Source: Rhea pennata
Lineage: Eukaryota > Chordata > Aves > Rheiformes > Rheidae
DNA length: 64,000 bases
Direction of reading: 5' to 3'
NCBI RefSeq assembly: GCF_028389875.1
Contig: NC_084666.1
Location: 66,596,422 to 66,660,421, forward strand
Below, one piece after another: positions 1-64,000 of this stretch. A program made the position numbers and the translations under genes. How positions within the stretch are numbered: the first letter of the stretch is position 1; each line of letters begins with the position of its first letter. A model generated the notes under the pieces. It worked only from the letters and a program-made list of their open reading frames with translations. It did no database searches and was not told the origin of the DNA.

Positions 1-329
1 TTTCACCCAGCAAAATTTTAACTTTATCCATTTCTGCCAGTGGTTTGGGCATGTTCCGTGCTGCATTTCACTTTTGCCTTGATTCGTCTCATTTTGTTTC
101 TTTTGGGGGCTCATTGCCAAGGTGCAGCCCGAGTGCACCTTGGCCTCAGGTAAAGCCCAATCCCCCAAATCGGACCTGCCCAGGAGGCTTTTATTCTCAT
201 GCAGAAATATGAAAGCTAGGGCAAAACTAGGGGAAGAAATCCTGCTATCTCCATGGACCGCATTTTGAGCTGCTTGCCTGAAGTTTCTGCTCTTTGCCTT
301 GTTAGAAACCCCGTGCGAAGAGCAGGCGA

Positions 330-760
330 GACCGAAGGTGCTCGGCCCGAATCGGTACGTGACTTCCGCATTTGATTCCTCCCTGACCACGAACGTATCC
401 GGGCACAAACGCTTCGCTGCGCCCATCCTTTGCTCGTTGGGCTATCGTCAGGAAGGTGAGCCGTGCTCCCATCAGAAAGCCCTCGAAGAAAGCGTGACAT
501 TTTGTGACGCTGGAAGGCAGGAGAGATAGATGGCTGAGCCGTTCCCTGCACTTAGGCAATCTGATTGATGTGACAAGTGCAAATGAGCTCGCTAATCCCG
601 CCACCGTCCCGGCTCTTCTCCCCAGCAGTCGCTGCTTGAGCGCAGCACCGAGGCGGCGCGGTGAAGTTTCCACAGGGGCCTGCCTACGCCGCGCTGGATC
701 GCGGCCAGGGCCACCACGGCTCGGTAACGCCGAGCCTGGGTTTGCTCGGCAAATGGAAGA
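330..760. promoter_or_regulatory. CpG-rich patch without recognised gene
   Basis: CpG dinucleotides are frequent through 330-500 and again at 600-740, unlike the AT-richer flanks. This resembles an unmethylated island or distal regulatory element. I see no TATA box and no convincing coding exon; the open frames here look like by-products of GC content. It could be the promoter of a transcript that starts here and leaves the window on the left. The stretches 1-330 and 760-1,900 show nothing I can name. Confidence 0.35.
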
Positions 761-1919
761 GAACGTCTCCCAAGGAATTAAAAAAAAAAATAAAAGGAAA
801 ATTCAAAAGAGCCTCGCACCGAAATAACACTTGCAATTAAGTACAAAAATCCCAAAATTGACAAAAAGCTCCCAACCTTGACTTTGGGCAGAAAGAAAAG
901 GCCCCGCTAGCGAGCCCCTATGTTTCTGTAGGCACTGCACTGTGGTTTCTGCCTTGGCTTTACGTCAGTGTGCTAGTGCTGTTGTTTCGCCCCTGGTATC
1001 AACAGAGCTCGCCTGGTAGGTGGGTGGGTATTGGGATTCATATTGTAAAGAAAATCAGGAATGCTCGAGCCTTTTTCTTTTTCTTTTTTTTTTCCCCCCA
1101 AGCTTTTGAAAGTCCACTGGGGACCCCTAATGTTCATTTGATGCAGAGGCACACACTTCAAAGCCAAGCCTGCAAAAACCTTTTTAGAGATCTATGGGTT
1201 GGACAATTTTAATGTGCTTTTATTATTAGCAGTAATGCTCCCTTTTTTCTCCTTCTTCCTCTCTAGAGTAGAGTTAAGCATGTTTCTGGGAAAACTCTGA
1301 AAAGTCCTCAAAACTTTCAGGAAAATGCCATTTCAGAAGTGTGAAAATATCTCATTAATGGTAGCACCCCTAGAAATGCTTTTCGATGAAGAAATCTTCC
1401 TGCTACCCAGGTAAGGCACAGCACTCCTTCCTGCCCTCAGCAACGGTAGGAGAAACACGTAACATGGTAGGAGAAACATAGCCAACCAAGAAGTCTGCAG
1501 GATAAAAATTACACCTGTTTTACCCCATAGTAATGTATGATCTGTTTAAACAAACAGTCATATAAGGGGGGAAAAGGTAATAAAATAGGTGAAATGGCAA
1601 CATAAACAGAACTAGTGGTCATTGTAAAAGTTATTGAGAGGAATAATTGTGTTTTATTTAAGGGTATCGGTGACAGATCGGTAGATATCCAACCCCCAAC
1701 GCATCCCCACTGCCTATGCCCTGCACTTCCGTGTGGCCACTTTGCTTTCCTGGGGGGAAAAATAAATCTCCGTTGCTGCTGATTATAGGGGAAAATGCAG
1801 CTAGGCCAAGAACAGGCCAAGAAACTGGGGCTGAGCTGTGCTAAGCCACCTAAAACTGCAGGAAAAAAGGACAGTGAGCGAGTAGAGCATAAAATTCGTG
1901 TGGCCCAAAGACCTGTTAG

Positions 1920-3540
1920 CTGCTCCGGGCACAGTCGGCTTTTCCTCTGCCCCTTCCCCAAGCCGCAGCAGGCTGCACGGCGCCCGCGCGAGGTCGCCCC
2001 GCTGAGGGGGCTCGCTGCAGAAATGCGTCGCCTTTCCCACCGCGGAGGGTTTCTTTTCCGTCTCGCGGCCGAAGGCAGCGGCACGGGGGAATCCTGCAGG
2101 CCCTTACCGGCGGGCAGGCGGCAGCCGCACCGACCCCCTCCGCAGCGGTGCGGCAGGAGACCGCTGCAGACGGGGCTGGGATGCAGTGCCCTCTTCTCGT
2201 TCGTGTCTCTGTCCCCAGGTTGAAGTGAATCAGGGAAACCTGTGCGTCCCAAGTGGCTTCCGACGTAATGAAAGTCAATTAGAGCAATTAAAATGGAGCT
2301 GATAACTGCAGGTTTTCACCACCGACTCTGCGTTAAATGTGTACTCCGTGTGGCTTGCAAGTAAGTGAAAGTGCGGAGAGAGGAAAGGATCTTCTTTTTA
2401 AAGCAGTTAAATTGCCTCTAATTAGCAACACAACTGTAGTCAAAACATAATGTGAGGATAATAAATTGATATTTGCATAATGGAAAAGCTACCAAAATGT
2501 ACTTCAAATAAGCTGAATTAGATTATAATTAGCACAGTGTTTTGGGAAAGAAAATCCTTCTAATTGCCTGCGTACAGTCCGTGCCAGCGAGGAGAGGTCT
2601 CGCAGCTGCCAGGAAGTCAGGGGGGCCGTTTGCAGGATGAACGTGCGGCGAGCAGGGGGCCAGGCTGTGGGCCGGTGCCGGGGTTGCGGGGCGCATGCCT
2701 GCGCCTGCCCATCGCCAGCGGCCCCAGCAAGCCGGGTTCGTGGGCAAGCTTGCAGCTGAGCTGCCAAAAACAGCGATGTGAAAACGAGATCACCGCTGAA
2801 AAGCCAGCCCTGCGCGTGCTCGGGGCCTGGGTCGCTGCTGTTGTCCCCACGTACGCGGTGACGGAGGCGAAGGCTGTTGCCTGCCCCGGCTGTGCCGAGA
2901 GCTGTGCAAACACGCGAGGGGTCGGGGCCTGGGTTTTGGCCATCGTTCAAAGGCTTTTGTGTCTCGGGCTGAGTCTGCGCTAGACAGGTTTGTGCTGGCC
3001 GAGAAAGGGAGCAGCCTTTACAGCGACGCGGCCGACCCTTGCGGCTGCTCTGGCTGGACCAGAGATTAACACTTGATGCTGAGTGGCTCCAAGTGGCAAC
3101 TTTGGTGGGTTTTTTTTTCTCTCTTAATAGAAGAAAATAACAGAAAAAGGTGATTCATGCAAATACAGCTAACACCTGCTGGCAACCTTAATCTTTACCC
3201 TAGGCGCCTCCCGGGAGCCGCTGCGGCTGACCCCACCGGCTGGTGGCGAGAGCCGTCGCGAGGGAGCAGCCGGTGCCTGGAAAATCCCAGGGCGCTCTTG
3301 GTTTATCTTTCCCGGCCAAGAACCGCGGAGGAGTCGCCGGGCTCGAGGCAGCAATCTTGTCTTTCTCAGCAAACAAGGACAAGCCCGGGAGAGGAGTGGA
3401 TCGGCTGGTTTTCCTCTTTTGGTAATGGAGAGAGCAGGAGCACGTTTTCCTCGCTAGCTTTTTTTCTTTTATCCGAGGCCAGGAGGAGGATGCTGGTACA
3501 CCGGAGTGCACTTGCAGCCTGGCGATTTGGGGGAACATTG
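1920..3540. promoter_or_regulatory. Cluster of CpG-rich patches around an AT-rich core
   Basis: Three CpG-rich patches (about 1,920-2,225, 2,570-2,960 and 3,200-3,540) are separated by AT-rich DNA. Long open frames on both strands occur here, but several frames are open at once, which is typical of GC-rich non-coding sequence. No splice-supported exon was found. The arrangement suggests a distal regulatory cluster. The stretch 3,600-6,600 shows nothing I can identify. Confidence 0.3.
2270..2540. promoter_or_regulatory. AT-rich block with homeodomain-type motifs (candidate conserved non-coding element)
   Basis: This AT-rich block between CpG-rich patches carries several TAATTA/CAATTA core motifs (for example near 2,276, 2,287, 2,417 and 2,525) and a TTTGCATAAT octamer-like match near 2,472. 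Such clusters are common in vertebrate developmental enhancers. There is no open frame of note. The enhancer role is inference; no conservation data are available here. Confidence 0.3.
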
Positions 3541-6500
3541 CACCCCAGTAAACATGCCTGGAAAAGAAAGACGCCTTCTAACGGGTGGTTTTCAGTTCAT
3601 TTGCTTCTGACGATAGAAAGTCATAACTGGATAGAGGATATATAAAATTCGAGGTAGTATAGGTAGGTGCATTTACTTCTGTGTTACGAATGGACATATA
3701 AATACGGATTTTGTTCTGCAGTTTCTTCAAGAGCAAAACTTTGAGCACTGTTTGGCCATAGCTCCCTACTGCATGTCAGCCGGGTGCCAGGGCTCACAAC
3801 GAGACCTGAAACCTTTTGTGGAGGGACGTCCCTGCTTGGGACGGGTTCCTCACAGAGCCCTTGCTCTCGCTGGGGCCCTCAGGAGACTCCTCGCGTGGCC
3901 CCTGCCTTCGGCAGTTAACTTTGGGGGACATCAGGCTAGCTGGCAGCCTAGACGTGCGACGTTCGTAACACCTTAATGGTGCCAGCCCTACCTCCCGGCT
4001 TGGAGCTGGTTTGTCGCCGCCTTTCATCTTCCACCTGTGATCCCCTAACGAAATAAAGCAACTTTCTACATCTTTTAAAATGCTGAATTGAGACTGCCAA
4101 CTAAATGGGAAAAGTTGTTTCCAAATATTGATTTCAGCTTGCTTAGTAACAGGTTTCAAAGCATTTTTGAGCTGAGTGACTCCTGCTTTTATCACACTCA
4201 GAATGTATCCTGAAAACACAGCTTAAATAATTTGTCATAATATTTGGTCCCTCTTTACTAACTGCTTGGTGCTGGGTAGGAAGCATTGAAAACAGAGTTA
4301 TTTACACCAACGGTCATTTGGCTTAATTAAGGGGTTTTGGCTGGTGGAATAAACATCTAAGAGAAGGGAATTCAGGCATTTCTGTGGCCCAAGCACAAAG
4401 GAAAACGCTCACAGAGAGGGAGATGCTGGAAGCACTGTTAACACCAAAGAAATGGTGTGAGGCACACTGTTGCAGATTTCCAAGAAAAAGGGAAAGAAAA
4501 TCAATAGTTGAGGTATCAGCCACGAAACATCCTTGCTCTCCACGGCTTCCAAGCAAGCCCTGGCTCTGCTTTTGCTCCCACGCTGGTCAGGTGCCGTGCG
4601 TGCTCCGTTTTAACAGCACACCGATGTGCCTGGCTGCTTTCTGAGAGCTGCTCACCTTGGAACAGTTTCAGTGCCACGTTTTACTTACTGAAGAGGTGCT
4701 GCCCTGGGAAACAAGCTTCCAGGGGTTGAACGGAGTGATTGCCGTTTGCGGAGCTCAGGAAGTGCCCGCTCGCCTGCCCTGGCCGTGGGGTCCCCCCTCC
4801 TCTTACAGGACGGTGCCCCAAAACCGGGGCTGCTGCATGGCTCTACAGGAAAACTCTGACAAAAGGTAGGCTGGATATGAACGACAGCACCAGCTGGTCA
4901 TTGACTTCGAGATTATGTTTCGCTGGGTGGTACTGAAAGAAAACCCAGGGGAAAAAATGTATGGAAAATAAATCTGGGGTGGGAGAAATCGGTTTCTCAG
5001 TGAGTTGGTGTAACGATAAAAATTGTTGTGTAAGAGCTAGTTCTGTAAGTTGCGCTACACCCGTGAACATCTTTCCCTGGTGAAGTATTGGCCCAGAATT
5101 GAATTGCAATAGCCTTCTCCCACTGGCGCTTGATAACTGGCTATATTACCTCAGAGGGTTTTTTTTTTTCCTGTCAAAATATAATGCGAGGTTGCTCTTG
5201 ATTTATTTTCCAGCTTTACTGCTTCTTGTCAAAAACCAGGCAACTCGGAAAGCAATTGGTGCAACACTGGGCGGTAAGTCACTCAGCTGTTACGTGAGAT
5301 CGGGTCCGCCGGGGAGGACGGGTGTGGACCTAATGAAACTGCAGTGGAGGTGAAGGAAAAATGTAGTATTTGGACATGCTTTTTGTAGTGAATGAGAACA
5401 AAGGAACTGCAAAATGAATAATATGCTGGCAGCATGTCTTGTCGCTGAAGCTAAGGCAGCGTGAACCTTGCTGCGAACACGTCGCTCTGACTCCGGTGTC
5501 TCGCAGCCCGTGTCAGTGAGCACCGTGGACAAGGCAGGAAAGCTTGCCAGAGCGAGCCAGGTCTCCGCACAGAGCCCCGGGGGGCCCGTGCCGGGCTCTG
5601 CACAGCCCTCCAACGCCGTTGCCCTTCAGACGGGAGAAACGTCATACCTCAAAAACTGTTTTCTGGAGGTGGGTGTCTCTGGCTTTCGCTGAGCTCCCCT
5701 GGGCAGACTTCAAGGAATTCAGCCAGTCTTCAGCATAATGTGATTTTTCTTTGCTGCTGAAGGCACATTTCTCTGACCTGGTGCCTGTGGGTGAGAATTT
5801 GAGATACAGCAGTACGTGCATGAATCGTTGCCAAGAAACTGCTTCACTTGTATCAAACCTGGGGCCATTCTGTCATTTTGTTATAAACAAATAACATGGC
5901 ACCAGCTGTGCTGCTTTCATCCAAGCACGCACACAATGCAAGGCAAAAAGCAGCCTGCAAACCTTTGATGTTGCCACCCTACAGCACCATAAAGAAAGCT
6001 CTGACAACCATTATTTTTGTTTCCTCATTGCCTTGGAGCTTCATATTATCCAAGCTAATGACAGACAATCTCATAGCATGCAGCCGTGTGGAAGGAGCCT
6101 CACAGCTTGCCCATTAAGCACCAGTAACAGTACTGCAGGAGGTGTTTAACCTCAGAGGTCTATTAAAACACAAGGTCCTCTAGAAGCAAAGCAGTTTCTG
6201 TTTGTTTTTGGTTTTGTTTTTTCTGGTATCAGTGTGTCCATGCAGTATGCAGGATAAGTGCATGTGGAGAAGTGCATCAGGAGACTGAAGGTATTGTATT
6301 TTTCCTGCTCGAGATACAAAGAGAAGTAAACCACAGGCCTGAAACAAATGTCCATTGCACTTAACTGATGTGTCTATGTGTATGTATGAGACACATAGCA
6401 TAGGTCTAGTTTTCAAATCAGAGAAGAGGATTTACAGCTCATATATGCTTGCTGTTCAAGAAAAACTTGGGTATGAGACATGATCCGGGGCTAACCTATG

Positions 6501-7269
6501 TGAAGGGAAATATTCCCCTTGCCTTCAAAGAGTCCTGGCTCAGGGCCCCAGTCAGCAACTGCTGCACAGGCAGTAGCAATAAGCACCTTTTAAACTAGCA
6601 AACACTATATTGCTTCTCTACGTGAGGGGGAGGGATAAAAGAAACTCAGCTGGTGCCCTACGCTGCTGCTTGCTTTGCAGTACCAGATTTAATAAAAGGA
6701 TGTGTGGGAGGGGAGCACAGAAGGAAAAGACAAAGGATAAAAGCAGGCTAAGGAAGCAAGGGTCTGTAAATCAACCCGAAAGAGTTAACCTGCGATACGT
6801 GCTGGCAGAGATAAGTTGGTGGGGGAGGCAGGAGGGAAGTAAGGCCTCTGTGCTCCTCCACCCCGCATTTGGTGTCACTGGTGCAAAATGCACATCTGGC
6901 CCCGGGAAGCAGATTGCCTTGGGGGCTCCCAGGCTGCCTGGAGGCTGGGCCAACGGGGGAAACAGGAACCTGGGCAAGGAATCCTTTAAGTCTTTGTTGA
7001 TGAGTCACAGTGTAAAAGCAGTTCTTCGAAAACAAACTCGCCCTCCATCACCATCTTGTTTTCTTATTTGCTCTCTCTGCTGCAGCCCTTGGGACGCAGG
7101 CTCGGCTGCACGGTCTCAGACACCGCGAGAAGCTCAGGCACTGACACAACACAAGAAGCAAGCTGGGTGATCATGATAGGAAAAAAATAATGATTGCACA
7201 CCCACAAACGCATCCCAGGGAAAAAAAAATTATCGCTAGCGAAACACCGTGGATCTTTGTTTAGTAAGT

Positions 7270-7620
7270 GCACTTTCTGCTAAATGTAATTACTCCCACT
7301 GTGGCTTTAAACTGAGACCACCTTGAAAATGAAGGCAGTTTCCGCTAAATTTAATTACATTTCCCTGAAACTGGCATGGTAATGGTACAGCTGATAAGGA
7401 ACGGTAGCTATTAAGTGAGGGCATTATTTATATTTTCTATTAAATCACTGTTATTTCTATTATAAGTGACATCATGCATATATCATGCTGATTTACAATG
7501 ATAAAGCTTCAGTCTTGATCATTTATTGCAATGCATAAATACAGCATAAAATACATGCAACACAATCGACAAATTAACACCGTATCAAGCCCCAGATCAA
7601 TATTTGGACCTAATATTAGA
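7270..7620. promoter_or_regulatory. AT-rich block near the 3' end of the minus-strand Sel1-like gene
   Basis: The block is AT-rich and dense in short motifs such as TAATTAC, ATGCATA and AATTAAC, with no coding potential. It overlaps the expected 3' end of the minus-strand gene whose stop codon is at 8,204-8,206. It may therefore be the tail of that gene's 3' UTR, a conserved non-coding element, or both. The interval 6,600-7,170 contains a 186-codon open frame that I do not accept as coding. Confidence 0.3.
7522..7527 (-). terminator. Candidate poly(A) signal of the Sel1-like gene
   Basis: TTTATT on the plus strand reads AATAAA on the minus strand, about 680 bases past the stop codon of the minus-strand gene. 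It is the first canonical hexamer I saw downstream of that stop. If used, the 3' UTR runs from 8,203 to about 7,500. A variant signal closer to the stop cannot be excluded. Confidence 0.4.
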
Positions 7621-8203
7621 GGATCAGTTGGTACAAAGTGTGATCACCAGCTGGCAATTACTTCTCAGTAAAAGAGAGGTGGTTTGCTCTCTCCTTATAA
7701 TTCTAGCAGTTCTTTTTCAGACATTCATATGTCTGTTGTTGTCCATGTAAGCCTTAAAAATACTCCTCTCGTCCATCACACTGTTCCAGAACTGTTCAAA
7801 AATGGTGAACCATAAAACAAAAGGGAGAGTATCAGAACATTGATCATTTCAGGTATTTTCCTATCCCACACTGTGCATTTTATGACAAACAGACTGAATC
7901 ACCCTTGCTGTTAAAACTGAGACTGGAGCTAATCTGTACTGCTCATCGATGAAACTGAATTCAACCTGAATTCTCATCCATTAAAAGAAGTGCATATAAC
8001 TGTATTTTTTTTCCTGCATCTTGCAGCAAATCACTGCTGTAGATCTAATTGTGGTGATCCAGTGCAGAACAAATGTAATGTCCTGTTAATGTTTCGAATA
8101 CTTAAAGACTATAGACATTCAGCAAAGATGAAGCAGAGGAGCCAAACACAAAAAAAAGGCAAGGCTAGAGGAGCGTCGGTGCTTCTAGCTCTGCTGTGGT
8201 TGT

Positions 8204-11200
8204 TCAGGGAAGATTTCTGTTCTTGAGAATATTTTCTAAAAGTTCCTGAGCTTCTTGGAGCCCTTGGGCTGCAGCCACACCAAGGAGCTTTTCCACTTCC
8301 CTGGAGGACATAAAGTCATTATCAGGAACATGTAGAAAGAAGTTTCATTTGCTCCTATATGATTTTTATCTACCTAGGCTTTTTTAAGAGGACCATAACT
8401 ACTTCTGTAAAGTCAGTTCTCCATTATTCAGAAAATTACCTAATTTTCTTTCTGCTTTTCCCTGTCACCTTTGTATGTATGTTTGCATTTTGGTGATCTT
8501 TTCAATTTAATTGAATTGCAATAGAGATGAATTTGGAGCTCTCAGGATACATACTCCTCATACAACTGAACCCATGAGCCCACCTGACCTAATACACAAC
8601 ACAGATCTAAATGAAACATGGTGGTTTCAAGTCATAGGGTTTGCACAAACATTGTTTTTTCACTTCCAGTTAGCTTAAGTTTACTCTCCCCAAGCTCAAT
8701 TTTAAATTTCAAATTAGGAATAAACTTTAAAAACTCAGAAGAAAAAAAACAGAAAAATGATTAAGTTTCACTTTGGTGTAGGCAAGACAAGTCATCTTTG
8801 GCTATCTGATCTTGCTGGGAACATGTGTGTGCAGCTCAAGTATGCATAAGTGCATCAGAGTAAGAAAGATGTGTCCTGAGTAGCTTCAACAAAACCCATT
8901 GGAAATCAAAAGAAAACTTTTAACTGGCTTCCCTAGACTTAAAGGAGGGCAAGAAAGTGGTGCCTCTGAAAAGAAAGACTATTCTTTCTAGCAGAAAATT
9001 TGCGTGCATCTTCAATAGCTCTTTCTATACCAGTATGATTCTCACCGACCCTCACTCCCCCTGGGAAATTACTGATGGAAATACATACACAACCAGATTA
9101 CAAGCATTTTAGGTACCGTGTCATCTAATTTTTAAAACATCAATGGGCTAACCCAAGGGGTTTTGGCTTTCTAGCTACAGATAGAACTGCATTACTGACA
9201 ATATAATGATAAGGCATTAAAATGCTTGGGTAGCAACACCTATAGAGACTGGTATTGGATCACCACCCACTCGGAAAGAACCAGCAATTCAGCTGCAAAG
9301 GAAAAGAACAGGAACAGTTAACATTACCCTTCTTCAAGTGCCATCGTCATGTTTTTGAGTGCTCCCACTGCCAGGTTAAAGGAGGAGTGTGGATGGCCCT
9401 GTCCTGCAGCTTTTCTAAAGGGAGGAAAAAGAGGAGGAAAGAAAATGATAAGAGAAAATGCAGAAGAAGAAAACCTTAGTTTGAATATTTTCAAGTAAGG
9501 TAAGCGCAAACAAGGAGAAGGGTATGTATAAATCAGTATCCTGAAATGACCGCTTTAAAATTGTCAGGCCCTGATTTGGGAAAGGCACTAAGGCTTCGGT
9601 GTGTTACTGAGTATGGATGGCCTTAAAGATGCCTTCCTGGTTCACAACCCCTGGTGTCACAGGCCCAGTTATTTTAGCCCTAAAGATCTTGCAGCTTTAT
9701 GCTATCTTCTTTCACCTTGTTTGTGCCTTAACCAAACGCATCTGAAACATCTGACATGCCTCTCTCTCTCGGCTTTTTGTGCAGAACGGAAAGCCTGTCC
9801 TTCCCATTTCTCAGCAGGAGCTGAAGGGCGCCTGGGCTTGGCTGAGCTGCCCGTGGGTGTCAGAGGAAGAAGCCCCAGCTCTCGCCAGGGATGCAGCTAC
9901 CTCATGCAGCACTGCAGCAGGTACCGCAGCAAATTCACGTGCTGGGGACAGTTGCCTCATTTACATGGCAGAGACCTCCTGTGAGCGTACACAAAGGGTG
10001 GGAAATTCATACACTGCTGCTTTTATTTTCTGTTGCCTAAAGCAGCTTCTGTCCCCTTCCACTCTTAGGCCAGGTCACATTTCCCTGCTGCTACCTGTGG
10101 CTGAAACCTCCCCAGGAAGGCTGCACTGGCCAACACAGTCATGGCAGCACCGATATCCCTCTCCATCAACACACTTTGCCTCCCACTGATTTAAAAAATA
10201 GCAACAGCAGATAGGGAAAGCAGTGAAGCACCTGGCAGCAGTCAGGCGCGATGGGTCTCCCTCCTAACACCCCATGCTGCATCACGGGACGGGTTGACTC
10301 AGCTCTCTTTGCAGGAGGCACTGCTGCCTCTTCTTCCTCCTCTCCTCCCCCAGGAGAGAGCTAATTGCCATGTTGGGAATTGTTTATTCCCGCCTCACCT
10401 GAACCAGTGCATGGCCATGTCCTCATTTTTTTCCACTCCAGCTCCTAGATATGAGACAAAGAAAAGGAAGTGAAGTAATAGTTAGGATATGAAATATGAT
10501 ATCCAAAATAGAGCAGTGTGGTAATGTGCCACAAAGCACGGAACCACATTTGTGTTTCTTTTTTATACACACCCATACTCTGACACCAAGTTAAGCTGGG
10601 CTTGGAGAAATATTACCTTTCAAATATCTCTGTCCCACAAGGTGCTGGGCATTGGGGTACCCCAGATGAGCATACAGATGAGCCACATGGAAATGGAAGT
10701 TCTCATAACACAGCAAGATGTACAGCAGGAGGAGGCCAGCGATGACTATAGCTGACAACTGCAAAAGAGAAGGAGAGTCTTGATGTAAGGAAAAAAAAAG
10801 AAGCAGGGGACCAGTTACAGCAAATATTTCATCTAAACTTTAAGCCTCCTAAAGCTATTCCCCCCAAAAAATGGGAAGAGAGCCTCACACAACAGCAAAA
10901 AATCAAAGTAAGCTTTAATACAGAGCCAGTTCCAACACCCATAAAGCCAGCAGAAAAAACTGCACTGACTTCAGTGAGCAGTGGATCCAGTCTCTAGTTA
11001 ATACTGTCTTTAGCTCTGCTACAGCAAAGGAAACTACAATCGTTTTATTTTCTAGTGGTCCTCTTGAAGAAAAAAAAACATAAGCCAGCATCAGACTTCT
11101 TTGGGCAGTTCATCAAGAGAGTTTGTCAGAATGAGTCTTATTCCCCAGGCAGATGAATCTTCAGCCCATCACCTTTTCACAGCTAACTGCGTCTCCACTG

Positions 11201-14200
11201 TATGAGTGTGAAAGCTCCCTTTATAAACTTCACCAATTCATAAGTCCTTTCATCATGCATTACAGTGAGGGTGCTTCAGAAACTTCCAAACTCGACAGTA
11301 GAATAACCTTGGGTCTGAAACTCTTCTTGCATCCAGGGTATAAAACAGTGAAAAATCTGTTGTACTACACCTGCAGAAAAAAAGGTCTGAGACCAGAATC
11401 AGACCAGTTACTTTTTGATGCCAAACTGTATTTTCTTTTTCCAGTGTGCTACCTGTAGGTTTCTAGTGAAGGAGCTGGCAACTCAAGCAACCGCATCTTA
11501 GCAAGGGACGGAGATCCCGGGCCTAGGAAAGAACATCAAGGTTTATGGAGAAGCCCTACAAGCTGCAAATGGAGGCTACCTGTACAATCTGCAGAGAGCC
11601 ATTTGTCTCCACATTGACTTGCAGTATGAGAAAGTCAAACATTTCACTAAGAGTGCCGGCGTTACAGATGTTAAAATCCTTCATTGGTACATGAGGCAAT
11701 AGAGGCCACACGCTGACACTGAGTAGAAGACATCGGTCTTTGAAAATAACAACGGCGGTAAGCGCTGCTCAAGTTTCCCAGCGTGAACGTGTGCTGAGAG
11801 AAACCCCACTGATGGCATACAGACCGCTGCAAGTTGCTGATACCTCATCCTTGAACTCTGCAGTTTCTAAGTAGTGCTTACTCCTGGGGGTCTAGTTTTC
11901 AGGGGGACGTGCGAGAGCACACGCAGGCTAGGTATGTATCACTGTCCCTCTTTTATGGATGCAGGAACAGAGCGGTTACGAGCAGCCTCATTTCAATGCC
12001 CGAGTCAGAAACAGAAAGAGGCTGTTGTCCCGACTCCCCGTGCGCATGGCTGTGGCTGTCACAGAATAAGTGTACTTTTGTGTTCACGCATAATTTATTG
12101 CTGCAGGTCTTTGTAAAGACTTACTACAGCACGTATTTGAGTTTGCTACGTGTCGTTCTCAGAATGAGCCAAGGCTGCAAGAAGTAGCTGAAAAGGATGA
12201 TGCGATGCAACAGCTTTAAGGTTCAGGGATGTGTCTGGTCATTACAGATGGTTTGATGTGACTGACGTGGAAGGGAGCAAAAAGCAACCACCCCCTTTTG
12301 GGGGAGGGTTGGCACGAGAAGTGTGTTCAGACCCTGCAGAAGCTGCCATGCGTTTAGCTCCTGATCTGCTTCTAGACTGGCCTGAGAGCTTGAGGGCAGG
12401 AGGAGCTTGGATCCAGTGTTTCCCTGCGGCTTCCAGAGGGTTCCCATGCTTGTGCTGTGTCAGCCACTGAAGACGGCTAGTGACCAAGATCTCGTCTCCT
12501 AATTGAGACCCAGGTCCTCATTCAGGCCCATTTCTAATTGGGAATAAAAAGTGCTGAGAATTAAATGAACTTCACTAATTAAACTAATTAGTTAAAACAG
12601 GTAAGCAATAATTGCACGAAAATCCCCCAAGATTCATTTTTTGGCTGGCAAGCCTAGGGATGTGAGGCTTTTACTGTTCTGTTTCAGATTCCCCCATTCA
12701 GCTAGTGCGATGTTCCCTCTCAGACAGGGATGATCCCCAAATGTCTTGACAAAGAAAGCTCTTTGGAAGGGCAACGGAAACCTGCAGAGCCTGAAAACAC
12801 TGAAAATACGTAATATGCGGTAAGCCACAAGCAATTCCAATGGGAAATACAGATTACAGATTGACCCAGTTATTGCTGAAGGCTTTTTGTCTCCCTCCTG
12901 AAAAAACAGTAACGGCTAGAAACAGGACAAAAAGCGCTCCTTGCTCGAGACGTTGTTGATTTTAGGGCTTCTGCTCAAGCAAGGCTGAGGGCAGATCTCC
13001 AGTGTCTGCACACCAGAGACGAGGCCGCCACGGAAAGATGCTCTTAGCACCCAGGCTGCCGCCGGGTGGGAGGGGAGCGTGCGGCGAGGGGAAGGCAGCG
13101 TCTCAGAGCAAGGACAAAGGCTGCTGAGTAAGAGCTGCCACGTGTGATGGCAGCGGGCTGCGTGCGCAGCCTCTGTGAAAGCGGGGGGGAGAGTGGCAGG
13201 GCAGGCTGGCGCAGGGCTCGGTGAGCAGACGGGGAGAAGGGCTCTCCGAAATCACGCTCGCCGGGGGAAGGGGGACGGGAGTGCCGCGTGTCAGAGCACA
13301 GCGCTCCACCTTTGCAGCTAGAGACTGATCTTATGCTTTAATTGCAGTATGATTTTTCTTTTTGTGCATTAGCTAACACTATTACTATGATATGTTGTCA
13401 TTGTTACAGTGTCTAGGGCCTCAGTATTTCAAAAACTGTTTCATGCAATTGCACAAGATATATTGCAAAGTATTACAAGGGCTGATGATGGTTTTATTGC
13501 ACTAATTTGGGGGCTGCATGATGCTTGCAGCTGTGATATTTTCTTTACATGTTGCACAGGATTGCCTGAATTATGAAGAAAGAACTAGGAAATGTCACAA
13601 ACAACATTATGTTTGAGAAGAGCTTTTGTGGAACACTCTGTTGTGAGTCTGGTATGAAAAATAAGCCCAGGAAAGCAAACAGTGATGGGCTATTTTTAAA
13701 TTGAAGTGGAAAAGAAAATCTTAGGGCCATTTCCAAATGCTTATGCTAGGCTGCCCTGTTGGAGGCATTGCAGAAACAGTTCAAGCTTAGCCAAGCCAAG
13801 GTGGTCAGGCTATGTCTTTATACAGCTGATGAGTAAGAGCGGAGATGCCTGTGAGCCTCCCTGAGGCTCGGTAGCTAGACAGCTTAACCCTTGGCGCAAC
13901 CCCCCTGCAGCTGTGGGATCCCATTCACGGGTCTCCCTTATATTTTCCCCTAGCTTGCTTATAACACCAGGAGCATTCAGCAGCATTAGTGAGAGGTTTT
14001 GTGCTGCTTCTAGTCTGCTAACACTTTCCTTGTCATCTCTTCAGGCAATGCCACAGGCATGAGTGTCCCTCATGCCTCTGCCTGTCCTGTGCAATGCTGC
14101 TAGATATCATGCCAGCCTTGTGGTGCCCACGCTGCACTACTTGGCTGCCTTGCAAGGAAGGCATGCGTTTCCAGTGTGTTTCAGAGCTGCTCAGACTCCT

Positions 14201-14671
14201 TATCATCTGCAAGCTTGTCTGCCAACCCACACGACCATGCCCATTCTTTCCCCTGTAGGACACATACAGGAAAACGAGGAGCCAAAGTTCTCCGTGCATA
14301 AACTAGGAAAGAGCACTTGTGATTCTCCTGCAAACCAGGAAGGCTTGAAGGGCCAGAACCATCTGCAAAAAGACTAGCTCTTTAAAGACATGTACATGCC
14401 AAAAGCAGCACCCCTGGTTGATGAGAACCAAGTGTGGTGAAAATCCTCCCCAGAAGTCAGCTGCTAGGGAAACTCTATAGCAGTCAACATGTGCCCTCAT
14501 CATGGAAGTACATCATGGCACAAAAGTCTCATTGCAGGGCACCACCTATCCACAGCAGTGTCTGTTACGGTCAGATGCCCACTGCTGGCAGCGATCATGT
14601 TCACTGCTATGGTGATACAATGCCTGGCTCCTCAGAGACAGATGGCATGGGAATTGCCACATGCCCCCCCT

Positions 14672-14707
<36 letters not shown>

Positions 14708-17225
14708 TCTAATGCTTTTTTAACAGGGCTGCTTTCAGCTTTTTACCATTGAGTAGGCACTGTCACAGGTTGCCAGTGAGAGCTCTCACTCACAAGCAGT
14801 TCCTTTAGAAATGGCTTACTGAGCAGCCCTAGGTTTTTTCTTTTTCTCACCTGTCTTTCTTTTCTTTCTCCATCTTTCCTTCTTTTCCTTCCCCTAAACC
14901 TTCCTAAAGGGCAAGGAAGTGCCCCCTAAAGGGCAAGTGGTGTTTGCTAAAAGCCAAGGAAGACCTAGACCTATGCATGGCAAAATGTAGGCACACTAAA
15001 TGCGGGAGTGTAATGATCCCAGCTGCAGGAGGGTGGCACACAATTGGTCCTCGCTTGGCTGCACATCAACATCTAAGCAAATATCTAAAAGCACACAGCC
15101 ACTCCGACAGTGAGTAGAAGAAACAGAGATGTTGCCACAGGTTTTCATCAACATCTAACAAAATGCTCCTTTTCCCTGTGCTGGGTACGTGGATATTCCA
15201 GTGTTCCCATAAATGTTCTGCCTATTCTGTTTCAAATGTATGAAAGAGTTGACATCTTTGGATCTTGTCACTCTGCTTTTTCCTCAGGTCACCTCTGAGC
15301 CAGCTTATCAGCAGGTTTACAGATGGTTGCTGCCAGGCCGGACAAAGCCAGCAATAAGAAAGCTATGTATCCTGTGGTGGGCAGTGAGACCTCTGGTAGA
15401 TAAGCGGGTGACCATTCAGCCTCTTAAACAAAGCTGTGATGGTTTTGTTGTGCATGACTCCTAAAGTCAAAGACTAGGAAAGAGGGGAAATGCAATAGTA
15501 TTTCTCAAAAGCATCCACTGGTGAAGGGGTGGCACTCTGATGTGAGATTGCACCTGAATGATGGAGGAGGGAGGTGCAAGTTCCCACATTTCCTTCAGTT
15601 CCCCTTTCCTTTCCTGGTTATCTGCAGCTCTTAGCCCTCACAGTCAGTGTTAGGGATTGAAGGTGCGGTACAGAGCACCCTTGCAGAGGTGGTTTGACGC
15701 TGTATGGCTCGTGAGAGGACAGGCAGTGGCCCAAATGCAGATGTCTTTGTGGAAGTGCAGCACAGTGCCCTGGAAAAGGAAGGTTTCACCTACATTTTGG
15801 AAAAAGGGGTTGGGGGAGCTCATTTAACACCAGCTGTCCCTGAAAGCAAGAGCTCCTCAGAGACTGCAAATTCAGAAATGTGGGAAGCTTATTTGTATCC
15901 CCCTAAATAAAGGTGGGAGGTGAGCCACTGGCCTGAAACCATCTTCTGAGGAACATCCAGATACTCATTTCCAGCCTTTCTTTCCACAGTGACTCATTTA
16001 GAAAGCAGTCTGCATGTTCCAGACCTTGCATCGTTTAGCTGCTCTAAAGCAAGAGAAAGCCCAGCGGTACCGGTGGGATTATACACAAGATCGGGTGGTT
16101 TGGGAGTAGAATTAGCCTAACATAAATACGTAACTAACTCTATTTCTCTCATGCACACTTCCTAAATCCAGAAAGAACAAAATTCACACTGGTTAGGTCA
16201 GAACTGGAGCCTAAAGAATCACACTATGAGCAGCCAGATCTTTTGGGGCAATAAAAGACAGTGAGAGGCTTTGCATCCCTCCCCTCCTGAGACCTGGAGC
16301 CTGGACCCAGTGACGCCGCTTTAAATCCTGTCTTGCACTGGAGGAGGAAATTTGGCCTCTCCAGAGACTGCCCTTGTATCAGTGCCAGGGCTCAGAGCTG
16401 TCGTTTTTTCCTGAGCAGTTTCAGCTGCTTGGTCTGCACCGTTACCCATATGCCACAGCTAGGCAAACGGGAACAAAATCATGAGCATCACCCTTCACAG
16501 AATGCCCTTAAAAAATATATGTATTACCTGTAATGGTTGTGTTGGAAGATGCCAAATTACTGCACATGAGCAAATGCCCCTGCTCCCTAAGCTTTGTCTG
16601 TATTGCAATAACTATCTTCAACACATTCCCTGTGTCTGTAAACAGAAGACCCCAGGGACTTCGCAGAGGCTTCAGTCATTTACAATCCGGTCCACACAAG
16701 GCCGTGATGCTGAGAAAGGAAGTGCAGGATTCAAGTTTGAAGCACTGTGTATACAAGAAGCTTCCTGTGGCTTCCCAAGAGGCTCCAACCTCCTCTGGCG
16801 TCAACGGGTTTCACAGGCTGCATCTCTCCCGTGCACTCACACCTCGTTGCAGGATCCCGCTCCACCTCTGCCTGGTGGCTGGTTTTACTGCTCACGGGCC
16901 ACAGCAACGAAGACAAGCAGCTGACCTGGAAGCAGTGCTGTGCGCCGCAGGCAGACGCCTGGCGCCCCGCTGCTTCGGCTGTAATCGCGCAGAGGCAGGC
17001 AAAGCTGCGGGGACCTCATCCAGCCGGGGCACGGCGCACAACGTAACGCTCTGGGCTTGCGCTCCCAGCAACGACCCCTGGCTGCACACTTACCTCCCAC
17101 TTGCTCCACTCGGGACGAGAGAGCTTCCTGCTCCTCCGAGACAGGCTTGTCTCGTAGGTGGGAGCACCGCCGTCCTGGCTCCTTCCTTTCCGTTTCCGCG
17201 GCACCACGGGCTTCGTGTTTCTCAT
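8204..17225 (-). CDS. Uncharacterised single-pass membrane protein with Sel1-like repeats (five exons, 167 aa)
   Basis: I read five minus-strand exons: 17225-17094, 10758-10617, 10444-10399, 9414-9328 and 8300-8204. All introns are GT..AG and the frame stays open across every junction (phases 0, 1, 2, 2), giving 504 nt, or 167 residues plus TGA. The ATG at 17225 follows an in-frame TAA at 17339-17337 with no other ATG between. The first donor is GAG|GTAAGT inside a CpG-rich exon. Residues 1-44 are basic (RKRK at 10-13, SRRSRK at 29-34). Residues 45-62 form a strong transmembrane helix. A textbook Sel1-like repeat follows (about 80-113: LVGQRYLKGAGV, then MHWFRKAAGQG), then a second (about 115-149, ending GVAAAQG). 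Basic residues before the helix suggest a type II signal anchor. Sel1-like repeats are helical protein-binding modules; the partner and function here are unknown. I do not recognise an ortholog. An additional in-phase exon inside the 6.3-kb first intron is possible. Confidence 0.85.
12490..12625. promoter_or_regulatory. Candidate homeodomain-site cluster in intron 1 of the Sel1-like gene
   Basis: This AT-rich stretch contains TAATTGAG, CTAATTGGG and the near-palindrome TAATTAAACTAATTA at about 12,577-12,591, followed by GTTAA. Paired TAATTA cores are classic homeodomain binding sites. No open frame or repeat explains it. The function is inferred from motif content only. Confidence 0.3.
13020..13310. 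promoter_or_regulatory. GC-rich patch in intron 1 of the Sel1-like gene
   Basis: A CpG- and G-rich patch sits alone in an AT-rich intron. It could be an alternative promoter or enhancer. A 68-codon minus-strand frame spans it, but it has no matching donor and is low in complexity, so I do not treat it as an exon. Confidence 0.25.
13320..13560. promoter_or_regulatory. Motif-dense AT-rich block (candidate conserved non-coding element)
   Basis: It contains TTTAATTGCA, ATTAGCTAAC, CATGCAATTGCAC and TATTGCAAAG, which resemble homeodomain, POU and C/EBP sites. It has no coding potential and is unlike a transposon. It lies in intron 1 of the minus-strand gene, next to the GC-rich patch at 13,020-13,310. 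A regulatory role is inference. Confidence 0.3.
14674..14706. repeat. Poly(T) tract of 33 bases
   Basis: An uninterrupted run of about 33 T follows a C-rich stretch. It could be the A-tail of an old minus-strand retrocopy, but I see no recognisable retrotransposon body beside it, so I call it a simple repeat. Confidence 0.8.
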
Positions 17226-17400
17226 CACTCCGTCTTGCAGAAGCTTTGGGCGCTTATGTCTGCTCCCAGTGTTCCCAGCACTGCCACCAGCCAGCCGCAA
17301 ATCTCTTGTAATAACTCGGTTATTCTTGCACCTGATTTATGCTGTTGGTAGCCCAGCTGCTTCACCAAGATAAGAAGGATAGATACACATCACTCACAGA
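16880..17400 (-). promoter_or_regulatory. CpG-rich 5' region and probable promoter of the Sel1-like gene
   Basis: CpG frequency rises over about 16,950-17,250, covering the first coding exon and donor of the minus-strand gene. There is no TATA box upstream of the ATG on the minus strand, so initiation is probably dispersed within about 17,230-17,400. The exact transcription start cannot be read from sequence. Confidence 0.45.
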
Positions 17401-20400
17401 GCCATGGAAGAGAAAATCCTCCTGCTGAAACCCTTTTAACCATTGACATTTAACTCTCTCTCTGCCAAATATGTCTCTTTAAAACCTTCCCTAGCTTTTG
17501 TGACAAAATGTTTTTTTTCATTTGCAAGCCATCACCAGGACAGGTGGGTCTTTGTATTGACAAATTTGACTAAGAAAGAAAAGGCTATTTATTTTTCTTC
17601 TTTCTGTTTTTTTTTTTCTTATGAGAAGGAGATTGCTTCACAAATAATGATAATGTTATTCACCCTTGCAGATCTTTAGTATCTTTTCATTTAAATTGCC
17701 TGGTCTCCACTGGGCTATGGGGTCCGTTGTATCAGGCTTTGGACAAACACAAGAAGGTGCAGGCCCTGCACCAGCCGATTTGGGGAAAAAAACAGAAAAA
17801 GTGCTAGTTATCAGACCATACAAAACCTCCACAAAGCTCAAGAGGATGAGTTGGGGGGGTTTTGTTTGTCTGGTTTTTATTTGATTAGAAAAGATCTTAC
17901 TTGTCAGAGGTAGTCATTTTATAGCTAGATAGTTGTGTTTTTGTTTTTCTGAAGTTACACCCTCTGGTGTTACTGGTACAGACAAATCAGGTTTACCTTC
18001 ACAGTTAAGAAAACATGGTTTTAGCACAAGATACCTAATGCCTGTTGTCTTTCCTGCTCTGAAGTGGTAGTTGAGGATCTGAACTGAATGGCAATTAGAC
18101 AAGATCAGTCTCATGCAAAGTTCTGACCTTGCCCAGTTACCTGATAGTAAAAAAAAAAAATGTTTTTTCTCTCCAATTTTTAGCAAGATAATGGTTGTGC
18201 TATCATTTTACAGACAACTCCACCCTTCACGGAAGAACAAGGATGCCTCTTCAGCAGTGATGACTCAGCCTAAAAATGTTATTGAAGAGGAAACCCTTCA
18301 TCATTTTGTATTTTTGGTAGGATTCTTATTTCTTATGTTATACTGCCACCACTGGGACAATTTCATTTGTTCAATTGCAGCCACATTACATTTTACAAAA
18401 TTTATATCCATTCCATGCATGACCCTGCGTATCATTTTGATCAAAGGGCAAAGCATTTTCACAGTATATTTATTTAATTGGGTGCTAATAATCAGGATTT
18501 GTTGCTTTTGAGTGCAAATCTCTGGTTTAGGAAAAATGAAACAATTCAGAAATTTCTAAAACAAGTCCTGAAGAGAAGGACCTAGGTTACAGCAAAGAGC
18601 AAGGAAGAGATGAAAGCATATGTAAAATCTAATACCTACTTACCTCTTTCTTTTCTTTAGCTACAATTGTTAGAATTTAAAAATAAAGGGGGGAAAAAAT
18701 GTTCTCAGGGAGTCATCATTTTGGGAAATGAACTAGCCTGTAGCTGCAGAACCCAAATTCTGGCATAAGTGAGCTCTTGCAAATATGTTTCCTTTCTGAA
18801 GGATTAAATCAAAAAGCCTTATGCACAAATAACCCTCAATGGACAAAAACTGGGGAAAGGAGAAGGCTGAGATGAAAGAAAGTCAAATACTAAAAAGTGT
18901 AAGAGCTGCACTATCTGTGAAAGTAGCTGTATTTCACTTTTAGTAAATGTGTGGAATCTCATATTGTTCACAAACACATAAATTTCATGTTGTTCAAGAA
19001 GATGCTATTTAACCAGTTTAACAACAAAAAGCCTACCCTCATTTCCTAAATGGCATATTATTGTAAATGTGTATGTGTAAAAGTTATATTCATACTGACA
19101 CAAAACCTAGCTTTATGAAATCAGTATTTTTCTCTGTATGAAAGATGACCTGGTGCTTCCAGTTCTTTGTTGCAGGTGGCTAGAAAGGAGAACATGTTAA
19201 TATTAATCACACATTACTCGGTGAGGGGTATGCTGTTTGTGTCATAAATCAGTTTCTATACAGATTCTTATTCCAGCAGTGAGTTTGATCTACTTCTCTG
19301 CACAACTCCGCTGATACCATGAGTAAAAGGTAAATCAGGATGTTTATCTAGAAACAAATACTGACTGCATTGTAGCCGCCTTCTACCAATGGAGAAGAAA
19401 TTGGACACTTCTGTCTGCAACGACTTTGGCAACGAAAGGACGAGCCCCCTAGTGAATTTTCTCTCTGCTGTTCCAAGGGCAGATGGCATTTCTGTTTTCC
19501 CTGTCATCTTCACAGAACAAGTTGTGAAGAACCATTTCCAGCTCCTACAAATGGGCATTTTGATTGAAAACCTGGAACCAGCAATATTCAGGGAAATGCA
19601 GTTTTCCTCCTGTTTCTTTTTCATGGAAATTTTTTCTCTTTTTCTCCTTGCTGCATTGAAGTAGTCAGGGCCAGAAGCAGTTAGATACTCCATTTCAATT
19701 GAAAGATGGATGGGAAGTGTTGGCAGAAGAATGGGTGGCAGTGAATATAAAGAGTTAATAGGACAAGGTCAGCCTTTGGGAGAGCTGCTGATTGGACTGA
19801 AGCCCTGGGGAAAAAGGAAAGGAATAAAAAATACAGGATTGCACTGAAAAACAGAAGTGAAACTCTGTTTTCATCCTTTCTCATTTGATTTTTAAAGTTT
19901 GCTACACTTTGCTTCAAATTAACTATAAGCTGTTTAGCAAACAGAGTGATTGAAGAAACATAATTATTGTTATAATATATGAACATAATATATGAAACAT
20001 AATATATGAAAGAATGAAGGTTATAAAACCAAAATAAGATGCACTTGTAACACATTATCAGTCACTGTTCAAACTAAATACATTGATTTCACCACCTCAA
20101 ATACAGACTGTTTACAATGCAGGCTTAGTCTAAGTGTGTTAATGGATTAAACAACAAGAAGTGATTAGTCTGAGAGAGTATTTTCAGGTTGCTTTATAAG
20201 GAAAGAAATTGATACAACTGACATGTTTCTTTGGTATAAGCCTATTTAATCACAGTGTCCTCTGAGCATAGATGTCGTAGACCAAATTAGATCCACCTCG
20301 AGACTTCCACAGCTTGAACACAGTTTGAGCAGGTTCTCCAGTACAGCTTTATACAGCAATTCAAAATATGGCATAAATATTACATATTTCAGCTACCATA

Positions 20401-23400
20401 TTGGATGGAGCTCTAGCACAGGTAACAAGGAAGCCAACAGCCTTGCTATAGGGAGGATCAAGGTGCCCACAGCAATAAAAACGGACTGGAGAAGAAAAGT
20501 TTCTGCGTAAGAAATGTTTTCTGCAAAAGGCAATGAGAGGGATGAAGGTAAGGACATCTAGTTGGCTCCATCTCTGACAGACTCTCATTTCATTTGGCCC
20601 AGCCAGCTACAGCTTCCTTTCACAGCTGGCTAAACAAGAACAAAGCAAAAATCTGTGCAGACTAGTCATTATGACACTATTAATAGCAGATACAAGAGCA
20701 TACAATGAACATAAGTGTAGATATAAGGGGAGTTCAAGTCCCTCTGATAATCAGTACGCAAGTATTATCTGCAGATCTATTACAGAGACACAGGAAGCTG
20801 TTTCTAGATACTAAGTTAATAAATGTATCTATTAAATCAAACAATTGCATCCATTCATCATCAAGCACAACACAACATTGCTACCAGAGAGCATGTGATC
20901 TTCCTTAACCCAAATACACTAGTTAGCAGAGAGACTTAACTGATGCAAAACCCTGTTATTTCACAGAATCCTGCAAAAGGACAGCAAGGAATACTGTGCC
21001 ATGGGAGAAGTCCCCAACCTACCCCTCAGTGTGTTTAGCCTGGAACAGCAGGCAAATGCAGGCCATCCTATAGTTCATCTTACCACAAAAACAGAGCCAA
21101 AATGAATGTAAGCAGTCACCACAGATACTAAAAAAAGAACAAAAAAGAATACAAAAAAAACCCACTCACTTAAAGGGGGAGTTGGGCGTGTTAGACATTT
21201 CTACTAAAAAAATGTGATCCTGAAGTCTCTGCCACCTAAAACCAGAGGCTCATGAATTCACTAAATGTCTTCTGCTGTTTAGGTCTGAAGTCCCGCAAGC
21301 GTTCTGATTTGAAATGCCAGGAATATCATAGTAAGATTGAGCAGCTAGGTATATATCCCCCACATAGAGTCACTCAGGATCCAGAAACCGCGAAGTTCCC
21401 TGAGAGATCTGATATACAAAGTATTCTCAGAGCACAACCACCACAGACAAGAATTACCCTTCAGAAAAATACAACAGCTATTACTATCTTTTAAAATGTG
21501 TCTGTGGGCACCTGTGCTTCTCTTTTGGCTATCTTGTAGTATATATATGGTGGCCTTCAGCCCAAACCCATACAGCAATTATTTTTGCCAAGAGTTCACT
21601 AGACTTCCGATGTTCCCTGCGTTCCTGCAAGGAGATCCACCTCCTTTCACCATCCTCCCAGGAAGCACCTCCAATGGTCCAGTCATCCTCCCCACCATGA
21701 AGTGCAGCACTTAGCTGGCCCAGGAGATCTAGCCTCGGTGTGCAGACTCCTGATGAGCAGACCTCAGAAAAGATGAGCTGATCTACAGGTTAGCTCCATT
21801 ACCCTGAGAATGAGAAATTTGGATTAAATTCTTTTTACCTCTTGATGAAATTCTAGTCAACAACTCCTGTCTCCCTCGCACATGACCTGCCCCAGTCTCT
21901 AGCCCATTCAGGCTGTCATGAAGATGAAGATAACCTCTACCTCTTCTGTAGAAACTGAAAAACTGCAAGAAACAAATTCAAGAGATAATCCAAATATGAC
22001 CATGTCCATAATCTAATGATTAGTGAAAGTGAGAAGTGGTTCTTGCTTTAGAGAGTATGTCCATATTTGAGAGGAAAATGAAAGTGAGCTTTAGCCTCTG
22101 AAAAAGTCATATTAAGTAGTAAGCAGAGCAGAAAGGCAAGTGGCACTACACTCCATGTCTAAGATGCGATGAAAAACAAAGGGGAAATCTATTACATTTT
22201 TGCAAGAAAGTATCTGTCCCCAGGATATTATGAATCTCACATGAATAGTGATACCTTTCTGTAGCCATATGTAAAGCACTATTAAGGCATGATCTCTCCT
22301 CCTCAGCATCACTCAGGTGATGAACATGCTGGGAATTTCAGGACCTATTCTGTGGTGCATATCTTTCCCTGTGAACTCCATAGGGAGCTCAGGTGTCTAA
22401 TATAGAGCTCTGGAGTCTATGGTGAAGACAAGTTCCCTAAAAATACATTATAATCTCCTGGCCTTTGTTGTGTTTGACACACTAAAAGAGATGAAATAAA
22501 TGCATGCTTCCTTAGTGATGTGATCTGCTCTAGCATAGATGTTACAAACTATAAATGCCAGAAAACAGAACTATAGATTCCCTGTATTTTGCAGGTAGAG
22601 AAGAATGAATTCTGTCCATACTCCAAGCTGATCGGACACTGGAAGACAGCAGTAAATGTAGCATTGAGCTTCACCTAACGAGCCCTGCTGGAAGGCCACA
22701 TAAAAGGTGAGCATGGCAAGCCTGTATCTGAAACATCCTCCAGACATGGCTGAAGATGAGATTCTTGGGAGCAGAAGGTACCTTGGTGAAACTCCGCCAA
22801 CCAGCTGCTTACTCCGAAAATGCAACCAGGTGATTCAATATCTCTGGCTTTCAATCCTCTACCTCTAAAGTGGAGACAATTCCTACCTGAGAACTTAGGC
22901 TGTAAGGCTGCCTTCCTCCCAGTGAGGATTTGTATAAAGCCTGCTAACACAGGGCTCACTGCTTGGTCAGAGTTAGTAGGTTTTGCAGCTGCGCAAGAGC
23001 AGCACTCAGCCTAGGGCAGCACTACTGACAGGCATCCCATGGTTGTCACACCCCATGTCTGGGCACCGCTTTGCTGCTTGAGGAGACATCTGCACCCCTC
23101 ACTTGGCCATATACCCTCATATATCATAACCATGGCCTGTCTAGTGGATTGAGTATAACTGTACTGCAGTGACATGTCAGTCACAGCGTATCTTAAGGCA
23201 GAAAACAGTTTGGTATGAACATAGCGTCTTGTAATGAAAAGCATCAGGAAACCTTAACATTAATAAAGCAGTGTACAAGCACTGAAGGAAATGAGACAAA
23301 ACTCTTCATCACTGACGGCCACTGCTGCCAGAGGTAATAAAAAGTTACCCCAGCAGGCCTCACTGTTCAGACTACTGGCCATGAATACCATTATACTATG

Positions 23401-23460
23401 CATCACCAGATTCCTTATAACCTTCCTATTAGAGGGATTTTTCACCCCATTAAAGGGACC
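17400..23460. other. Gene-poor spacer
   Basis: I examined the open frames on both strands here and found no exon supported by splice sites and family resemblance. The exceptions worth noting are overlapping open frames at 19,268-19,693 and a small tandem repeat near 19,972. Otherwise the sequence is AT-rich and shows nothing I can name. Confidence 0.5.
19972..20012. repeat. Three-copy tandem repeat of about 14 bp
   Basis: The motif ATAATATATGAAAC or a close variant occurs three times in a row. It is a short AT-rich minisatellite with no evident function. Confidence 0.7.
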
Positions 23461-23471
23461 TATCAATGTTA

Positions 23472-23633
23472 ATTGGACCAACAAAGGCTAATTACTCAGT
23501 TGTGCCCCCTTGAAGCACATCTTCTCCTCATGAGACAATTGTGTTATAAAAGCTGGGCAAGAAACTCAGAGTAGCAGTTTTGGGGTATTGAAAAGAAGAG
23601 AAGAAGCTTGGTTGTATCAGAAGGATAGAGGTG
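23472..23633 (+). promoter_or_regulatory. Candidate TATA/CCAAT promoter with first exon and splice donor
   Basis: An inverted CCAAT box (ATTGG, 23472-23476) lies about 70 bp before a strong TATA box (TATAAAAG, 23545-23552). Transcription would start near 23,575-23,580, and a consensus splice donor GTG|GTAAGTG ends the putative exon at 23633. The putative exon has no ATG-initiated coding frame I can support, so a non-coding RNA is the likeliest product. An old solitary LTR promoter is an alternative. Nothing downstream to about 27,000 is a recognised coding exon. Confidence 0.35.
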
Positions 23634-25142
23634 GTAAGTGTTCCCTTAGCATACAGGTGATTGAAGTAGGGGTTATTTGTGTTTATAAGTGGCTCTAATT
23701 TTGATTTTAGGCTCTTCCTAGAATATTTGAATTAGTTTCACCTTAGCATTTTAAATATTGGGAAGGAGGGGAGTGCTGGTTATGTTGAGAGATTTGTTAG
23801 CTATTGTAGGGTAATTAGAGACTACTTTCATATACTGCTCTATCAGATATGATCATCTGATCTCCTTGGTATCTATACACCTTTGATCTTTGGTGCTACC
23901 TACCCTGATCTTTGGTGCATACTAAGTGGGGTTATGCTTGCTTTAAACACATCTGTGCAAAGCACCACCTTCAGTTTTATGCTGTCTTACCCATGTAGTG
24001 CAATCTGGAACTGTAAGAGGCCTTATGTGGCTAAAAGCATGCAGCTGAAGGAAACTGTCAGGGAGACTTGTGTGGGAAGCAAGGAATGTCTGTGGTAGGG
24101 ATTATTTCCATCTGGTAGGAGTCTTCTTCGTCCTGTTTCCTAGGATTTCTGTAGACAGAAACCAGGGAGAAAATTTTCTCCTACTGCACCTAGTGTACTA
24201 TTCCCAGAGGGTCTTATGGCCTGGAACTTGACTTCTACTTCCTTTAAGGAAGGAAGTGAATTGATCTTTGCTAGGCACATCAGACAGAACCCATTTTAAA
24301 AATAGTAGATTGAATGAAATTCTGACTTTGACGAGCTTCTGTAAAATCTTGAGGGGTTTTTGTTTAACTGAAAAACTTTTTATTCTCCTTCAGCAAACCC
24401 CAAGATAAATAACTAATGCTTTAAATAGATAGAAGCACCAGACAGCAATATAAAAACAAAATGCCAAATTTCTAATGTAGGATGGTCTGCTCTCAATTTG
24501 GTTCTGCCTAGCTAGATAGAAGTAGGTCTCTCTACCCTAAAGTGGAACCGGCTAGCATAAAATGGCTGAACTGAAACTCAGAGGCAGAGGCTGTTGATGA
24601 TATGATTTTGGCCTGTCTGGAGACTCAGGCAAAATGCATTCTGCTAGTGCATTGATCATTTAGCTTGGAAGAAAGCAACTATAAGAAGCTGCAGCTAAAC
24701 AACAACACTCCCTGGGACACAGACTCCTACTGCTTGTAGATAGCTGGTGAGCAACTGGAGATACCTAAACTACTTGCTTTTCTGTTTGTTTTGCTGATGT
24801 AAAATTGCTTGAGCTCCAAGTGTTTGAAGCTGTCAGCCTGATTTGTGATTCTTTCATTGTCATGGCTGATACCCAACACAAAGTACCTGAGTAACAAAGT
24901 TTAAGTCTTTACTATTTCAGAATAGAGTGGAAAAGACCTTGAAGAGGAGGTCTAGGGATCAGCACTTACGCACATATCTTAGAGCTCTGTGTCTTTGGCT
25001 CATTATAGAAGTGAAGAAAGAAAAGTTGTGGAGAAGAGTGGCCTCACAGTAAGTTTGTGTTCATAGCTCCATCTCCTGTTAAACTTCAGTCTGTAAGAGT
25101 ATTCCTCCTGCTTGGGACCCTTTGATATTGAGGTTAAAGGAA

Positions 25143-25204
25143 ATATATATGTGTGTGTGTGTGTGTGTATAAGAAATGTATATACGTGTGTGTGTATACA
25201 TATA
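25143..25204. repeat. GT/TA microsatellite
   Basis: A (TG)n run interrupted by TATA steps. It is likely polymorphic and has no other feature. Confidence 0.85.
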
Positions 25205-27324
25205 ACATCTGAAATGATGATTTTGTGATTATATTAGTAAAGTGTACGACAGACTGAGCTAGTCTTACCTCTAAACAGCTATTCATTCACTGAAGTACCA
25301 GGAATTCTGCCAGAGCATGTTTGATATTCCTAGGTGAATTAGATACCATCTCAAACTAAAATCTATGATGTTCTGGAATAGCACCATGAATAGTTAGTTT
25401 TTTAGAGCTGAAAGACCTAAAATGACCTCAGAAATCATTTGTAGATTTTTCTCTAAGTGTGTTAAGTGGCCAGTCTGTGTGGTGGGTTTTTTTGTTTGTT
25501 TGTTTTTTGGTTTTTTTTTTTCTTTTTTTGAGGGGAGGGAAGTAGAAATAATTGCACTGCACTGGAAATGGCACCTGCCTCCCCCCCCCAAAAAAATGGG
25601 GCTAAGGCTTCATTTCAGGGAAATATTGGCAGGGTTTTGAAGTGCCCAAGCAAAGGACCTCCGTAATGCATTAATTAAAAGTTGCACTCTGACAGAATTG
25701 AACTGGGGATGAATGGTTTAACTACAGTTTGAAATAATCAGTGAGATGAATGGGTCTGAGGCAGGATTGCCCTTGGTAATCACGTGGCTCTTACATAAGA
25801 CTGAGGTAAAAATAAAAACTAGTGCATGTATGTACAGTTGTTCGACATGCTGGCACTTCCCTTCCCCCAGTGTCACAAGCAGCAGATGTGACTTCATCTC
25901 TGCTGAAACCACATTGGTTGGCCTCATATGTTTGCTAATATAGTGTAATAGCACCTCATCCCAAGCCGGGGATGTAACCTCATTCAGTCTGCTTCTAAAC
26001 TGCTTTGTACACTAAGTCAATTAACTTCATCGCTAAAGGCTTCAGCTGGTAATGTAGTGAATTTAAAATAACTTAAGTTTGAATACAAAGTGAAGCATGT
26101 TATCTTCAGGCTCTTAGCTGAAGACTTACTAGAAATGCATATCAAATAGTATCTCTGAATGGCATAAAGACCCCCTTAAAAACCCCAGTGAAAGCTTTTG
26201 TCTGAAGCATAGCAATCACTTGTAAGCTGATCTGTAATAGCACAATCCCTTCCACGACCTAAAGTTATACTTTGTGAGAGTGAGCACACTTTTAAATAGT
26301 TTCATGTGACTTTTATTCTCTGAAGGATCTCAAAAGACTATGCTTCATGTAGAAGCGTCCCAGCAGCATGCATTTGCCTTATGGCTGTAACAGAACTATG
26401 GTTCTCTTTGACCAATGTTTAGTACTTCCCCTACAGGCTCTTGTATGGCTTCCTGCTCTTTGGGTGTCTAGAGGTGCAGATGCACAGCTAGACTCAGTAT
26501 AGGAATAATTACTAAGTTTGGGCACTACCAAAATAACCACTAGAAAAGTTCTGGCAAGCACTTCTTGTACTGGTAGCTCCCCCCCACCAAGTCCTTAAAC
26601 CTCATCTGCTTTTTACTGTGAGTGCTGTTTCCTAACCTCCTCTGACCCCTGCTGTCTTCTGCAGCTGCAATAATGGTGACAGCAGCCAGAACAGAAGTGC
26701 TCGGTGTGCTTGTAAGAGGTGCACACAGCTGGCTTGCCTTGGCTGCCAAACCTTTGCGGCAGGTGAGATGGGAAACATTGCTGCATGGAGAAGTTTGGGG
26801 AGAGCGGCGTTGGTTTTACCAACTGGATTTCTTCCTGCTCTGAAGTCTTGGGAGACCTTCAGGACTTGGCTTTCATACCTCGATTTGAGGAGTGCAGCCG
26901 AGGGGCCAGGCGGGAGCCGACTGCCCCTGTATTTGGGGAGGGGAAGGCTGCTTGCGCGCACACACACCAGCATGTGGATTATGCAAGGCTGCAGCTCTGA
27001 CAGAGCAGAAAGGCGTCTGCAGTCCAAGGTGACAGCTGAGTGGGTGCTGTTCAGGTGCCGATCTTGCACCCGAGCACGCTTCAGAGAGCTTTCAAGCTCT
27101 CGGGAGCTAGAGTCGCACTGACAATAGAAAGTAGCAGCGGTGCCGGCTGAGGGGCGCTCACGGGCATGACCCTCGCACCCCGCGGCACGCAGGATGCCGA
27201 GGCGGCTTTCCCGGGCTTTGCTGGCTAACGCACAGCTGGTTACCTGACACTGCCCGGGCTACGCCGCCCGCCCGCCCTCTGAGGCGGGGGGAACGCGGGG
27301 AAAGCCCCTAACCGCACGGGGCCC

Positions 27325-27345
27325 GGGGGGGGGGGGGGGGGGGGG
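27325..27345 (+). repeat. G21 homopolymer upstream of the H2AZ1 promoter
   Basis: Twenty-one consecutive G residues lie about 470 bp upstream of the H2AZ1 start, within its CpG island. Such tracts can form G-quadruplex DNA and are error-prone in sequencing, so the exact length is uncertain. Confidence 0.85.
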
Positions 27346-27686
27346 CGGGGCGGCGACGGCCGTTAACCGCCCGCAGCGGCCGTTGGGGCCGAAGCTGGCG
27401 GTGTCCTCGCGCGGGCGGCTCGCAGCGACCGCCTCCAGCCGAGCCCGAGGGGGGCCGGGCTCGCCTCTCCCCCGCCACAGGGACTCGCCTGCCGACGCGG
27501 CCTCCGAGCGGTTGGGGCCCGGCCCGGGATGGCGGAGCAGCGTCCGCCCTCCTCCCCCCGCCGCCGGCCGCGAGGCTCCTGCCCCTTTAAATGCGGGCGG
27601 GCCCTCTGCGGAACGCGGCGCCTCGCCAGCGCCCCTGGGCTCCGCGCGGCCAGCCCTGCGCGGGCCCGCCCCCCCCCGCCGTTCCC

Positions 27687-27924
27687 ATTGGCTGTCGCCG
27701 TGCGAGGGCGCCCTGCCCCATCCCACGGCGATTGGCTGGCGGCGGGGCTGGGGTTCCCGGATGCAGGCACGCTCGGCGGTTATAAAGCGCCGGGGGAAGG
27801 CGGGAGCGGGCGCAGTTTGAATCGCGGCGGGTCGGGGTAGGTCGGCGTTGTCGCGCGGGTTCGGCGTGTGTGGGGCGCTCTTCTCCTCCGTGTCCCCCTG
27901 TGTGGCGCTGTGGTCCCGTTCACG
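27687..27924 (+). promoter_or_regulatory. H2AZ1: H2AZ1 core promoter and 5' UTR
   Basis: Two inverted CCAAT boxes (ATTGG at 27687-27691 and 27731-27735), 44 bp apart, precede a TATA box (TATAAAG, 27781-27787). Transcription probably starts at about 27,812, within CGCAGTTTGAATCGC. The TTTGAA there matches the CHR element that recruits DREAM/MMB complexes at G2/M genes. CCAAT pairs plus a CHR are the established layout of such cell-cycle promoters, so a replication-linked peak of expression is inferred. The 5' UTR is about 113 nt. Confidence 0.75.
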
Positions 27925-29856
27925 ATGGTGAGGAGCCGCGTGGGGCAGCGGAGGGGGCGCGGGGGCGCGCGGCCGCGCCGCCTCGGCGATGGCAGAGAGC
28001 GCGGTGACCCGGCGGCGGCCGTTGGGGGAGAGGGCGCGCGCGGGCGGCGGCTGAGGGGGGGGCGGCGCGCGCCAGCAGGCGTTTTACCTGCCGCAGGCGG
28101 CGGACAGGGGCGGCGGGGGGGCGCGGAGAGTCGCACGCGCACTGGTGCCGCTGGGGAGAGGGAGGGGCTGCGGCGCATGCGCACGGCGGGCGGCCTGTGC
28201 CGCTAGGTGTAGCGGGCAGAGCGCAGGCGTGGTGGCGCAGCGCGTGCCGCCCCACGGCGGGGGAGGGAGGAGGGACGAGGAGCGCATGCGCGGGCGGGAT
28301 GCGGTCGCCGCCGCGCGGCCCGTGCCAGGCAGAGACGGAGGGTTGGAGCCGGGTGGCGGGTTAGCGCTGCTGCCGGTGTGTCTGCGCTCACACGGGTCTC
28401 TCCTCTTGGTTAGGCTGGAGGTAAAGCTGGGAAGGACTCTGGAAAGACCAAGACCAAAGCGGTGTCCCGTTCTCAGAGGGCTGGCTTGCAGGTGAGCAGA
28501 GCCTGGAGCGTGGGCAAATGAAAGTCAGCTTGGCCTTCCATGTCCAGCTTGTACCTTGTGAAACCTGGGTAGCCAGTGTCTTCTGTCCATTGGCATAAGG
28601 ATCAGTCTGGTGCTTGAGTATGTTAGTGTTTGGCTCAGCCATGCTCTGAGCTTCTGTACGTCTGTGCTGGCAGAATTGCCTTGTGGTTTTGCTCCTGCTG
28701 GAGGTTAGACTTGTGAAGTTGCTGATGTGGGCTGGGGAGTACAGCTAAGGACACTGTGTGCCAGCTATTGAAATGTAGACTTCAATGATACACAGCACTC
28801 CCAACACTAGAATTCAACTAGTACCAGTTGCTTATGCTGGACAACAGAATTTCTGCAGCAGAAGTGCTTTATGATACTGCTTTTATTCTGTCTCTGTGGT
28901 GACAGCATACTCATATTTCTGTTTTCTTTCAGTTCCCTGTTGGCCGCATCCATAGGCATCTGAAGTCTAGGACTACCAGCCATGGGCGTGTAGGAGCTAC
29001 AGCTGCTGTGTATAGTGCAGCAATCCTAGAGTACTTGACAGCTGAGGTAAAACTGCTGCAAGTTGGTCAGTCCAGTTGAAATGGTATAATGACCAGTCTC
29101 CCCTGTACTTTGCCAGTTTGAACTGGGTTGTGACTCTTCATTTGCTTTAAGCCTGTTTTTTGAAGTACATGCTTCCTAAGGAGTCTATGAAACACATATG
29201 GAATGTTCTGCTCTGCATTTTGTGCAAAGCAGGTAGCTGTGGCTTATAACAGAGGCATGTGTGAAGTGTTTCATAAAGTGTACAGTTACAGCTTTTTCCA
29301 TTTGCTGCAAAACATCACCCTTTCCTTGGGGAAACCTGAATCCAAACTGCTAAAAGAGGAGCTGGTTAAAAGATGTACTGTTTGGTGTCCTCATGTCACT
29401 GAGCAGTTGGTGTAGAGAAGAGAACTAAAGCCATGTAATTGTTCTCATTTGACTTGCTTAACTCAATCTAAAAATGTTCTTGTCTTCAGGTTCTGGAGCT
29501 GGCAGGAAATGCATCCAAAGACTTGAAGGTGAAACGTATCACTCCACGTCACTTGCAGCTTGCAATTAGAGGAGATGAAGAATTGGACTCTCTCATTAAG
29601 GCAACAATTGCTGGTGGTGGTATGTAACTTGCTGTCAACCTTTGTGTTAAGTGGCAAGAAATCCAATAGTGTTAAAGGTTGTTCTTCAAATTCTATTTGA
29701 AGTGCAAAGCTTAGAGAAATCATTGAAGAGAACTAATGTGTGTGGTTTTTGTTTTTTTTTTTTTTTTTTAATTCTTGGTATTGCTCTTTCTTAGGTGTAA
29801 TACCACATATCCACAAATCTCTCATTGGAAAGAAAGGACAACAGAAAACTGTCTAA
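27925..29856 (+). CDS. H2AZ1: Histone variant H2A.Z.1
   Basis: Coding exons are 27925-27927 (the ATG alone), 28414-28491, 28933-29046, 29490-29619 and 29795-29856, all GT..AG, giving 128 residues plus stop. H2A.Z replaces H2A in nucleosomes at promoters and is deposited by SRCAP/p400 complexes. The product has the N-tail lysines, the histone fold and the extended acidic patch ([10 protein letters not shown]). It is Z.1 rather than Z.2: T14, S38 and the C-terminal V127 (mature numbering) are the Z.1 residues. One difference from the human protein as I recall it is threonine in place of alanine at mature position 12, between acetylatable K11 and K13. The ATG-only first coding exon is shared with the human gene. 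The gene sits head to tail with DNAJB14, whose ATG is about 1.7 kb past this gene's poly(A) signal. Confidence 0.97.
28173..28291. promoter_or_regulatory. Two NRF1-type palindromes in H2AZ1 intron 1
   Basis: Perfect GCGCATGCGC palindromes occur at 28173-28182 and 28282-28291, in the CpG-island part of the first intron. NRF1 binds this sequence as a dimer. Their role in H2AZ1 expression is inferred. Confidence 0.5.
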
Positions 29857-30200
29857 AGGATACCAGGATTCCGTGTTATCTCAGGACTCTAAGTACTTAA
29901 ATTGTCCAGTGTTGGTGATTCCAGTGGACTGTATCTGTGAAACACAATTTTGCCTTTTTGTAACTTTGAGAAGCTAAAGCTCCCTGAGCTTTCTAACAAA
30001 CCAAATTTCTGCATTGAAGTCTTAACCGTATTTAAGTGTTACCATGGCTTCAAAGAAGCTATTGTATTTGTAGTGGGTTTTGATTGAGCTGACTGTTTTT
30101 AGATTGGTTTGATTAAGTAAAGGAAGTGTTTGGTTTTGTACAGACTTTTCATCCACTAGAGTGGAAGTATTCAATAAATGTTATATCAATACCAAATGTG
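29857..30200 (+). terminator. H2AZ1: H2AZ1 3' UTR and poly(A) signal
   Basis: The 3' UTR follows the TAA, and a canonical AATAAA at 30173-30178 predicts cleavage near 30,195-30,200. Unlike replication-dependent histone genes, it lacks the usual stem-loop and is polyadenylated, as expected for a replacement variant. The stretch 30,200-31,020 shows nothing further. Confidence 0.85.
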
Positions 30201-31020
30201 TCATGTACAGTAACTGAAAAACACTTGGTCTCAATTATGCAGCTCTGAAGTGTTTCCAAGAACACACAACTGATAGTTCTCCAGGCTGTGAAGTACTGCA
30301 GGTATCTATTTTCAAATGGAAGCATAGTCCTGGAATACTGCTCTACTAGTACAGCCCAGTTTGACTGACATGGTGCATGTGTTTCACCCCATCAGGTTAA
30401 AACATTCTTAATTGAGCCTGATGACCTTTAGAAAGGTATATCTAAGGGTCATGCTATTTAAGGACAAATTTACTTGATGCAGCCTTCAGATTATTGTGGA
30501 TGAAGAAGAGTGTAAGCTTTCTGACTGGCTGGAGGTTGAAAATCTAGAACTTCTGTCTATATTTCTGTTAATGAAAGGCCATGATTGAGTCCATAAAAGA
30601 AATGAGAAGGGTACCACAGTAATCTTCACTGGTTTATAGTATAATTTTTTTGTGGGGGGGGGTGTCTAAAACACTTGGAAGGTAGCAGTCTTTAAGCTTG
30701 GCTGAGCGCTTTCTCAACAAGGCTGTGTGTCTATACTGATTCTATCAAATGCCAGTGGAAAACCTGTTGTCAAAGTAGCTATCTTAACATCGCATTCAGA
30801 TCAGTGAGCTAAAACTACTTGTTTTCTGTTACTCTTGAGCCCTACAGTGATTAGGTGAGAAACTACCCATCTATCTTCAAAGTCTTATTTTGTAATTTTT
30901 ATTACAACTTCTGCATCAGCTCTAAGGTCATGGATGCTGTATCCTTAGCACAGCAAACTGAGGGAAGTTCTAGTCTTATTTCTTTTATCTGTGCTTCCTT
31001 AACTCCCTCTAGGTTTGTTA

Positions 31021-31045
31021 CTTAAAAAAAAAATGTGTGTGTGTG

Positions 31046-31094
<49 letters not shown>

Positions 31095-31101
31095 TTTTAA
31101 G
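31021..31101. repeat. Inverted TG/CA microsatellite able to form a cruciform
   Basis: (TG)6 at 31034-31045 runs through a TATAC centre into about (AC)22 ending near 31092. The flanks are also complementary (CTTAAAAA on the left, TTTTTAAG on the right). The whole is an imperfect inverted repeat with longer purine/pyrimidine alternation on the right, so it can adopt hairpin, cruciform or Z-DNA forms. Confidence 0.8.
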
Positions 31102-31706
31102 ATACTGTCTGCTGTGCTATGTTCTTATTGCTGAGGCGAAAGGTCCTGTGAAGCCTTAAATTTGTGGTGAAATGGATGAGGACAATAAACTCCCCGCTCT
31201 CTAGAACCACTTCTCATCCAGCAGCTCACTGCTTTAAAGATGCTTCTGCATTAAACAGGGCTAATCTGTTCTGACAGCCTCTTGCAGGTACTGTGCTCTG
31301 CTGCAGCGTCGTAGCTGGAAGGTGTTGACCTAGATCCTAAAACGTTGGCTGGATCTATATTAAACAACCGCGTTCATCCTCTTATAAGTAAGGGCCGCGC
31401 TCTCCCTTCGCGGCACAGCGGTTCCTGGCGAGAGCCCGCGGGCGAGAGCGAGCGGTCGCAGGCGCCTTCCGGCGCAGCCACCGCAGTGCGCGGCGCGCGC
31501 GGGCGGGCCCGTGTCCTCGCGGCGCGCGCGGGGCCGACCGCAGCGCCCGGCGGAGGGGGGCGGGGCCGGGGCGCCCCGCGGGCCCGGCCGGCGGCGCATG
31601 CGCGGCGGCGCCCCGGAAGCAGGCGGCGGGCCGGGCTGGCTGCCGAGGCCGAGCGCCGCGCTGGGGCTGCGGGCACCGCCGGCGCGGCGCGGAGCGGCGC
31701 GGCAGG

Positions 31707-31724
31707 ATGAGCCTGGCGGAGTGA
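31707..31724 (+). other. Short upstream ORF in the DNAJB14 leader
   Basis: An ATG-to-TGA frame of five codons (MSLAE) lies 124 bases before the main ATG. If transcription starts upstream of it, it could reduce or tune initiation at the main start. It is relevant only if the leader includes this point. Confidence 0.35.
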
Positions 31725-31848
31725 CGGGGAGCCCGAGCCCGCCCTCCTCCCCGCTCCTGCCCCCCGCTCTGCCCTGCCCGGCGCCGCTCTGGCTTCAGGC
31801 CCCTTCTCTCTGCGCTGCGGCGGGCGGAGGCGGCGGAAGGAAAAGCCC

Positions 31849-34800
31849 ATGGAGGGGAACCGGGACGAGGCGGAGAAGTGCATCGGCATCGCGCGGGAGG
31901 CGCTGGAGGCCGGCAACCGCGACCGCGCCCTCCGCTTCCTCGGCAAGGCCCAGAAACTCTACCCGACCGAGACGGCCCGAGGTGAAGCCCGGCCCCCGCC
32001 GCGGGCCCGATGCCCCGGGAGGGCCCTGCTGAGGCTGCCATCCCCGCCTCCCCTCCCCCCGGCTCGGTTATTACCGGCTTTCCTGGGGCCGGGGGAGGAG
32101 AAGCGCGGGGCCAGGGGGGCGGGGTGGGGAGCTTTCTCACAGCGCGGCCGTTAAGCCGCCGGCGCGTGGCGCGGCCGTTGGGCCCCGGCGCGACCGTTAG
32201 CTGCCGGCGCGACCTTTAGCCGCCGGCGCAACTGTTAGCCGGCGTGTGGTGGGGCCGTCGGCAGAGGCGCCGAGGCGGTGGTGCCCCCGCCTGTGCCGGC
32301 CCAGGGATGCCCTCTCTGCTTAAAAACCGCGGAGAGGAAGGCTCGGCTCGGCTTGGCTCGGCTCGGCTGAATTTCCGCGGCGAATGCGCGCGCCCGGCGC
32401 CAGGAGGAGCGCGGTTACCGCGTCCCTCACCAAAGGGGCTCCTTCTAGGGCAGCCACAGCGCTCGGCTGTTTTTTTTTTTTTTTTTTTTTTTTTAATTCA
32501 GCCATCAGTATAATCGGAGTCATCCACACTAAGCCTACGCCTGATTCACAGCAACGCGCCTCAGGCCCCAGGGCAAGATATGCTAGTTTGGTTTCTTTAT
32601 ATCACTGTGAATTAGCCTTGAGCTGACAGCTCGCACCAACAGCTAAAATTGCAGACTGGGCAATGCTTTTGTTTTATAAATAATTTGTGGTTTGGGTTTT
32701 TGGGGGTTTTATATCCCCTTTCATTTTACAGTAGCTGAATAGAAAATAAGCACAGGTTTAGCTATGGTAGAGAGAATGGGGCAGGTTGTTCTATGTCGTA
32801 ATTGGCTCTTTAGACAATTCTTTTCTAAATTTTTAAAAATAATTAGCAACTTTCTAGCAAAATGTGCTAGAAATGAAGTTCAGAAGTGATTCTTTGAAAG
32901 GAACGATAGTAAGGTTTCAATTCTGAAGGTATACTGAGCTGTTACATGTCTTGAGTCTTTCTGTTCCGCTATGTCAGAAGTCAGCCCAATACCTTTGTGA
33001 TGACTTGTTGCGTTCCTCTAGTTCTCGCTTAAATTGTCTTTATCATTGAGGGGATAGGAAAGGCTTCAGTGCTCTGTACTGACTTTGCTACAGAATAAAA
33101 TACAGTACAGAATACATGCAGTTAAATTTTCACCCTAGAGTCATGTTCAGAAATGGTGAATGCTGAGGCCTGTGTTTTCATTCAGTGTCAGGCATATGTT
33201 CAGTGAACATTTTCTATCCTCTTTAATATCCTGACTACTTTTTAACATAAAAGTGATATGCTATGGTCTCTATCAGCCGTCTTTTTTTAAAGAGTAAATA
33301 AGATTTTTTTTTTTCCTGCAAGACAGCATGAATGTTGCTGGTAAATAACCCCAAAGAAGGTAATCCTTGCTGCTTTGTTTGGATTAAGAAGGTGGCATTG
33401 TTTATACTCCTGTCACGCTACATACCTCCTAAAATAAAAGCAGATAAAAGTTTTTCTTATTCCGCTAAATTTTTACAACCAAAGAAGATGACATGCATGA
33501 AAGTATATTCAGCTTTTTGTAAGCTCTGTTGGTCAGGAGCAGGAAGACTGAGAGTTTCAGTTTGGCCTCTAAAGCTTTGCCCGCTTCAAACAGCGGTCTT
33601 GCATCTCCAATGTAAGAGTTACAGTAGCTCTCAGCAAAGGATGATGTCTACATCTGTTTTATGTTTTGAGGTTTTTGTTTTTTCTTTTAAGTAGGACTGC
33701 TACATAACCATCATGGTAAAGTGTTCGGTGCAAGAAATAGATGGCTAATTAGGCTATTGTCTCTAGGACACTTGTTTTATTCACTGTGGAAATTAACAAA
33801 GTGTGTCACAAATGAGATACAGATCTGGTGAGAAGAGGATGGCCTTGTGGTTATGGTAGTGGAGTGTAATCTGGGAAATTGTGTATTGACATTAAATGCT
33901 TCACAGAATTTCTCTGTGATGTTAAATAAGCCACTTCGCTCTGTTTTCATTAGTGACTGTTAATTGTTTGTGCTTCATTTTTCAGGTATTCAGCTTGAAA
34001 CAAGGGGCTGATTTGTGGAACTGGTGGGCAATTAGAGCTCCATCTGAAGCTAATGAGAATTGCAGATGCCCTAATACCACTGAAAAATCAGGCTCTAGGC
34101 TTGATTTGAACTAGGTACTTAGAAATTAGGGAACTCTGTAAACTTTTTATATCTCTGTGCTTCAGTTTTCTAGCTGTGGAAGTTGATGGTTCTTCGCAAC
34201 CTATCCCATTTCCTCACAAAATAGCACCAACTCATTGTTTTTTGGTTTTTGGTTTTTTTTAAGTTTTTGAGGCATTTAAATAGCCCTGTTATAAGTTTAG
34301 TAGATTGCAAGGACACATAATGTTCTGTTTTTGGAACAGAATCTGGAAGATGTACAGTAAATTAGAATTGGAATTTTACGCTAAAAAAAAAATGAAGTGA
34401 CTGCTTCATAATCTCATTGCCCACTTTTTCATAAATTAAGTGGGGGCCCATGCTGAAAAACAGCAGTTCATCAGAGAATTAAAAATTGTGTTTCAGTACA
34501 TACTCAAGAGAAGGGAACATGTAAGGTTTTGTAAGCTTCCTTAATCCTAACACAAATTCTTATTTTACAATCATAACGAGTTAGTTTCCTATGGAGATAG
34601 GACAATATGATGCAGACCCAGTTGTCACTGTGCTTGCTTATTTTCTGTTTGGAATGTGTGTTAGAAGATAGTTTTTACTCATTTTTCTACAGCATCAGAG
34701 ATTCTCTGTGAGGTGTATACTCGCTATCTTTTGGGGAACAATTGCCCACCGTTTCACAAATGATGTTCCATTCATGATAACAGCGATGAGAATGATAGCA

Positions 34801-37800
34801 CTGACTAATTTTACTGATGGGAATCAGCCCATCTGTGGCAAACATGAAAAAGATAAAGAAGAGGAAATGGAGACTGAAGAAAGAAGCTGAGGGAGAAAAA
34901 ATATTACAGAGGCAGTGGATGAAAAAAGGTAGAGCAGGCTCAAAAGGTTACAAACTTAAAGGGCGTGATCAGAGGAGGACAACAAGCAGAGCACTCCTGA
35001 TGCTGCCCTTCCCTGAAGGTGGCCAAGAAGCCAATGGGTGCAGAAATTCACCTTGCAGTCACTGAATTCTCTTTGTTGAGCATCCTCCTCCTGATGTTGT
35101 AGTGGTTTATAAAAGGACACAAAGCAGCTTTTAAACTACTGTCTCCGAAATGGTACTACATGTGGCCACATTTGCGTTTAAACTGCATTCAGCACTGGTT
35201 CAGTCATTGCTGAAGTATAGTTTTGCTAAACAAGGCTTCTGCATGAAATAAGCTGATGGAGCAGTGCTATTTTAAGGCATTAGTGGTATGAAATGTAAGG
35301 TCAGTGTTTAGTCAATGATGTTTAGCTAATAACTTCGTAGTAGTGGGTTTTGTGTTGACGTCATTCTCTGCTGGAAAATAGTTCTGCAGTTCTTCTGTTC
35401 AATCAAAATTTTAAGTTAGATTATGATTTTGGATAATAATCTGTCTTGCAACTGAATGGCAGCTAATTGCTTCTTCAGCAGTGATCTGTAAGTGAATTTA
35501 AAGATAACAAAGAACAAGATCTCCTTTCCAAGCGTATGTGCCTTTCTGTTTGGAGAGGGAGACAGAAAATGACGTTGAAGTTTGTGCCTGACAAGTTTTA
35601 ATAAGGATAGCTCTATTTCTCAGTGTTACTTAAGATTTCTTGCTCTATTTCTGATGCTGACTTTAAAAGCAAACATTTATTTTTTCAGGCATAAGTAAGC
35701 TTACTTATTTAGGGTATTATGTTAGTATGATTCTGAATTTAACATTCTTTCTATTAGTGCAAGTGAGGGTTCTGCTGAATGAGTGATGGCTGCAAATGCA
35801 GCGTAGGAATTTTTCATTCAGAAACAAGGAACAGAAAGCATGAGAGAGCCTTCATATATGTTTGAAGATAAGAATCATTGTCTTACCTGCTAACAAAACA
35901 AGTCTTCAACTGACTCCATCTGTATCCTATTTTAAAATCTCTGTATGCACACTGAAAGTTGTTTTTAATACACACTTAGTACTGCCACTCTAAAAGCTGA
36001 TTTTAGCACCAGAAGTTCACAGAAGAGTCAAGCTCTTTTTTTCTGAATATATGAACTGAATCTTTTTTTGGAGAAAACAGTGCCCCCAGGCTCTTCGTAT
36101 GACTTTCTTTTTCTGCATAAAATAATAGCATGTTTGCATATGGTGTGTCCTGCTAGCTTAAGAAGTTAACACGTTTTTGACATTTTCTGCGAGCATCCTA
36201 CTTTATATTTTCAGCAGTGCAGCTCCACTGTGGAGATGAGGAAGTAGTAGTGCTGGAAGCACTGTGTAGACAAGCTAGTCCTTAACAGACTTATCAGCTG
36301 AACTTGCCCTAAATAGATACTCTAGGTTAAAAATGCAAGTTAGTGTTGATACCAATGTTTCTGCTGGTTTTACTGCTACCAGTTTGCACAAGCATTGTTG
36401 CAGGAATGGGAAATTTCCACAGAAATTCCAATATAAAGACAAGTTTTGCAAAACTGTCAATTCAGCATCATTTATAGAGGGTGAGTTAGGGTCACATGTC
36501 CAATACGATCGCAAGTGATACCTTTACTGTATGTTAAAGGTCACAAAATAGAAAAAGAATGCTGTTTTCTGTTCTCATTTAACTGGAGCAATCTTGGACC
36601 AGAAATGCTCATTTTAAAGACTCCGTCTATCCAGGTCTCTGTTCCTGATCAATTCTCAGCCTGTGAACAAAGTCATCTGTTGGAGTTGCTATTTAAAGTT
36701 CTGAAATGAATGAAGTATTGCCATAACAGGTGATGTTAGAAGAACCTAATGAATATATTCGGAAATGTACTTCAGTTATAATCCATAATGGGATTACAGC
36801 TCTCCTGTTTTCAAGAACTTCATTTCATTTGTTGTGAAAACTTCCTCTTGGTATGCAACTGGACATCTAGTTATTAACTTCTTGTTTATTTCTCCTGTGC
36901 AGTGAAAAATCCTGATCTGATCAAATGATGGGTCTTGCTGAGGCAGGCAGGAGCGCAGGACTGGCAGCTGAAGTCAAATGACTTGCTTGTTCAGGCCGAG
37001 TGTATCTATTAGTCCGCAGTCCTTCAGACTGCTCTGGCCAGTGAGTAATAAAAACTAAAGCAAATATTGGGGAGTGAAAAATAAGCACATCTGAAGAAAG
37101 TGATTCTCTTCCTTAAATAAAACTCTGCTTTCTTTTTCTTCCTGCACTTGTCTAAGATGCAGGGTCTATAGTGTTTAGGATCTCAGTTGTTGCTGCTCTA
37201 AGACTGACATGTTAGTTGGAGAAGAAACTTTTCATTAGATTTAGAAGAAAGTCCTTCCAACTTCTTCTCACTGTCTATTAGGGGAAAATGCTCCTTAACA
37301 GTGAAGCTACAGTATCCTTTCCACAGTGAGTGGAATATTTTTCTCTGGGAATTTTTATAAGGGCATTTTTAATGCAGATAATAATTCTTGGGAACTCTTA
37401 GTTAATAACTTTTAGTTTATGAAACAAATCTGCCCTTCACAGTTTTAGTTTGTCATCTTGCTCTGAAGGACCTCTTTTTGGTAAGGATAAAGCAAAACTA
37501 GTTAATGGTTGGTCTTTTACCTACATTAAGTTCTTGTGCAGACATATGCCCCCAAAGTACAGTCTCATATGCAGAAACAAAAAGGCAAGTTCATGTCTGG
37601 CAATCTATTAAAACTGACACATTTGAGATCTGTTGGATCACAGAAGGAAAGAGGATTTAAAAATATAGCTGTTTTTTAAGATACAGGACTGAAGAGCTGA
37701 GTGTAGTTAGTTGGTCCTGACTTACCTGTGGTGTTTAATAGTAATTTGAATTTCAGCTGATATTGCCTAAATGGGGTATAGAGCATCAGTACGTAGCCAC

Positions 37801-40800
37801 TGATTACAAACTGGTTACAAATAGCCATGTTCTTTAGCAGCTGAAATATGCTGCTTTAAAGAAAACCCTAGTAGGGAGCATTATGATTTTCCAGCCTGAC
37901 AAAAGCATGACTTTTGTCTTAATCTTTCTAGTTCTCATTGCCTTAAGCATGACTATATCATCAGTGCTTTTCTGAGATATAGGTGTACCCTGTTCTGTTT
38001 CCCAGATAAGGATGGGATTGGTTGTGATGTGAGTGAAGTTGAGTTTCATGGCTGACTCGGGGATTGAGCCCATGTCCTAAGCCATTCTTACACATTAGAA
38101 AATAGGGTACTGTCTTAGGGCTGTTTGACAGTAATAACAGCAGTATAATAAACTCCTCTATCTGGAATCCAGGATTGCCAATGTCACATATCTACTCTTG
38201 CTCTGGAGTCCAGGGTAGCCAATGTCACATAATATCTACTCTTGCTCTGCAGGCAAAGTGGGACTGAAGTACTGCATATTTTCCATTTTCTACAAGCATA
38301 TGTACGTTTTGTCATGGTTGAATTTAATCAAACAATCCTTTGTTCGTGTTTTTTGCTGTAAGTAACAATGCAGCAGGTAGACTTGTTGGAGAGGACAGGG
38401 AGCTGAGTATCAGCAAATTCCTGTCTCTTAACCAGCAGCTACCAATAGAAGCATATAACTTTAATGCAAATGATGACCTGAATTTGTAGTGTAGCTTTGG
38501 TCAGGTGCTGTGGTCTTTTCCCTTGGACAGCATCTGTTGTTTGTCTTTCTGTTACAATGGCTTGTAGGGATGATGGGCTGAGAAAGGAGCAGAATTTTTT
38601 CTTCTGTTGTCCTTTTTAGTGTTGCCGTAGTAAACTGTTAGCCAAAGAGTGCTTGTTGTTGCAGCATTAAGAGATAACCAGAGGTTTGATCTGTCGTCAT
38701 AGAATCTTTTCAGTTCTGTCCTCTTAATTTTAGCAAGGCATAGAAACTTCATTGTTGACTTACTCCAAATTGTGATTTTTTATTTTTTATTATTTCTTTT
38801 AGAAACAACAGAGATGAATTATTCTATTGCAAAGACCAACTATTATTTTTTGTATGCTCATCTGTTAACCAGATAAATCTGACTAAAATCTCACTGCATC
38901 ATAAAGATCAATGAATCTGTTGCCAGGACAAGCCTGCGTAGTACCAGGAGATGGGCTTGGTATCTGTATGGAGTAACTCTCAGGTTCTTTTGAGTGTTGG
39001 ATTAGTTCCCCTTTTCTATTCACTGTTTCTTATTCGGATGTGGGCTCAGTGTCTCTAAAAAAACATTTGGAAATGAAGGTATCGGACATGTTCTCTCCAG
39101 TATTAAATTACTCTCTATTATGGAGAGGAGTCCAGTCACTAATTTTGAAACGTTTCCTATTTATTCACCTTTAAAATCAGTTGATAGACTGTCTTCAGAA
39201 ACATTTGTAGTACAAAGCGATGATTAATAAGAAAGGGGGATTTAGGTAGTCTTTTACAGCATGGCACTCCATTTTAAGTTACTTGAGAGCTCCTGACTTG
39301 ATCAGTAACACTGTAATGATATTACCATATATTATATGATATTATATTATCATATATTGTTGTTTTATAGTTTTGTTGGAAGCTATTATGAAGAATGGAA
39401 GTACTGCTGGGGGAGGTGCTTACTGCCGAAAACCAGCCAATAGCAATGATCAAAGTAAGCCCAATAGCACGAAGGAGAGCAATGCATCTGCTGCTGGTGA
39501 AAGTGGAAAAGGCTACACCAAAGACCAAATGGAAGGAGTATTCAGGTATGACCTTATTAAATATGTCACTGTTTTCGTTCCGCGTATTATATACTTATGC
39601 TTCCAGATATAGGATCTAAAGAAGTATTGGAAAAATAAAGCATAGCTGGGTAGCGTTACTTATACTGAACTGTGACCAGGAAGAAAAGATTTAAGACAGT
39701 GTGATATGCTGTCACGTTGTGCAAGAAAGATCATACCAATCTATATATAAAGAAACCTGGATAGCTTAAAAAGAAAAAAAAGTGAAAATAGTTATTAAGT
39801 AGTTCTCATGATAAATGAATGTAGTAATGAAAATTCTATAGTAAAACTTGCAAGGCAGTGTTTCTATTCCTGAATATTTTCATATGCAGTGTTTAAATTT
39901 ACAGTGGGATAAAAAAAACTAGGCTTATAAGTATGAGAAGGAAAAAATTCTCACAACTGAAGTTTATTTACAAGATAATATCGTTATACAAACAGGGCTT
40001 AAACCAACATTACAGTCATTTCATTCTGGAAGTACATATGTCTGAGAGGCACTGAATCAAATAGTGTAAATAGCATCATAAACTCTGGACCTCACATAGT
40101 GTGACAGTATTAAGATGGGGCAACAGAGGGAACATTGGATATGAGTTAAAAGAATCAAAGATCTATAAAGATGTCCTTTTAATGAGAGTAGGTCTTAAAA
40201 GTAATGTTACCATTATTGACTTGGTGATAGGAGTGAGAAATACATTGTTTTAGGCATGCTCTACTTTCTGCTAAAAACGGTTGATGTAGCCACTCTAAAA
40301 TTGCATACCTCAAAACCAGCCTTTATTTTCTGAGGAGTATAGCAAATATTTTCAAGGCAGTTCACGAAAGGGGAATCTAAAGGTCCTTGTCTTTTGGCTT
40401 GTGTGGATCGGATGAATTATTGCACAAAACAGAAGACTGTGTTAAATTTTCCACGTAAAATGTAAACTGCTGTTGCTATTATGTTGGGATCATTTTCTGA
40501 AGTTCAGTAATCTGTTCAGCTATACTAACAGTGACAGAAGCTTGCTTTTCTTTGTTAATACAGCAGCATTGCATTCAAGCAAGTAGAGAGCAGCATCTGA
40601 CATCGTTATCCTCTTGGTATTGCTGTTCACTATAATATACTGTTCATTTACCATCATCTCTCTGCTTAATTAATATTGTTTCCCTTTGTTACATCTAAAG
40701 TAAAACCTGAACAAGCATGTAAATTTTCAGTTACTTTGACATATTGTAAAAGCAAAAAGTGTGTGAGAGAGAAAATATCCAGAAAGAAATCCTTTTTAAA

Positions 40801-43800
40801 ATTAAGCTTAAATCAAATCGTTCTCCAAAAGCTGCTAGAGGTAGGACTGCCCTACTGTCAATATTCACTCACTCATGATATGGCATTCTGAGCTACGATT
40901 TGCTCAGATTTTACTCCCTGCACGTTCTGGAAGACAGAGCGCCTTGTTGTTACTTTGTTTTGTTTTTTTACCAGCGAGTAAGGTTCTCTTTGTCTTGAAT
41001 AAAATCATGTTGTAGAGCCAACTTTTTTCCCAGGAAGGAAAGCTCAGTCTTAGCATGAATTTGATTTTGTCAAACTAAATTGTTTTATGTGCTAATGGCT
41101 TGAAATGTGGCCATTATCCTCAGGTATCCTTCCCTCAGTGAGTTTTGGGTTCTGTGCTATCAACTGAATAGACTGAGAGAAGGTGTTCCTAATCTACCTC
41201 TATGTGCCCTTTACACTCCCTTCTTTATCAGCACTAATGAACAGTAGGATAGGGAGACTGACTCAGCTCTCTGACTTAGAGCACTGATTACTGTTCCTGG
41301 AGTTGTCCAGCTATCTTGAATTTGATTGTGAGCAGAGTTAGAAAACATAGCGAGGATGCACTTGGAGCAGTATAACTGATTGATTTAACTGTTATATTAT
41401 TCATCAGTGTTACTCCAGCAATGTAGATGTGAGTATAAACAAGCACCTCAGTGTATTTATTTTTTCCACATACACAAGGGATCCTGATCACCAGCAAGCT
41501 ACTATAGCGCTTCAGAAGAGCATTGCATGAGCTTGCAAACAAGTTGCTCGACAGGGAGGAGCGTAAGATGCAATACATTTCCAGGGATTGCATAAGTGTC
41601 GAGTGATGCTCTGTTCTTTAAGAAAGGTAACAAAGAAATGTGCTCACTATTTCAGTGCAACAGTTTGAAACTTGAGTTGTTCAAAAGCACATCGTTACTT
41701 TTGAATTAAAATGTTTTAAAAATACAATCTGTAGTACATGCAACTTTATCTTATTGATGGTTATCATCTTATCAGTAAGGATTGGATCACATAGCTTTAA
41801 CACTTTAGATGTCTTTGTATATTAGAGATAACAAAATAAGGCTAGCGAAAATGTGTGAGGGCCTATGGTAGAGTTACTTCCTTCTAGAGCTGGTGCCTTA
41901 GGAATCTCTTTTTAGGCAATTGAATCCTATCTGAACTATGCCAATAGTTTTGGCTTCTGTGGTCTTCAAAGCAATTTCTTTGCTATTTTGTATAGATTAT
42001 CTGCATCTGTTGCTGGGGTAGAGAAAGGAAGCATCTGCTCAAGAAACATAGTAACTTTTTTTTTCCTTTTACTTTGCTTAAAACAACTGAAGAATAAGTG
42101 TTGAACAGGAATACAGTTATCAAAGTTCTTACTTTCAAACAAATTATGTTTGTAGTATCTGCCTTGTCATACCAACTATGCAGACCCTTTGGAAAGCTTT
42201 TGTGGACAAATTAAAAATATCCTTTTAAAAAAGAATCAGTGCCTGCTTTGTGTTAATCTTTCTCATTTCTGTTTGTGCTGTCAAGTGTGTATTATCTGTC
42301 AGCTACATAATTTTAAAAAAGCAGTTTGAGAAATATAGTTAGGTTGCTCACTTTATATTGACTCTCTTTAAATGATCTTAAAATTGATACGTATTTGATG
42401 TCCCTTGTTAGTAAATAAGTTAGCATAAATTCCATATTACCTCTTTGACATATGAAAAGCAACCTCCACGATTAGCAATATGCTAGAGTTGGATTGCTTT
42501 CTTGTGAAAGCTCAACCGGAATATTGCTTGTTCTGCCCTGTTAGTGCACTTCTAAGCACATAAAAGTGAAATTTTGTATTGTTTGGATTTTTGAATTAGA
42601 ACCAAAACAAACTGTTGGTCATGAGTTATGTAGGAGTCTTGCAAGGCAGGATTAAATTTCATCTGGTAGTGGTCAAGAATAACCAGCAACTTCATTTGAA
42701 TTCACAAAGTAAACCAAAAAAATTGCCTCTGCACATTTGATGGATCAAACTGCAAGGAAGAGAAGTTGTGTATGGCAGACTTTTTCCAGGCTTGCTACCG
42801 AGACTTGCAAATTCAGCAAAAAGAGGTATATCATTACTTGGTTATGATGGGATCAAAAAGATAATTGACTGAAAGTGGAATAATAAGAGCAATCAACATA
42901 TCCTGGAATGGAAAAACAAAGCACAGAAATCAGGGCATGCCTTTAATTAGGCTGCTGGAACTGCTGTGAATTGTGAAAATACCTAGTTGAATGATTGAGA
43001 AAATCAAGACAGAAATCTCAGTAGTAAGGCCTGTTACGGAAAAGTGGCACAGAAAAGTCTGGACTTTCTCAGAAAGTTCCTGCTTTTTTTTTTTTTTTTT
43101 TTTTTTTTTTTCCCAACTTAAGAGAAAAGCCTAAAAATGTCTGGAGAAAACTATACTAATATTTAACACAGACTTGAATATTTTGTGTAGTATACTCAAG
43201 AGAAACTGATCAGATGTCCTGGTGCAAGAGTAGGCAAGCACCCTAGTGTCTTGCTGAATGTAGCTGTAGAACAGAGATCTGGAACATCCAGGGCATTTCA
43301 GAAAGTGGGGGTATGCTAGGACCAATTTGAGTTCCCCTCCAACACTGTGACCCCCTCTTTCCAATCTAGAGTATCTTTTAAAGGCTGTGCTCACTGGCAC
43401 ACTCCCCACTCAGCTGCAAGATGCCATTTGCATCAGGCCCTTTGGCATCATCTGAAATGTGAGCCTGTGTAGAAATTGGTCTGCAGTTTACCTTGTTTTT
43501 CTGCTCAACTCTGGGACCAGAAGTCTTTACAGCTTGCTTTTGCTTAATTCTTTGTAGCCAGCACTTCTTGTTGCTGCTTACGGTGCTGCTTAGGTTAGAT
43601 TACAATCAGGAGAAATGATGGTGGCTTTTATCCGGAGCTTCTGAAAGTTGTGGTCCAAATATGCATGACTTTTGGGCCATCCCCATGTGTGTAGGCAGAG
43701 GTTTTGGAAGGCCTTTTGAAATATATAGTGGTACTCAAAAATTTTATGTTATGGATTACTGTAGGTGTTTGATACAGAAATGAAAGCGTATCTGGTAGGT

Positions 43801-46800
43801 TTGGTTAACCTGATAAAAGCTGTTGATGCTGACATCTGAATTGTAGATCTGAAAGTAAAACAAGAAGCACAGAGCAACAGGATCACATCATTTTATAGTC
43901 ACAGGAGAACCGGAGGTCATATCCTCAGAATTTCTACAGGAGAAAGCAGACATTTCTTTACTTGAAGGGCTTACTCTGCCTTCTGCCGCCGGAGCACAGA
44001 GGGGAGCTTGACCTAAGGCAGAATTGGCTGCTGCTGAAGTTTAAAAGCTGGCTGGCCATTTTTACTGCAGTTGGCTTGTCAGCTGCCAAGCTGGTAAAGT
44101 GGAGGTTTGCAAGTCATGATGAGATACCTCTATCAACAGATTGTTGGATGTCCCTGAAATAATACCTGACTTACAAAGTTATCAAATTGCATTAAGGCAA
44201 GTGATGGCCTGTGTGCGTCCACAGTGTGCCCTCCTAAAAGAGCCAGCAAATATCTTAGCCAGGAGGACACTGCCAAGATTCTGGCAGGGGACTAACAATT
44301 CAGAAGGGACAAAAATTAACTGAACACCACAAATAATTTGATAGTAATTCAGAAACAAGTAATCCAAGCAGTAATGAAAAGCACAAGAAAAGCAGCTCAC
44401 AAAAATCAAATGAACAGTGAACACACTGATCTTTAAACTGGAAAATAAGCAACAAAATTGACTGCAAGAGTGCAGTCAACAAGTGATACGTAAAATGCAG
44501 TTATGAAAAGAAACATCTGTCTGGAGTTTACACATGCACACACACACACACACACGCACGCACAAAATAAAGGACAACAGTGCCTTACGTGGAGCAAAAA
44601 CAATTTGAAATGCAGCCTTCAAAAAATTAGTTATTCATGCTGAGTGTACTGCAGGGCAGGGATTTGAGATACAGGTAAAAGCCGTGAGTACCATCAGTGA
44701 TCAGTCTTCATTCAAAACCTCCACTGTTTTTTCTCATACTTTTTGTAGCTTCTTCTGGCTGATGTTGTGTGGCTGGGGTAGAAGATGAATGGAAAGGGGA
44801 CTGGTTGTTTCCATCTGTCTGTCCTCCCATGACCAGTTTGCACAGGACAATTTTTCCATGTCAGGCAAGGGATTTTGGCAGAGTGAGGATTGTCAGACAT
44901 TATCAGTTAGCCTTGACAAATGTAGTGAGGAACATACCCAAAAGGGCCTGTTTCTGCTGAGGAACAGGGAACAAAGCTTGCCCTGGCTTCCAGTAGCTCC
45001 CAGAAGCTGGAGAGAAATTTTTCAAAGGGGCAGTAACAGTTTGGGGGAAGGGGACTTAACTCTTAGAGCATCTCTTTGATGAACCTGTGATCCCCACTTC
45101 TTTCAGGTGGAGGAGGGAGGTAGCATATCAGGCCACAGTGGGGTGGGCTGTGCACTCAAGCTGTCTCAACGGTGTTGGAGAAGCCTGATACTGCACAGCA
45201 TATGTATGAAATGAGGGTCTGATGGTTTGCCCTGTTATCTAGCACTGTTCATCCTGCCAGTTAACGTGACTTGCCAGCAGTTTGCAGGGGATGTTATCTC
45301 AGGGATATATCAAAAACATTGGTAATTTGACCCACCTTCCCCACAGCAAAGCTCCTGCAGTAGTGGTGCAAAACTCCTTGGATTTCACTGAGGTGGGAAG
45401 AATCGAGTCATTACCCTGTGATTATTGCCCTGAACTGTGCTCAGTAAAGGGACCTCCTGACAAAAGTCATTCTTCCTCTCTTTAAGAAACTTTGCAGGCA
45501 ATATTTGGCATTAACTAGATGCAAGATAGTTACAGTCCAGATGTGTTTTGCCTTGAAGGGGTAAGGGCAAAGTTCATTGCTGAGAATTGCAGTCTTCATA
45601 CAGTTTTTGTCTAGTGTATCTAGACGGGCATTTGATGTGCTTAGCTTTAAAGCTCGATAGACTGAATCCAAAGTTCTACCAAACTCTGCAAAATTGCTTT
45701 ATGTATATGAATATTGAAGGAAGTCACATGCAGCAGTGCTCCTCCAGCTATCCAGCAGAGTACTTGAAGCTTGTGTTTGCTGCTGAGGTTTCTAAGAGCT
45801 AGCAGGGACTTGCCAGAGTTCTGGAGACAACAAGGGGTTAAGCAGTGAACGGCAGGTACTTAACTCAGTGTAGATCCTGTGCAGTAGAAAGGAGGGCAAT
45901 GTAAATGATCTGAAAGATCGGTTACAGGCCTGCTGTAGGCAATGTTGCTGTGAGTGTGCCCATCTTGACAAGAACAGGCAAAAGAGAACAGGAGAAAAGT
46001 ATGGAGTGGCAGCCACAACTCCGGAAAGGCTTGGCTGACTAAGAATGGCTTTTTCAGCTAGTGTTTTAAGATCTCAATGACTAGCAGGTCAAGTTCTGAG
46101 GGTGATTTGATGCTAGATGTGCTTGAAATATTAAATCGTGACTTCATATAAAATGAAGAATGTTGAAATAAAGAGTTTGCTTGTTTGTTTGCAGATTTTT
46201 TTTGTTTAACAAATAAAACACTAGCAAAGACACGTTAAGAGAAAATAGAAATGTATTATATCTTAGCCGAACGCTCAGTTCTCGATAAATAACAGCAGAT
46301 ACTGCTTGCAGACCAGGTTCAGGATGGCTCTTGCATGGAGAGTGATTACATTCATTTCTGCTGAGGGCAAATGTTGTATGACCCACAAGGCAGGCTCTTT
46401 CTTGTGCTTTCTCATCAGGAAGGATCTCTAGTTCTTCACTCTGGCATTAAGTAAATCATAATGTCAGAAGCTGGTGGGTAGTGTGCTAACCTGCATGTCT
46501 TCTGGTTCATAATGAGCATTTTCCTGTAATAGTAGTCCACTATACAACTTTCCTTATTGGTTGTGAGTAGGAAGAAAGTTTAGGGCAAGTTTCTGAAGAT
46601 TAGAACGGTTTGTTTTATTCTGTTTTCTTAAAATTTTCTCGTTTCTGCATCTTGGAGTGCTGTGAACTAAATGTGTATCAGGTCTGCAAAGAACTAAACT
46701 TTCGTTTTTGTCAAGTTTATTTCTTTTTTTTTCATGTTTGAAAAAGTTGTTGAAGATGCATGGCTCTTAGAAACATTTAAGCAAACATTAAAACTACAGT

Positions 46801-49800
46801 TTTAATGCTAATGAAATAGTAAGTGCCAAATATTGATGAATCACTACCTTATTTTGTATCAACCTAGGCTCTGCAAGGTGTGGTCCAAAGTAAATGATAC
46901 AGAAACTGAATTATTGAAGAGAAGGAATTTAGATCAGATGCTGAGACAGCAATTTCTTGAAACAAAAGGCTAGTATACAAGATAACTTGCATATTAAGTT
47001 ATCTGTTCTCGATATAGCTTATACATAATCCATGTCTTGAGGCTAAAGATGAAGGGATGTGCATTTACTTCCAAAATTTCAGCCTATCATAAAAATTATA
47101 CCCAGAGTATAATTTAGTGTATTTTCTTTCTTTTTCACTCTCTCTTGATGATGAATTCAGTGTTGTTTTTAGTTAGCTTTATCATCTTCCTAGCTAGAGC
47201 TTATTAAATGTTACTTCAGTGTAACGAACTATGTTTGTTTCACAGGATATTCCTGTTGGCAACTGCATGCATACATTCAATTCATTGCTCTTGGGAGCAT
47301 TACACAGAGCATTACACACTTCCATGAAAAGCTTATGTTATTTGAACATAGGAAAAAGGGATCCCTAAATAACTTGACTTGATCAGTCTGTGAACTCTGA
47401 AGGACCACACAAGATGGTGTGGTTGTATTTTTGGTGCTAGCATTCCCTTAATAATAGGGTGCCCATTCTTCTTTCAGGGAACTGTCAAAGGCTTGCTTAC
47501 CCCCTTTCTTTCCACCTGGCTGCCCTGTGCATAGTCTTTGTAAAACTAAACCCATATTTATGTACAGGTGCATGCATTTAAAAGATTGTTGAAACAATTG
47601 TGTCACTTTGAAGAAGCTCCCATTAACCTTTTAAAATATTTCTGGATGCAATTTCTCTTGCTTACTCAGAACAAATCTTTTCTTAGTATTTACTAAATGC
47701 AAGTGTGTTTGATTTCTGCAGTGTGATTCTGTGATCTATGTTTCTGAACTCTTACCTAGATAATTTGGTTTGACTTTAAGACATGCTTGTTGGTCTACAG
47801 TGGTTCTATAGTACAAGTGAAAGTAAAATAAATATAACCAATAAATAAGGTTTGAGAACGATAGTTTTTGTACTCAATATTGAGCTTATTATGAAGGAAT
47901 ACTCTGTCATTTATTTCTAGAGTGAATTTATTTGTATATTTTCTATTGAATGTCAGCAGCCAATATAGTATATTACTTCTTTTGCAGCTATGTTCCAACA
48001 TACTGCTTTTACATCTTTGTGGCTAAAATATTTTATTTCATTTTCTTTTGCAGTATAAAGAAATGTAAAAATTATTATGAAGTCCTTGGAGTGTCAAAGG
48101 ATGCTGGTGAAGAAGACCTAAAGAAGGCTTATCGAAAACTTGCTTTGAAATTCCACCCAGACAAAAACCATGCACCAGGAGCAACAGAAGCTTTTAAAAG
48201 TAAAATATCTTTCTTAAACTTTATGATCAAACTTTGGCAGAATAAAAGGAATTCATCTGCATTGGTCGGTTGTCTTTTTATAGAACTGACAAGGTAGTGT
48301 TTTGTAACTAATATTAAACTTACCTTTTTTGGTTCTGAACTAGATGTGTAGTATTACAGTACATAAACAAAAGACTTAGCAGAGGAATCTTGCTGACTAA
48401 AAATAATTACAATAAAAGTAGCATTTTTCTTATATTTAAATGTCATTTTTTATGGCTGAGTAAATTCATCACTTTAGTCTGGCTTTTAATGGTGCCTGAT
48501 GAATTTCCAACATCCTACCTGAGAAAAGCAGTTTCCTAATAATATCTGAAGGAAAAGATATTTCTTTTAAGGAATCATCACAATTAAGAATAGAATTGAG
48601 TTTGGTCGTAGGCAAGGATACCTGCTTAGATCTTGAGGTTAGGTAGTACTACTCATCTGTTGTATTAAGCAGTCGTCCTTGAGGCTATTTTTAGATTTTA
48701 AAAGTATATACAAATAAAATCGCATTTAATCTCTTGAAATCTTTGTATTAACTTCATCAAAAAATCTTTCAAACATTTGAGCAATCTTTTTTTTGGTCTT
48801 TAAATAAAGAAAACTATTTTTTTAATCAGATCTGTTTTGAATTAGTATTAACTAATCAAAAACATGTAACCAACAAATAAATAGTCAAAAAGGGTTGCTT
48901 TTAATTATGGACCATACTGTGAGAGTGGTTTCTTTACTTTATTTGCTCTCAACAGATTATTGTCTCCCTAAATTCTTAATTGTTGAAAAAGCCCTAAATT
49001 TTTAGTACCAATTTTATCCTTATGCTGAGTAACAGTAACTTTGTAACAGTATTTGGTGTCATGAGTGTGTAACCTGCTCCCAGTTTAAGTTACTGTGCTT
49101 CATTTCTTTGGGCTTTTTTTCCCCACTTAAAGGAACTATTAATGATAATTTCTAAGGTCAATTTAAAAGCTTAAGCTAAGCTTTAGCTAAGACTCCATTC
49201 ACTTTTTTCAATTGGATAATGTTGAAAACGTGAATTGGATGGAGCCATAGTCTTATTTGTCGGTGATGAGGTTTTAGTGGTGCACCTTTCACCAACTTTT
49301 GATGACTGATGGCCTTTTGGCACTGAAAAACTTAATTCCTGTGACTTGTGTTGATGGGCTGCAAAAGAGAAGCCTTTTGTTGGAGAGACAAGGAGAAGAG
49401 GAAGAAAGAAAAGCAGAAAGGGTCTTAATGAAGGTATGACTGAGTGAAGATTATTTGTCAAGTGTCAGCAGAAAAGTTCCTTAAGTCTGCAAAAGCTATG
49501 TGTCTCTGCATAGTAGTTAGGGTGAAAGCACTTTTGAGTCTCGTAAACTCAGCAGAACTTGTGGTCTTTTCACACTGTTTCACACTACCTATGCGCACCT
49601 ATCCAAGTTTTCCTCTTGCTGCTTTCAAAATCCAATAAATTAGTCTGTGATAATATGGCATTAATGTACTGGGGCAAGCATCCAGGCCAGACGTACCAAA
49701 CATTAAGGTTATTTCAACAACAGGAACGTGTCGTTTGACATGTGAACAGGAACAGTCCTGTCATGCGTTCATGTTGTATTCTTCATGTTACATTATGCAA

Positions 49801-52800
49801 AACTTTGTTATTAATGTACTCTAAAATATCTAAGCAGCATATATGAAAATACTTCCAAACAGTTGAAGGCAATCAAGCTGACACATTAGAAGTTAACACT
49901 TATTAAATAAAACTTTATGATAATTTCAATCCTAGGCTGCAGTTACTCCATTCCTAAGTGTTCATTGTAATGCTTGATTCTTTTCTGTAATTGCAATAAT
50001 TCCACTGGTGGAGGTGTTCCCCTAGCAGGAGGAACAAAACTGTCCTGCTTTCTGCACCTAGTTCAACAGAATAAAAAGACTTTGAATGGAATTGGTGGGA
50101 AACTTGGTGGAAACAATGCTAAGACGAGCAGAGATGTTACTGGACCCTGTTGTACTATAGTTGAATTTTAACGTAGAGGACATCAATCTCTGCCTATTCT
50201 TGACTTTGAAATTGCAGTTTTCATGCTAAAATAGCTCTTATCTTTCATTCATGGGAGTTGTCTTCTCTTCCTTGCTTCAGAAATTGGAAATGCGTATGCT
50301 GTGCTGAGTAATCCAGAAAAACGAAAACAGTATGACCTTACAGGCAGTGAAGAGCAAGCATGCAGTCACCCTAGCAATGGTAGATTCAATTTCCATAGAG
50401 GTTGTGAGGCAGATATTACTCCAGAAGATCTATTCAACATGTTTTTTGGAGGGGCATTTCCAACAGGTATTTGTATACATCAGCATTTTCATACAGTGGT
50501 ATTGATTAGAGGGGTGTTAAATGTTGTGCCATTCTAAAACAATAAAATTACTCCAAAATACAAGCCCTCAACTTTTGAGTTTACATCAGGGTTTATTTTT
50601 CTCCTAAAAATATCCCCCCCAAAATCCCCAAAATGTGAATTCCTTTCTTTGAGGTTATCCTACAGCACCTGAACTAAATCAATTGTTTTTAGAACTTAGA
50701 ATATTTATTTTGAAAGACTTTGTAGTTGTAAAATGTCATGAAGTTGAGTTATATTGTCATCATGCAATAATGTTAAGTACCCTGTTTTTGCCCCTATATT
50801 GACTTTTAGATTTTTTCCCTTTGTCGTATTTTATATGTCTTAAATATGGGTATTTTTTTTCCTTAGGTAGTGTACATTCATTTTCTAATGGTCGCGCTGG
50901 CTACAGTCATCCTAATCAGCACCGTCAGAGTGGTCATGAAAGGGAAGAAGAAAGGGGTGATGTATGTTTAAGTGCCATTGACTTTAAAATGTGGATTGTG
51001 AAATTTGCTAGTAGCCCTTTACAGTGACTGTAAGGGAGTTCTGTGCTGTAGAGGAGAATTTGCATTTGCCAGTTTCACACTTTAAAACTTTGGCAGGTGG
51101 TGGTCTTAGGGAGTTGGTAAATAGCCGTGCAAATTTAAGAAGATAATGGTTCGTGTTTGCAAGTGTATTGTTGTATGTCGCTAACAAGCTAGTGAGCGGT
51201 ACTATTAGTCTAACTGTGCCAGTAATCCTCATCAGTAATCCTTATCTGCATTTAAAAGTTGATTTGGGTTGAGGTAGGGCTTGTACTTAAGGCTCAATAG
51301 CTAGTCCTATATATGAATTATGTATAATCCTATATAATTACATATCACTGTATAGATGAGACCAAATAATGGAGTACTATATAGCTGAATCCAGTCATTT
51401 ATTTGGTAATTGTTTGTGTGTTAACCCATGAACTCCTGTAGCTTCAGCACACTGTGAATAATGTGTGTACATTAGAATGCTAAGATAATGTCACAGATAA
51501 TATCAGTAAACCTGCAGGTTACAATAGTGTTTGTAGTTATGTTTTTCCTTTTGATGATACTCTTTTGATGGTTAAGCATAAAGTCACGGTTAGGATTAAA
51601 TCTTGTCAAATTTGCTTATTTATTTGATTCTGTTTTATGAAATATCTGAATCTGTTTTTTCCTTAGGGAGGCTTCTCTATGTTCATTCAGCTGATGCCTA
51701 TTATTGTGTTGATCCTTGTTTCCTTATTGAGCCAGTTGATGGTATCTAACCCTCCTTACACCTTATACCCAAGACCGTAAGTAATGCTAAATTGCATTAG
51801 CTTAAAACAGGGTAAAATATTATAATGCCTTGCCATCAGAAGCGTTTTAGAGAGTCCTCCATTAGGCAGGCCTTCATTTTCCATAGTGAGGGAAGGAAGG
51901 AAGAGTATAGATGAAGCAGAAATGGAGCGAAACAAAAATTACAAGTTAGATGTTGAGAACATACTGTGAAGATGTAATGGAGAAAAGAGATCAGCAGTAA
52001 CTGGCACTTAGGAGAGTTTCTAAAATGAGGCAGTAGGACCATGAAATGTAGCATGTTGCAAAACTGTCTGTATCTCCAGCATGAATAATCCAATCCTGAA
52101 CCCTGTTAAGGCTTATTACTATTTTAGGAGTCATCTGTGCTTGTAGCAAGCAAAGTGCTTGAAGGCAACTTTCTCATCCTTACTTAAGTTTCAAACTAGA
52201 TAAAGGCTAGAGAAATTACTGTTCTTTCATTCATTCTAGATGACAATAAAATAGTTCATTTTTGCTGCCTTGCAGACAATTCTGGTAGTGAAACCTTCTG
52301 TTTTGTACAGAAGGATATATACATCTTTTTTCCTTGTGAGAAATAAATAACATATTAAAGTATCAAGCATTCAACCAGCTAACAGACTGATCCCACTTGC
52401 CACAACTGTTCTAAAGATTCTCAGTTCCTTGTAGAGCTCATGGCTCCTCAACACAAGAACTTCGTTCTCCTTTCTTGTTTTTTGGCATTCTTTAATTCTG
52501 GAATGTAATGTTGTTTCCTTCTGCAACTAAGCTGTTAGGATGCTTATAAAGACTTCTCTGCCAAAATGTTTGCACATAATCATTGATTTTTAGACCACAG
52601 AATGCCAGCAAGAAGATGGATTTTTAAGGGGTTGCAGAAAACATTTTAGAGCAGAGATGCCTGTACTAGGTTGCTACAGAATAGTGATCTATTTTTCTTT
52701 CTATTGGGTTTGAATGTAATTTTCTATTATCAAAACTTACATGTGGCTAAAGAGGTATAAAATAAAGTGTCTCACTAAAGTCGATTTTTGGGGATTATGA

Positions 52801-55800
52801 GTGAAAACAACAGATGTTTAGTGTCAATGTAAATACAAGTAATTTTCTAGTAAAATATACACCCATTCATATCATTATTTGTCTTGAAATAGAAAGTTCA
52901 GTGACATGCTGTTTTTCTGCAATAATGATATTTTTTAAAAGTGTATTTGTGGTGTCAAAAAAAATTTAAAAAAAAAAAACTCTTTCTTTCTCCTCTTCCT
53001 GCAGAAGTACGGGGCAAACTATTAAAATGCAGACAGAAAACCTGGGTGTTGTTTACTATGTCAACAAGGACTTTAGAAATGAATATAAAGGAGTATCATT
53101 ACAGAAAGTGGAAAAGAGTGTGGAAGAGGATTATGTGTCCAACATTCGTAATAACTGTTGGAAGGAGAGGCAACAAAGTAAGTTTGGTGTTATGTGTAAT
53201 TACATAAAAGCATGCATTACTATAAAAAGATTGTCTTAGGCTGTAGTCAAGTGCCTAGTGTGAAGTTCCCTAATGGTTTTCATTTCTCAGATTGTCACAG
53301 CAAGTATCATGTAATTTCCCTGTCTTTTACTCAGTGATCTAATAACCATCTGCAAATAATCAGGATTTTTAGCCTGTTGTTCTGTTTTCTGTGGCCATTT
53401 CTCAGAAAATTAATGATTACAGTGAATTTATAATGGAAAAAAATTCTCTAAGTAAAGGATGAAAGGTGAGAATTCTGATTTCTTCCACATTGTTTTATCA
53501 TGGCAATATTGTATTATTGTTTTGTTTTCGTTACTATCGTGTATCTTATGAACCAGCTTTTGCTTCTTTCTCCAGAATGTAATCCCTCATAGTCAAGGCA
53601 AGGGTCATAGGTGTTTTTATGAAAATAAGTAAATAAAACTAAAGCCCACGTAGATGTGTTCAGAGAAGGAAAAAAATAACTGCCTTGTATCACAGTACAA
53701 ACACATACTACTGTTCCTGGCAACCAAGGACAGCCAACATGTCATGTAAAACATCATAGGAAATAGAATTCAGTGTTAAAGCACAGAATTTGCTTTAACA
53801 GAGCGAATAGAGTGACATCAGACATTAGCTCTCTGCAGTGAGAACCGCACTGCTAAAATGGCACCAGTGTTAAGATCAGAAAGCATGCTGGTAAACTCAG
53901 TGATATCTTACTGGAGAAATAACTCTTTCATGAACTGTTGGTAAACTCATCACTGACAAGAAGCAAACAGAATGCTGCTGCTCCCTGAATGCAATTGTAT
54001 GTTCCTGCCTAACTTCACTCTCTGCAGACCAGTGATGCCAAACACTTCACCTGAAATAGCCGCTTAGCTTCTCCCTCTTGCAAGAGACCACCAAACATCA
54101 CAGCTGGTCAAATATCTGTTCAGGAATGCACATGCTCGTTTTAATTGGCCTGTCTGTGTACAAACATGAACTGTATGACCCATGCAGAGCAGGCCCAATG
54201 CTTCCTGGAGGCATTACGCTCCTTCCCCAGGAATATACACTGCATGTGCTCGAGTAAAATCTCTACTGAGTTTCAGATTGCCCACAGGAAAGAAAAGTTG
54301 TGGGCTAGTAATGCCAGCTGTCCCAGTGGGCCACGTGTATGCAAGAGAAACACCTTGCTTTGGAGAAAAATTTTGAGATAATCACCTAGACTACTAGATT
54401 TGGTCAGAATAACTTTTCTCATATTTTTCAAATACAGGAAATCATGAGAAAATGTTTGGATGTAACTCATAAGCAAATATTAAGAACTCTTGTATATTTG
54501 CAACTAAATTTTCCTTTGATAATCTTGAAATGTTTGAATATGGTCACATTCTAAGAAATAAATACCTAATTTTTCATCTACAAGTGGTTTCTAGATAAAG
54601 GATTGATAGTCTCAAGTGGAAATAAAATACTTAAATGTAATAAAATGGCTCACAAAAATATGAGAGGTGATTGTTTTCAAAAAATCTAATACATAAGAGA
54701 TAAACCAGTACAATAAAATGAGGACATATTGTCTGTGGATTTTTTCAGCAGAGCATAGATCAGGAAGGATCATGTCCTTTTAGTGACTTAGTTATTACAC
54801 TTAGATTTACTGGCACATCAGATCTGTATTTCATGTAATCTATACTGCCGAAGTATCTTTGGAAAGATAGCTACTTAGTCGATACGCAGTTCCCATCTAG
54901 GGAAGGAAAGAGGGGGGGGAAAGATGCCTCTCATTCTTCAGCATTTATTCTTGACAGGTTTACTTTGATAAGCATTAGAAGAGTCCTGGACAATGCAGAG
55001 GCCCACCCTTCATTGTGTAAATAATTAATGGGAAAAAATTGATAGCTAGAGAAACATCTCACACTAGTATAAAGAAAAAAATAACCTGATGATTGTGACT
55101 GTCATTTTGTTTGCTATTTGCAATTTATCAAGCTGTGAAAACTACCCAGATTAATCTTGAAAAAGCAGTCACTAGTAGAGTTTCTATATATTTATATTTT
55201 ATGGATTTAAAGTATCTGTTGTGTTCTAGATCTATTTGACAGTTAAAATCTTTTTTCCAGTGTTGATTGACATTAAAGAATGCTTTGCTAATCCATTTCA
55301 AGTTGAAAGGCTGAAAAAGATTGTATAGAATTAAAATACTCAACAATGTCAAGCTAGTGACAAGCTGATGAATGCCAGTATACTACAGAGAGGTCTTCTA
55401 TTAATACCCCTGAACACAGGCAGTCTGAAGTGGCATGAATGAAGTAACGGTTTTAACATTCAGAATGGTTTTTGGACACAGACAAGACATTAGAGCTGTG
55501 TATAATATGCAAGATTACTGAATGTGGTATATATTTGTATTGTTTAACAATATCTGGCAGAGAGGTAGTTTTTTTCAGTCAGAGACTGCTGTGTGAAATA
55601 TGAGGGTCCTGTAAAGCTGTTACCACTTTCACTGCTCAAGAAGATGAAGTGCTGGTGAAGACTCAGTAAAGGGAAGCCTGTGACAGGGATATTCAGAGGT
55701 GTCTGGGGGTAGTTAGAACTGGCAGAAGGGAGAAAGGTGAAGGTTAAGCATAAGGTGGTTTGGACAACTCTAAGAAGGAATATATCATGTGTGAAGTATT

Positions 55801-55980
55801 CAATTCTTAACCTGAGATATCTTTTCTCTCTCTCCTTTTTTTTTTTTTATTAAAGAAACAGACTTACTTTATGCAGCAAAAGTGTATCGAGATGACCGCC
55901 TCCGAAAGAAAGCAGACTCCATGTCTATGGACAACTGCAAAGAACTAGAACGGCTGACCAGCCTCTATCGAGGAGGATGA
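31849..55980 (+). CDS. DNAJB14: DnaJ homolog subfamily B member 14 (ER-membrane J-protein)
   Basis: Eight coding exons: 31849-31981, 39371-39545, 48054-48199, 50281-50466, 50867-50961, 51667-51776, 53005-53177 and 55856-55980. All are GT..AG with compatible phases, giving 380 residues (about 379 in human). The N-terminus (about 5-40) is a helical hairpin. The J-domain spans about 108-172 with the catalytic HPD at 137-139, which stimulates Hsc70 ATPase. A Gly/Phe-rich linker follows (about 185-235). A single transmembrane helix lies at about 251-271 ([11 protein letters not shown]). The C-terminal DUF1977-type domain ends in TSLYRGG. The family protein is ER-anchored with its J-domain in the cytosol; it acts in ER-associated degradation and, with DNAJB12, in membrane penetration by polyomaviruses. 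Introns 1 and 2 (7.4 and 8.5 kb) hold most of the length. Sequence matches the vertebrate family throughout with no disruption. Confidence 0.97.
32141..32262. repeat. Degenerate GC-rich minisatellite in DNAJB14 intron 1
   Basis: About five to six degenerate units of 17-26 bp share the core GGCGCGACCGTTAGCCGCC. The CCGTTA core reads TAACGG on the other strand, which fits the MYB consensus. The array begins 160 bp after exon 1, within the CpG island. Confidence 0.6.
32470..32494. repeat. Poly(T) tract of 25 bases
   Basis: A simple T run lies at the edge of the DNAJB14 CpG island. No retrotransposon body is recognised next to it. Confidence 0.8.
38161..38245. repeat. Two-copy tandem duplication in DNAJB14 intron 1
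   Basis: A unit of about 41-44 bp beginning TCTGGAATCC and ending CTACTCTTGC is repeated immediately, with a few mismatches and a 3-base insertion in the second copy. It is a recent local duplication with no evident function. Confidence 0.75.
39316..39360. repeat. AT-rich simple repeat before DNAJB14 exon 2
   Basis: Irregular TATAT/ATTAT repeats end about 10 bases before the exon 2 acceptor. They could affect branch-point choice, though the acceptor TTTTATAG is intact. Confidence 0.6.
43084..43111. repeat. Poly(T) tract of 28 bases
   Basis: A simple T run in DNAJB14 intron 2, without a recognised mobile element beside it. Confidence 0.8.
44531..44563. repeat. CA microsatellite
   Basis: A (CA)n run with a few CG interruptions in DNAJB14 intron 2. 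Confidence 0.85.
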
Positions 55981-58900
55981 ACTAGAATTATACATGTGCA
56001 TCCTTATGTATGCTGTTGTCTCTCTTGCAAATTAAGAAGAGATTTAGTTTCATCATGAATGCTGGAAAAGAGAGGTGGATGTAAAACTCTACTGTGTAGC
56101 TGTTTCCAGAAACCTTATGCTGAATTATAATTTAATGGCTTCTTTACCTACTGTGAAATATAGGTACCTTACTTGTTTAGATATTTTACTTCAAAGCTTC
56201 TGTGAATTCCTTCAGCAGAGAGAATAGCTCAGAAAGGATGCTATGTTGTAGAGATTTAGTCATAGTGATTCTCCTCTAACATATTTGCCATGTAAATATC
56301 TGTGGAAAGAACACTTTGTGTATATACGAGTTAAATGACTTTCTATTTAAAATCTCAGAAATTTAGTTCCATATAACATTTTGTCTCACTGATGGAATAA
56401 ATAGTATGATTACATCACTCCTATTCAGATGTCAAGTGTGTGGAGTTGAAACAGAATTTTTAATATTTTATCTCTAACTCTATGTAAAATCTTCTAGGTT
56501 TACCAGCTTAGAGGAACTTCGTATTTTTAAATATAATGACGTATATTCCTAAATATATGTTGGGGTATATTGATCTGGTGTAGAGTAGCAGTTAGCTGTT
56601 GTAGTTTTTTAGCATTTCTAAGCAATACTAAGAAAACTAAGAACTACAGTAATCTCTTTTCAAAGTAAGTATTTGCAATTGCTGTACAGACCATTATAAG
56701 CATTGCTTTTAGTGCCTGCAAGAGTTTACAGTAATAAGACCATAACGGGCATCCACAGCTTCCTTAATTTTCACTGAAAAGGTAGGAGAAAAAATGCAAT
56801 AGCAAATCCAGATTTAAAAAATAGTAATAATAATAATATATTTTTCCTGGGAGACCTGCTTAATTTTCTTACTGTTTTTTATTTCAAGCTGGGTCCTAAC
56901 ACTGATCCCTCAATGGGCACCACAAGTGGAGCAGGGAGACATTGCTGAGGACAAGCTATGTGCCTTCCAACACTTTTGCCAACTATTTAAATGCTTTGCT
57001 AGTTTGCAATATGCTTCTGTGGTCAGAGCCATATTACTTGTCCCAGGACAGGAACAACTAAAGGAACGAATAGGTAGAGTATGCATTTCTTTGGACCAAA
57101 ATATTGCTGAATTGACTTCCTAGAAATGAGTAAGCGTGCTGTTCGGCTCTCGTGTTACGGTATCATATAACTCAGTGGCCTGCACGTGGAGACTATTTGT
57201 TGCCACACCTGTTAATGCAAATGAAGAGGTGTTTTGAAGCAGCTAGGTACAATGTACTAAAAGTTTATATTAGAAAGTGAGCTGAAAACTTTTTTATGTT
57301 CAGAAGCTGTTTCTACTTTTTAACAGTGCTATGTAGCAGAATGTTTTCTTGTATTTGAGAATGCCAGATGGCTCGTAATAAGGGCAGTATATTTTGCCAG
57401 AGAAAACTATTGTCTTAAGCAATGCTGTCAGTTCATGTGGAGCCGAATTCTGCTCCTAATTTGGAAATCTAAATGCTTGACTAGAGTCCTTTTAATTTCT
57501 TTTGATCTAGACTTGTAGTTTGAGAACAGTATTTGACTCTAGAAATACATTAAATGCTACTGCTCTGAGTGACCCAGAAATCAGCTTGCATATGTACCTT
57601 TTCTAAGGGTAAGGGAAACACCCTGTATTGAATAAGTTGTTGTAACGCAAGAGGGACTAGCTGCAGAGTTTTAACAGAGCAGCTAAAGCAGCATTCGGAG
57701 TAGATGTGAAAGGCTGAGGAACAAAGCAGAACTAAAAGCTGCTGGAAGAAAGAAGGAGTTGCTGTACTGGATTTCCTTGCTAAGATTATAGGGTGAGTGG
57801 GAAGAAGTGATGAAAGATGCTCAAATGTTCAAAGTTTACAACATAAATTTATGGAGAAAATGTGATTCCCCAAATTTTGCAATTGTCTGGAATGTATTGT
57901 AAATATAATAATGAAAACAAACTATAAGAGTACATATTGATACTCCTGTGTGTTCTTAATAGAAAAAAAAAGTTTCAAAGGCTTTAGCAAGTATTCAGGC
58001 CTTTCGATTCACAAATGAGTCTGAGCTTGCAACTGATCTTTTGGTTAACAGAGGAAAAGAGATGTATAACACATTTGTCAAATATTGGAACTGTGAAGTC
58101 AGAGTTAAGAGATGGTCTTAGCAAAGCTGCTTACCATAATCTGATCAGTTATGTCTGCCCTGCAGTTACTTATGCTTCCTTTGAGGAGGTGGTGAATGAA
58201 CTGCTGCTGAGCAGCATTCTGCTGGTTTGATCACTATTAGTATCTCAGCAAACTGGAATAATGCAATGTCTGTGTTGTGTGGCAACATAACCCAGTAGAT
58301 TAAGAACAAGACATGAGCTGTTAAATCTCCTTGGATTATCTATTGTAATAACTCTTTTAAAAGAAGAAACAGCTAATATATTTAGACTGGTGGAAAAATG
58401 CTGCTTTGCATTTAACAGATTGAATAGTTGCAGAGTTTGAAATACACAGCAGAATACAGAAGGACGTTCCTATATTCTGTAGCATAAATATTAACCTGCT
58501 TGAAATATGGCCAGCAAGCATTCTGTTAACGTTTCACTCATCTGGTTGTTACTTTTCTCTTGAGTCTGAAGTTTTTTTCTTCAGAAATGTCATCATCTTC
58601 CCAGGTTTTGCTGAAGGAATCTGCTGGAAAGTTCAGAGTGATTTTTTTTTTAAATGAGGATGCTAATTGAAGACGGTGGAGTACTTCAATCTTTTCAGAC
58701 GACCTTTCTTCAAAAGGTTAAGTAATCGTACAGTTAAGATACTGGAAAGAAAAGAGAAAAACAAAACTGTGATTTTGAACAGCCTTGCTTAAAGAACCCT
58801 CAGCTTATTAAGCTACTTAGAATTAACTCCTTATTCTTTGATTTAGTTTAGTCATGACCTCAGTGTCTAATCTAGAATTAAAGATAGGACAAACAAGGGT

Positions 58901-60237
58901 TCTTGAATTCTCATTTCAAAGAGCAAGTAGGAAAGTCTTTCAAATAGTAAAAAATCTTGGAGTGCCACTCTGACCTACCATAATGAAAAAGGGAGGTGAT
59001 TCGCATCTGCTGAAATAAAACATCGGTATCTGTTCTATTTATGGAGCAGTCTGAGTCATGAGCAAGTTCAGTGTTCAAATCTGATGAACATTTGCCTGTA
59101 AGTTCTCTACCTGGTTAGGGAAAATGACATTAAATTTGAATTACTGAATTTTTTTAACATTTTCATTTTTTTCATAAGTTTCCAAGCAATGTAAAAATGT
59201 ATAGTCACTAAAATATAATGGATGCTTTTAAATAGGCAGCAGAAGCAATTGTAAATTATGGACATTTTTAATATACTGTTGTAATGAATCCCATAAAAGG
59301 ATTAAAGTGGCTGGGCAATACATTTTTAAGGTTGTTTGCTCTGTAAATTTCATTCATCCTCAGAGTTGTCATTATCCTTTCTTTGTGTAGATCTTTCAAA
59401 CAGAGTAGGAAAAAAGCGAAATGCAATGGTAAAACCAAACACTGTTAGAGGAAATCCAGTCAATATACAAATTCCTGAAACTGTAATTTACAAGTACTAG
59501 CTTCCCAATTGTTTAGATCTGGTCAATAGACCATGGTCAGTTTTGCCAGAGGAAGCTTGGTCATGATGATTCATGATGACTGCAGTCAGATGACTGGCAG
59601 GCCCTGGCTTGTATTGCTATTTTACCATGAATTTACTATAACCTTGCAAGCATCACTCACCTCCGGCCTTTGTTTTCCCCATGGTCCTTTTTAACCACAG
59701 TGGGGAGCCTGGACAAAAGGTACCCCATAACAAATATAAAACATTATCAGCAGTGCCATATTTGAAGTGTGATCTAGCTATTTTTCAGAGCAAACAGTAC
59801 AAATGTAATAAATATGGGAAATAAATATGCCATTATAAACCCTCCTCCCCATGTATCTATTCTCTGGGACAAGTGAGACTTCCCAGTCTGGCAAGGATTA
59901 AGCCTGAGTGTCAGATTTCTCAGGATTTTCAGAAGTCGTATTAAGATGTAATATTTAGTTATGGTGCTACAGTTCTTCATGCAAAATATATTTCTCCCTT
60001 CAGGGCTGAGTTTGCAAGCACCGACTCTATGTGTACATAGGCTGTCACTGGAACTGGAGACAAGATGCCTGTTAACTTTAAAATGCAGGAGTCATCCCAT
60101 AGATGCTCCTGCATAGCTCTCAGTGAGTACTCAGTGTAACAGAGAAAAGTAGAATGAATCGTTTAGGATAATGCCACCAAATTTTAACAACTCTCTTGCT
60201 ACATTTTTAGTGTATGGTAAGAAATATTTTAAATAAA
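55981..60237 (+). terminator. DNAJB14: DNAJB14 3' UTR with several candidate poly(A) signals
   Basis: Canonical AATAAA hexamers occur at 56396-56401 (followed by a GT-rich stretch), 59014-59019, 59807-59812, 59820-59825 and 60232-60237. The first would give a 3' UTR of about 0.45 kb, the last about 4.3 kb. Vertebrate DNAJB14 transcripts are known to have long 3' UTRs, so alternative polyadenylation is plausible. No other gene is recognised in this interval or in 60,240-62,000. Confidence 0.45.
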
Positions 60238-62219
60238 TGAGTGAACCAAGGTTTTTGCATGTGACATTTTCAAAATACTACCAGATGCTCACATACGAGA
60301 ATTTTATGGGGAGCTCCTTAAGTGTTACTCTAGTATGACCAAGTCCCTTACCAAATTGCTACATCCTGTATTTAGGAAGAGGCATAGATTCTCATAGAGA
60401 TCTGCCTTTTTTTTATAGAGCTTTTCCTCTGTGATTTGCAAAATTGACTTGTATCTGGTTATTCTGGGTTTTTTTTGTAGACCTCACAAGACCTGTATGT
60501 TCAGAAATGAGCAAGTTTCAGCTGAGCATCTTCTTTATTATTCTGAAGCTCTAGTATTGGTATCCAGACAAAATCTCATCAGTGCTCAGTGTGCAGCAGC
60601 TCTCTTCAAGAGAAGGAGCACTGTCAGATGCGCAACACTGTTTGAAATCTACTGCTATGATCCTAGATTCTGATACAAGGGGAGTTTTAACATAGATACA
60701 CAGTTACCATTTTCACTCGGTGAGCATCTAGTGGATGAATCTTCCTTGTTTCCTCACCTTAGTTTGTTACATTACTAGTCTGCAGGTGCATGGCTCGAGG
60801 GACTAGATCCAAAAGTAGGAGTACATTTACAGGACATGAGCATCTTTGGAAAAGTAAAACTAGATGTAACTAGGCTAAGCAGAAATGGACATTTCATTTT
60901 TTGATCCTTAAATGCATGAGGGGGATTTTCCAAAACTGTTCTATTTTCACAAGTCTTCCTAGAAGATGAGCTGTGATGCTTAGTGGAAAAACAGAACTCT
61001 TGGTTTTGCTTGTTGTTGACCACAAGAGAAGAAACATCTGATTTCTATGAAAATAGCCAAACTTCCCAAAGTAGCTGATTGCAGACAATAGTTGTTTATG
61101 TTTTAATTCTGTTTTCATTGAAACTTGTGCAGCATCTTGTCTGGAGTTGTCATCAGTGTCCTAAACTGAATTAAACAGCTGGAGCCTCATGCATTGGACG
61201 GGAAAAGCCCAAGGGGCTTTGGGGATCGCAATTCAGGTTACAGCCACTTGTGCTCACAGAAAAGCACCAGGTTCCTTCCCTTCCTCTAGTTAAATCTGCT
61301 GCTGCCACAGAAATGCTTTTTCTGCCCAGATGGTGAAATAGGTAAATCGACCAAGCAATCGTAGGAGGAAAAGCTGCTGGAGAGGAAAAAAAAAAAAAGT
61401 GCTGATCTGGCTGGTGAAAAGTAGCTGGTAATCTTGCAGTAGCTTCTTAGCTGAATTTTGTAATCCTTACAGAGAAAATTTGAGATTTCAGACTCCCTTC
61501 TCAGTTTTATCGTCACTGCTAATGATAGGAATTTATTCCAATGTGTCTGATTTCTTCTAAGCATGATTTTTTTTAAAAAGTCCTTATATTTAGGATTATG
61601 CAAAGCGTGTTTTTTAAAGGCCTTTGCATGTATAATTTCCTTGGTCGGTATATAGTTTCTTTCAGATTCCAAGGTTCACTGGTCTCGGGGCCACTGTGAA
61701 TACGGTGCACACACGTGTATAGGTGTACAGATTTTTTCCGGCTAATATCGCCAATTCTGATTGTTTTATATATTTTTGCTGTAAGTTCGCACAGTGCAGA
61801 CAGTGAAAACTACCCGGCCAACTCTGACAGCTCTGGAGGCGATTCTCTTTAAAAGAAAGTGCGGTTTTTTTTTCTGGTGAGCGGGGTGTTTCCCTGGCAG
61901 GGCGGTTCCCGAGGTGAAGCGAGGCCCGTTTTCCTGAGCAAGCTCACGACGTGCAGTAGCATTTCTCCGCCAGTACGTGGCATTCTCGGCGTGCGGCACG
62001 TTGCTGGCGCTGCTGGCAATATTTGGGAGCCTGTGCCTGAGCTTGAAGTCCCTTTAAAAACCCCGGCGAAAGGGGCTACTCAGCCTTTTAGCGCAGGAGA
62101 CCCCCGGGAAAATTCAGTATTCTTGCACCGGGGAAAGCGGGTGCAGCCAAAGGGCTCCCCCGACGGGAAACGCGCTTCATCTCCTGCCGCCGCCGCCGCG
62201 TTTGGCCCCGCCGGCGCGC

Positions 62220-62518
62220 CGTAGCCGCGCCGGGGCCGCGCATGCTCGGTAGCTGTCAGCGGGACGAATGTGGCGCTGCCGCGGCGGGGACGCGCTTCCG
62301 GGGCTGTGGCGGCCGCGCCGTCACGCGATAGCGGCTTAAAGGGGAAGTGGCGGCGGCGGCCGCGCAGGCAGGTGAGCGCTGCGCTTCCCCCACCCCCTCC
62401 CTCAGCCCCTTCCCCCGGGCCGCCCGCCCTTCCTGGGGCCGCCGCGGCGCCGGTGACCGCTTGTGCGTTGTCGCGCAGGGCCGCGGAGGTGGCAGCAGCG
62501 CCGGGAGGCCCCCGAGCC
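62220..62518 (+). promoter_or_regulatory. LAMTOR3: LAMTOR3 CpG-island promoter and leader
   Basis: A CpG island over about 62,000-62,900 surrounds the first exon. Motifs include an NRF1-like GCGCATGC (62238-62245), an ETS-type CTTCCGG (about 62295-62301) and a CRE half-site CGTCA (about 62319-62323). There is no TATA box. The leader may be interrupted by a short intron (donor CAG|GTGAGC at about 62,370; acceptor CGCGCAG at about 62,478). Confidence 0.5.
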
Positions 62519-63643
62519 ATGGCCGACGTAAGTGTGGGCCGCAACCGGGCGCGCGGGCGGCGGGGAGAGGGGCGCCGCCGTTGGGGCGGCGGTTGGGCGC
62601 GCGGGCAGCCGTTAACGGCCGCCGTCGCGCGCCGCGGGGAGCCGGGCCCGCCGCACGGGCGGCCGGGGAAGGGGCGGCGGCGTCGCCGAGGGCTGAGGGT
62701 CGCCTCCGTTTGAGCGGCTTCCGCGGGCGGTTTCCGCGGAAAAGCGCCTTGACGCCCGCCTCTCCCTTCAGGACCTGAAGAGGTTTCTCTACAAGAAGCT
62801 GCCGAGGTAAGCGCGCCGCGCCGGAGCGTTTCGCAAAGCGCCGCGTTTGCTTAGTTGTGTTGCGGTGCAGCGAAGGTAGCAGCGCGATGGCTTTCGGAAG
62901 CACCCGCGCAGCGTGGCTGGCTTGGTGTAAGCCGCTTTTAAGCCGCGGCAGAGCCTGTCTGCGCGGCGTTTGCCTTGCTCGTCGGGGACGTAGCGAACCT
63001 GAAGGTTAGCGCGTCTCTTTGGTGTGTAAACGAGATGGAAGTACCTTTAGATGAAACCAGCGTGGCCTTGTATTTGCGCGTTTGAAAGGAAGTTTAAGTG
63101 TGCTTCATGGCTTCTCAATGAGAAGTGGGGGAAAAACACCCTTAGTGTGACTCAGTTTCAGAGTCTCTGATAACTCATTTTCTGGTGATCGCAAATTATT
63201 AGTATTATTGAACAGCTGCAGTCAGGGAGTACGTGCAAACGCAGTAAAACTTACCCTTAGTAACTGTGTGTGCTATCTAAAGTCTCTTGCTTGAATAATG
63301 AAGTTTTTTGCAGTAACGTTCCTCTCTCTGAAGCTAAAAGTTCCGCACTACTTTCAGTATTTTTATTTTACGTTCCTCGTTTAACTTCTTTCAAGAGACC
63401 ATGGTTCTTGAGTAGTGTCTATTTTACAAGTCTATTCTAATTAAGTAGCAGTTTCACAATAGGCAGAGTTTATTGCAGCAATTTTTTCCATATTACTTTC
63501 TTTGCATTCTTGCATGTTTGTGCAGAAAAAAAGTTCTTTGCCACTCATTACTCTTCATTTTCAAATTTTCTTCATTTTCTGCAGCGTTGAAGGTCTTCAT
63601 GCTATTGTAGTATCAGACAGAGATGGTGTGCCTGTTATCAAAG
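62519..63643 (+). CDS. LAMTOR3: Ragulator complex protein LAMTOR3 (MP1), 5' part
   Basis: Three coding exons: 62519-62527 (ATG GCC GAC), 62772-62806 and 63585-63643, all with canonical splice sites. They encode residues 1-34 plus the first base of codon 35; this segment is identical to the human protein as I recall it (MADDLKRFLYKK..., then VVSDRDGVPVIK). LAMTOR3 is a roadblock-fold scaffold that pairs with LAMTOR2 in Ragulator on late endosomes and lysosomes, supporting mTORC1 activation by Rag GTPases and MEK1-ERK signalling. The usual length is 124 residues, so about 90 remain beyond the right edge. After exon 3 the genomic frame reads into the intron and stops at 63,688-63,690, which is not the true end. 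It lies head to tail with DNAJB14, as in human. Confidence 0.95.
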
Positions 63644-64000
63644 GTAAACTTCAGCTTCTCACTGTGCACTGCAAAGGAGCTCTTGATTGAACGCCAGGGC
63701 AGTTGGGGAGTTTTCCTGAAGAACAGACTCTTCTACGTTTACATCTGGAGTCTGTGAATATCAGAGGTTGAAGATTTGCATTAAATTTTTACTTTAACAG
63801 TCAATTGTGTACCTCTTTAATTTAGTCTTTTCATCCGTTTGTGTATATGCAATGTTCCTGATATTGAAGTCCGCAGGAATTGGCCTGTTCTGCATCATCA
63901 GTGAATATGGTTGGAATGCTATAAGATGTTTATGTCTTAAAATCATTTGCAGGTTGTTATAAGATGCTAGGAGAGAGCTTAGCAGTATTTTGTTAGCACA

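Follow-up and report, generated by a model that had tools for sequence, protein, structure and literature searches.

Described Sel1 proteins and the new locus

Sel1 repeats are helix-turn-helix units of 36–44 residues that take part in the quality control of the ER, in assembling the respiratory chain and in stress signalling (PMC11514114). In the account given in PMC4746701, SEL1L carries 11 repeats in three clusters, together with a fibronectin II domain at the N terminus and a membrane helix at the C terminus; motifs 10 and 11, which make up its two-repeat SLR-C, bind HRD1 at the luminal loop near that protein's N terminus. The relevant sections of PMC2827412 and PMC9570461 name only SEL1L and COA7 as chicken Sel1 proteins. 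The gene lists around human H2AFZ in PMC5774710 and PMC4028059, which are not exhaustive, include for example DAPP1, LAMTOR3, DNAJB14, EMCN and DDIT4L (the last printed once as Ddit4l2) and name no Sel1 gene. None of the titles and abstract openings listed by a search of open-access papers describes a Sel1 gene of the kind reported here. It is quite possible that automatic pipelines have already annotated the gene in birds, in which case the value of the present analysis would be that of a functional lead only.

We compared the predicted product of a five-exon locus with these proteins. The new protein resembles SEL1L, as that source presents it, in combining Sel1-like repeats with a single membrane pass, here predicted; the repeats are luminal in SEL1L and proposed to be luminal here. 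Residues 75–114 match SEL1L at E 5.3e-11. Unlike SEL1L, it has about one to two repeats following an N-terminal helix in a total of 167 residues. With one clear repeat and a helix at residues ~45–62, it departs from the roughly 11 repeats and C-terminal helix that characterize the SEL1L/Hrd3 family.

DELE1 also contains Sel1-like repeats and matches residues 74–158 at E 1e-4; it differs in that its presumed locus in the same genome is a separate one (L002, contig C14), where 35 of 36 Sel1 positions lie in one frame as against the two introns found here. LRP2BP shares Sel1-like repeats (residues 78–122 matched at E 3.2e-4) and differs in its location, its presumed locus (L003) lying on the contig of the new gene but about 32 Mb from it; it is not known to have a membrane helix. 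COA7 is, like the new protein, a short Sel1-repeat protein, but its repeats are cysteine-rich, as is visible at its presumed locus L001, whereas the Sel1 part of the new protein has no cysteine. COA7 (7mqz) is absent from the 23 distinct solved-structure sequences matched at E<=1, and the new protein does not group with it.

A five-exon gene model

The window, by which we mean the whole 64,000-nucleotide stretch analysed (G000:C4:66596422-66660421), contains zero N and belongs to a genome of 1.27 Gb in 180 contigs. Joining five minus-strand exons in this window yields 504 nt, that is 167 codons followed by TGA and uninterrupted by any internal stop. Each of the four introns begins with GT and ends with AG, and the exon lengths give phase 0 for the first intron, phase 1 for the second and phase 2 for the third and fourth. 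The open frame and the canonical junctions reported in the preliminary description are thus both reproduced exactly, and the observation of a spliced five-exon Sel1 gene is confirmed.

The coding part of exon 1 (17094..17225, minus strand) begins with an ATG at 17225 and comprises 44 codons of a basic N-terminal segment, with its phase 0 donor at 17093. Exon 2 (10617..10758, minus strand) encodes the transmembrane helix (about residues 45–62, nt 10758–10705) and the first part of the Sel1 repeat, and the 46-nt exon 3 (10399..10444, minus strand) encodes its loop and second helix. The repeat ends within exon 4 (9328..9414, minus strand; repeat end at nt 9393), which also starts a degenerate second repeat. 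Exon 5 (8204..8300, minus strand) contributes the end of this second repeat (AAAQGLQEAQELL) and the TGA stop. An AATAAA on the same strand (7522..7527), a candidate polyadenylation signal by consensus match only, lies ~0.68 kb past the stop and, at 7527, could mark the end of the transcript.

Sel1 homology is distributed over three exons

The joined protein matches the Pfam Sel1 family (PF08238) at E 2.1e-10 with 41.1 bits, above the curated cut-off of 30.7, bearing out the Sel1 assignment of the preliminary description. The match covers residues 79–114 and the full profile (positions 1–36) in one stretch, and Sel1 is the sole Pfam family matched at E<=1. NCBIfam gave 4 matches, every one far under its own cut-off. 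On the DNA, the matched repeat spans 9393..10656 of the minus strand (coordinates computed from the exon join) and is distributed across three exons; because introns 2 and 3 cut it, no single exon carries the repeat. Small multi-exon genes of this kind, here with coding exons of 46–142 nt, readily escape both visual inspection and single-exon searches.

Among the 23 solved-structure sequences, bacterial Sel1 proteins rank on top. The best, 6ok3, has a summed E of 5.2e-39 from 8 stretches, the strongest of which scores 30.9 bits, and the bacterial Sel1 protein 4bwr reaches E 1.7e-29 summed over several stretches. Three SEL1L chains are matched at E 5.3e-11 to 4.6e-12 (8ket and 5b26 at the two ends of this range).

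Two clear Sel1-like repeats had been proposed. The first, at residues 79–114, is clear; the second, at about residues 115–150, is below threshold and appears degenerate. Its best one-gap score is 0.1 bits; when the tail was shuffled 500 times, 35 shuffles scored as well, and a Pfam search of the protein tail alone returned zero families at E<=10. The ungapped alignment of both repeats with bacterial Sel1 proteins favours a second repeat. Judged by these matches, the five-exon locus seems to be a genuine gene that encodes a Sel1-repeat protein, an addition to the known Sel1-like repeat proteins.

Splice sites and exon choice

Splice sites were scored with approximate weights and ranked among the true GT or AG sites of the window's minus strand. 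The four donors, in order, fall at the 99.86, 97.7, 99.79 and 95.2 percentiles and the four acceptors at the 99.73, 99.43, 99.89 and 93.79 percentiles, the exon-4 donor and exon-5 acceptor being the weakest sites of the gene model.

We then asked how uniquely each exon is chosen. With exons 1, 2 and 4 fixed, the called exon 3 ranks first (62.0 bits) of 78 open, phase-matched AG..GT intervals. The runner-up, at 26.5 bits, is the same exon with an acceptor three bases on, and the next independent alternative scores 16.7. With exons 1–4 fixed, 233 of 627 downstream AG sites are open for 27 codons, and the exon-5 acceptor at 8300 ranks first among these 233 (5.5 bits, the next being -7.6). On the Sel1 match, the spliced scan described below and the exon-3 and exon-5 rankings taken together, exons 2–5 are well supported.

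Since exon 2 contains no in-frame ATG, the start codon must lie upstream of it. Candidates for exon 1 were required to share the frame, to have a donor above 4 bits and to lie within 27 kb; of the 31 ATG..GT stretches that qualify, the called exon has the strongest donor, at 11.6 bits. Longer candidates of 74, 50 and 48 codons have donors of 4.5, 6.5 and 4.1 bits, respectively. None of the sequence matches extends homology support to exon 1, and we regard its assignment, which rests on the strong donor, as likely but not proven. Exon 1 had also been described as CpG-rich with a consensus donor. The donor holds up well, but CpG density is only modest: positions 17001–17500 have a GC content of 0.54 and an observed/expected CpG of 0.66. 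Antisense to exon 1 runs a 272-aa plus-strand ORF (16533–17351) with zero Pfam matches at E<=10, probably a chance frame that we do not consider a gene.

Controls for chance matches

We scanned the sequence with a Sel1 profile allowed to jump introns of 60–8000 nt, scoring donor, acceptor and an intron penalty. The profile derives from 15 rows of bacterial repeats, taken from the solved-structure matches and picked by similarity to the query, and it accordingly leans towards the query; the Pfam score is independent of this bias. At the middle penalty the best window score is 61.5 bits, ending at 9393, the last base of residue 114. The plus strand reaches at best -1.5, all 100 dinucleotide shuffles of the minus strand stay below 61.5 (maximum 5.3, mean -7.8), and the maximum across 30 kinase loci from this genome (108,693 bases, read on both strands) is -1.9.

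Intron penalties of 18, 22 and 26 give 69.5, 61.5 and 53.5 bits for the gene locus, 14.5, -1.5 and -9.5 for the best plus-strand score, and 14.2, 5.3 and 1.3 for the best of the 100 shuffles. A scan with an overly cheap penalty also placed the Sel1 locus first, over a high background. Further high minus-strand scores of 24.6–45.6 bits, ending at 1843, 3028, 5602, 9149 and 2739, probably come from exons 2 and 3 joined to a different third piece. As positive controls, L002 scored 39.3 and L003 36.3; L001 scored only 0.8, so the spliced scan misses some real Sel1 repeats. By these controls, the Sel1 match is far beyond chance.

Codon usage

A codon model was trained on 28 of the 30 kinase loci of the same genome (5,917 codons; L037 and L040 were dropped for stops). 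The five exons score 0.155 bits per codon, where true coding sequence left out in turn has a median of 0.115 (range -0.077 to 0.784) and open non-coding sequence 0.016. As 20.8% of summed open null segments reach the five-exon score, the model does not separate the gene from open non-coding sequence; with a human codon table instead, 1.7% of null sums reach the observed score. In exon 1, a different open frame outscores the called one (23.5 versus 13.7 bits). The H2AZ1 exons also score low (4.4, 0.5, 4.8 and -1.9 bits), and we therefore consider the codon test weak rather than contrary.

Codon usage alone would not argue against a chain of open stretches chosen by eye. Such a chain is contradicted by the shuffles, the kinase loci and the exon-3 and exon-5 rankings, and even when the Pfam E-value of 2.1e-10 is multiplied by the 31, 78 and 233 alternatives for exons 1, 3 and 5 it is still ~1e-4; we consider a chance assembly extremely improbable. 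The indecisive codon scores, the degenerate second repeat and the two weakest splice sites would each also suit a recently dead or dying gene, a remnant that is still open but neither expressed nor constrained any more. In such a remnant, however, five exons would have to join without a stop, a frameshift or a lost splice site, as they do here, and the weak exon-4 donor and exon-5 acceptor still join where Sel1 homology favours. We consider decay improbable and prefer an intact gene that is presumably expressed.

Copies and relatives

A protein search of the same genome gave 6 matches at E<=10, of which 5 are the gene's own exons, exon 3 being matched at E 8e-4. The remaining match is weak (E 8.69) and carries stops. 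No retrocopy or close paralogue was found in this genome among the best candidates scored, and the gene is apparently single-copy as judged from these searches.

An unspliced genome-wide search for Sel1 found three other places and did not see the five-exon gene. L001 resembles COA7 (E 2.7e-66), L002 resembles DELE1 (E 6.8e-21, with a bacterial Sel1 protein scoring slightly better), and L003 is the presumed locus of LRP2BP. At each of them 35–36 of the 36 Sel1 positions lie inside one open frame, and none of the three thus shows the two introns that interrupt the repeat of the new gene. No SEL1L locus was recognised among the unspliced hits, which makes the genomic count of Sel1 genes a lower bound.

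Outside this genome, 12 pattern matches in viral contigs included no relative, and 48 pattern matches in bacterial and archaeal genomes included one, the locus L012 in a Verrucomicrobia metagenome bin, related in the Sel1 part only. Residues 81–160 align with this Verrucomicrobia Sel1 protein without gaps over 80 residues at 40% identity (E 1.7e-13), across three exon junctions including that between exons 4 and 5. Part of this likeness is selected, because the relative holds the 8-residue search pattern of exon 5, QGLQEAQE, through which it was evidently retrieved.

That the only relative among these genomes is bacterial, and that bacterial proteins lead the solved-structure matches, could be taken to mean that the locus is a bacterial contaminant or a recent transfer. 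We find this very improbable: the gene has five exons with spliceosomal-type junctions and was found once, flanked by syntenic vertebrate genes on a contig of 82 Mb, and the bacterial likeness is limited to the 40% identity of the Sel1 part.

Protein layout and proposed function

Hydrophobicity over 19 residues peaks within residues 43–63, the top segment being 43–61 (mean 2.29), in agreement with the transmembrane helix that had been claimed and here placed at about residues 45–62. Residues 1–44 contain 13 K/R and 4 D/E, and the part after the helix 9 K/R and 11 D/E. The sole cysteine, residue 61, is in the helix. The likeliest layout of the 167 residues, as predicted from these features, is a basic tail, one helix (~45–62), the clear repeat at 79–114, the degenerate repeat at ~115–150 and a closing helix; the repeats would presumably adopt the helical fold of the family.

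Applying the positive-inside rule to the charge bias suggests a signal anchor with a luminal Sel1 part. The helix would act as a single-pass signal anchor, with the basic tail kept in the cytosol and the Sel1 unit placed in the lumen just above the membrane. The single N-x-S/T site, NMT at residue 128, a possible N-glycosylation site, would lie on the luminal side. There the Sel1 unit may bind a partner protein, and the whole would form a miniature of the SEL1L SLR-C/HRD1 arrangement, a small membrane-tethered adaptor with one to two repeats. We consider it moderately probable that the locus is a real, intact, apparently single-copy five-exon gene encoding an N-in signal anchor with, by analogy with SLR-C, a luminal Sel1 adaptor. 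One to two repeats are few for a Sel1 solenoid, which counts against this explanation.

Alternatively, the basic tail could be a nuclear or mitochondrial signal. A real gene would then encode a protein of the mitochondrial or nuclear membrane that exposes its Sel1 domain to the cytosol or to the intermembrane space of mitochondria, an organelle assembly or stress factor comparable to COA7 or DELE1. The excess of basic over acidic residues in the tail would fit such a signal, two of the three other Sel1 places in this genome resemble mitochondrial Sel1 proteins (COA7 at L001, DELE1 at L002), and DELE1 itself is among the matches of the query. The match to SEL1L is stronger than that to DELE1, however (5.3e-11 against 1e-4), the Sel1 part lacks the cysteines in which L001 is rich, and a PRKRKGR-like tail is atypical of an amphipathic presequence. 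We regard an organellar destination as possible but rather unlikely, and retain the signal anchor with a luminal Sel1 adaptor as our preferred reading.

Genomic neighbourhood

The four matched pieces of H2AZ1 coding sequence lie at 28414..29853 on the plus strand, opposite to the Sel1 gene. They are followed on the same strand by DNAJB14, named from its sequence, with an ORF from 31849 and a J-domain-like ORF at 47950–48297. On the other side, the plus strand carries a match to the DDIT4/DDIT4L family (RTP801_C) at G000:C4:66578685-66579020, 17.4–17.7 kb left of the window start and with a single in-frame TAA; the name DDIT4L is given from family and position. The neighbour matches agree with the earlier placement between DDIT4L-side DNA and H2AZ1, DDIT4L itself being outside the window, and support a Sel1 gene located between DDIT4L and H2AZ1 and oriented opposite to both. 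The original interpretation is in sum partly supported: a membrane-helix Sel1 gene in this interval is borne out, two clear repeats is too strong a claim, and lineage restriction or loss in mammals is a possible reading.

A Sel1 protein other than SEL1L, COA7, DELE1 and LRP2BP beside a conserved histone gene would offer a well-defined case in which to test for the loss of a gene in mammals. Tentatively, and with considerable doubt, we propose an undescribed vertebrate Sel1 signal anchor that is present in birds in the H2AZ1–DDIT4L interval, absent from mammals, and acts as a miniature luminal adaptor of ER quality control. If this were true, part of the ER quality-control machinery would differ between birds and mammals. 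If the gene occurs in all birds and is absent from mammals, its partner would reveal a membrane complex that uses a Sel1 adaptor in one lineage only.

Several other features of the window were observed. Between DDIT4L and the Sel1 gene, positions 2001–4000 form a CpG-rich stretch (GC 0.52–0.61, observed/expected CpG 0.63–0.87) to which no gene is assigned. The H2AZ1 tail (28414–28491, plus strand) shows one A-to-T difference from the H2A.Z sequence GKAKTK, possibly normal for birds. In humans, the non-coding locus LOC256880 lies near H2AZ1. Finally, positions 62001–63000 of the plus strand form a strong CpG island (observed/expected CpG 1.03–1.25), in which ATGGCCGAC is followed at once by a donor-like GTAAGT, at 62519–62533; by its position and its M-A-D start, this piece may be the first exon of LAMTOR3.
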